From NCBI GenBank assembly GCA_016210585.1, contig JACQTX010000136.1, forward strand, positions 1-35,663: a stretch of DNA of 35,663 nucleotides, written 5' to 3'. This DNA comes from Chloroflexota bacterium (GTDB lineage Bacteria > Chloroflexota > Dehalococcoidia > Dehalococcoidales > JAFGLR01). Positions 1-35,663 of this stretch are shown here, one piece after another. Position 1 is the stretch's first letter. Each line of letters begins with the position of its first letter. The position numbers were made by a program, and so were the translations under genes. The notes under the pieces were generated by a model. That model saw only the letters and a program-made list of their open reading frames with translations, was not told where the DNA came from and ran no database searches.

Positions 1-318
1 AAGGATGACATGATAATCCGAGGTGGCGAGAACATCTCGCCGGAAGAGGTGGAGGACGTGGTCTGTGCCCATCCCAAGATAGAAGAGGCGGCAGTGGTCG
101 GCGTGCCTGACTCCGAGTGGGGCTAGCAGCCGGTCGCCTTCGTGGTGCTGAAGAAGGGGGAGACGGCGACAGCCGATGAGATTATCGAGAGCTGCCGGGC
201 CAAGCTAAGCTTCAAGCGACCCTGGGATGTCGTCTTTGTGGAATCGTTGCCCCGCAACCCCATGGGCAAAGTACTGAAAAGACAACTGCGTGAGCAGTAC
301 ACCCAGATGTCACGGTAG
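1..318 (+). pseudogene. C-terminal part of an acyl-CoA synthetase (AMP-forming), interrupted by an in-frame TAG
   Basis: The first 318 bases, read from base 1, encode the C-terminal lid domain of the ANL (acyl/aryl-CoA synthetase) superfamily. The hinge-proximal motif [14 protein letters not shown] and the C-terminal A10 motif PRNPMGKVLKRQLRE, whose Lys after Gly is the adenylation lysine, are both visible. The rest of the gene lies outside the window. An amber codon at 124-126 interrupts the frame between EWG and QPVAFVVLK, where family members have a residue such as Glu or Gln, so a single-base change (CAG or GAG to TAG) would explain it. The frame is intact on both sides. It is either a recent nonsense mutation or a sequencing/assembly error. 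Recoding is unlikely because TAG is the ordinary stop of many neighbouring genes. If functional, it would activate a carboxylic acid with ATP and CoA. Confidence 0.85.
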
Positions 319-332
319 GAACAGGAGGGGAG

Positions 333-455
333 ATGGCGAATCAGGTTGGCAAGAGGTACGTGTGCAAGAAGTGCGGCTCAGAATTCATCGTCACCCGTGG
401 CGGCGACGGCACGATACACTGCTGCGGGCAGCCAATGGAATTGAAGAAGGGCTAG
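333..455 (+). CDS. Desulforedoxin-like miniprotein 1 (40 aa)
   Basis: This 40-residue ORF starts at an ATG preceded by a strong AGGAGGGG ribosome-binding site at 323-330. It has the desulforedoxin pattern: a CxxC pair (CKKCG, residues 11 and 14) near the start and an adjacent CC pair (residues 30 and 31) followed by GQPM. In desulforedoxin and the N-terminal domain of desulfoferrodoxin, these four cysteines bind one iron in a rubredoxin-like tetrahedral site. Zinc is also possible. It is a small electron carrier or metal-binding protein by family. It sits 14 bases after the synthetase remnant and 14 bases before a second copy, so the three probably share a transcript. No partner enzyme (superoxide reductase domain) is attached. 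Confidence 0.8.
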   Translation: MANQVGKRYVCKKCGSEFIVTRGGDGTIHCCGQPMELKKG

Positions 456-469
456 ACAGAGGGTACGCT

Positions 470-610
470 ATGAGCCAGTTGGGGAAGAGATATCGTTGTG
501 AGGTCTGCGGGACGGAGGCGCTCTGCACCAAGACCGGCGAAGGCACGCCAAACTGCTGTGACCAGCCGATGGTTGTTCAGGAGCCCAAGCCGATACCATC
601 CTCGGACTAG
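470..610 (+). CDS. Desulforedoxin-like miniprotein 2 (46 aa)
   Basis: This is a second 46-residue protein of the same type: LGKRYRCEVCG (CxxC, residues 10 and 13) and a CC pair at residues 29-30 followed by DQPM. Its N-terminal GKRY and C-terminal CCxQPM match the preceding miniprotein, so the two look like a tandem duplication that has diverged, with an extra proline-rich tail (EPKPIPSSD) here. The upstream region (GAGGGTACGCT before the ATG) offers a usable ribosome-binding site. The longer frame beginning at 290 runs out of frame through the first miniprotein, so ATG 470 is the supported start. The role is probably iron-dependent electron transfer or metal binding. The physiological partner cannot be told. 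Confidence 0.78.
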   Translation: MSQLGKRYRCEVCGTEALCTKTGEGTPNCCDQPMVVQEPKPIPSSD

Positions 611-725
611 CACCTGGTTGCTGAGAAGAAGCCTGCCGTTCTATATCTGTGACGAGCTTATCAGGCCACAAGGCTGTGCTTTAAGACAGTGCCTCAGGGT
701 TTGTAAGTTCTGGGCACCGCTAAGC

Positions 726-1763
726 TCATAGTAGAACAATGCCCCGCAACATTTCTCCTTTGTCCAGCATCTGGTAAGCCTCGTTTATTTGTTCCAGTTT
801 GAAGCGGTGGGAGACAATCTGGTCCAACTTGACGAAGCCTCTTTCTACAAGACTGATGACCTTGGGCAATTCGCGAACATTATAGTTCTTGGAGCCGATT
901 ACGTTGAGCTCAAGCCAGTTGAGGCGGTTGACACTAAGCTGAAACTTCTCGAAACTGAAGCCGACGACCACCACCTTGCCACCCGGTTTGGTCGCCCTAA
1001 ATGCGTTTTCTATCATGGCAGGGACGCCGGTCACGTCAATGGCGATATCGGCACCTCCGCCTGTCAAATTCCGCACCGCTCGGTCCGCCTGCTCAATTTC
1101 TTGAAGGCCAAGCACCTCGGCAGCGCCCAGCTCCCTGGCTTTTTGCAGCTTCCATTTCTTTCTACCAACGCCGATGACTTTGGCACCAAAGGCCGTGGCA
1201 ATTTGAACACAAATAAGGCCCAGGCCACCGGAAGCACCGAATATGGCTACCGTATCACCTCTCCTAACTCTGGCTCGATTGCAAAGGGCATGATAACAGG
1301 TTGCTACCGCATCGGTAATAACGGAACTCTCCTCAATAGGCAAGCTATCAGGGAGCGGGCAAACGCCCCAGTGTGGTGCGACCACATATTCAGCAAAAGC
1401 TCCATTGTGAGTAGCCCCCACCACCATCATGTTGGGGCATAGATTCTGCCGTCCACTCTGACAAAACGAACATGAAAGACAGGGAATTGGCGTGGCTACC
1501 AGAACTCTTTGCCCTGGCTTCACGTTAGTCACATTGGTGCCTATTTCAGCAACAATACCAGATGGCTCATGGCCAAAGATGATGGGTGGCTGTTTCGGAA
1601 TAGGTGCGCCCTTCAGGTATTCCAGGTCGGTCCGGCATAGACCACAGGCGGCGATTCTTACGAGCACATCATCGGGCTCCAGTCTTGGTTCCGGCACCTC
1701 TGTGACAACCATCGGCTTCTGCGGCCAGGATCCAGCCGGCCCGTAATAGACTGCTGCTCTCAT
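726..1763 (-). CDS. Zinc-dependent alcohol dehydrogenase (MDR family)
   Basis: This is a medium-chain dehydrogenase/reductase of 345 aa, the family's usual length. Catalytic zinc ligands are Cys43 (GLCRTD) and His65-Glu66 (GHE). The structural zinc site has four Cys at 95, 98, 101 and 109. The Rossmann loop GASGGLG lies near 176-182, so NAD(P)H use is expected. It should oxidise a secondary alcohol or hydroxyacyl-CoA reversibly. Among anaerobic enzymes the overall layout resembles 6-hydroxycyclohex-1-ene-1-carbonyl-CoA dehydrogenase, but that assignment is only a guess. The ATG has GGAGAC five bases upstream. It follows tetR on the minus strand with a 90-base gap and no promoter that I can see, so it is probably cotranscribed with the regulator and under the same operator. 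Confidence 0.88.
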
Positions 1764-1853
1764 CTTGTCTCCGACTTAAGGATTTGTAGCTGGCGCAATC
1801 TCAGGGCAAATAGAATGAGAAACTGCGTCACTAATGCGAAGAGAGAAGTAAAG

Positions 1854-2453
1854 CTAAGCCCCATCGAGGACACCATGCAATACCTGCTCCGCTAACGCCG
1901 CAACGACCTGGCTATCGTTGCTCTTTTGCTTGCGATACCAGATGCAGATTGAGTCCATAGAAGCTAGTAAGCAGTTGGCGATCAGTCTTGGCGGGAGTCT
2001 GCTCTTGAGCTTTCCCGGTGGTATCTCGGCAATAAGGGCTGTAAATGCCTCAGCGTAATCTTTCCGTTTGCGATGAATATCCTGTTGCAGTTCTCTCGGT
2101 AGCGCCGCAAGCTCATTTAGCAGGCCACCCAGCAGCACCTTCGTCATGATGGGGTCTTCGCAGCACGCTTTGACGTGAGCGTTGACTGTTCGTTTGAGTT
2201 TCTCGGCAGGGTCAATGGCCTCGGTAACCCCCATCTCTTCCAGAGCATCCTGATAGCGCTGAAAGATTAGCTCGTGTAAGGCGTGGAGAATATGGGCCTT
2301 GCTCTTGAAATAATAGTAGATATTACCCTTTGTGACGTTCAGGGCAGAGGCTATATCATCAATGTGGGCCGCACTATAGCCGTGCTTGCTGAAAATCTCG
2401 CCAGCAACCTGCAGTATCTGAAGTTTCTTCTTGTCATACACCGCTCTCTGCAT
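1854..2453 (-). CDS. TetR/AcrR-family transcriptional repressor, likely master regulator of the island
   Basis: This is a 199-residue protein with a TetR-type N-terminal DNA-binding domain: ILQVAGEIFSKHGY at 13-26, then the helix-turn-helix IDDIASALNVTKGNIYYYF at 31-49. The rest is all-helical ligand-binding domain, as in regulators of acyl-CoA metabolism (FadR/KstR2-like TetR proteins), whose usual ligands are CoA thioesters. The gene is divergent from the catabolic operon. The intergenic region holds a perfect 25-bp palindrome that overlaps a promoter facing tetR and lies just downstream of the promoter facing the operon. I infer autorepression and repression of the island, because the same motif precedes four further promoters here. 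The ATG has a modest GGGTGA ribosome-binding site. The inducer is unknown; a pathway CoA ester is plausible. Confidence 0.9.
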   Translation of the reverse strand: MQRAVYDKKKLQILQVAGEIFSKHGYSAAHIDDIASALNVTKGNIYYYFKSKAHILHALHELIFQRYQDALEEMGVTEAIDPAEKLKRTVNAHVKACCEDPIMTKVLLGGLLNELAALPRELQQDIHRKRKDYAEAFTALIAEIPPGKLKSRLPPRLIANCLLASMDSICIWYRKQKSNDSQVVAALAEQVLHGVLDGA

Positions 2454-2535
2454 AGTGTTTCACCCTTTCGATAAGAGAATAGCAACCATTAATGTGGGTG
2501 TCAACCATGATCTCGCTTGAGTCACCAGTCGTTAT

Positions 2536-2564
2536 TTGACAAATCCCTGCGAAAATGATAGTCT
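2536..2564 (+). promoter_or_regulatory. Predicted promoter of the 2634-10322 operon
   Basis: TTGACA (2536-2541), a 17-base spacer ending in TGA (extended -10), then TAGTCT (2559-2564). The -10 is poor by itself but has the TGN extension shared by all the island's operon promoters. The operator palindrome starts four bases downstream, over the expected transcription start. Confidence 0.65.
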
Positions 2565-2568
2565 AGCT

Positions 2569-2593
2569 TTATTAAATACTAAGTATTTAATAA
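2569..2593. promoter_or_regulatory. Operator site 1: perfect 25-bp palindrome in the tetR/operon intergenic region
   Basis: The left arm TTATTAAATACT (2569-2580), a central A (2581) and the right arm AGTATTTAATAA (2582-2593) form a perfect inverted repeat with 12-bp arms. Its position between divergent promoters next to a TetR gene is the classic arrangement for a TetR operator. Four related sites occur at 10385, 13735, 30626 and 35058. Confidence 0.85.
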
Positions 2594-2599
2594 TGTCAA
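2571..2599 (-). promoter_or_regulatory. Predicted promoter of tetR-adh
   Basis: On the minus strand, TTGACA (2599-2594) and TTTAAT (2576-2571, five of six to consensus) are separated by 17 bases. The spacer and -10 lie inside the palindromic operator, which would let the repressor block its own promoter. It lacks the TG extension seen in the other five promoters. Confidence 0.6.
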
Positions 2600-2633
2600 G
2601 TGAGTCGTGAATGTAACAAGTAAGGAGCTTCAG

Positions 2634-3782
2634 ATGGTGCCTGTAGCCGCGCTGACTGGACTACAAAAGGTGAAGTATATCTACAACAACCGGCTTGACC
2701 GGGTTAAAGAACTAAAGAGTGAAGGCAAACGAATAATCGGCTATCTTTGCTCTATGGCACCGCTTGAAATACTGGAAGCCGCCGGCCTTGTCCCCTTTCG
2801 TATTATGGGCAGCCCGCAGAAGGGCACCGCTAGCGCTGATGTTCATATTGAGACGAACATGTGCCCCTACGTGCGTAACTGCTTTGCTAGAGGTCTTGAA
2901 GGTGAGTTCGGGTTTCTTGATGGGTTGCTGTTGTCCCACACTTGTGATTCGGTACTGAGGCTGTATGGACTCTGGAAGTACCATCTGGATGCTCCTTTCA
3001 CTCACTGCGTTAACGTTCCCCATACGATAAGCGAGCCGACCATCCGCTTTTTCAGAGAAGAAATCGAACTATTCAAAGAGAAGGTTGAACAATATGCGGG
3101 CCAGGAGATTTCCGGACCAGCACTAAGAGCGTCAATTGAGCTTTACAACGCGAACAAAGCACTGGTGAAAGAGCTATACGGCCTACGGAAGGAGGACCCA
3201 CCGCTGATCTCCGGAACAGAGATGATGGAAACGCTAGTTGCCGGGTTGAGTATTCCGGCCAGGGAATTCAATCAACTGTTGAGAGAAGTCAAGGACGAGG
3301 TGATTACCCGCCCGCCAAAGCTGACCAAAAAGCCCAGACTCCTCTTACACGGCTGCATCATGGACAAGACAGGCTTTGTCAGTCTCATTGAAAAGTGTGG
3401 TGCTAAGGTGGTGATGGACGATACGTGCATCGGGACGAGGACCTTCTGGAATGAAGTAGCGACGGATGGTGACCTCCTTGATGGACTCATTGACAGCTAT
3501 TTTAAGAAGTTCCAGTGCCCACGCACCTATCGTGGCCGGAGTCTTCATCGTTTTGACTACCTGCGGCAGTATGCAACAGACTACAATGCTCAGGGTATGA
3601 TCTCCTATATCATGCGGTTTTGCGACTGCCATTCGCTCGACGCTCCCGATATGCGGGATTACCTCAGGGAGCTGAGGTTACCAGTGCTTATCGTGGAAGA
3701 CGATTACACCGAGGGTGCCGTGCAATCGCTGCGAGTGAGAATCCAGGCCTTTATTGAGTCAGTAACCGAAATATCAGTCTAG
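2634..3782 (+). CDS. Benzoyl-CoA reductase / 2-hydroxyacyl-CoA dehydratase family subunit (BcrC/HgdB-like)
   Basis: This 382-residue protein belongs to the two-subunit family in which each subunit can bind a [4Fe-4S] cluster and an ATP-driven activator supplies low-potential electrons. Family signatures are visible: MCPYVRNC (Cys77, Cys83), SHTCDS (Cys104), MDDTCIGTR (Cys265), MRFCDCHSLD (Cys330, Cys332) and the terminal LIVEDDYTEG. The enzyme either reduces an aromatic or unsaturated acyl-CoA or removes water from a 2-hydroxyacyl-CoA; sequence alone does not decide. The ATG at 2634 is chosen because AAGGAG lies six bases upstream; an in-frame GTG at 2607 would add nine residues without a good ribosome-binding site. 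It is the first gene of the operon and its partner starts 16 bases downstream. No activator gene is present in the window. Confidence 0.85.
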   Translation: MVPVAALTGLQKVKYIYNNRLDRVKELKSEGKRIIGYLCSMAPLEILEAAGLVPFRIMGSPQKGTASADVHIETNMCPYVRNCFARGLEGEFGFLDGLLLSHTCDSVLRLYGLWKYHLDAPFTHCVNVPHTISEPTIRFFREEIELFKEKVEQYAGQEISGPALRASIELYNANKALVKELYGLRKEDPPLISGTEMMETLVAGLSIPAREFNQLLREVKDEVITRPPKLTKKPRLLLHGCIMDKTGFVSLIEKCGAKVVMDDTCIGTRTFWNEVATDGDLLDGLIDSYFKKFQCPRTYRGRSLHRFDYLRQYATDYNAQGMISYIMRFCDCHSLDAPDMRDYLRELRLPVLIVEDDYTEGAVQSLRVRIQAFIESVTEISV

Positions 3783-3798
3783 TTCTGAGAGGGCGTAA

Positions 3799-5148
3799 AT
3801 GGTGACTTCTTCAAGCGAGTTTGCAAAGCCGATAAGACACACCGATGCAGCTAAATCGGTAAACAGGGTATTGAAAGACTGGTATGCCCGCAGCCAGGAG
3901 GCGCGGGCCAAGGGGGCACCATCAGCCTGGGTGATGGCCAGCACACCGCCGGAAATCTTGGAGGCATTCGATATCCAGGCAGTGTTCCCGGAAAACTACG
4001 GTGCCGTGTCAGCATCCCGAGGACAGGCCGTGCATTACATCAATATCGCCGAAAGCGAGGGCTACTCCCCTTCAATATGCTCGTACTGCCGGAATACCCT
4101 GGGATACATTCAAGAGCGCCAGCAACTTAAGGCAGAGCCACCGGACGCACCTCTGGGCGGGATGGGAGACCCGTCCATGCTGCTCAGTGTGAGTCTCTGC
4201 TGCGATATCAGAATCAAATGGTTTCAGACTCTGGCCACTCGCTATTTGAAGGTGCCCATACACATTATGGAGTCGCTCAATCCACCCTACGGGTTGGACA
4301 TGACAGATGAGCGGATTAAGAAACACTACATAGATGTAGCCCTGGCCGAGTTGCGCTCACTGGTCGCTTTCCTGGAAGAGCAGACAGGGAGGAAGCTGGA
4401 CGAAAGAAGGCTGAAACAGGTGATTGCCAACTCGTTGGTGGCCCGGCGCCTTTTATACCAGACCTACCAGCTACGTAAAGCGGTGCCCTCACCAATGCCA
4501 TCGGAAGACGCCTTTGCGTGCGTTGTCCCCTACCTCTATATGCGTGGCACCAGTTTCGCGGTGGATTTCTATCAAAAGCTGCATGAAGAGGTGAAGGAAA
4601 GGGTCGAAAAAAGGATAGCCGTTATCCCCGAGGAAAGATATCGCATCTTATGGGTGGGGATGCCACCGTGGTTCAACATGGGCATCTTTAACTACCTGGA
4701 AAGCCTGGGTACGGTATCAGCTATAGAGAGCCAGTATTACATGGGAACACCGATTGAGGTTGACCCGGAGAAAGGCCTGCAAGCCCTTGCTGAGATAGCT
4801 TGGCTGAGAAGTGTAGAACAGCATCGCCAGGGGGCCGAGATCGCGCCGGAGCAGTCAGGGCCGAGCGGCGACGTGGCTGGTCTGCCCGTCTCGCTTGTCG
4901 AGTCCTTCGCACGTGACTACAAGGTGCATGGCATAATAGTCCATCTTGTCCAGTCGTGCCGCATCATTTCTTTCGGGCAGGCGCACTATAAGAACGTGCT
5001 GCGGGAAAGACTCAACTTGCCCATGCTATCCCTTGAGAGCGATATGTCCGACCCACGCTTGTGGAATGACACCGAAATCAAGGGGCATATCAAGCTCTTC
5101 ATTGATGTGTTGGGACAACGCAAGGGCACGACCGCTGTAAAGCAATAA
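3799..5148 (+). CDS. Benzoyl-CoA reductase / 2-hydroxyacyl-CoA dehydratase family subunit (BcrB/HgdA-like)
   Basis: This 449-residue protein is the probable partner of the preceding subunit, and the pair gives the usual heterodimer. It shows YSPSICSYCRNTLGY (Cys94, Cys97) and a CC pair near 134-135 in the N-terminal half, and VQSCRIISFG near the C-terminus, where cysteines of this family hold the cluster. It is 67 residues longer than the first subunit, as BcrB- and HgdA-type subunits often are. A stretch near residues 340-360, rich in Gly, Ala, Pro and Glu, looks like a linker or an insertion. The ATG follows AGAGGG with a five-base spacing. Substrate and reaction are unknown. The context of CoA-transferases and a downstream radical dehydratase fits anaerobic acyl-CoA catabolism. 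Confidence 0.82.
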   Translation: MVTSSSEFAKPIRHTDAAKSVNRVLKDWYARSQEARAKGAPSAWVMASTPPEILEAFDIQAVFPENYGAVSASRGQAVHYINIAESEGYSPSICSYCRNTLGYIQERQQLKAEPPDAPLGGMGDPSMLLSVSLCCDIRIKWFQTLATRYLKVPIHIMESLNPPYGLDMTDERIKKHYIDVALAELRSLVAFLEEQTGRKLDERRLKQVIANSLVARRLLYQTYQLRKAVPSPMPSEDAFACVVPYLYMRGTSFAVDFYQKLHEEVKERVEKRIAVIPEERYRILWVGMPPWFNMGIFNYLESLGTVSAIESQYYMGTPIEVDPEKGLQALAEIAWLRSVEQHRQGAEIAPEQSGPSGDVAGLPVSLVESFARDYKVHGIIVHLVQSCRIISFGQAHYKNVLRERLNLPMLSLESDMSDPRLWNDTEIKGHIKLFIDVLGQRKGTTAVKQ

Positions 5149-5185
5149 CTGTCGAACGCGGCAGAGCGGAGGAAGATACGCTATC

Positions 5186-6388
5186 ATGATGCCACTGGAA
5201 GGAATCAGGATTGTTGACATGAGCCGAGCCCAGATGGGGCCGTCGGCGGCTACCATGCTCGCGGACCTGGGCGCTGACGTGATAAAAGTGGAGCCGCTGG
5301 AAGGTGAGTACTCCCGCAACGCCACCTGGGCACTCTACCCGCGGGGGACGGTGGACGCCTTCATACTGGCGCATAACCGTGGCAAGAGGAGTTTGGCCAT
5401 TGACCACCGGCACGAAAAGGGCAAGGAAGTCATCTTCAAGTTGGTGGAAGCATCAGATGTCTTCATGCAGAATCTGCGCCCGGGGGCTATCGAGGCGCTG
5501 GGCTATGGCTATGACATGCTGAGCAAACTCAATTCCCGCCTTATCTATTTCAACGGCAGTGGCTTCGGACGGAAGGGACCGCTCGCCTCATGGCCAGCCT
5601 ATGACATCATCGGGCAGGCGATGGGCGGCATCATTTCTGTCACCGGCGGGCCAGATGACCCGCCTACTCCGGTGGGAGTCGCTATTGGCGACCAGGTCGG
5701 TGCGATGATGGTGGCCTTCGGCATCGTGACCGCTCTTCTCATCCGTGAGCGCACTGGCATCGGCCAGGAAGTGGACGTAAGCATGCTGGATACTCAGCTC
5801 GCTTTGCAGAACTGGGAGATTACGCATTACCTGGTCACCGGCAAGCTGCCGACCAGGCGCCGGTCCTCACAGCCTCTCCCGGGCACGGCCTGGCCCATGT
5901 GGCGTGTCTATCGGGCAAAGGACGGTGACCTTGTCCTGGGCGGCGTTACCCAGGAGCGGTGGCCGTCCTTCTGCCGTCTGCTGGGACTGGAACATGTCAT
6001 AGACGACCCACGTTTCAGAGACTGGGAAAGCCGGGTAAAGAACCGGGACGAATTGGTCGGCCTCCTCGAAAAGGCTTTCTCACAGAAAACAGTGGATGAG
6101 TGGATTGAGCTGATGCACCAGGCCGACCAGATGGTGGGGCCGGTTTACACCTATGCTGAGGTAGTGGAGAACCCACAGGTACTGGCCAACGAAATGGTTG
6201 TCTCCTTGCCGCACCGCTCCGGGCAGGAAGTCAAAACGGTGGGCGTCCCAATAAAATTCTCCAAGACACCGGCTAAGATTCGCTCGGCTGACCCCGAGGT
6301 GGGACAACACAATGAAGAAATACTGCTGGAACTGGGTTATACGTGGGATGATATTGCCCAGCTAAAGGAACAGAAGGTCGTGCTTTGA
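5186..6388 (+). CDS. Class III CoA-transferase (CaiB/BaiF family), catalytically complete
   Basis: This 400-residue protein has the formyl-CoA-transferase fold signatures: an N-terminal LEGIRIVDMSR, LADLGADVIKVEP at 26-37 and NRGKRSLAID near 64-73. The catalytic aspartate aligns to Asp169 in VAIGDQVG, the same number as in formyl-CoA transferase, where it forms the aspartyl-CoA anhydride. It should move CoA from a donor thioester to the carboxylate substrate, activating it without ATP. GGAGG lies 13 bases before the ATG, which is long, so the start is less certain. It follows the two dehydratase/reductase subunits, as in 2-hydroxyacyl-CoA dehydratase systems where a CoA-transferase makes the substrate thioester. 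Its stop codon nearly abuts the next gene. Confidence 0.88.
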   Translation: MMPLEGIRIVDMSRAQMGPSAATMLADLGADVIKVEPLEGEYSRNATWALYPRGTVDAFILAHNRGKRSLAIDHRHEKGKEVIFKLVEASDVFMQNLRPGAIEALGYGYDMLSKLNSRLIYFNGSGFGRKGPLASWPAYDIIGQAMGGIISVTGGPDDPPTPVGVAIGDQVGAMMVAFGIVTALLIRERTGIGQEVDVSMLDTQLALQNWEITHYLVTGKLPTRRRSSQPLPGTAWPMWRVYRAKDGDLVLGGVTQERWPSFCRLLGLEHVIDDPRFRDWESRVKNRDELVGLLEKAFSQKTVDEWIELMHQADQMVGPVYTYAEVVENPQVLANEMVVSLPHRSGQEVKTVGVPIKFSKTPAKIRSADPEVGQHNEEILLELGYTWDDIAQLKEQKVVL

Positions 6389-6437
6389 TGTGCCATTCTC
6401 ATATTCGAGGACAGAACAACAAGAAGAGGAGGGACTG

Positions 6438-7106
6438 GTGGAGCTTGTTGAAGCCATAAAGGCGCGGAAAAGCATCAGGGGTTTTAAACCTGTCCCTGTG
6501 CCCAGGGAAACTGTCACCCGTGTGCTTGACCTGGCGCGGCATGCACCATCCGTTGTTAATAACCAGCCATGGGAGTTCATCGTGCTTGGTGGCGAAGCTC
6601 TGTCCAAAGTCAAGAGCATCAATGAAACGCAGCTTAGAGCGGAGGTGCCACCGGCACCGGAACTGTCCATTTGCAGTTTCTCCGGGCTGCAAAGGGACCG
6701 GCAGGTCACTCTGGGGCGGGAGCTCTACCGGCTTATGGGTATCGGTCGTGAAGACAGGCTGAAGCGACTGGAGTGGGCGGCTAAGGGGAACCGTTTCTAT
6801 GACGCACCGGCGGCTATCATTGTTTGTGTCGAGGACATCTCTTACAGACAGCCCATGTGCCTGGTTGATGTCGGTACGGTTATCTACGCTATCACCCTTG
6901 CGGCTGTGGAAGCCGGCCTAGGCACATGTGTCCAGCAGCAGGTGGTCTTCTACCCGGATGCCGTGCGGAAGGCACTTGATATTCCTGATTCCAAACGTAT
7001 TATTGTGGGTATTGCCATCGGCTACCCGGACGAGGACTTCCCGGCCAACTCCATCCGGACGGAACGCGAAACACTAGACAAACTCATAACGTGGAGGGGA
7101 CTATAG
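6438..7106 (+). CDS. Nitroreductase-fold flavoprotein
   Basis: This is a 222-residue FMN-dependent nitroreductase-family protein. AIKARKSIRGFK at the start carries the Arg-Ser-x-Arg that binds the FMN phosphate. HAPSVVNNQPWEF, YDAPAAIIV and the C-terminal AGLGTCVQQQ and IIVGIAIGYPD blocks are all present. Such proteins carry out two-electron reductions or flavin-mediated hydride transfer with NAD(P)H. In a catabolic operon it could act as an enoate-type or quinone-type reductase, but the substrate cannot be deduced. I chose the GTG at 6438, four bases after GAGGAGGG, because the product then begins like the family (ELVEAIKARKSIR). A GTG at 6390 overlapping the preceding gene would add 16 charged residues. 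Confidence 0.82.
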   Translation: MELVEAIKARKSIRGFKPVPVPRETVTRVLDLARHAPSVVNNQPWEFIVLGGEALSKVKSINETQLRAEVPPAPELSICSFSGLQRDRQVTLGRELYRLMGIGREDRLKRLEWAAKGNRFYDAPAAIIVCVEDISYRQPMCLVDVGTVIYAITLAAVEAGLGTCVQQQVVFYPDAVRKALDIPDSKRIIVGIAIGYPDEDFPANSIRTERETLDKLITWRGL

Positions 7107-7127
7107 GTCAGCGGCAGGAGGCTAGCT

Positions 7128-7559
7128 GTGAGTGTAGAGAAAATTGACCACATCCATGTTTATGTGAAAGACCTGGCCGGTGCCCTGAGGTTCTTCTCTG
7201 AACTTCTCGGGACGAAGTTCTCCAGGGTCATCCACAATGAAGAGTTTGGTTTCGAGGCGGCAATGGAACCGCTTGGCATCAGTCTGATCGCGCCGATATC
7301 GCCCACGAGCCATGTTGCCCGCTTTATTGCCAAGCGGGGCGAGGGCATGTCCGCAATCTGCCTCAAAGTGAGCGACCTTGAAGAGACGGCGCGAAAGCTG
7401 GTGGCGCTGGGTTTGCAGGTGGTGGGGCGGACACAGGACGGCGGCGTGAGGCAGGTCCATTTCCACCCTAAAGACAGCTATGGGGTCCAAATAGAGTTAT
7501 CCGAATATGACGATGTCCATGGTGCCATTATTGCTGCCGAAAGTCCCGGCCAGTATTAG
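7128..7559 (+). CDS. VOC-superfamily protein 1 (methylmalonyl-CoA epimerase / glyoxalase-like)
   Basis: This 143-residue protein has the paired beta-alpha-beta-beta-beta modules of the vicinal oxygen chelate superfamily. The opening DHIHVYVKDL and the later VHFHPKDSYGVQIEL hold the expected metal-binding His and Glu, in the arrangement of methylmalonyl-CoA epimerase. It may epimerise an acyl-CoA carbon or stabilise an enolate. It closely resembles the VOC protein at 16033-16479 in the other large operon, with near-identical C-terminal blocks. The GTG start is supported by AGGAGG at 7116-7121, six bases upstream. Either paralogue could serve as one subunit of a mixed dimer. Confidence 0.83.
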   Translation: MSVEKIDHIHVYVKDLAGALRFFSELLGTKFSRVIHNEEFGFEAAMEPLGISLIAPISPTSHVARFIAKRGEGMSAICLKVSDLEETARKLVALGLQVVGRTQDGGVRQVHFHPKDSYGVQIELSEYDDVHGAIIAAESPGQY

Positions 7560-7588
7560 TTCGTGAATAAGTCGAATAGAATAGCCCA

Positions 7589-8728
7589 ATGAAAGCCATT
7601 GTTTTTCACGGCACGCGGAATATCCTTGCCGAGGAACTGCCAATACCCAGGCCTGGCAAAGGTGAGTTGCTCCTGCGTCCCATGGCGGCTGGCATTTGCT
7701 TTAGCGACAAGCTCATCTACGAATCAGACCGCCCTTACTACCGAAAGGGCATCATAATTGGGCACGAGGGCTGTGGCGAAGTCGCTGAAATCGGTGAAGG
7801 TGTGACCGGCTGGCAAATGGGTGAACGCGTGGTAGTGGACCCGTTCATCTACTGCGGCCAGTGCCTCGCCTGCCTCATGGGACAGCACGCCATCTGCGAG
7901 GAGCGGCTGGCCAGACGGCTGGGTCGGACACTCGGAGCCAATGCTCTGCGTGCCGAAGATGGTAGCCTTTACCACGGGCTATTAGCCGAGTATTGCACTG
8001 TGCCAGCCCAGAACTGCTACCGGCTGCCGGAGAATGTGGATGTTGTGGCCGGAGCAAGCGTGGAGCCAATGGCCCAGGCACTACACGCCGTGCGGCAGGC
8101 GAGCATGGCGGTCGGCGACAACGTGGTCATCATGGGACTGGAAGACTACAATGCCGCCGCCATAAAGCTCCTGCCGCCACTGGTAAATTGTGTTGTAGTC
8201 GAACCAGTCCAAGTGAGACAGGCATTAGCCAAACGCCTGGGTGCTGATAGAGTCCTTGACCCCACAAAAGTTGAGGTTAGACAGGAAATGCGTAAGCTGA
8301 TGCCGTTTGGTGCCGATGTAGTCCTCGTGTCCGTTGAAGACTACATTGAGCCGTCGCTGCAATATCCGGACTGGGCGCACGAAATCGTCCGTAGCGGGGG
8401 CACCATAGTTATGATGCGCTTTTATCTGAAAGGCAACATCGGCGACCGGGCGGGTGTCCAGTATTCCTATGCCAAAGGGGTAACGTTGAAGCTGCCCGGG
8501 GCATTTTCAGAAGACACCACTAGAGGTGGCCGGGCGCGGAGCGATTACCAGACGGTTATTGACGGCATGGCGACTGGCAGACTGAACGGCACCTCTCATG
8601 TAAGCATGGTCATCCCCTTTCAGAGCATTTGCTCTAAGGCAGACATTGATGACCTGTTTGGCATGTTGCCTGAGAAGGAAACCAAAATCGTCATTAGCAT
8701 GGAGAATAAGCAAAGGCAAAGACCATGA
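7589..8728 (+). CDS. Zinc alcohol dehydrogenase-like protein with degenerate nucleotide-binding loop
   Basis: This 379-residue MDR-family protein keeps the zinc sites: Cys37 (GICFSD), His59-Glu60 (GHE), Glu159 in VEP, and the structural Cys at 89, 92, 95 and 103. The glycine-rich loop of the Rossmann fold is missing. At the place where GxGxxG is expected (about 183-189) the sequence is GLEDYNA. Later, SVEDY stands where family members have a Gly-containing turn. The protein may bind a different cofactor, bind NAD weakly, or have become structural. It overlaps the next gene by four bases (ATGA), so translation is coupled. The start is the ATG at 7589; the upstream ribosome-binding site is weak. 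It is distinct from the alcohol dehydrogenase at 726-1763. Confidence 0.8.
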   Translation: MKAIVFHGTRNILAEELPIPRPGKGELLLRPMAAGICFSDKLIYESDRPYYRKGIIIGHEGCGEVAEIGEGVTGWQMGERVVVDPFIYCGQCLACLMGQHAICEERLARRLGRTLGANALRAEDGSLYHGLLAEYCTVPAQNCYRLPENVDVVAGASVEPMAQALHAVRQASMAVGDNVVIMGLEDYNAAAIKLLPPLVNCVVVEPVQVRQALAKRLGADRVLDPTKVEVRQEMRKLMPFGADVVLVSVEDYIEPSLQYPDWAHEIVRSGGTIVMMRFYLKGNIGDRAGVQYSYAKGVTLKLPGAFSEDTTRGGRARSDYQTVIDGMATGRLNGTSHVSMVIPFQSICSKADIDDLFGMLPEKETKIVISMENKQRQRP

Positions 8729-9486
8729 AGTTGGAGGATAAGGTAGCGGTAGTGACTGGCGCCGGCCAGGGAATCGGGCGGGCCATTGCCCTTGCCCTCG
8801 CCAGAGAAGGGGCTAGAGTCGTTACCACTGATATAGACTTGCCCTCAGCCCAGCAAACAGCCGATGAGATAAGAGCACTGGCGAGGCCGGCACTGGCCAT
8901 AAAGGCTGATGTCTCTCGGAGTGCCGAGGTAAGCCAGCTTGTTAGACAGACGCTTGAAGCATTTGGTAAGGTGGACATCCTGGTCAACAATGCTGGGATT
9001 GACCAGATTGTATCCGTCCGAGATACGACTGAAGCGCAGTGGGACGCCCACATGGACGTCAATTTGAAGGGTCCGTTTCTATGCAGCCAGGCATTCGGCG
9101 AGCACATGATAAAGCAGAAGTATGGGCGCATTATCAACATTGCCTCGGTAGTCGTGCACCGGACGCCACCGGGCCAGGCGGCTTACGGCGCTAGCAAAGC
9201 CGGGGTCATCATTCTTACGAGGGTCCTCGCTATTGAGTGGGCGAGACATAATATCAATGTCAATTCCGTTAGCCCCGGCATGGTCCGGACACCCCTGATT
9301 GAAAAGGCCCAGCAAGAAAACCCGCGGCTTTTTGATAAGTGGTGGGAGAGCATCCCCCAAAGGCGGTTCATTGAACCGGGGGAGATAGGCAATGCCGTCC
9401 TGTTCCTGGCCTCCCCGGAAGCCGATGCGATTACCGGTGCCAACCTGGTCGTTGATGGCGGTGCCAGCGCCATCTGGTCCTACTAA
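8725..9486 (+). CDS. Short-chain dehydrogenase/reductase (FabG-like)
   Basis: This 253-residue classical SDR has every expected motif: TGAGQGIG (11-18) for the cofactor, NNAG (88-91), and the triad Ser141, Tyr154 and Lys158 (YGASK). The C-terminal GANLVVDGG is typical. Asp36 after the second beta-strand (TTDID) suggests NAD rather than NADP. It would interconvert a hydroxyacyl-CoA or other secondary alcohol and the ketone. It is coupled to the genes on either side: ATGA overlap with the upstream alcohol dehydrogenase-like gene and TAATG overlap with the downstream HdrB-like gene. Substrate unknown. Confidence 0.92.
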   Translation: MKLEDKVAVVTGAGQGIGRAIALALAREGARVVTTDIDLPSAQQTADEIRALARPALAIKADVSRSAEVSQLVRQTLEAFGKVDILVNNAGIDQIVSVRDTTEAQWDAHMDVNLKGPFLCSQAFGEHMIKQKYGRIINIASVVVHRTPPGQAAYGASKAGVIILTRVLAIEWARHNINVNSVSPGMVRTPLIEKAQQENPRLFDKWWESIPQRRFIEPGEIGNAVLFLASPEADAITGANLVVDGGASAIWSY

Positions 9487-10322
9487 TGCCTGTGGTATGG
9501 AGAAAGACATTGCTTGACGAAACAATGGTAGCCAACATCCGCTCCTGCGGCATCATACAGGGTGAGGCCAAAAGCAAAGAGCGGTGGCGGCTCCTCACGG
9601 AGCAATTAGGCTTGCGGAGTGCTGGCAAAGCTGAATACGCATTGCTGGCCAGCTGCTACCTCCCCTTTCTGGTGCCGGAAGCTATGCGGTCGCTGGGTCG
9701 TCTCCTGGGATATTTCGAAGTGGACTACTCCCTGCTGCCACAGGAATATTGCTGTGGCGCGCCGCTTTTCCAGCAAGCTCTCCGGGACAAAGATGCTGCC
9801 GAGATGGTTGAAGTGGACGGACTGGCCAGGGCATTTCTGGAGAACAACCTGCATCAGGTGAGGGAGTTGGGTGCCCGCAAGATTATCACTTTCTGTCACG
9901 GCTGTAACATGGTTCATAACCGCTTCAAAGGCCTTATACCCTTCGATGTCGTGTGGTATCCCACTTTGTTGGCACAGCTCTGGCACAGTGGGAGATTGGA
10001 ACTGCATGCTGATTACTATGCTGGCTGCTATGACTTCTACGGCAAAGTCAGTCACGGAACCCCCGATCTCGAATCTCCCCTGTCAGTGCTAAGTGGAATC
10101 GAAGGGCTTCATCTGCATCAGCTCAATCACCGGCTGTGCTGCTACCGGACACGGCAAAAAGAACAGCTCGTGGCTAGTATCGAAAGCCACACGGTGATAA
10201 CTATCTGTGCCGGCTGTACGGTCAGAATCAGAGAGGCCCTGGGAAATCAGGCTGAGTGTAAGGTGCTCATGTTGCCGGAAGTTGCCTGGTCAGCGCTCGG
10301 CACTGTACGGGGGGAGGTGTAG
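9486..10322 (+). CDS. HdrB-like CCG-domain iron-sulfur protein
   Basis: This 278-residue protein has two cysteine-rich CCG-type motifs, as in heterodisulfide reductase subunit B, GlpC and LutA. The first has Cys57, Cys89-Cys90, and Cys137/Cys140 (CHGC). The second has Cys181, Cys218-Cys219, and Cys241/Cys244 (CAGC). In HdrB these motifs hold non-cubane [4Fe-4S] clusters that handle thiol/disulfide or two-electron chemistry. No HdrA, HdrC, ferredoxin domain or membrane partner is nearby. It is the last gene of the operon that starts with the BcrB/C-type subunits, so it may hand electrons to or from that system, but this is inference. The start overlaps the SDR stop as TAATG; an in-frame ATG 13 codons downstream is an alternative. 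Confidence 0.8.
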   Translation: MPVVWRKTLLDETMVANIRSCGIIQGEAKSKERWRLLTEQLGLRSAGKAEYALLASCYLPFLVPEAMRSLGRLLGYFEVDYSLLPQEYCCGAPLFQQALRDKDAAEMVEVDGLARAFLENNLHQVRELGARKIITFCHGCNMVHNRFKGLIPFDVVWYPTLLAQLWHSGRLELHADYYAGCYDFYGKVSHGTPDLESPLSVLSGIEGLHLHQLNHRLCCYRTRQKEQLVASIESHTVITICAGCTVRIREALGNQAECKVLMLPEVAWSALGTVRGEV

Positions 10323-10339
10323 ACCACGGAAAACAGCCC

Positions 10340-10368
10340 TTGACAAAGTCACTACACGGTGCTAGAGT
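10340..10368 (+). promoter_or_regulatory. Predicted promoter of dctPQM
   Basis: TTGACA (10340-10345), 17 bases ending in TGC (extended -10), then TAGAGT (10363-10368). It begins 18 bases after the stop of the preceding operon. The operator lies 16 bases downstream of the -10. Confidence 0.65.
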
Positions 10369-10384
10369 ATCGCTATCACTCGTA

Positions 10385-10409
10385 AATTTGAACACCCAGT
10401 ATTTAATAA
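10385..10409. promoter_or_regulatory. Operator site 2 (upstream of dctP)
   Basis: The right arm AGTATTTAATAA (10398-10409) is identical over 12 bases to the right arm of site 1. The left arm is degenerate (GAACACC instead of AAATACT), so this is probably a weaker site. It lies in the dctPQM leader, about 165 bases before the dctP ATG; the rest of that leader shows no credible ORF. Confidence 0.75.
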
Positions 10410-10574
10410 CATTGGCAATAAGCGCTATGATTTTCACAGGTTGCCGAAGGGGGGTGACACGGACGGATGAAATAGGGGCGGGTCTTATGGAACAGCATCA
10501 TTGGTTCTGCTATTACCAGAGCATGGGATTCAAGCACTGCTGCACTTGATTGAAAGAAGACAAAGGAGGAAAGT

Positions 10575-11699
10575 ATGACCCGGGGAAAATCGCTAGTCAT
10601 TGTATCTCTACTTGCCACACTAATTATTGTGCTAGTTGGTTGCTCTCAGCCCGCATCATCGCCGGCGCCTGCCCCGACAGTAACTGCTACGGCAACTGTC
10701 ACCACGACTATTACTACAACTGCCACACCCACTCCGCAGACGGCAACACCTTCTCCGACACCAACGACAGCGCCTCAGTTCTCGATGCGTCTAGCTTCAA
10801 CCGTCCCAGCAACACATCCCCAGGGCAGGGAGTTCTCACGTTTCGCCGATAGGGTTAATGAGCGGGCCAAAGGGAAACTCAAGATAACCTTTATGACCTA
10901 TGCCGAGCTTCCGGCATTCAAGTCCACTGAAGCGTTAACACTGCTGAAAGACGGTAGTCTTGATCTGTCCCTAGTGGCGAACATCCTCTTGGCTGGGAGT
11001 GACCCGCTTCTTTCTGCCAGTGAGTTGCCTTACATTACGCGTTCCCTCCCTGATGCTCAAAAAGCACTGGACATTGCCAAACCCTACTATGAACCAGTAT
11101 TTGCGAAATACAATGCGGTGCCGCTCGCCTACACATGGCTACCGGGCCTGCACTTCTGGTTTACCAAGCCGGTTGAGTCTCTGGCTGACGTAAAAGGGCT
11201 AAAAGTCCGTGTCTTCAGCCCGGAAACCAGTGAACTGGTGACCGGCATGGGCGGCAGTCCAATAACGCTGGCCAGTGGGGAGGTTAGTGCCGCCTTGGAC
11301 CGGGGAACCATCGAAGGCGTCATGACCCTGGCCAGTTCTTTGGGCACTATGGGCTGGGCAGCGTCCATAAAGAGCGGGATATGGATTAACTCACCATTCA
11401 CCATATCTATGCTGATGATAGGCAAACAGCAGCTGGATAAGCTGCCTAAAGACCTTCAGGACATCGTCTGGCAGTCGGCCAAAGAGATGGAGACCGAACT
11501 CTATAAGTATCCGACTGTGTGGGAAGGCGAAGGAGTTATTGACGTATTGCAGAGGGGCATAGAGATTAATACCCTCCCGAAGGATGACCAGGCCAAGATG
11601 CTTGAATTAGCCCGTGCGGTGTGGGACAACTGGGCAAAACGAGCTGGTGGTCAAGCCAACGAGCTCCTCTCCGCCATAAGGAAAGCCCTGAATTATTAA
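10575..11699 (+). CDS. dctP: TRAP transporter substrate-binding lipoprotein DctP
   Basis: This is a 374-residue extracytoplasmic binding protein. A hydrophobic signal segment ends in the lipobox LVGC (Cys23), so it is membrane-anchored by lipid. It is followed by about 45 residues of Ala/Pro/Thr-rich linker. The mature domain starts with FSMRLASTVPATHPQG and contains the DctP signatures, including GLKVRV, whose Arg normally pairs with the ligand's carboxylate. The ligand should therefore be a carboxylic acid. AAAGGAGGAAAGT before the ATG is an excellent ribosome-binding site. It leads the dctPQM unit under an island-type promoter and operator. A 190-base structured gap separates it from dctQ. 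Confidence 0.93.
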   Translation: MTRGKSLVIVSLLATLIIVLVGCSQPASSPAPAPTVTATATVTTTITTTATPTPQTATPSPTPTTAPQFSMRLASTVPATHPQGREFSRFADRVNERAKGKLKITFMTYAELPAFKSTEALTLLKDGSLDLSLVANILLAGSDPLLSASELPYITRSLPDAQKALDIAKPYYEPVFAKYNAVPLAYTWLPGLHFWFTKPVESLADVKGLKVRVFSPETSELVTGMGGSPITLASGEVSAALDRGTIEGVMTLASSLGTMGWAASIKSGIWINSPFTISMLMIGKQQLDKLPKDLQDIVWQSAKEMETELYKYPTVWEGEGVIDVLQRGIEINTLPKDDQAKMLELARAVWDNWAKRAGGQANELLSAIRKALNY

Positions 11700-11715
11700 C
11701 TTGCTTGAAAGTAAC

Positions 11716-11797
11716 GGCAGGTGGTGAGTTACTGCTGATTGGTTCTCGGTAATAGTTACCAGCGACAGCAGCCAGTTCTTTGCCAGCACCACCTGCC
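11716..11797 (+). other. Nested inverted repeats between dctP and dctQ
   Basis: GGCAGGTGGTG (11716-11726) pairs perfectly with CACCACCTGCC (11787-11797). Inside it, CTGCTG (11732-11737) pairs with CAGCAG (11766-11771), and GGTAATAGTTACC (11748-11760) forms a five-pair hairpin. An alternative pairing, AGTAAC (11710-11715) with GTTACT (11728-11733), would compete with the outer stem. There is no U-tract, so it does not look like an intrinsic terminator. It could stabilise the dctP message or limit read-through, giving more binding protein than membrane subunits. Confidence 0.6.
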
Positions 11798-11889
11798 CCG
11801 TTGTCGACGGTCAAGACGCAGGTTTGGGGCGTGGCAAAAACAGTAACCCCTCGCGCTGCGAACGTAGACGGCAGGCCGTGACTGGAAGA

Positions 11890-12417
11890 ATGAAAAAAAG
11901 AAGCGGGATGGTGCGGATGGACCATGCGATTAGGCGTATGGAAGACTGGAGTGGGCGAGCTTCTGCCTTCCTTATTTTTGTCATCATGATTCTGGTGACG
12001 GTAGACGTATTATCGAGAGGCATCTGGCGAAAGTCGTTGGTCTTCGCCGATGAGTACGCCGGATATCTCTTTGTAGGCGTCGTCTTTCTCGGTCTCGCTC
12101 ACACGTCTCGGTCCGGGGCTCACATTGGCGTAGACCTTATCGTGGGCCGCCTGCAAGGGGTCCGGAAGGCTGTCATCGAGCTACTTGCTAATATGCTCGT
12201 CCTTACGTATGTTACTTTGTTGGTGTGGTTTTCAATACGTTTTCTCCTGAACACCATCGCAGTGGGCATGCGCTCGTCAACCGTAATGCACACCCCTATG
12301 TTCATTCCGCAACTACTGGTACCAGTTGGCCTGTGCATTTTTGGGCTACATCTTCTGGCGAGCTTGATAAGAAACATTAGTGCATTACTGGCTTGGGGAA
12401 AGGAGTCAAGAGCTTGA
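11890..12417 (+). CDS. dctQ: TRAP transporter small membrane subunit DctQ
   Basis: This is a 175-residue membrane protein with four hydrophobic segments, the DctQ pattern: SAFLIFVIMILVTVDVLS, YAGYLFVGVVFLGLAH, a long one over LANMLVLTYVTLLVWFSI, and LLVPVGLCIFGLHLLASLI. It forms the membrane complex with DctM and receives ligand from DctP. The start is chosen at ATG 11890 behind GGAAG. In-frame ATGs at 11908 and 11917 are possible, and an open frame back to 11824 would add an Arg-rich extension overlapping the structured intergenic region. It overlaps dctM by four bases (TTGA). Confidence 0.88.
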   Translation: MKKRSGMVRMDHAIRRMEDWSGRASAFLIFVIMILVTVDVLSRGIWRKSLVFADEYAGYLFVGVVFLGLAHTSRSGAHIGVDLIVGRLQGVRKAVIELLANMLVLTYVTLLVWFSIRFLLNTIAVGMRSSTVMHTPMFIPQLLVPVGLCIFGLHLLASLIRNISALLAWGKESRA

Positions 12418-13694
12418 TCCCGGGTGCCATTCTGCTTTTGGTACTTCTGTTCTCCGGTGTCTGGATCGGCGCCAGCCTGGGACTGGGAGGAATTGTCCAG
12501 TTGTTTTCGATAGGCGGCCTCGTGCAAATGCGTGCAGTAGGCAACCTGCTTTACAACTCCACAGACAACTTCCTTTTAGTAGCAGTCCCACTATTTATAT
12601 TCATGGGCGAGGCGTTTCAGAGAAGCGGACTTTCTATCCGATTCTATGAAAGTGCCGCCAAGCTGTTCGGGCGTTTCCCTGGGGGTCTTCTGCAAACAAA
12701 CATCATTGGTTGTGCCATTTTCTCGGCTGTAGCCGGGTCAAGTGCTGCCGTCGCGGCCACTATGTCTACCGTAGCTATACCGACCATGGAGAGGCAGGGC
12801 TACGATAAGGAGCTTACCTACGGGTCACTAGCGGCTGGCGGCACATTGGGTATTCTTATTCCACCAAGTCTTGCCTTGATTATTTATGGTGCTATGGTGT
12901 TACAGCCGGTGCCAGAGCTTTTTATGGCAGGGGTTATGCCTGGATTGATGCTGGCCGGTATTTTCTCACTCTACCTTGCCATCCGCGTGTTGCTTAAGCC
13001 AGGGCTGGCACCGCTTCCCCCCATGATTACATGGCGAGAAAGGGTGTCCTCTCTGCCTGGACTCATTCCAGTAATTCTGCTGGTATTCATATTGCTTGGT
13101 GGCATATACACAGGTATTGCTACCCCCACAGAGGTTGCCGCTCTGGGGTCGCTAGCCTGTATCGTGCTGGCAATTGCCTACCGTTGTTTTAGCTGGGCGG
13201 CTCTACGTGATTCCCTATTGGCTGCTACCAGGACAACATGTATGGTGATGTTTATTGTCCTGGGTGCGCTGACAGTAACCTTCGCCGTATCTCTTTCTGG
13301 AGTGGAAAGACAGATATTCGCCGCTGTGGGCGCTTACCATGGCCCGTCACTGGTTGTGCTTATTCTCATTCTACTTATGTATGGTATCCTGGGTATGTTT
13401 CTGGATGGGCTGTCAATGATGCTATTGAGCCTTCCGGTGGTCTACCCTGTTATTATTGCCCTCGGCTATGACCCCATCTGGTTCGCTGTAATCCTGGTAA
13501 TCTGGATTGAGATTGGGCTGCTCACGCCACCAGTTGGCATCAATCTTTTCATTGTGAGAGGCATCGCACGCGGTGCTACTCTGGGTGAGGTGATTCGCGG
13601 GGCGACTCCCTTTGTCTTTCTCATGATACTTGGCACCGTACTGTTGATAGCGTTTCCAAGTATTGCTCTCTGGCTGCCGGGGCAGATGAAATGA
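12414..13694 (+). CDS. dctM: TRAP transporter large permease subunit DctM
   Basis: This is a 426-residue, very hydrophobic protein of normal DctM length with about a dozen membrane segments. Recognisable family blocks are VPLFIFMGE, GRFPGGLLQTNI, AGSSAAVAATMSTVAIPTM, GGTLGILIPPSL and TPPVGINLF. It is the sodium-driven transport subunit. The start is taken as TTG 12414, because AGGAG lies eight bases upstream and the codon overlaps the dctQ stop as TTGA. A TTG at 12393 lacks such a site. Only five bases separate its stop from the -35 element of the next operon, with no terminator visible, so read-through is likely. Confidence 0.92.
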   Translation: MIPGAILLLVLLFSGVWIGASLGLGGIVQLFSIGGLVQMRAVGNLLYNSTDNFLLVAVPLFIFMGEAFQRSGLSIRFYESAAKLFGRFPGGLLQTNIIGCAIFSAVAGSSAAVAATMSTVAIPTMERQGYDKELTYGSLAAGGTLGILIPPSLALIIYGAMVLQPVPELFMAGVMPGLMLAGIFSLYLAIRVLLKPGLAPLPPMITWRERVSSLPGLIPVILLVFILLGGIYTGIATPTEVAALGSLACIVLAIAYRCFSWAALRDSLLAATRTTCMVMFIVLGALTVTFAVSLSGVERQIFAAVGAYHGPSLVVLILILLMYGILGMFLDGLSMMLLSLPVVYPVIIALGYDPIWFAVILVIWIEIGLLTPPVGINLFIVRGIARGATLGEVIRGATPFVFLMILGTVLLIAFPSIALWLPGQMK

Positions 13695-13698
13695 GCGT

Positions 13699-13727
13699 TT
13701 GACATAGCAGCATGGAAATGCTAAGCT
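13699..13727 (+). promoter_or_regulatory. Predicted promoter of the 13820-29165 operon
   Basis: TTGACA (13699-13704), 17 bases ending in TGC (extended -10), then TAAGCT (13722-13727). The weak -10 with TGN extension matches the other island promoters. The operator begins seven bases downstream. Confidence 0.6.
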
Positions 13728-13734
13728 AAGAGCA

Positions 13735-13759
13735 AAATTAGATACTCGGTATTCAACAA
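13735..13759. promoter_or_regulatory. Operator site 3 (upstream of the molybdopterin oxidoreductase operon)
   Basis: The core GATACT-C-GGTATT (13741-13753) with the AT-rich flank CAACAA aligns with the site 1 palindrome, centred on 13747. It lies over the expected transcription start, a position suited to repression. Confidence 0.75.
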
Positions 13760-13819
13760 TCCAGTTTGACTCGCAACTTCTGTAAGATTATCGTTCCATC
13801 TTGCTTTCCTGAAGATTTG

Positions 13820-16033
13820 ATGACTTTAGACAGCGATACGAAAATTGTCCGAACAGGGGCCTGCTACGATTGCGGTGGCCGGTGCGTCCACAAGCTCTAT
13901 GTGCAGAACGGGAGAGTCGTGCGGATGGAGACGGACGACGGCGAAGAGCCTCAGCTAAGGTCCTGCGCCCGGGGACGGGCTTATCGCCAAATCGTCTATC
14001 ATCCTGACCGCCTCAGGTACCCTATGAAACGGGCCGGGTCCCGCGGGGAAGGGAAGTTTGAACGCATTTCCTGGGACGAGGCGCTGGATACCATCGCCAC
14101 CGAGTTTAAGCGAGTCAAAGAGAAATATGGCAATGCCGCCATTCTCGGTAGTGATTGGTCGGGACCAGCCGGTATTTTCCATGGCCAGAGACACTTGACC
14201 CGTATTCTCAACTTGTTCGGCGGCGGTACCATGACCTCAGGCGGCGCCTCTGGGGAGAATTCCACCTTTGCCGCGAGAGCAGTCTACGGCACGATGACCA
14301 ACGGTAACACGCGTGATGACCACATGAACTCCAAGTTAATGATACTGTGGGGCTGGAACCCGGCCAACAGCATATGGAGCACAGGCACCACCCTTCATCT
14401 CGTCCGAGCCAGGGAGACGGGTGCCAGAGTGATTTATATTGACCCCCGGTTTACTGATAGTGCCGCTACCCTCGCTGACCAGTGGATACCCATCAGACCC
14501 GGGACAGATGCCGCCCTCTTACTGGCTATGGCTAATGTGATAATAACCGAGAACCTCCAAGAGCAGAGCTTTCTCAATAAATACACGGTGGGCTTTGACA
14601 TATTCAGGAATTATGTGACCGGCACCGGAGATGGTGTGCCCAAGACATCACACTGGGCAGAGAACGTTACTGGCATCCCGGCGACGATCATCGAGCAATT
14701 GGCTAGGGAATATGCCACGCTGAAACCAGCGGCACTAATTCCCGGATACGCACCGGGACGGACGGCATATGGCACCGAGTTCCATCGGCTCACCGCAACG
14801 CTAGCGGCAATGACCGGGAATATCGGCATCCACGGTGGTGGTGCCGCCGGTTTCGAGCGCGGGCCGGTAGGCATAATGATTGGACCGGTAATCCCGCAGG
14901 GTAGGAATCCTCTTGAGGAAGGCACACCTTCACTGCGGGGCAGTCTTGATACCGACCTGCGCCGCCGCTTCCGTCCGCACCACTGCGAGGTATGGGATCT
15001 TATTTTGCGAGGCAAAGCAGGCGGCTATCCAACTGATATCAAGCTCCTATATGTGGTTGGCTCCGACGTCCTCAATCAGTTTCCAAACGTGAACAAGGGC
15101 GTCCAGGCCTTGCAAAAGCTGGAATTCATCGTCATGCATGAGCAGTTCATAACGCCTACAGCCAAGTTTGCGGATATCCTGTTGCCGGCGAATACTAACT
15201 GGGAAAGGAATGACATTGCCCGGCCGTGGCTCTCCGGGCCTTACTATATCTTCATGAACCAGGCAATCGATTCCATGTATGAGACCAAGTCCGACTTTGA
15301 GATTTTTTGCGCGTTGGGGAAACGGCTAGGTATCACTTACAGCGATAAGACAGAAGAGGAATGGCTGGAAAAGCTGGTGCGGACCTCGGCTGATTTGGCG
15401 GAGGACATCCCCGACTACGAGAAGTTCAAGAAGGATGGCGTTCAGAAACTCAAACTGACAGGGCCACAAATCAGCTTCGAAAAGGAAATCAATGACCCGG
15501 GGCATAACCCATTCCCCACCCCCTCGGGCAAGATAGAAATATACTCCGACCGGCTGGCAAAGTTGAATAATCCCAGCATGCCTGCTGTCCCCAAGTATAT
15601 TGAGACGTGGGAGAGCGTAAATGACCCGATGGCCGAGAAGTATCCCCTGCAGCTGGTTACCACACATCACAAGACCCGGGCCCATTCCTGCTTCGATAAC
15701 GTTAGCTGGCTCAAAGAACTTGAGCCGCAGGTAGTCTGGATTAACCGCATCGACTCTGAATCCAGAGGCATCCGTGATGGCCAGCAGGTGCTGGTGTTTA
15801 ATGAGCGGGGTAAGACCGTGACCAGGGCTAAGGTGACCGAGAGAATAATGCCCGGCGTGGTCTCTATGGGTGAAGGCGCCTGGTACACTCCGGATAAGAA
15901 CGGCATAGACTGGGGTGGCAATCCCAATGTCCTGACAAGAGACTCGTATTGTGCTGGTGGTGGTTGGCCCACCAATACTTGCCTGGTTGAGGTGCTGCCC
16001 TTGCAGGAGGAACTCGCTGGAGGTAACGTGTAA
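13820..16033 (+). CDS. Molybdopterin (bis-MGD) oxidoreductase, DMSO-reductase family, cytoplasmic
   Basis: This 737-residue catalytic subunit has an N-terminal [4Fe-4S] site at Cys15, Cys18, Cys22 and Cys49 (CARGRAY), followed by the molybdopterin domains. VIYIDPRFTDSAATLADQWIPIRPGTDAALLLA and the C-terminal MGEGAWYTPDKNGIDWGGNPNVLT are close in style to DmsA. There is no twin-arginine signal, and no iron-sulfur or membrane partner subunit is nearby, so it probably acts in the cytoplasm with a soluble donor, or catalyses a non-redox or hydroxyl-transfer reaction like acetylene hydratase or pyrogallol transhydroxylase. The Mo ligand cannot be assigned safely; the likely region reads NGNTRDDHMNS. 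ATG 13820 is preferred to a TTG at 13766 that lies almost on the operator. VOC protein 2 overlaps its stop. Confidence 0.87.
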   Translation: MTLDSDTKIVRTGACYDCGGRCVHKLYVQNGRVVRMETDDGEEPQLRSCARGRAYRQIVYHPDRLRYPMKRAGSRGEGKFERISWDEALDTIATEFKRVKEKYGNAAILGSDWSGPAGIFHGQRHLTRILNLFGGGTMTSGGASGENSTFAARAVYGTMTNGNTRDDHMNSKLMILWGWNPANSIWSTGTTLHLVRARETGARVIYIDPRFTDSAATLADQWIPIRPGTDAALLLAMANVIITENLQEQSFLNKYTVGFDIFRNYVTGTGDGVPKTSHWAENVTGIPATIIEQLAREYATLKPAALIPGYAPGRTAYGTEFHRLTATLAAMTGNIGIHGGGAAGFERGPVGIMIGPVIPQGRNPLEEGTPSLRGSLDTDLRRRFRPHHCEVWDLILRGKAGGYPTDIKLLYVVGSDVLNQFPNVNKGVQALQKLEFIVMHEQFITPTAKFADILLPANTNWERNDIARPWLSGPYYIFMNQAIDSMYETKSDFEIFCALGKRLGITYSDKTEEEWLEKLVRTSADLAEDIPDYEKFKKDGVQKLKLTGPQISFEKEINDPGHNPFPTPSGKIEIYSDRLAKLNNPSMPAVPKYIETWESVNDPMAEKYPLQLVTTHHKTRAHSCFDNVSWLKELEPQVVWINRIDSESRGIRDGQQVLVFNERGKTVTRAKVTERIMPGVVSMGEGAWYTPDKNGIDWGGNPNVLTRDSYCAGGGWPTNTCLVEVLPLQEELAGGNV

Positions 16034-16479
16034 TGGGAGTAGAGCGATTGGACCATATCCATATCTATGTGAAAGACCTGCCGGGTGCGATGAAGCTGTT
16101 TTCGGCCATACTGGGCACCAAGTTCAGCAAGGTAATTAACAATCCGGAGCCGCTCGCCTTTGACGGCACTTTAGACCCACTGGGCGTAGAGCTTATTGCA
16201 GCGACTTCGCCTACAAGTCATATAGCGAAGTCAATAGAAAAGCGCGGTGAGGGGCTGTCCGCCATCTCGCTGAAAGTCACCGACATTGAAGAGACCACCC
16301 GGAAGCTGGAAGGACTTGGACTGCGTGTGGTTGGCCGGCTAGAAAAGGGTGGCCTGAAAGAGGTGCATTTCCATCCCAAGGATGCCTATGGTGTCCAGAT
16401 AGAGCTTTGCCAGTATGATGATGTGCACGGGGCTATCGTTGTCGCTGAAAGCGGCGCCGACAGACTCACGACTGAGTGA
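16033..16479 (+). CDS. VOC-superfamily protein 2 (methylmalonyl-CoA epimerase / glyoxalase-like)
   Basis: This 148-residue paralogue of the protein at 7128-7559 shares LDHIHIYVKDL, SPTSH and VHFHPKDAYGVQIEL, and the same YDDVHGAI ending before a variable tail. The metal-binding His and Glu positions are kept. Likely roles are epimerisation or enolate chemistry on an acyl-CoA. The ATG overlaps the stop of the molybdopterin enzyme (TAATG) with GGAGG nine bases upstream, so the two are translationally coupled. Two copies in two operons of one regulon suggest either two similar steps or a heterodimer. Confidence 0.83.
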   Translation: MGVERLDHIHIYVKDLPGAMKLFSAILGTKFSKVINNPEPLAFDGTLDPLGVELIAATSPTSHIAKSIEKRGEGLSAISLKVTDIEETTRKLEGLGLRVVGRLEKGGLKEVHFHPKDAYGVQIELCQYDDVHGAIVVAESGADRLTTE

Positions 16480-16493
16480 TTCGGGGGGTTAGC

Positions 16494-17969
16494 ATGCGGA
16501 GTTCAAGCGAATACATCGAAAATCTAAGGAGGATGAGGCCCAATCTCTACATTGGCGGCGAAAAGGTTGGGCGGGATGACCCAAGAATAAAACCGGGTAT
16601 CAATGCTGTTTCGCTAAGTTTCGACCTGGCGCAAAAGCCAGAGTGGGATGGACTGCTTACAGCAATATCCTCTCTAACGGGCAAAAAAGTAAACCGCTTT
16701 ACCCATCTACCTCAGCATCCTTTCGACCTGATGCAAAAACAGAAAATGATACGTCTGCTCTGTCACAGGACTGGTGGTTGTATCCAGAGATGCATGGGAA
16801 TGGATGCTATTATCGGCCTATCCATAGTCACCAAAGAGATTGACGAAAAATACGCTACGAGTTACCATTCTCGCTTCATGGAATACCTAAAGTGGTATCA
16901 AGAAAATGACCTGGCCGGGACATGTGCCCAGACCGATATGAAAGGCGACCGAATGAAGCGGCCCGCCGAACAGGTTGACCCTGACGCCTATGTCCATGTG
17001 GTTGAAGTTAGAGATGACGGCATCGTGGTAAAGGGTGCCAAGCACTGTATTACCATGGCCGCCTATGCCGAGGAATTGCTCGTCATTCCCACTCGTGCCC
17101 TGACCGAAGCAGACAAAGACTACGCTGTTGCTTTCGCTCTTCCGGCGGACTGGGAAGGCGTTCATCTCATTACCCACCCGGTGTCAGTGCGGCCGCGGCG
17201 GAAACTGGAGTGCCCTTATGCCAGCTACGGCGTTTCCGACTCCATGATAGTTTTCGATAATGTTTTTGTTCCCAAAGAGCGCGTCTTCATGTGCCGGGAG
17301 TGGGAATTTGCGCGGAGGCTCGCTTTGCTCTTTGCCGATTCACATCGGCATAGCTACTCCGGCTGTAAGCCGGCCGTGTCCGATGTTCTTGGCGGTGCCG
17401 CGGCCCTCGTTGCTGAAGCCAATAACATTGCCAAGGTTTCTCACGTTAGAGAGAAGCTCTCCGAGTTTGCCAGCGCTGCCGAGCTAGCCTATGCCGCGGG
17501 AGTAGCTTCCGCCATCTACGGTGAGAAGACCTCCTCGGGCACTTTCTTTCCGAATACCATTTACGCTAATGTTGGGCGGCGGCTTACTGGTGAGAACATT
17601 TTCCATGAATTCAATCTGCTCGTCGAAGTAGCCGGCGGGATAGCGGTGACCCTGCCTTACGAGGATGATTTCAATGTTGAACCGACAAAGGCCTGGCTGG
17701 AAAAATACATCATAAGAAACCCGAGTTTGTCGGCGGAGGACTCGCACCGCATCTGGAGACTAGTAGAGAATCTGACGGCCTCATCCATGGCGTGCTGGTA
17801 TGAGATTGCGGGTGTGCATGGTGGCGGCTCACCGGTTATGGAAACCATTGCACTGAACCAGGAGTATGATTACGCAGCCCGTCAGAGAATAGCACGCTAC
17901 CTGGCTGGTATTGACAAGGAACTGGACCAGTCCGGGCAACTGAAGGAAGAACCAAACTCGCTTTTCTGA
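16494..17969 (+). CDS. 4-hydroxybutyryl-CoA dehydratase-like [4Fe-4S] flavoprotein (AbfD/HpaB family)
   Basis: This 491-residue protein matches the length of AbfD (about 490). The cluster ligands of 4-hydroxybutyryl-CoA dehydratase (Cys99, Cys103, His292, Cys299) have exact counterparts here: Cys96 and Cys100 (CIQRC) and His284 and Cys291 (HRHSYSGCK), including the Lys after the last Cys. The substrate loop GAKHCIT supplies the conserved Thr187. These residues are absent from the flavin monooxygenases of the same fold, so it should be a radical dehydratase or vinylacetyl-CoA-type isomerase, sensitive to oxygen. 4-Hydroxybutyryl-CoA itself need not be the substrate. ATG 16494 follows GGGGGG with five-base spacing; a GTG at 16476 overlapping the previous stop is less likely. 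A 3-hydroxyacyl-CoA dehydrogenase follows. Confidence 0.88.
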   Translation: MRSSSEYIENLRRMRPNLYIGGEKVGRDDPRIKPGINAVSLSFDLAQKPEWDGLLTAISSLTGKKVNRFTHLPQHPFDLMQKQKMIRLLCHRTGGCIQRCMGMDAIIGLSIVTKEIDEKYATSYHSRFMEYLKWYQENDLAGTCAQTDMKGDRMKRPAEQVDPDAYVHVVEVRDDGIVVKGAKHCITMAAYAEELLVIPTRALTEADKDYAVAFALPADWEGVHLITHPVSVRPRRKLECPYASYGVSDSMIVFDNVFVPKERVFMCREWEFARRLALLFADSHRHSYSGCKPAVSDVLGGAAALVAEANNIAKVSHVREKLSEFASAAELAYAAGVASAIYGEKTSSGTFFPNTIYANVGRRLTGENIFHEFNLLVEVAGGIAVTLPYEDDFNVEPTKAWLEKYIIRNPSLSAEDSHRIWRLVENLTASSMACWYEIAGVHGGGSPVMETIALNQEYDYAARQRIARYLAGIDKELDQSGQLKEEPNSLF

Positions 17970-17986
17970 ATTGTGGAGTCGAGAAT

Positions 17987-18838
17987 ATGGAAATCAAGAA
18001 AGTCGGGGTTGTCGGCTGCGGCCTTATGGGACAGGGCATTACCGAGGTAGCGGCCCGTTCTGGCTATGATGTTGTGGTCTGTGAGGTGAAACGGGAGCTT
18101 CTGGACAAAGGACTGGAAGCTGTCAAAGGCTCTCTCAGCCAGGCAGAAGCCAGAAATAAAATCACTCCAGAGGAAGCAAGAGCTACTTTAAGCAGAATTA
18201 GCGGCGCCACCTCGCCTGATGCTTTCGGAGAGTGCGACATAGTTGTGGAAGCAGTGGTGGAGAACCTGGGCGTCAAAAAGGATGTGTTCCAGTCTCTCGA
18301 TAAGTGCTGCCCGCCACATGCCATACTGGCCAGTAACACTTCAGCCATCTCCATCATAGACATGGCCAGGGTTACCCGGCGGCCGGACAAAGTCATCGGG
18401 CTGCACTTTATGAATCCGGTGCCGGTGATGAAGCTGTGCGAGATGGTCGTCAGTATCATAACCAGTCAGGAGACGGCGAGAGACGCGAGGCACTTTGTCG
18501 AGTCGCTAGGCAAAATGGTGGTGACGGCCAAGGACACGCCTGGATTCATCATCAACCGGCTGCTTGTCCCTTACATCTTCGATGCCATCCGCATGTTGGA
18601 GTCAGGCCTGGCCAGCAAAGAAGATATTGATAAGAGCATGCAGTTCGGCCTGAACCACCCGATGGGACCGCTCACCCTGGTGGACCTGACCGGCCTTGAT
18701 ACCGCCCGCAATATCGGCGAGGCGATGTATAGAGAGACCAGAGACGCAAGGTATTACCCACCAGTCCTGTTGCAGAAAATGGTCGCCGCCGGTTGGCTGG
18801 GACGGAAGACGGGCAAAGGCTTTTATGATTACCGCTAG
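17987..18838 (+). CDS. 3-hydroxyacyl-CoA dehydrogenase (3-hydroxybutyryl-CoA dehydrogenase type)
   Basis: This 283-residue single-domain enzyme is of the Hbd/PaaH type. The NAD loop VGVVGCGLMGQG (7-18) is followed by the catalytic blocks NTSAISI, GLHFMNPVPVM (catalytic His) and GLNHPMGPLTL (Asn). The C-terminal GRKTGKGFYDYR is typical. It oxidises an (S)-3-hydroxyacyl-CoA to the 3-oxoacyl-CoA that a thiolase can cleave, and a thiolase lies three genes downstream. No enoyl-CoA hydratase is present in the window to supply its substrate. GGAG precedes the ATG by about eight bases. Confidence in the family is high; chain length and branching of the substrate are unknown. Confidence 0.94.
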   Translation: MEIKKVGVVGCGLMGQGITEVAARSGYDVVVCEVKRELLDKGLEAVKGSLSQAEARNKITPEEARATLSRISGATSPDAFGECDIVVEAVVENLGVKKDVFQSLDKCCPPHAILASNTSAISIIDMARVTRRPDKVIGLHFMNPVPVMKLCEMVVSIITSQETARDARHFVESLGKMVVTAKDTPGFIINRLLVPYIFDAIRMLESGLASKEDIDKSMQFGLNHPMGPLTLVDLTGLDTARNIGEAMYRETRDARYYPPVLLQKMVAAGWLGRKTGKGFYDYR

Positions 18839-18863
18839 CTCAGCCTCGAGGGAGGTAACTTAG

Positions 18864-20102
18864 ATGGGCAGCAGCATAGCGCACAAGATACTCGTGAAAA
18901 AATCAGGCAATAAGCCAATAGATGAAGGCGATGTCATCTACGCGGAGCCTGACCTGGTATTGCTGTATGACTGGCCGGGCTTCGATGGTTTCATGCGCAA
19001 CATCAGGATAAACCCGGACAAGATAGTCCTGAATATTGACCACTTCTTTCTGCCCAACACTGAACTGGCCGCGAAGACCCACCGTAACTATCGGGAGACG
19101 GCTAAGAAATACGGCATCAAACACTTCTACGATATCGGCAATAACGGCATCGGTTTTCATCTGGCCGCTGAAAAGGGACATATCAAGCCGGGGATGCTGA
19201 TTGTCCATGCCGACCCGCACGTCAGCACCTTCGGTGCCTTTGGCGCCTACTGTGTCGGTGTGGGGGGCGACCTCATGTCCGCTTTCCTGATGGATGAAGT
19301 GTGGCTGCGAGTGCCCCAAGTCATCAAAGTAAACCTGAGCGGCAATTTTGCCGCTGGCGTTACCAGCCGGGACCTCTTCGAGCATATCCTGGCTGACCTT
19401 GGCCCTGACGGAGCGGTTGGTCAAGTGCTGGAGTTCACCGGCCCGGCACTGGCCGCAATGAGCATGGACAGTCGCATGGGCTTGTGTAGCTCCATGCAAT
19501 ACCTTTCCGCCGAAACGGCCATTATAAACCCTGATGAAACAACCTACCAGTATGTCAGGTCAAGGACGGAAGAGCCTTTTGAGGCTGTCCTGAGTGACCC
19601 GGACGCAGCCTATGCCAGGGTGCTCAACTACGATGTGTCCGGGCTTGAGCCAATGGTAGTTACCCCTCCCGACGTCTATTACGTTAAAAGGGTTGGGGAG
19701 GTGGCGGGCATTGACATAGACCAGGCGTTCATTGGCACCTGTGCCAACGGGCGGCTCGATGACCTCCGGCTGGCTGCCCGCATACTAAAGGGAAGGAAAG
19801 TTCACCCGCGGGTCAGGTTCCTGGTAACGCCGGTCACGCAGCAGACCATGCTCGATGCCGTAAAGGAGGGTATCATAGATACATTTCTGCAGGCGGGTGT
19901 GCTTGTGGGGCCGCCCACCTGCGGGCCATGCTATGGCGGTTTCGGCTATCTTCTGCCCGGCGAGACGTGTTTGTCCACCGGCACGCTGAACATTCCCGGA
20001 CGCATGGGTAGCACGGAGGCGAAGATATACATGGCCAACCCGGCTACGGTGGCCGCCTCGGCCATTGAAGGGAAGATCACCGACCCCAGAAAGTACTTCT
20101 AG
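18864..20102 (+). CDS. Aconitase-family dehydratase, large subunit (LeuC/DmdA-like), divergent
   Basis: This 412-residue protein has the aconitase-family catalytic domains. The three cluster cysteines are present: Cys293 (IGTCANGR) and Cys353/Cys356 (PTCGPCYGG). The active-site DSH block reads DPH (117-119). The NRNFxGR block that binds substrate carboxylates reads TLNIPGR, so the first Arg is replaced by Leu while the second (Arg380) stays. The family adds or removes water on di- or tricarboxylates such as isopropylmalate, citraconate or dimethylmalate. These changes suggest a different substrate. The small subunit is at 22744, separated by two genes, which is unusual. GGAGG lies about ten bases before the ATG. 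Confidence 0.85.
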   Translation: MGSSIAHKILVKKSGNKPIDEGDVIYAEPDLVLLYDWPGFDGFMRNIRINPDKIVLNIDHFFLPNTELAAKTHRNYRETAKKYGIKHFYDIGNNGIGFHLAAEKGHIKPGMLIVHADPHVSTFGAFGAYCVGVGGDLMSAFLMDEVWLRVPQVIKVNLSGNFAAGVTSRDLFEHILADLGPDGAVGQVLEFTGPALAAMSMDSRMGLCSSMQYLSAETAIINPDETTYQYVRSRTEEPFEAVLSDPDAAYARVLNYDVSGLEPMVVTPPDVYYVKRVGEVAGIDIDQAFIGTCANGRLDDLRLAARILKGRKVHPRVRFLVTPVTQQTMLDAVKEGIIDTFLQAGVLVGPPTCGPCYGGFGYLLPGETCLSTGTLNIPGRMGSTEAKIYMANPATVAASAIEGKITDPRKYF

Positions 20103-20103
20103 C

Positions 20104-21528
20104 ATGGCAGGCATATTGTCTTACGGCGCCTATGTCCCGGTCTGGCGGATAAGCCGGGATGAAATTGCCCGCAATTCCGGCGGCGGGTCCATGGCCGGTG
20201 AGAGAGCGGTGGCTTCACGGGACGAAGATAGCTTGACCATGGCGGTAGAGGCCGGCCTTGACTGCCTGGGTAGTTTAGACTCCCAGGAGATAGACGAGCT
20301 GTACTTTGCCACAACCTCTTCTCCCTTTGTTGAGAAACAGGGTGCCGCTATTATTGCCTCCGCCCTGGACTTGCGCCGGGACGTTACTACTTGCGACATG
20401 ACGGGCTCGTTGAGGGCCAGCGTTCTGGCGGTCAAAGCGGCTGCCGATGCCGTCCAAGCAGGCAGGGCCAGGAAAGTCCTGGTTCTTGCAGCTGACGCAA
20501 GGAAGGCCCGGCCACGCTCTGATTTGGAGCAAAGTTCCGGTGACGGCGCCGCTGCCCTGCTGATTGGTGCCGGAGACGGTATAGCCCGCTTGGAAGGCTT
20601 TGCCAGCGCAGTTAACGCCATACCAGGGCCATGGAAACGGACGGAGGACGATTACCCTAATGTCTTTGACGCCAGATTCGACACCAGATACGGTTTCCTG
20701 AATGATATGCCCCAGGCAATGGCCAGCGTAATGGCGAAATGCGAGGTGGGTGCTGACACAATATCACGGTTTGCCCTTTACGCACCCGACCCGAGAAGTC
20801 ATATGGCCCTGGCCAGGGCAATGAAACTTGACCTAAAGACTCAGCTACAGGACATCATGTTCAGCAGCGTCGGCGTAACCGGCACAGCTCACAGCCTGCT
20901 GCTCCTTGTGGCCGCGCTGGAGAGAGCCACGGCGGGGCAATGGTTGCTGTGCGCCGGCTACGGGGAAGGTAGTACGGCCTTGCTGTCCAGAGCCACAGGA
21001 AAAATCGAGCAAGAACAAGGAAAGCACCGTGGGACAAAGTATGCCTTATCAGGGCGGCTTTTGCCCTCCTACGGGCATTTTCTTGACTTCAAGAATGAAA
21101 TTGACACGGGCTGGCCGGAGTGGCAAAAGAGCTCTGTCGTGAGATACTGGCGCGACGAGAATTCGGCGTTACGTCTTCACGGGATGAAGTGCCGCGCCTG
21201 CGGCGGCTTGCAGTACCCGGTGAGCCGGGTCTGCGCATTGTGTGGCGCAAAGGATAGCTACGAGGATGTGAGGCTCACCAGAAAGGGAAAGGTCTTTTCC
21301 TACACCCACGATTACCTCTTAGGCCCGGGCAACGTGCCGCCGGATGGCATCAGTCCCACGACGCGCGTTGTCGTTGACCTAGAGGACGGTTGCCGGTTAT
21401 GGCTGGAGATGACCGACCCTGACACGAGCGAAATCGGGGTGGGAACGCCGGTCGAACTCACCTTCCGGCTAGTAAACGAGAAGAGTAATTACCGCTTCTA
21501 CGGCTGGAAAGCCCGGCCCGTGAGATAG
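20104..21528 (+). CDS. HMG-CoA-synthase-fold protein fused to a DUF35 zinc-ribbon/OB domain
   Basis: This 474-residue fusion has a thiolase-like HMG-CoA-synthase-type domain over residues 1 to about 330. Its nucleophile region is TTCDMTGSLRAS (Cys97). After residue 360 there is a DUF35 module: a zinc ribbon with Cys363, Cys366, Cys377 and Cys380, then an OB-fold. In archaeal mevalonate synthesis a separate DUF35 protein bridges thiolase and HMG-CoA synthase. Here it is fused, and the thiolase follows after 13 bases. The catalytic Glu of HMG-CoA synthases (ATESx) is Thr71 and the catalytic His is apparently Tyr226 (YAPDP), so true HMG-CoA synthesis is doubtful. The start is ATG 20104, one base after the preceding stop. 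Confidence 0.84.
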   Translation: MAGILSYGAYVPVWRISRDEIARNSGGGSMAGERAVASRDEDSLTMAVEAGLDCLGSLDSQEIDELYFATTSSPFVEKQGAAIIASALDLRRDVTTCDMTGSLRASVLAVKAAADAVQAGRARKVLVLAADARKARPRSDLEQSSGDGAAALLIGAGDGIARLEGFASAVNAIPGPWKRTEDDYPNVFDARFDTRYGFLNDMPQAMASVMAKCEVGADTISRFALYAPDPRSHMALARAMKLDLKTQLQDIMFSSVGVTGTAHSLLLLVAALERATAGQWLLCAGYGEGSTALLSRATGKIEQEQGKHRGTKYALSGRLLPSYGHFLDFKNEIDTGWPEWQKSSVVRYWRDENSALRLHGMKCRACGGLQYPVSRVCALCGAKDSYEDVRLTRKGKVFSYTHDYLLGPGNVPPDGISPTTRVVVDLEDGCRLWLEMTDPDTSEIGVGTPVELTFRLVNEKSNYRFYGWKARPVR

Positions 21529-21541
21529 CGGATGGTCTCGG

Positions 21542-22720
21542 ATGAGAATGAGAGAAGGCATAAGAGACAAAGTAGCCATTATCGGCACCGGCGTAACTAA
21601 GTTCGGCGAACACTGGGATAAATCAGCCGGTGATTTGATTGTTGACGCGGTGCACGCGGCCTGTGGCGAGGCCAATGTTGACCTGAAGAGAGATGTAGAG
21701 GCCATCTGGGCCAGCACTCTATATTACTGGTCAGGGATGTCTGGCTGGATTGCCGCTGACCCGCTGCGGTTCTACGGGAAGCCAGTGACCAGGGTGGAGA
21801 ACCAGTGCGCCTCAGGAATGGATGCCGTCAGGAATGCCGCTTATGCCGTTGCTGCCGGTGCCTACGACATAGTAGTCGCCTGCGGGGTAGAGAAACTGCT
21901 CGACCAGGGCGGCCGGGGGCTTTCCCAGGAAATAGTCCACACACACCCCGTGCTGGCCTGGCAGTCCGCCCCGGCCTATTTTGCCCCGTGTGCCGTCAGT
22001 GCCTTCAAGGAATGGGGCTGGTCAAGGGAAGACCTGGCCAGGGTTGCCGTTAAGAACCATCATAACGGGGCGAAACATCCAAAGGCTCATTTCCAGATGG
22101 AGATAACCGCCGAAATGGTGCTGAAAGCACCGATGGTCGCTTATCCGCTCGGTCTCTTTGATTGCTGCGGCTTGTCCGAAGGCGCTGCGGCTGTTGTTCT
22201 TACGAGGCCGGATATAGCCCGGAGTCTTGTTGGCGATAGTTACGCCTCGATCAAAGCCTTGGCCCTGGCGGTGGAGACGCAGTGGCCCTATTTCCGTCCA
22301 GACTGGACAGGGCTAGCACTGCCAGCGAATGTCAAGGCGGCGCAAATGGCCTACAGGGAAGCCGGTATTACAAATCCGCGGCGAGAGCTGGACTTCGCCG
22401 TTGTGCATGATTGTTTCACCATCACTGAGTTACTCATCTATCAGGATTTAGGACTGTGCCCACCCGGCGAGGCGACCGAGTTGGTCAAGAGTGGCGTCAC
22501 CGCCATTGATGGCGAGTTCCCGGTAAATCCTGATGGCGGACTGAAGTGCTTCGGGCACCCGGTTGGTGCCACCGGTGTCAGGATGGTTGCCGAGCTCACT
22601 AAACAGGTGCTGGGCAAAGCAGAGGGTTACCAGGTAAAGGATGCCAACATCGGGTTAGCCCACAACCTGGGTGGTCCACAAGCTATCGCTTCGGTGGCTA
22701 TTGTTGGTAAACCGGATTAG
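21542..22720 (+). CDS. Thiolase (SCP2-type acyl-CoA acetyltransferase)
   Basis: This 392-residue thiolase has Cys89 in NQCASGMDA as the acyl-accepting nucleophile. HDCFTITE and CFGHPVGATG carry the two conserved His residues, and NLGGPQAIASVAI ends the protein. The family cleaves 3-oxoacyl-CoA with CoA, or condenses acyl-CoAs. The SCP2-like branch commonly works with DUF35 partners, and the preceding gene encodes such a domain, so the two products probably form a complex. An alternative start two codons downstream (ATG 21548) is equally possible because the ribosome-binding site is weak. It lies between the two subunits of the aconitase-like enzyme. Confidence 0.92.
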   Translation: MRMREGIRDKVAIIGTGVTKFGEHWDKSAGDLIVDAVHAACGEANVDLKRDVEAIWASTLYYWSGMSGWIAADPLRFYGKPVTRVENQCASGMDAVRNAAYAVAAGAYDIVVACGVEKLLDQGGRGLSQEIVHTHPVLAWQSAPAYFAPCAVSAFKEWGWSREDLARVAVKNHHNGAKHPKAHFQMEITAEMVLKAPMVAYPLGLFDCCGLSEGAAAVVLTRPDIARSLVGDSYASIKALALAVETQWPYFRPDWTGLALPANVKAAQMAYREAGITNPRRELDFAVVHDCFTITELLIYQDLGLCPPGEATELVKSGVTAIDGEFPVNPDGGLKCFGHPVGATGVRMVAELTKQVLGKAEGYQVKDANIGLAHNLGGPQAIASVAIVGKPD

Positions 22721-22743
22721 CGAATCATCTCGGGGGAATGGAT

Positions 22744-23262
22744 ATGGAAGATATCATAAGGGGCAAAGTAGTATGGCAGTTCGGCGATAACTTTAATGCG
22801 GACCTGATAGTCGGTTCCCGATATATCGAAGAACGCGATCCCGAGGTGCTGGGGAAGGTGTGTTTGGCTGACCTTGATGCTGGGTTCTCGCAACGCGTCA
22901 AGCCGGGCGACATGGTAATCGCCGGACGCAACTTCGGCTACGGGCATCCCCACTACCAGGGGCTAATATCCCTGCAGAGAGCCGGGGTATCCGTATTGAT
23001 TGCCGAGTCCCTCTATCCGGTGTGGTACCGGATGGCAGTCTTCTATGCTTTCCCAGCCCTGGAATGTCCGGGTATCAGCCAGAAGGCAAAACCAAATGAC
23101 CAGTTGGAAGTAGCCGTCAGCACGGGTCTAGTCAAGAACTTGACCACGGGAGAAGTGCTACAGGCTGAACCGATGCCGCAGTTCCTGCTCGATATCGTAA
23201 AGGAGGGCGGCATGGTGGCACACCTTAAGAAGAAGCTGGCTGCTGCCCAGACACCAAAGTAA
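22744..23262 (+). CDS. Aconitase-family dehydratase, small (swivel) subunit (LeuD-like), divergent
   Basis: This 172-residue swivel domain is about the usual LeuD length. FGDNFNADLIV near the start and GRNFGYG (61-67) are family hallmarks. The next residues, which are SSRE in aconitase and LeuD, read HPHY (68-71). In aconitase this loop holds the Ser that acts as base and an Arg that binds substrate carboxylate, so both functions are replaced here. The RN of the later active-site block is RM. I chose ATG 22744 because GGGGG lies seven bases upstream; ATG 22738 would add two residues and lies too close. Its partner is at 18864-20102. Together they should form a hydro-lyase with unusual specificity. 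Confidence 0.8.
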   Translation: MEDIIRGKVVWQFGDNFNADLIVGSRYIEERDPEVLGKVCLADLDAGFSQRVKPGDMVIAGRNFGYGHPHYQGLISLQRAGVSVLIAESLYPVWYRMAVFYAFPALECPGISQKAKPNDQLEVAVSTGLVKNLTTGEVLQAEPMPQFLLDIVKEGGMVAHLKKKLAAAQTPK

Positions 23263-23292
23263 TCACGCTTCTCGGCAGTTGAAGGAATAGAT

Positions 23293-24576
23293 ATGCCACC
23301 AGAAGAAGTAAAGGAACAGGCTGCCTCTGAGACGCTCCTGGATAACTACCGCGTCCTGGACCTGACGGAAGGGTTCTGCCAGATTGCCGGCAAGCTGTTG
23401 GGAGACCTGGGTGCTGATGTGATAAAGGTTGAGCCGCCCGGTGGTAGCCCTTCCCGGGATATTGGCCCCTTCTATAAAGATATACCCCATCGGGAAAGAA
23501 GTCTGTCCTGGTTTGCCTACAACGTAAATAAGCGGAGTATGACACTTAACCTGGAGACGGCCACAGGTAAAAAGTTATTTTGTCGGCTGGCTGAGAGGGC
23601 AGATGTTGTCCTGGAGTCATTTCCACCGGGTTACGTGCCGGGACTAGGGTTAGGCTATGAGAAACTCAGCCAGATTAACCGCGGTCTGATAATGGTTTCC
23701 ATTACTCCCTTCGGGCAGGATGGCGCCAAAGCACACTACAAAGGCAGCGACCTGACTAGCTGGGCTAGCGGCGGCGCGCTATATGTAGCCGGAGTTCCGG
23801 AGTGTCCTCCCGTCTGGGTCAGTTTTCCGCAAGCATCACTACACGCCGGCATTGATGCAGTTACCGGCGCTCTTATTGCTCTAAACGAGCGCTCATTTAG
23901 CGGCGAAGGCCAATACATAGATGTCTCCACGCAGGAAGCCGTTATTGCCGTTGACCAATTTGTGCCGCAGATGTGGGACATGGCCAGATATATTCCTAAA
24001 CGGACAGGCGCCGCCTATTCATTTCCACCGGGGACTATCATGCGCATGGGTCTTCCTTGTAAGGACGGCCATGTCGCCGCCATCCTGTTTGGCGGCGGTG
24101 GCCTGGCCTTCTCACAAGGAATGCAGAGGCTGGCGAATTGGATTGATGAAGAGGGGATGGCACCCGAATGGTTCCGCAACTTCGACTGGGTCAATGACTA
24201 TTCACTCGGTGGCGCATCACAAGAAACGGTCAACCGCGTGGAGAGAGTCATCGGTGATTTTCTGAAGACCAAGACGAAGGCAGAGTTGTTCGCTGAGGCT
24301 CTGAAAAGGGATATCCTGATTGCTCCGGTCAACGACCCGAAGGACGTGCTGGAATACGAACACCTTCAGGTCCGGGACTACTGGACAAAAATCCTTCACC
24401 CGGAGCTTGATGATACGTTGACGTATTGCGGGCCTTTCGTGAAAAGCAGCGTCGCTCCAGTAACCATTCGGCGACGTCCGCCATTGGTCGGAGAGCACAA
24501 CCGAGAGATTTACGAGGGTGAACTCGGGTTGACCACTGGAGAGCTTATTTCGCTTAAGGCCGCCGGCGTTATCTGA
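23293..24576 (+). CDS. Class III CoA-transferase (CaiB family) subunit lacking the catalytic aspartate
   Basis: This 427-residue CaiB-family protein has the fold motifs VLDLTEGFCQIAGKLLGDLGADVIKVEP and NVNKRSMTLNLET. In the block aligned with formyl-CoA transferase Asp169, the sequence is VSFPQASLHAGID, with Ser182 where the catalytic Asp should be. It is therefore probably inactive alone. The next gene encodes a second CaiB-family protein that has the Asp, so the two likely form a heterodimer like succinyl-CoA:benzylsuccinate CoA-transferase (BbsEF). GAAGGA six bases before the ATG is a good ribosome-binding site. The intergenic gap to the partner is 16 bases. Confidence 0.82.
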   Translation: MPPEEVKEQAASETLLDNYRVLDLTEGFCQIAGKLLGDLGADVIKVEPPGGSPSRDIGPFYKDIPHRERSLSWFAYNVNKRSMTLNLETATGKKLFCRLAERADVVLESFPPGYVPGLGLGYEKLSQINRGLIMVSITPFGQDGAKAHYKGSDLTSWASGGALYVAGVPECPPVWVSFPQASLHAGIDAVTGALIALNERSFSGEGQYIDVSTQEAVIAVDQFVPQMWDMARYIPKRTGAAYSFPPGTIMRMGLPCKDGHVAAILFGGGGLAFSQGMQRLANWIDEEGMAPEWFRNFDWVNDYSLGGASQETVNRVERVIGDFLKTKTKAELFAEALKRDILIAPVNDPKDVLEYEHLQVRDYWTKILHPELDDTLTYCGPFVKSSVAPVTIRRRPPLVGEHNREIYEGELGLTTGELISLKAAGVI

Positions 24577-24592
24577 GAGGTAGAAGCAAGAG

Positions 24593-25846
24593 ATGGAATT
24601 AGAAAAGGCGCTTCCGCTCAAAGGCATCAAGATAGCTGATTTTACCTGGTATCAGGTGGGACCGCAGGGCATCCGCTACCTCGCTGTTCACGGAGCCACG
24701 GTGGTTCTGGTGGAAACGCACACCCGCCCTCAGGGGTTGAGGGCCTCATCACCATACAAAAAGAACATCCCCTCACTGGACGGTAGTGGGGCTTTTGCTA
24801 ACTGCAATGCCAGCAAGTATGGTATTAGCCTAGACTTGAACAAACGGCGTGGGCAAGATGTTGCCAAACGGCTCATTGAATGGGCGGACATTGTGGTGGA
24901 GGCTTACACACCAGGCATGATGAAAAGATGGGGGCTGGACTATGACTCGGTAAAGAGCATCAATCCAGACATAATATACCTGAGCACGTCACAGCAGGGA
25001 CAATACGGACCATGTGCCCGTTTCAAGGGCTTCGGCAACCTCGCCTCAGCACTGGCGGGCTTCAGCCATATCAGTGGCTGGCCTGACCAAGAGCCATCGC
25101 CGCCTTATGGGGCGTATAGTGACGCCATAGGGACACGTTTTGTTGCTATTGCATTACTGTCAGCGCTGGACTACCGGCGGCGCACCGGGAAAGGCCTCCA
25201 TCTGGACCTATCACAGTTAGAAGCCACCATTCATTTCCTGGCTCCGCTGATTATGGACTATTCGGTAAACGGCAGGATAGCCCAGCGAAACGGGAACCAC
25301 CTTGACCGGGCCGCTCCACACGGAGTCTATCCCTGTTCCGGAGATGACCGTTGGATTGCCATTGCCGTCTTCAATGATAGCGAATGGCAGGCTCTCTGCC
25401 GAACGTTGGGCGATCCTCCGTGTTGCCGAGATGCCAGATTTGCCACCTTTCTCGCCAGAAAACAGAATGAAGACGAGCTTGACAGAGCATTGAGCGAGTT
25501 GACCGAAGGCTTGGAGGCCGAATGGCTGGAGAAAGCGTTGCAGGCTGCCGGACTAGCAGCCCATGTGGTAGAGACGGCTAGAGACCTCTTCGAGGACCCA
25601 CAAATAAGACACCGCGGCTACTTTCATTGGCTTAATCACACCAAGATCGGGGCTCACGCCTACGATGGCACAGCCTTCAAACTATCAAGGAGTCCTGACA
25701 ACTACTTTGCCGCTCCATGTCTGGGTGAGCATAATGAGCTCGTTTTCAAGGAGCTCCTGGGCATGTCCGATGATGAGATTGGTGACCTGCTTGTCGAGAG
25801 GGTTATTACCACCGATGCCGATCTGCCTTCCGCATTGCAGAAGTAG
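24593..25846 (+). CDS. Class III CoA-transferase (CaiB family), active subunit
   Basis: This 417-residue CaiB-family protein has Asp177 in PYGAYSDAIG, which aligns with the catalytic Asp169 of formyl-CoA transferase, with the correct 14-residue spacing to the following ALDYRRRTGKG block. The fold motif NASKYGISLDLN is present. It probably transfers CoA between acids as a heterodimer with the preceding Asp-less subunit. The position just before the importer genes suggests that it activates the imported acid, or swaps CoA from a pathway product. GAGGTAG lies upstream of the ATG. The stop is nine bases before livH. Confidence 0.87.
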   Translation: MELEKALPLKGIKIADFTWYQVGPQGIRYLAVHGATVVLVETHTRPQGLRASSPYKKNIPSLDGSGAFANCNASKYGISLDLNKRRGQDVAKRLIEWADIVVEAYTPGMMKRWGLDYDSVKSINPDIIYLSTSQQGQYGPCARFKGFGNLASALAGFSHISGWPDQEPSPPYGAYSDAIGTRFVAIALLSALDYRRRTGKGLHLDLSQLEATIHFLAPLIMDYSVNGRIAQRNGNHLDRAAPHGVYPCSGDDRWIAIAVFNDSEWQALCRTLGDPPCCRDARFATFLARKQNEDELDRALSELTEGLEAEWLEKALQAAGLAAHVVETARDLFEDPQIRHRGYFHWLNHTKIGAHAYDGTAFKLSRSPDNYFAAPCLGEHNELVFKELLGMSDDEIGDLLVERVITTDADLPSALQK

Positions 25847-25855
25847 GTAATCGCG

Positions 25856-26713
25856 ATGGACCTCAGCATACTGCCACAGACGCTATTAAATGGTGTTATT
25901 CTAGCCGGAATTTATGTCTTGGTCGCCATGGGCATAACCCTCGTATTCGCCATAATGCAAATACCCAACTTTGTCCACGGCGAATTTCTCATGATAGGAG
26001 CCGTTGCGACCTATTTCCTCGTTACTTTCGGATTAAGCTATCCCTTTGCCATTCTGGTGGCAATGGTGTTCGTAGCTTTACTGGGGGTGATGGTTGAGCG
26101 AATTTTCTTCAAACCGTTCCGCGGCGACCATTTGCCGGTGATAATTATCTGCCTCGGTCTGATTGCCATAATTCAGAGTAGTGCATTTATGGTCTTTGGT
26201 ACTGAAGTGCGTATGGTCCCCGTGTATTTCCAGGGCGTAGTGAGCCTGGGTAACGTAGCCACGTCAGTGGAGAGGCTGGTAATAGTCATAGCTGCGGTAA
26301 TACTTATCACAGTTCTGTACTATTTTGTACGCTACATGAAAATCGGCCGGGCCATGCGAGCTGTCCAGCAAAATCCGGAAGGGGCGGCTCTGCAAGGCAT
26401 AAACATAAACGCGGTATCGAGCACAGCAATGGCGATTGGTTCCGGGCTAGCTGGTGCTGCCGGCGCATTGCTGGCACCGGTGTTCTTTGTAACACCGACG
26501 ATGGGCTCTGACTATCTCCTTAAGGGCTTCATCGTAGTGATTATTGGCGGGATGGGCAGCATTTCCGGTGTCATCCTTGGCGGGATAGCTCTGGGCTTAA
26601 TAGATGCCATAGCGGTAGCTTACCTGGGCAGCTCTCTGGGCAACATCATCGGATTTGTCCTTCTCATAGTGATAATAATGGTCAAACCTAAAGGAATACT
26701 CGGTCGTGACTAA
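25856..26713 (+). CDS. livH: ABC transporter permease LivH-like
   Basis: This 285-residue membrane protein is of the branched-chain amino acid type permease family. TLLNGVILAGIYVLVAMGITLVFAIMQIPNFVHGEFLMIGA at the start and the GMGSISGVILGG motif are characteristic. About eight membrane segments are visible. It forms the channel with LivM. Related importers carry amino acids, aromatic acids, amides or urea, so the ligand is open. The start is ATG 25856 and it overlaps livM by eight bases. The transporter genes form the 3' end of the long operon, and the binding protein is encoded separately on the other strand. Confidence 0.93.
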   Translation: MDLSILPQTLLNGVILAGIYVLVAMGITLVFAIMQIPNFVHGEFLMIGAVATYFLVTFGLSYPFAILVAMVFVALLGVMVERIFFKPFRGDHLPVIIICLGLIAIIQSSAFMVFGTEVRMVPVYFQGVVSLGNVATSVERLVIVIAAVILITVLYYFVRYMKIGRAMRAVQQNPEGAALQGININAVSSTAMAIGSGLAGAAGALLAPVFFVTPTMGSDYLLKGFIVVIIGGMGSISGVILGGIALGLIDAIAVAYLGSSLGNIIGFVLLIVIIMVKPKGILGRD

Positions 26714-27701
26714 AGGGACTACCAGGAATTTGTCAGCCGTGATAGCAGGGGGCATCTTCCTGCTAGCTCTTCCTCTGTTTCTGAAGAGTCCGTACTTTTT
26801 ACACATGCTGATTATGACCATGCTCGCCATAATTTACGCCGTTACGCTGCGTCCCCTAGTGATAACCGGACAGCTCAGTCTGGCACACGCCGCCTTCGTT
26901 GGTATTGGCGCGTATGCCTCAGCTCTCCTGGTGACGCGCCTGGGCATCTCCTTCTGGCTGGCACTACCCATGAGCGGTCTCATTGCCGCGCTTATTGCCG
27001 TGATTATTGGCTTTCCTGCCTTGCGGGCAAAAGGGCTCTTCTTCGCTATCGTTACCTTTGGCTTCACCGAGGTCGCCCGTTACACTTACATGGGCGTGAC
27101 CAGCCTGTTTGGTGGGCCGGCTGGCTTCAGGGGTATTACTCCGCCGGTGCTTGCGGGAATCCAGTTTGGGGGCAACAAGGTGGCTTACTATTATCTAATG
27201 GCCTTCCTCCTCACAATTACTCTTTTGGCCTGGTACAGCTTGGAGAAGTCGCGCTTCATGCTCACGGTGAGAGCTATCGGCAAGGCAGAGAACCTGGCCG
27301 AGGCGGTCGGTGTTAACCTGACCAAATATAAGATGGTAACATTTGTTTTCGCGGCTTTCTTCACTGGCATTGCCGGTAGCTTTTATGCCCACTATAATCT
27401 ATATATTGCTCCGATAAATTTCTCGGTCTGGCAATCTATAGCCTTCCTGACGTTAGTGGTGGTGGGCGGCAAGGAAAGGTTTATTGGGCCAATAGTAGGT
27501 GCTATTTTTCTCACCTTCATACCCGAGTTTCTGCACGGGACGGGGTATTTCCAGGCCATGCTGTACGGTGGCCTGATGGTGTTGACAGTCCTGTTTATGC
27601 CCAACGGCCTTATTGGCATACCGGGACAGATTGCGGCATTGACGTCAAGGCTAAGAAAAGTGAGGAAAGCGGGATGGCCTTTCTCGAAACCAGCAAGCTA
27701 A
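26706..27701 (+). CDS. livM: ABC transporter permease LivM-like
   Basis: This 331-residue permease has the LivM hallmark GQLSLAHAAFVGIGAYASALL near residue 57 and several more membrane helices. The start is a GTG (26706) inside the end of livH, eight bases of overlap. The C-terminus is basic (SRLRKVRKAGW) and overlaps livG by 28 bases. It pairs with LivH in the membrane. It follows the usual livHMGF order, with no insertion. Confidence 0.92.
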   Translation: MTKGTTRNLSAVIAGGIFLLALPLFLKSPYFLHMLIMTMLAIIYAVTLRPLVITGQLSLAHAAFVGIGAYASALLVTRLGISFWLALPMSGLIAALIAVIIGFPALRAKGLFFAIVTFGFTEVARYTYMGVTSLFGGPAGFRGITPPVLAGIQFGGNKVAYYYLMAFLLTITLLAWYSLEKSRFMLTVRAIGKAENLAEAVGVNLTKYKMVTFVFAAFFTGIAGSFYAHYNLYIAPINFSVWQSIAFLTLVVVGGKERFIGPIVGAIFLTFIPEFLHGTGYFQAMLYGGLMVLTVLFMPNGLIGIPGQIAALTSRLRKVRKAGWPFSKPAS

Positions 27702-28456
27702 CCAAGCGCTTTGCCGGACTACTGGCGGTAAACCATCTGGACCTGACAGTCAATGATGGCGAGGTCCTAGGCCTGATTGGCCCGAACGGCGCCGGCAAAA
27801 CCACGGTCTTCAATTTGATAGCGGGTACCATCCCGGCTACAGGTGGCAAGGTTATCTTCAGAGGCGAGGATATTTCGCGCTTGCCGCCATATCAGGTCGC
27901 TAGGCGAGGCATAATTCGCACCTTTCAGCTCAACACTGTCTTTCCGGACCTCTCCGTCACCGAGAACGTTGTCCTGGGCAGTCATTTGCAAGCGCGGACG
28001 GGTTTCTGGGGCGAACTCTTCAAAATGCCCGCGACGCGTCGCAGCGACCGCGAGATTGCTGGGAGGGCAGAGCAGCTAGTGGCTTCGGTCGGACTGCTGC
28101 GTCAGGATATGGACAAGCGACAAGCCCTCGCTAGCAATCTGTCTTACGGGCAGGTAAAGGCCCTGACGCTGGCAATAGCCTTGGCCGCCGACCCCAAGCT
28201 CCTGCTGCTGGATGAGCCGATGACCGGCGTCGGCGTTCGCGACGTTCCCAGACTGCTGAACCTAATCAGGGAGATTAATGGCCGCGGCATTGCTATTTTG
28301 CTGATTGAGCATAATATGAAGGCAGCCTTCGAGGTCTGCCACCGCATTGTGGTCATGAACCACGGCGATAAGATTGCGGAAGGCACACCCGCTGAAGTCA
28401 AAGACAACCCAGATGTAATCGAAGCCTACCTGACTAAGGATGGCCATGGGGCATAG
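27674..28456 (+). CDS. livG: ABC transporter ATPase LivG-like
   Basis: This 260-residue ATPase has Walker A at 36-44 (GPNGAGKTT), the LivG-type signature LSYGQ at 156-160, Walker B LLLLDEP near 176-182 and the switch His in LIEHNM. It powers import with LivF. The start at ATG 27674 has GAGGAAA upstream and lies inside the end of livM. The stop is followed after one base by the preferred livF start. Confidence 0.94.
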   Translation: MAFLETSKLTKRFAGLLAVNHLDLTVNDGEVLGLIGPNGAGKTTVFNLIAGTIPATGGKVIFRGEDISRLPPYQVARRGIIRTFQLNTVFPDLSVTENVVLGSHLQARTGFWGELFKMPATRRSDREIAGRAEQLVASVGLLRQDMDKRQALASNLSYGQVKALTLAIALAADPKLLLLDEPMTGVGVRDVPRLLNLIREINGRGIAILLIEHNMKAAFEVCHRIVVMNHGDKIAEGTPAEVKDNPDVIEAYLTKDGHGA

Positions 28457-28457
28457 C

Positions 28458-29165
28458 ATGTCTATCTGTCTTAAGAATGTATCTATCCACTATGGTGTCG
28501 TCGAGGCGGTAGCTGACGTCTGTCTCGAGGAAGAGCACCGGCAAATAATCAGTCTCCTCGGTGGTAATGGCTGCGGCAAAACATCGGTCATGAAGGCCAT
28601 TTCCGGGTTGATAAGGCCGTCCTCCGGCGAGATATGGTTTGATGGCAAACGGATAGACCGGCTATCTACCGGGGAAATTATCCGCCTCGGCATAGTACAG
28701 GTGCCACAGGGACGGCAGCTTTTTCCAGACATGACAGTCCATGAGAACTTAATCATGGGCGCCTATACTCGCAAGAGTAAGAAGGAGATACAGGCGGACA
28801 TGGAGATGGTCATTGCCCATTTTCCGGTATTGATGAAGAAGCGCAAACAAAAGGCGGGGACACTCAGCGGCGGACAGCAGGAGGCTCTCGCTTTCGGCCG
28901 GGCGCTCATGGCCAAACCCAGGCTACTGCTGATGGACGAACCGTCGCAGGGTCTGGCACCGGCTGTCGTCCAGGAAGTTAATCAGATTATCAAGGAGGTT
29001 AACCAGAAAGGCATCGGTGTTATTCTAGTCGAGCATAACCTGAGGCTGGCGCTCGACCTGGCAGATAAGGTCTACGTTCTGGAGGCAGGCCGCAAGATTT
29101 TTCAAGGCACGCCCAAAGACCTGTCACAGGATGACTACGTGAGGAAAATCTACCTCGGCACGTGA
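28458..29165 (+). CDS. livF: ABC transporter ATPase LivF-like
   Basis: This 235-residue ATPase has Walker A GGNGCGKTS (35-43), signature LSGGQQ, Walker B LLLMDEP and switch LVEHNL. The length and the beginning (MSICLKNVSIHYG) match LivF proteins when ATG 28458 is used, which has GGGG six bases upstream. In-frame ATGs at 28440 and 28446 overlap livG and would add a few residues. It is the last gene of the operon. A hairpin terminator begins 28 bases after its stop. Confidence 0.93.
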   Translation: MSICLKNVSIHYGVVEAVADVCLEEEHRQIISLLGGNGCGKTSVMKAISGLIRPSSGEIWFDGKRIDRLSTGEIIRLGIVQVPQGRQLFPDMTVHENLIMGAYTRKSKKEIQADMEMVIAHFPVLMKKRKQKAGTLSGGQQEALAFGRALMAKPRLLLMDEPSQGLAPAVVQEVNQIIKEVNQKGIGVILVEHNLRLALDLADKVYVLEAGRKIFQGTPKDLSQDDYVRKIYLGT

Positions 29166-29193
29166 GTCCGGGCTGTGGGCCAAGCAAAAAAGC

Positions 29194-29225
29194 AGCGAAG
29201 GGGCTCATTAGCGGGCCCCTTCGCT
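29194..29225. terminator. Bidirectional hairpin terminator between livF and the binding-protein gene
   Basis: A perfect 11-bp stem, AGCGAAGGGGC (29194-29204) with GCCCCTTCGCT (29215-29225), has a 10-base loop. On the minus strand it is followed by TTTTTT, a convincing intrinsic terminator for the convergent binding-protein gene. On the plus strand the trailing TCTTGTT is weaker. Confidence 0.82.
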
Positions 29226-29266
29226 CTTGTTATGGGATTCTGGGCAACCCCAATCCTAAAGTCTCA

Positions 29267-30604
29267 CTAGAAGTCTTCTGGCGGCGGGATGAAGAAGGCA
29301 TGCTTGTTGACGCCGCCTTTGACAATGGCCACGGGCAGCGGGCCCTGCGATACGTGGTTCACACCGTAAGTCTTCTTGCCAACATGCTTTAGCGGCCCGT
29401 AGGGACCTTCAAATACCATGCCATCTTCCAACACCTTAGCAACATCCTTCGGTTCGATGCTCTGCGCTTTTTCCATGGCCGTCTGGAGCATTATGGGCAT
29501 GGGCGCGCTCATAATGCCAATCTGGTTCCACTCACCGTATTTGGTTACATTCTGGTTATAGAACCATTTCTGATAATCGGTTACCGGTTCAGCCAGGGTA
29601 AACCAGTTGTAAGCCCCCTCCACCGCAGCAGCACCGGCGGCCTGTACTAGCTTGGCACTGTCAGCGGAAAACAGAACGAAGGTGCCTTTATAGCCGAGCT
29701 CTCTCGCCTGCTTTATTATTTGAGTCTGGTGCGAAAGCTGGGTATAGCTGAGGTCGATGACGTCGGGTTTCTTGGCGATAAGACGTGTCAATACTGGATA
29801 GAAGTCAGAAGTCTCGATGTTAAAGAATTCCTGGGCCAGCAGAGTTATGCCAGCAGCTTCTGCACCGGCTTTGACACCCCTGCCGCCAATATAACCGGTG
29901 TCGGTGTCAGGCATCAGAGAAGCGACACTCTTGACGTTGGGATTGACCTTCACGAGCTCTTTGTACAAGTAGGTCAATATCTTCTCAGGAGGTATGCGGT
30001 TCCACATGAAAGTAAGCGGATATTTAGGGTTCATGTAATCCCAGATATCGCCGAACACTAGGTAGAACACATCCCCCGCCTGTTGGACGACCGGGGCAAC
30101 CGCAAGGCCGAGGACGCTGGCGTTCTGAATAAAGTATTTGACCTTGTCCTGGTAAATCAGCTTGTTAGCTACTTTCACTGACAGGTCGGTATTATAAGCA
30201 TTGTCCTCAACAACGAGCTGCCATTTGTAGTTCTGGTCACCAATCCAGAAGCCACCTCGTTCGTTAAGTTCATCTACCTGGAGCTGCAGGCCACGATTAA
30301 CCGGAATACCAGACACAGCTGCCGCCCCGGTGAGATAGACTGAGTGTCCTACTTTGATGAACTTGGTAGGCTTCGGAGTCGCCGTGATTGTCACAGGGGC
30401 GGGCGGTGATGCTGTCACCGTAGTTGTTGCTGTTGTAGTGACCGTGGGCGCAGGAGCGGGTGAAGCCGTAACGGTAGTTGTGGCTGTTGCCGTGACTGTG
30501 GGTGCGGGTGTTGCTGTCGGTTTGGGTGTGGCGCAGGCGCCGACCAACATGGTAACCAGAACCAGCATGGCACAGGAAATAAGCAGTAATCTCTTTCTGC
30601 TCAT
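29267..30604 (-). CDS. ABC transporter substrate-binding lipoprotein (LivJ/LivK type)
   Basis: This 445-residue periplasmic-binding-protein-type lipoprotein has a signal segment ending in LVGAC (lipobox, Cys24). It is followed by about 55 residues of repetitive Thr/Ala/Pro/Val linker, then a branched-chain-amino-acid-receptor domain starting IKVGHSVYLTGAAAVSG and continuing with LQLQVDELNERGGF. It is the expected ligand receptor for LivHMGF, although it is convergent with that operon and has its own promoter and operator. The start is ATG 30604 with GGAGG just upstream; a longer frame from 30667 would run across the operator and lacks support. The ligand is unknown. Confidence 0.92.
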   Translation of the reverse strand: MSRKRLLLISCAMLVLVTMLVGACATPKPTATPAPTVTATATTTVTASPAPAPTVTTTATTTVTASPPAPVTITATPKPTKFIKVGHSVYLTGAAAVSGIPVNRGLQLQVDELNERGGFWIGDQNYKWQLVVEDNAYNTDLSVKVANKLIYQDKVKYFIQNASVLGLAVAPVVQQAGDVFYLVFGDIWDYMNPKYPLTFMWNRIPPEKILTYLYKELVKVNPNVKSVASLMPDTDTGYIGGRGVKAGAEAAGITLLAQEFFNIETSDFYPVLTRLIAKKPDVIDLSYTQLSHQTQIIKQARELGYKGTFVLFSADSAKLVQAAGAAAVEGAYNWFTLAEPVTDYQKWFYNQNVTKYGEWNQIGIMSAPMPIMLQTAMEKAQSIEPKDVAKVLEDGMVFEGPYGPLKHVGKKTYGVNHVSQGPLPVAIVKGGVNKHAFFIPPPEDF

Positions 30605-30625
30605 TCGTCCTCCTTCTACTGCATG

Positions 30626-30650
30626 ATTTTGAATACTGAGTATCCAAATG
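30626..30650. promoter_or_regulatory. Operator site 4 (upstream of the binding-protein gene)
   Basis: The core GAATACT-G-AGTATCC is centred on 30638, with perfect ATACT/AGTAT half-sites and AT-rich flanks. It aligns with the site 1 palindrome and lies seven bases downstream of the predicted -10, over the transcription start. Confidence 0.8.
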
Positions 30651-30657
30651 ATGCGCC

Positions 30658-30686
30658 ATAATAACATCTACAGATGTTCTTGTCAA
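30658..30686 (-). promoter_or_regulatory. Predicted promoter of the binding-protein gene
   Basis: On the minus strand, TTGACA (30686-30681), a 17-base spacer ending in TGT (extended -10), then TATTAT (30663-30658, five of six). This is the best -10 of the set. The spacer contains a 16-bp inverted repeat, AACATCT-AC-AGATGTT (30663-30678), which might bind a second regulator. Confidence 0.72.
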
Positions 30687-30726
30687 GGGGTTCTTCCCGC
30701 CGCTAAGGACTATGACCTTGCGGCAC

Positions 30727-30758
30727 CGCGCTAGCGCTTCTTTAGCGCGAGAAGTGCT
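30727..30758 (-). other. Overlapping alternative hairpins after the E1 beta gene
   Basis: CGCGCTA (30727-30733) can pair with TAGCGCG (30743-30749). AGCGCTTCT (30733-30741) can instead pair with AGAAGTGCT (30750-30758) with one G-U pair. The two structures exclude each other. No U-tract follows, so a conventional terminator is not supported. The element lies between the stop of the E1 beta gene and the promoter of the binding-protein gene. Confidence 0.4.
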
Positions 30759-30770
30759 GCTATGGCGACC

Positions 30771-31748
30771 TCAACACCCGCAGACCTCTCTACAGGCTTG
30801 AACAATATCCCTGGCCCCGGGTAGCACGGCGTTTTCTAGGGAAGGGGCAAAGGGAATGGGCACGGAAGGCGCCCCAATTCGCTTGACGGGCGCATCCAGG
30901 TAATCGAAGGCCATTTCGGTAACAGTGGCCGCAATCTCCGCCCCCAAGCCACAAAAGCGCACCGCCTCATGAGCGACCACGAGCCGGCTCGTCTTCTTCA
31001 CCGAGGCGATAATAGGCTCAATATCAAGCGGATAAATGGTGCGAGGGTCAACCACTTCCACATCAATGCCCGCCTTCTCCAGGTCCTGAGCTGCCGTGAG
31101 CGCCTGTGACACCATCTCGGCAGTGGCCACAACAGTCACGTCCTTGCCGGCGCGTTTTGTCTCGGCAACACCCAGTGGAACGGTATACTCTCCCTCCGGA
31201 ACCTCACCTGGAGCACGCAACAACCCCTTGTGGTAGAGATACATCACAGGGTTATTGTCCCGGACAGCTGCTTTTAGCAGTCCCTTGGCATCATAAGAAG
31301 TGGAAGGCATGACCACCTTGATGCCTGGCGTATGGGCAAACCAGGCTTCCAGAGACTGGGAATGTTGCGGCCCGGCGCCCACCCGTCCACCGCAGCTTGC
31401 CATAATAACCAGCGGCACGCCTTGATGTTGCCCAGGGAACATATACTGCAGCTTCGCCATGTGGTTCACCAATGGGTCCATGCAAACCGTGACGAAGTCC
31501 ATTATGGTCAGCTCTACGATGGGTCTGAGTCCGTTGAGGGCCGCACCAACGGCAAGCCCTACTATGCCTGATTCGGAAATAGGCGTGTCAATTATGCGGT
31601 CAGTGCCGAAACGCTCAACCAGTCCACGTGTGCTGGCGAAGGCAGTGCCCATTCCGACGTCCTCACCGAGAATCAATACCCGGCTATCTCGCTCCAACTC
31701 CTCGGCTAAAGCTTCGGTGATAGCTTTATGATAGCGGATGCTCTTCAT
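30771..31748 (-). CDS. 2-Oxoacid (pyruvate/acetoin-type) dehydrogenase E1, beta subunit
   Basis: This is a 325-residue transketolase-like beta subunit. ILGEDVGMGTAF near residues 26-37 has the Glu that activates thiamine diphosphate. Further blocks are RIIDTPISESGIVGLAVGAA, and GRVGAGPQHSQSLEAWFAHTPGIKVVMPS. With the alpha subunit it decarboxylates a 2-oxoacid or acetoin and passes the acyl group to the lipoyl domain of an E2. Neither E2 nor E3 is encoded here, so they must be elsewhere or another acceptor is used. Its start overlaps the alpha gene by four bases (ATGA). It ends the minus-strand operon. Confidence 0.92.
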   Translation of the reverse strand: MKSIRYHKAITEALAEELERDSRVLILGEDVGMGTAFASTRGLVERFGTDRIIDTPISESGIVGLAVGAALNGLRPIVELTIMDFVTVCMDPLVNHMAKLQYMFPGQHQGVPLVIMASCGGRVGAGPQHSQSLEAWFAHTPGIKVVMPSTSYDAKGLLKAAVRDNNPVMYLYHKGLLRAPGEVPEGEYTVPLGVAETKRAGKDVTVVATAEMVSQALTAAQDLEKAGIDVEVVDPRTIYPLDIEPIIASVKKTSRLVVAHEAVRFCGLGAEIAATVTEMAFDYLDAPVKRIGAPSVPIPFAPSLENAVLPGARDIVQACREVCGC

Positions 31749-32806
31749 TCAGTCCCTTCAGTGAAGACGCCGCGCAGCGCATCTGCCGGGTCGGGTGCCG
31801 GACTAGCGGTAGCGAATTCAAAGGCTGCGGTTACCTGCCTCTCTACTTCAGCCTTGACCTTCTCCAATTCCGCTGGCGTAAATACCTTTTCCATTAGTAA
31901 ATAGTCTTCAAACCGGGGGATTGGGTCACTGCGTTTGCACGCCTCAAGCTCATCTTTAGGTCGATACGCCTGGGGGTCACCGACGAAATGTCCCAGCCAG
32001 CGGTGCGTGCAGCATTCCAGCAGTGTAGGACCCTCCCCTCTCCTGGCCCGGGCGACAGCCCTTCCCGCGGCGCGATGGACAGCGATAACGTCATCGCCAT
32101 CAATTGTTTCTCCTGGCATACCATAGGACGCGGCGCGGACGGAAACGTCACCGATTTTCATAGCTTTACGTTGGGGCACCGAGACTCCATAACCATTGTT
32201 TTCACAGACATAGAGGATGGGCAAGTCCCACACTGCTGCCAGGTTAAGACTCTCGTGGAAGGCCCCTTGATTGGTAGCACTTTCGCCCAAAAAAGCCACT
32301 ACCACTTGTCCTGTTTTGCGATATCGTGAGGCGAAAGCAACGCCAGTGGCCAGTGAAAGGCCACCGGCAACTACACCGCTCGAACCGATGACACCTTTTG
32401 ACCAGTCGGCCATGTGCATCTCACCGCCTCTGCCGCCACAGATGCCGTCTCGTTTCCCCATAACTTCCGCCATCAGCGGGCCTGGTGCCATTCCCTTTGC
32501 CAGGAAATGGCCGCGGCAGCGGTGGGTGGACGCCACGAAATCATCCTCATTCAAGTGGGCACAGACACCGACAGCTATGGCTTCCTGACCCAGATAGGAG
32601 TGGAGCCAGCCGGGTAGCTTTCCTGACAGGAACATCTCCACTGTCCGCTCTTCCATCCGGCGCAGCAGGACCAGCATGCGGAACATCCAATCCAAGGTCT
32701 CAGTCGCCACATCGGATTGTAAGTCCTCTGAACTTTGCGGCTCTGTCTTGGCCATCAAATCCTTACCTGTCATCGTCCTGGTTACCGCCGCATCTTGGCG
32801 CGTCAC
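31745..32806 (-). CDS. 2-Oxoacid (pyruvate/acetoin-type) dehydrogenase E1, alpha subunit
   Basis: This 353-residue E1 alpha shows STHRCRGHFLAKG, GGRGGEMHM and the thiamine-diphosphate motif. The motif normally starts with GDG, whose Asp binds Mg2+; here it reads GES (174-176) in FLGESATNQGAFHESLN, while the distal NN (203-204) is intact. The base sequence GGC GAA AGT was checked. The Glu may still bind the metal. Two starts are possible: GTG 32806, which overlaps the upstream lyase gene as GTGA, or ATG 32755, which has AAGGA four bases upstream and would remove 17 residues. The N-terminal extension before TLDWMFRMLVLLRRMEE is not conserved in type. Confidence 0.9.
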   Translation of the reverse strand: MTRQDAAVTRTMTGKDLMAKTEPQSSEDLQSDVATETLDWMFRMLVLLRRMEERTVEMFLSGKLPGWLHSYLGQEAIAVGVCAHLNEDDFVASTHRCRGHFLAKGMAPGPLMAEVMGKRDGICGGRGGEMHMADWSKGVIGSSGVVAGGLSLATGVAFASRYRKTGQVVVAFLGESATNQGAFHESLNLAAVWDLPILYVCENNGYGVSVPQRKAMKIGDVSVRAASYGMPGETIDGDDVIAVHRAAGRAVARARRGEGPTLLECCTHRWLGHFVGDPQAYRPKDELEACKRSDPIPRFEDYLLMEKVFTPAELEKVKAEVERQVTAAFEFATASPAPDPADALRGVFTEGTE

Positions 32807-33684
32807 GACTTGGACTGGGGCTGTTCCGCATAGTATTTCTCCTCATAATCAATAACTTCGCGCAGGTTCATGAACTTGAAAAAGCCCCGGTAGTCCGGAG
32901 CACCGAGGCGTCCGAGGGTTTCCTTGACGGTTCCCTTCTCTTTGATTTCCTGCATCACATCGGCAACTGCCTTCTGAGCCGCAAACAATGCCTCCACCGC
33001 GTATGTCACCAGCCCTCTTGCCCCCGTTTGCCGAAGTTCGTTGACGGTAACATCAGTATGACAACCGAGAAGCAACCATAATGGTGCCCGTATGCCTCTT
33101 ACGAGCGCCCCAAACTCCTCCCGCTTGGCAGTTAACGGCATCACGAGGTCAGCACCGGCTTTTGCATAAGCATTACAACGGTCAATCTGCTCCTGCAAGG
33201 AGACAATGTCAGAATCGGTCCTGGCAGCAATGATGAAATCCGGGTCTTCCCGCGCTTCTAGGGCGGCCCTTATCTTGATGACCATTTCATCTCTGGGGAC
33301 TATCTTCTTGTATTTGCCAAGGGCACCACACCTGACCGGATGTTGCTGGTCTTCCAGGAAGATACCGGCGATGCCCGCCCTCTCCATCTCCCTCACCGTG
33401 CGCTGTATGTTAGTCAAGCTACCGTAGCCATCCTCGGCGTCAGCGAGTACGGGTATGTTTACCAGATTGGCAATGTTTCGGGTTTGGTTTACCACCTCGC
33501 TCATGGTCAGCAGACCAACATCGGGCTTGCCTAGGAGGCTAGCCGAAAGACCAAACCCACCGACAAAAACTGCCTTAAAACCTGCCTGCTCAATCACCCG
33601 GGCACTGACTCCATCGTATGCCCCCGGTGCTTCGACGATTTGGTCTTCGGACAAGTACTTCCTCAATAGAGCGGTTTTCTTCAT
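32803..33684 (-). CDS. PEP mutase / isocitrate lyase-family carbon-carbon lyase
   Basis: This 293-residue TIM-barrel protein of the family contains 2-methylisocitrate lyase, 2,3-dimethylmalate lyase, oxaloacetate decarboxylases and PEP mutase. APGAYDGVSARVIEQAGFKAVFVGG and LADAEDGYG (metal site, 80-88) are characteristic. The mobile catalytic loop, PKRCGH in methylisocitrate lyases, reads PVRCGA (116-121): Cys119 is kept, and the preceding Lys and the His are lost. It probably cleaves a substituted malate to a 2-oxoacid plus an acid, or carries out a related reaction. The start is ATG 33684, five bases after GGAGG; an upstream ATG at 33696 lies on that site. An aconitase-like pair in the same regulon could make its substrate. 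Confidence 0.86.
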   Translation of the reverse strand: MKKTALLRKYLSEDQIVEAPGAYDGVSARVIEQAGFKAVFVGGFGLSASLLGKPDVGLLTMSEVVNQTRNIANLVNIPVLADAEDGYGSLTNIQRTVREMERAGIAGIFLEDQQHPVRCGALGKYKKIVPRDEMVIKIRAALEAREDPDFIIAARTDSDIVSLQEQIDRCNAYAKAGADLVMPLTAKREEFGALVRGIRAPLWLLLGCHTDVTVNELRQTGARGLVTYAVEALFAAQKAVADVMQEIKEKGTVKETLGRLGAPDYRGFFKFMNLREVIDYEEKYYAEQPQSKS

Positions 33685-33704
33685 TTCACCCTCCATAAAT
33701 TACT

Positions 33705-33755
33705 CCAATGAGAACAGCAAAAAGGGGACCGCTTCGAAGAGTAGCACTTCATTGG
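33705..33755 (-). other. Inverted repeat between the M24 and lyase genes
   Basis: CCAATGA (33705-33711) and TCATTGG (33749-33755) form a 7-bp stem around 37 bases, which contain the small palindrome CTTCGAAG. It follows the M24 stop directly. It may be an mRNA-processing or stability element; support is modest. Confidence 0.35.
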
Positions 33756-33756
33756 A

Positions 33757-34992
33757 CTAAAGCCAGGCCTCAATTAGCTCACCTACCGGAAACCGAGTGA
33801 GCAACTCATAGCCGTCTTTAGTCACGAGCACCATCTCTTCGAGGCGCACGCCCTCCCTTTCCCCTTTCTTCCCGGTCCAAGTTTCCAGAGCCAAGACCAT
33901 GTTCTCCTTCAGCGGAATAGGATTATTTCGGGATAAGGCGTGCATTATTATCGGTTTATCATACAGGCTTAGTCCAACTCCATGTCCCATCGCCAGGTCG
34001 GCTATATCGCGGCGGAACTCGTGTCCCCAGTAAGCGGGGTCAGTAGGCCAGGACTTGGTGATATCCAGAGTGGTGGCGCCAGCTTTTGCCTTGCTAATGC
34101 CCTTATATAGCATTTCATAGCATTCCTGATAAAGTTCCTTCTGCCGGGATGAAGCTTTCCCCACCGAAAAAGTGCGGTAGACACATGTCTTGTAACCATT
34201 GAACGCTTGTCCGGCAATGTCAACGAAGACTAACTCACCCGGTCTTATCTGACGGTCGGACATCTGATGCGTATTGGGGTTGGTATGCTCACCCGAGCAG
34301 ACGACGAGGTCTTCATACTCGTCGCAACCCAACGAATATAGCTTCTTAGCGACAACGCCGCACAGTTCCATTTCCGTAACGCCGGGCCTGATGGCGTCGC
34401 GCACATCCGCCATGGCCGCCTCTGCATTGGCACACGCCTGCCGGATACATTCAATCTCATCCCTTGTTTTTATTTTGCGGGCTTCCATCATGGCAGGATG
34501 TCCATCAACAAGTTTCAGCCCGGCCTTGCCGAAATTCTCAATGAGCCAGAAATAGGGAACACCTGACGCCTGGTCCACGCCAATTGGCTCTTTCTCCAGA
34601 CCGTGCTGTGCCAGGATCTTCCCTATCTCGTTGACCATGACATCGGCGCGGACACCGGGTTCCAGATAGGCAAAGTGCGAGCCCGTGCTAGCCCGGACAT
34701 TGCCTTTTAGCCATGGGGTCCAGGCGTCTCGCACTTGAGTTGAAATAGCCCCCTCTATCCACAACACGGGATCGCCATTTCTTGGCAGCAACACATAACG
34801 CTGGGAAGATAGCCGAAAACAGCCCGGCGTGTAGAAACCAGTAATATAGCGCACATTGCAGTAATCGAAGCACAGTATGGAGCCAAGCCCATCTTTTTCC
34901 AACTGGCTTTTTGCTCTTTCAAGCCTCTCCCGGCGCAGGCGGTCATAGTTGATGCGCTCCTGCCAGTCAACGGCCATTCTGCCGAACGTCAT
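33757..34992 (-). CDS. M24 (aminopeptidase P/creatinase-fold) protein with an altered metal site
   Basis: This 411-residue protein has the creatinase N-terminal domain and a pita-bread catalytic domain. Of the usual five metal ligands, Asp258 (FVDIAG), His337 (MGHGVG), Glu370 (ALETW) and a Glu at 385-386 (RLEEM) are present. The second Asp, expected in GYxSDxTRT, is Cys270 (GYKTCVYRT). A normal dinuclear peptidase is therefore doubtful. The fold also includes creatinase and the DMSP lyase DddP, so hydrolysis or elimination on a small carboxylate is possible. GGAGG lies six bases before the ATG. It is the first gene of the minus-strand operon behind operator site 5. Confidence 0.87.
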   Translation of the reverse strand: MTFGRMAVDWQERINYDRLRRERLERAKSQLEKDGLGSILCFDYCNVRYITGFYTPGCFRLSSQRYVLLPRNGDPVLWIEGAISTQVRDAWTPWLKGNVRASTGSHFAYLEPGVRADVMVNEIGKILAQHGLEKEPIGVDQASGVPYFWLIENFGKAGLKLVDGHPAMMEARKIKTRDEIECIRQACANAEAAMADVRDAIRPGVTEMELCGVVAKKLYSLGCDEYEDLVVCSGEHTNPNTHQMSDRQIRPGELVFVDIAGQAFNGYKTCVYRTFSVGKASSRQKELYQECYEMLYKGISKAKAGATTLDITKSWPTDPAYWGHEFRRDIADLAMGHGVGLSLYDKPIIMHALSRNNPIPLKENMVLALETWTGKKGEREGVRLEEMVLVTKDGYELLTRFPVGELIEAWL

Positions 34993-35057
34993 GTCATGCC
35001 TCCGTTTGTCTTACTTATCTTGCCGCTATATGCCGGCCCAGTTTGATTTGAGACATA

Positions 35058-35082
35058 TATTTGAATACCGAGTATTTTACAT
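35058..35082. promoter_or_regulatory. Operator site 5 (upstream of the M24-lyase-E1 operon)
   Basis: The core GAATACC-G-AGTATTT is centred on 35070 with AT-rich flanks. It aligns with the site 1 palindrome. It begins one base downstream of the predicted -10 element on the minus strand. Confidence 0.77.
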
Positions 35083-35083
35083 T

Positions 35084-35112
35084 ATTCAATCACTGTTAGA
35101 GCGAATTGTCAA
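35084..35112 (-). promoter_or_regulatory. Predicted promoter of the M24-lyase-E1 operon
   Basis: On the minus strand, TTGACA (35112-35107), a 17-base spacer ending in TGA (extended -10), then TTGAAT (35089-35084, four of six). It has the same architecture as the other island promoters. The stretch from 35113 to 35195 up to the SDR stop shows nothing else that I recognise. Confidence 0.6.
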
Positions 35113-35195
35113 GCCCCACTGAAAAGGTGGTCTGGCAGTATATAACACATCCTGATTGGCTGAGAAAGAAGGACAAAGTGATAGAAGAGACTCTA

Positions 35196-35663
35196 CTACA
35201 TACGGTCGTGATGACCGCCATCGCAGCAGATAACCTGCCCGGTTATGTAATCCGAATCGTCGGAAGCCAGAAATAGTGCCAAACTGGCAATATCCTCGGC
35301 CTTGCCTGCCCTCTTGAGTGCCGCTTGTTTAGCCCATTCCTTGATAAAGCGTTTCACTTCTGCTTTTGTTCGTTCCTGCAAAAGCATGGGTGTGATAATC
35401 AGGCCCGGGGCGATGGCGTTTACATTTATACCAAACGGACCTGCCTCACGAGCTGTTGCTTTGGTCAACTGGATGACACCAGCTTTGGAAGAGGCGTAAT
35501 TTGCCCGGGTTTCACTAAGGGCACCCAGAGCAACGATAGAGGAAACGTTTACTATTTTGCCGTAATGCTGCTTCATCATATGAGATAGAACGGCTTGTGT
35601 GCACAGGAACGTGCCTTTGAGATTTACTTCATGCACCGCATCCCAGTCGGCCTCGGCCATCTG
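35196..35663 (-). CDS. Short-chain dehydrogenase/reductase, C-terminal part (cut by the window edge)
   Basis: The last 155 codons of an SDR are present; the N-terminal cofactor loop lies beyond the right edge. VNLKGTFLCTQ, the catalytic Ser in VNVSSIVALG, YASSK (Tyr and Lys) and ITGQVICCDGG are visible. It should be an NAD(P)-dependent 3-oxoacyl or alcohol dehydrogenase like FabG. It resembles the SDR at 8725-9486 in the shared NLKGxFLCxQA and YxxSKAGVI blocks but is clearly a different gene. Whether it belongs to the island's regulon cannot be judged because its promoter is outside the window. Confidence 0.9.
   Translation of the reverse strand, partial: QMAEADWDAVHEVNLKGTFLCTQAVLSHMMKQHYGKIVNVSSIVALGALSETRANYASSKAGVIQLTKATAREAGPFGINVNAIAPGLIITPMLLQERTKAEVKRFIKEWAKQAALKRAGKAEDIASLALFLASDDSDYITGQVICCDGGHHDRM

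Follow-up and report, generated by a model that had tools for sequence, protein, structure and literature searches.

In aconitase, the residues R447, R644, S643, and S166 hold the substrate carboxylates, and in nicotinate fermentation DmdAB operates with dimethylmalate lyase. Ser642 is the general base of the aconitase family, and, aconitase X (AcnX) excepted, more than 15 of 20 active-site residues, the Ser base included, are common to the superfamily (PMC8184944). An AcnX S70A mutant, altered at the equivalent of the Ser base position, is almost inactive (PMC8184944). Among lyases of the ICL superfamily, KRCGH is the canonical PrpB motif (PMC11982470), and D108, C191, and R228 are the core cleavage residues of M. 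tuberculosis ICL (PMC7609661). Here, we describe an aconitase-family gene pair that departs from this pattern, together with a lyase and an importer, in a 35,663-nucleotide stretch of Chloroflexota DNA (the window; Table 1).

Table 1. Positions of the gene pair, its altered and conserved motifs, and the neighboring genes in the window.
Feature	Positions	Strand	Basis or remark
Large (LeuC-like) subunit, [4Fe-4S]-binding	18864..20102	+	412 aa; Pfam, NCBIfam, predicted structure
DPH replacing DSH (aconitase D165-S166-H167; S166>P118)	19212..19220	+	Alignment, translation
Cluster ligand C293 (aconitase C358), within GTCANGR (canonical SCTNGR)	19740..19742	+	Alignment, translation
Cluster ligands C353 and C356 (aconitase C421, C424)	19920..19931	+	Alignment, translation
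TLNIPGR replacing NRNFxGR (N446>T374, R447>L375; R452 kept)	19983..20003	+	Alignment, translation
Small (LeuD-like) subunit	22738..23262	+	174 aa; NCBIfam, predicted structure
GHPHY replacing GSSRE (S642>H70, S643>P71, R644>H72)	22942..22956	+	Alignment, translation
LivH-LivM-LivG-LivF type ABC importer	25856..29165	+	Same operon as the pair
LivK-type solute-binding protein, divergent	29267..30667	-	Beside the lyase cluster
ICL/PEP-mutase-superfamily lyase, probable next enzyme	32803..33696	-	VRCGA (33322-33336) for KRCGH; 59% identity to the G449 lyase

Both reading frames of the pair are intact and lie on the same strand, with an HMG-CoA-synthase-like gene and a thiolase gene between them. 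The first-pass annotation had treated the interval from 18864 to 23262 as a single pair; both subunits are indeed encoded there, but two genes intervene and the probable partner lyase falls outside the interval. Based on its profile matches, the large subunit is assigned to the LeuC/HacA group: it matched Pfam Aconitase PF00330 (1e-70) and NCBIfam PRK00402.1 (422.7 bits; cutoff, 385) and scored far under the leuC, LEU2, and HacA equivalog cutoffs of NCBIfam (LEU2, 367.9 versus 610.65; HacA_Meth, 332.8 versus 550). The small subunit matched only the broad LeuD/DmdB subfamily model of NCBIfam (TIGR02087, 125.9 bits; cutoff, 108.95) and not the leud (125.5 versus 245.85) or HacB2 (114.5 versus 230) equivalogs. 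It had zero Pfam matches; NCBIfam and structure nevertheless identify it as a small subunit.

The predicted structures of the large (pLDDT, 88) and small (pLDDT, 92) subunits reproduced the aconitase-superfamily layout, with the fold of domains 1 to 3 in one chain and domain 4 as its own subunit. The large-subunit model aligned with M. jannaschii homoaconitase (4kp2; Z, 54.0), M. jannaschii IPMI (4nqy/4kp1; Z, 51.7/51.5), and isocitrate-bound aconitase (7acn; Z, 42.2), and the small-subunit model aligned with M. jannaschii IPMI (3vba; Z, 27.0; rmsd, 1.5), M. jannaschii HacAB (2pkp; Z, 24.3), and aconitase (Z, 18). Because the predicted structures match homoaconitase, IPMI, and aconitase, we consider the fold to be of an ordinary aconitase type; the active site is not ordinary.

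The motif coordinates were confirmed by translating the DNA, and the motifs were gap-free in pairwise alignments against M. jannaschii IPMI (4nqy and 3vba) and homoaconitase (4kp2 and 2pkp), which makes the assignments S642>H, S643>P, R644>H, S166>P, N446>T, and R447>L secure. Alignment and translation thus bore out the reading of the first-pass annotation that the cluster Cys residues are intact and that DPH, TLNIPGR, and GHPHY occupy these positions. The large subunit keeps the equivalents of D100/H101 (D59, H60), D165/H167 (D117, H119), E262 (E190), and R452 (R380) in aconitase numbering, and all three [4Fe-4S] cluster Cys residues are present. The Ser642 general base of GSSRE is absent from the small subunit, and the carboxylate-contact positions R447, R644, S166, and S643 are L, H, P, and P, respectively. 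A change that the earlier annotation did not mention is at the His147 position, which is F98 (GIGFHL for G-I-x-H-Q) in both the window pair and its closest orthologue.

The same genome encodes three further LeuCD-type pairs. On contig C144, a leuD scoring 250.9 (cutoff, 245.85) occurs with leuB and citramalate synthase; the pair on contig C99 adjoins isocitrate dehydrogenase; and a GSSR-type pair on contig C251 lies beside a PrpB-like lyase and tricarballylate dehydrogenase (TcuA). These three pairs appear to account for the synthesis of leucine, a TCA-like role, and the breakdown of tricarballylate, and the window pair would have a fourth, separate function. The window pair does not have a leucine-operon context, and with a canonical leuD-leuB-cimA cluster on C144 we ruled out leucine biosynthesis as its role. 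An aconitase/TCA role was rejected as well, given that the C99 pair already sits with isocitrate dehydrogenase.

We found an orthologous pair in genome G449, from the same class and another family (67% identity for the large subunit and 58% for the small), whose motifs DAH, TLNVPGR, and GHPHQQ carry substitutions matching those of the window pair. A plasmid search recovered GHPHY-type pairs in Variovorax, Azospirillum lipoferum, Polaromonas, Comamonas endophytica, and Rhodococcus opacus, where the loop GYGHPHYPP is accompanied by the large-subunit motifs DGH, TLNVRGR, and SCASGR. Among 385 genomes from the alphaproteobacterial class to which the Rhodospirillaceae genome G808 belongs, 7 matched a 24-base pattern for NFG[YF]GHPH (3 of them twice), and a reversed control pattern gave 0 matches. 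Closer to the host the module is evidently rare, as the top small-subunit match among 100 genomes of order-level relatives was only 42% identical and had a different loop. A scan of genome contigs gave nothing above about 42% identity to the pair, no second copy of the pair was found in 30 genomes of the G449 family, and the 24-base motif search of five single genomes returned zero matches.

In a tree of 56 large-subunit sequences from which the motif columns had been removed, all 17 serine-less sequences fell on one side of a single branch (support, 99/95; 98% of bootstrap trees), with LeuC, HacA, and every GSSR-type sequence outside it. Support at this level without the motif columns rules out a clade created by the shared motif. 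Looser members of the clade have the loops GKTHE, GNPHI, GHDHD, and GHDND, indicating that Ser was lost across the clade and that its replacement varies. With N in L004 and K in L078 at the first loop position, a His base cannot apply to the whole clade. Equivalents of D165, E262, and R452 and the three Cys residues are kept in nearly all members. In the small-subunit tree, a single change of state suffices, on a weakly supported branch (SH-aLRT, 43). Neither the reference structures of LeuCD and HacAB nor the 39 non-clade large-subunit rows of the masked tree had this combination of residues, and the small subunits paired with those rows, where present, kept GSSR. Based on these placements, we assign the pair to a separate branch within the LeuCD/HacAB group in which the GSSRE base loop has been swapped for the His-containing GHPHY. 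The serine-less branch as a whole, as judged from the tree, spans several phyla and is widespread; literature searches did not find it described.

In G449, the counterpart of the window lyase is encoded immediately next to the orthologous pair, in the gene order lyase-LeuC-LeuD, and GHPHY pairs also have a neighboring lyase gene in Variovorax, Azospirillum, Comamonas, Rhodococcus, and alphaproteobacterial genomes. The ICL-superfamily partner that is a trait of DmdAB is therefore present in the orthologue and relatives, with its motif altered. A Liv-type ABC importer is the usual companion of the lyase and pair (Variovorax, Azospirillum, Comamonas, and others), and other modules have a TRAP importer (L110), an oligopeptide-type ABC ATPase (L106), or an MFS protein (L084). 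The recurrent companions of the pair are the lyase and an importer. Against the reading of hydro-lyase and lyase set out below, we counted the location of the window lyase, 9.5 kb from the pair on the opposite strand; the clade members L112, L114, and L004, which have no lyase within the DNA examined; and the weak monophyly of the small subunits.

We aligned the lyases with PrpB (1mum), petal death protein (1zlp), and CPEP phosphonomutase (4iqd), using PrpB numbering and, in GC-rich alphaproteobacterial loci, open frames identified by similarity as gene calls. D58, D85, E115, C123, and R158 were kept in 14/14 GHPHY-linked lyases, and H125, E188, and N210 were lost in all 14; D87 also stayed, apart from its replacement by E in the window and G449. 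We take D58, D85, E115, and R158, with C123, to represent the Mg2+/2-oxoacid half and the catalytic acid, and presume from ICL/PrpB structures that H125, E188, and N210 belong to the succinate half, where they would hold the carboxylate of the second product. Lyases linked to GSSR-type pairs kept H125, an acid at 188, and N210 in three of five cases (L080, L087, and L088); L075 has KRCGY. The rule breaks at L115 (genome G171), where the GSSR-type pair adjoins a KKSGS lyase, so the correlation between lyase motif and pair type in these alignments is strong, with exceptions. A single origin of the GHPHY-linked lyases is compatible with their tree (support, 93/85).

We infer, with a probability of about 0.5, that the pair is a heterodimeric [4Fe-4S] hydro-lyase or isomerase with a His loop that feeds a retro-aldol lyase, the substrate being an alpha-hydroxy acid without the usual distal carboxylate. 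The Liv-type importer would bring in the acid, and the cluster would bind it and remove or add its hydroxyl in the aconitase manner (equivalents of H101, D165, and H167 remain in place). H70, at the place of Ser642, is the probable base in the window pair and would abstract or return the proton, and a pocket without the R447, R644, S643, and S166 carboxylate contacts would accept a less charged acid. The alpha-hydroxy acid product would then pass to the co-inherited lyase, to be cleaved into a 2-oxo acid (pyruvate or glyoxylate, for example) and a second product whose carbanion would be stabilized otherwise than by a free carboxylate. This second product may be processed by the CoA enzymes of the window, which are themselves outside the conserved module. 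The main argument for an unusual, less charged substrate is that two consecutive enzymes lack contacts for a second carboxylate while keeping the cluster and 2-oxoacid sites. The first-pass annotation had proposed a dehydratase for an unusual substrate, possibly with fewer carboxylates or one activated as a thioester. The clade-wide changes, and the losses in the lyase that most genomes encode next to the pair, support a functional enzyme with an unusual substrate and probably fewer carboxylates; the thioester finds no conserved CoA neighbor in the proteobacterial and G449 modules.

The substrate could instead be an ordinary dicarboxylate, a substituted malate or maleate of the dimethylmalate-like kind, with the GHPHY His and other residues replacing Arg and Ser as carboxylate ligands. 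We consider this unlikely, though several points favor it: the closest families use substituted malates, a hydratase with an ICL-superfamily lyase is the architecture of dimethylmalate hydratase and dimethylmalate lyase, C251 has a canonical version with tricarballylate dehydrogenase, and neither R452 nor the lyase's 2-oxoacid half has been lost. Such a substrate fits poorly with the replacement of S166, S643, and R447 by neutral P and L and with the parallel loss of H125, E188, and N210 in the lyase, and the GSSR-type module on C251 already looks fit for tricarboxylates.

A dehydratase for a CoA thioester within a CoA-linked pathway of the window seems improbable. The idea draws on the operon at 16033-25846, which has intergenic gaps of ≤30 bp and is dense in CoA enzymes (CoA-transferases, 3-hydroxyacyl-CoA dehydrogenase, HMG-CoA-synthase-like protein, and thiolase), two of which are flanked by the subunits. 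However, no conserved CoA enzyme was found beside the pair in the modules of G449, Variovorax, Azospirillum, Comamonas, and Rhodococcus. Known ICL-superfamily lyases use free acids, and we know of no aconitase-family enzyme acting on a thioester.

Slightly more doubtful still is a loss of dehydratase catalysis in favor of some other role, as a decoy, redox, or regulatory protein or in other Fe-S chemistry. The missing Ser base and the almost inactive AcnX mutant (PMC8184944) point in this direction; conservation of the D165, E262, and R452 equivalents and the three Cys residues in nearly the whole clade, and the lyase and importer that often share an operon with the pair, argue for retained function. 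The three other pairs would leave room for a redundant leuCD copy decaying at random, but we give this a negligible chance, pseudogene decay being ruled out by the 67%-identical orthologue with matching substitutions, the intact frames, and the supported clade of several phyla.

Returning to the hydro-lyase reading, we tentatively place at just short of even odds the broader proposal that a widespread branch of the aconitase superfamily using His for Ser, with a remade ICL-superfamily lyase, constitutes an undescribed pathway that cleaves an imported alpha-hydroxy acid with a missing or masked second acid group. Retention of the cluster without the Ser base throughout a clade would show that the serine is replaceable and would add a new substrate class. 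The label "3-isopropylmalate dehydratase" given to such genes in Azospirillum, Variovorax, and other plasmid records is probably wrong, and, with its genes linked, the pathway could be tested in strains that are in culture.

Compared with M. jannaschii LeuCD (4nqy/4kp1 and 3vba), the window pair has the same fold, two-subunit layout, and three cluster Cys residues at about 40% identity, but the equivalents of the Ser base, S643, R644, R447, N446, S166, and H147 are replaced and the pair lies outside any leucine operon. M. jannaschii HacAB (4kp2 and 2pkp) likewise shares the fold and cluster site; the residue losses relative to it are identical, and the pair scores far under the HacA/HacB equivalog cutoffs. 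AcnX (cis-3-hydroxyproline dehydratase and mevalonate 5-phosphate dehydratase) is a precedent for remade substrate sites, but it keeps the Ser base and differs at the cluster sites, the reverse of the window pair. Its chains aligned with the large-subunit model at Z values of 18.5 to 19.2 and 13 to 14% identity, versus a Z of 54 for HACN, and on these models the window pair is far closer to LeuCD than to AcnX. The window lyase shares the Mg2+ ligands D58, D85, and E115, along with C123 and R158, with PrpB, petal death protein, and CPEP phosphonomutase and differs from them in the replacement of K121, H125, E188, and N210 and in having E at D87. DmdAB with dimethylmalate lyase is alike in module logic, a LeuCD-like hydratase followed by an ICL-superfamily lyase, but in the window lyase the histidine of KRCGH and the E188/N210 pocket are missing.

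The large- and small-subunit genes of the LeuCD-like pair are separated by an insertion of an HMG-CoA-synthase-like gene and a lipid-transfer-type thiolase gene. The listed frame of the former begins at a TTG (20065) and so runs into the end of the LeuC-like gene; translation more probably starts at the ATG at 20104. The probable partner lyase, of the ICL/PEP-mutase superfamily, adjoins genes for both E1 subunits of a dehydrogenase, for which a 2-oxo acid product could be a substrate. We also observed a flavoprotein gene beside those for a methylmalonyl-CoA-epimerase-like protein and 3-hydroxybutyryl-CoA dehydrogenase, and a second catabolic module. The latter comprises a 2-hydroxyacyl-CoA dehydratase/benzoyl-CoA-reductase-like pair together with a CoA-transferase, a nitroreductase, dehydrogenases, and an epimerase-like protein; genes for a TRAP importer and a DMSO-reductase-family enzyme come after it.

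Features and their coordinates (L-numbered loci, on their own contigs)
Feature	Position	Strand	Remark
HMG-CoA-synthase-like protein	20104-21528	+	C-terminal ChsH2-type zinc ribbon/OB domain on same chain
Lipid-transfer-type thiolase	21542-22720	+	Directly follows preceding gene
Pyruvate/acetoin-dehydrogenase-type E1 alpha and beta	30771-32806	-	Adjoin lyase gene
HpaB/4-hydroxybutyryl-CoA-dehydratase-like flavoprotein	16476-17969	+	
Second catabolic module	2607-10322	+	
L115 (G171:C4)	168-6522		Two LeuCD-like sets, two ICL-type lyases
L078 (G024:C124)	1967-3849		Relative from same order
L075 (G000:C251)	8371-12156		Canonical GSSR-type pair, PrpB-like lyase, tricarballylate dehydrogenase (TcuA)

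Among relatives lacking the loop serine, L078 carries GKTHE in the loop and STANYAGR, and has DAV replacing DSH, so that the DSH histidine is gone too, while the cluster cysteines are retained. One LeuCD-like set of L115 is serine-less (GHDHDH) and the other GSSR; its lyases bear KRCGF and KKSGS, and an additional small subunit has a long insert within the loop.

A distinct module in haloarchaeal and Peribacillus plasmids (L081, L085, and L087) combines a GSSR-type LeuCD pair with CaiB-type CoA-transferase and HMG-CoA lyase. In the window's own genome, the L075 gene set, whose PrpB-like lyase has the motif KRCGY, plausibly serves tricarballylate/aconitate breakdown.
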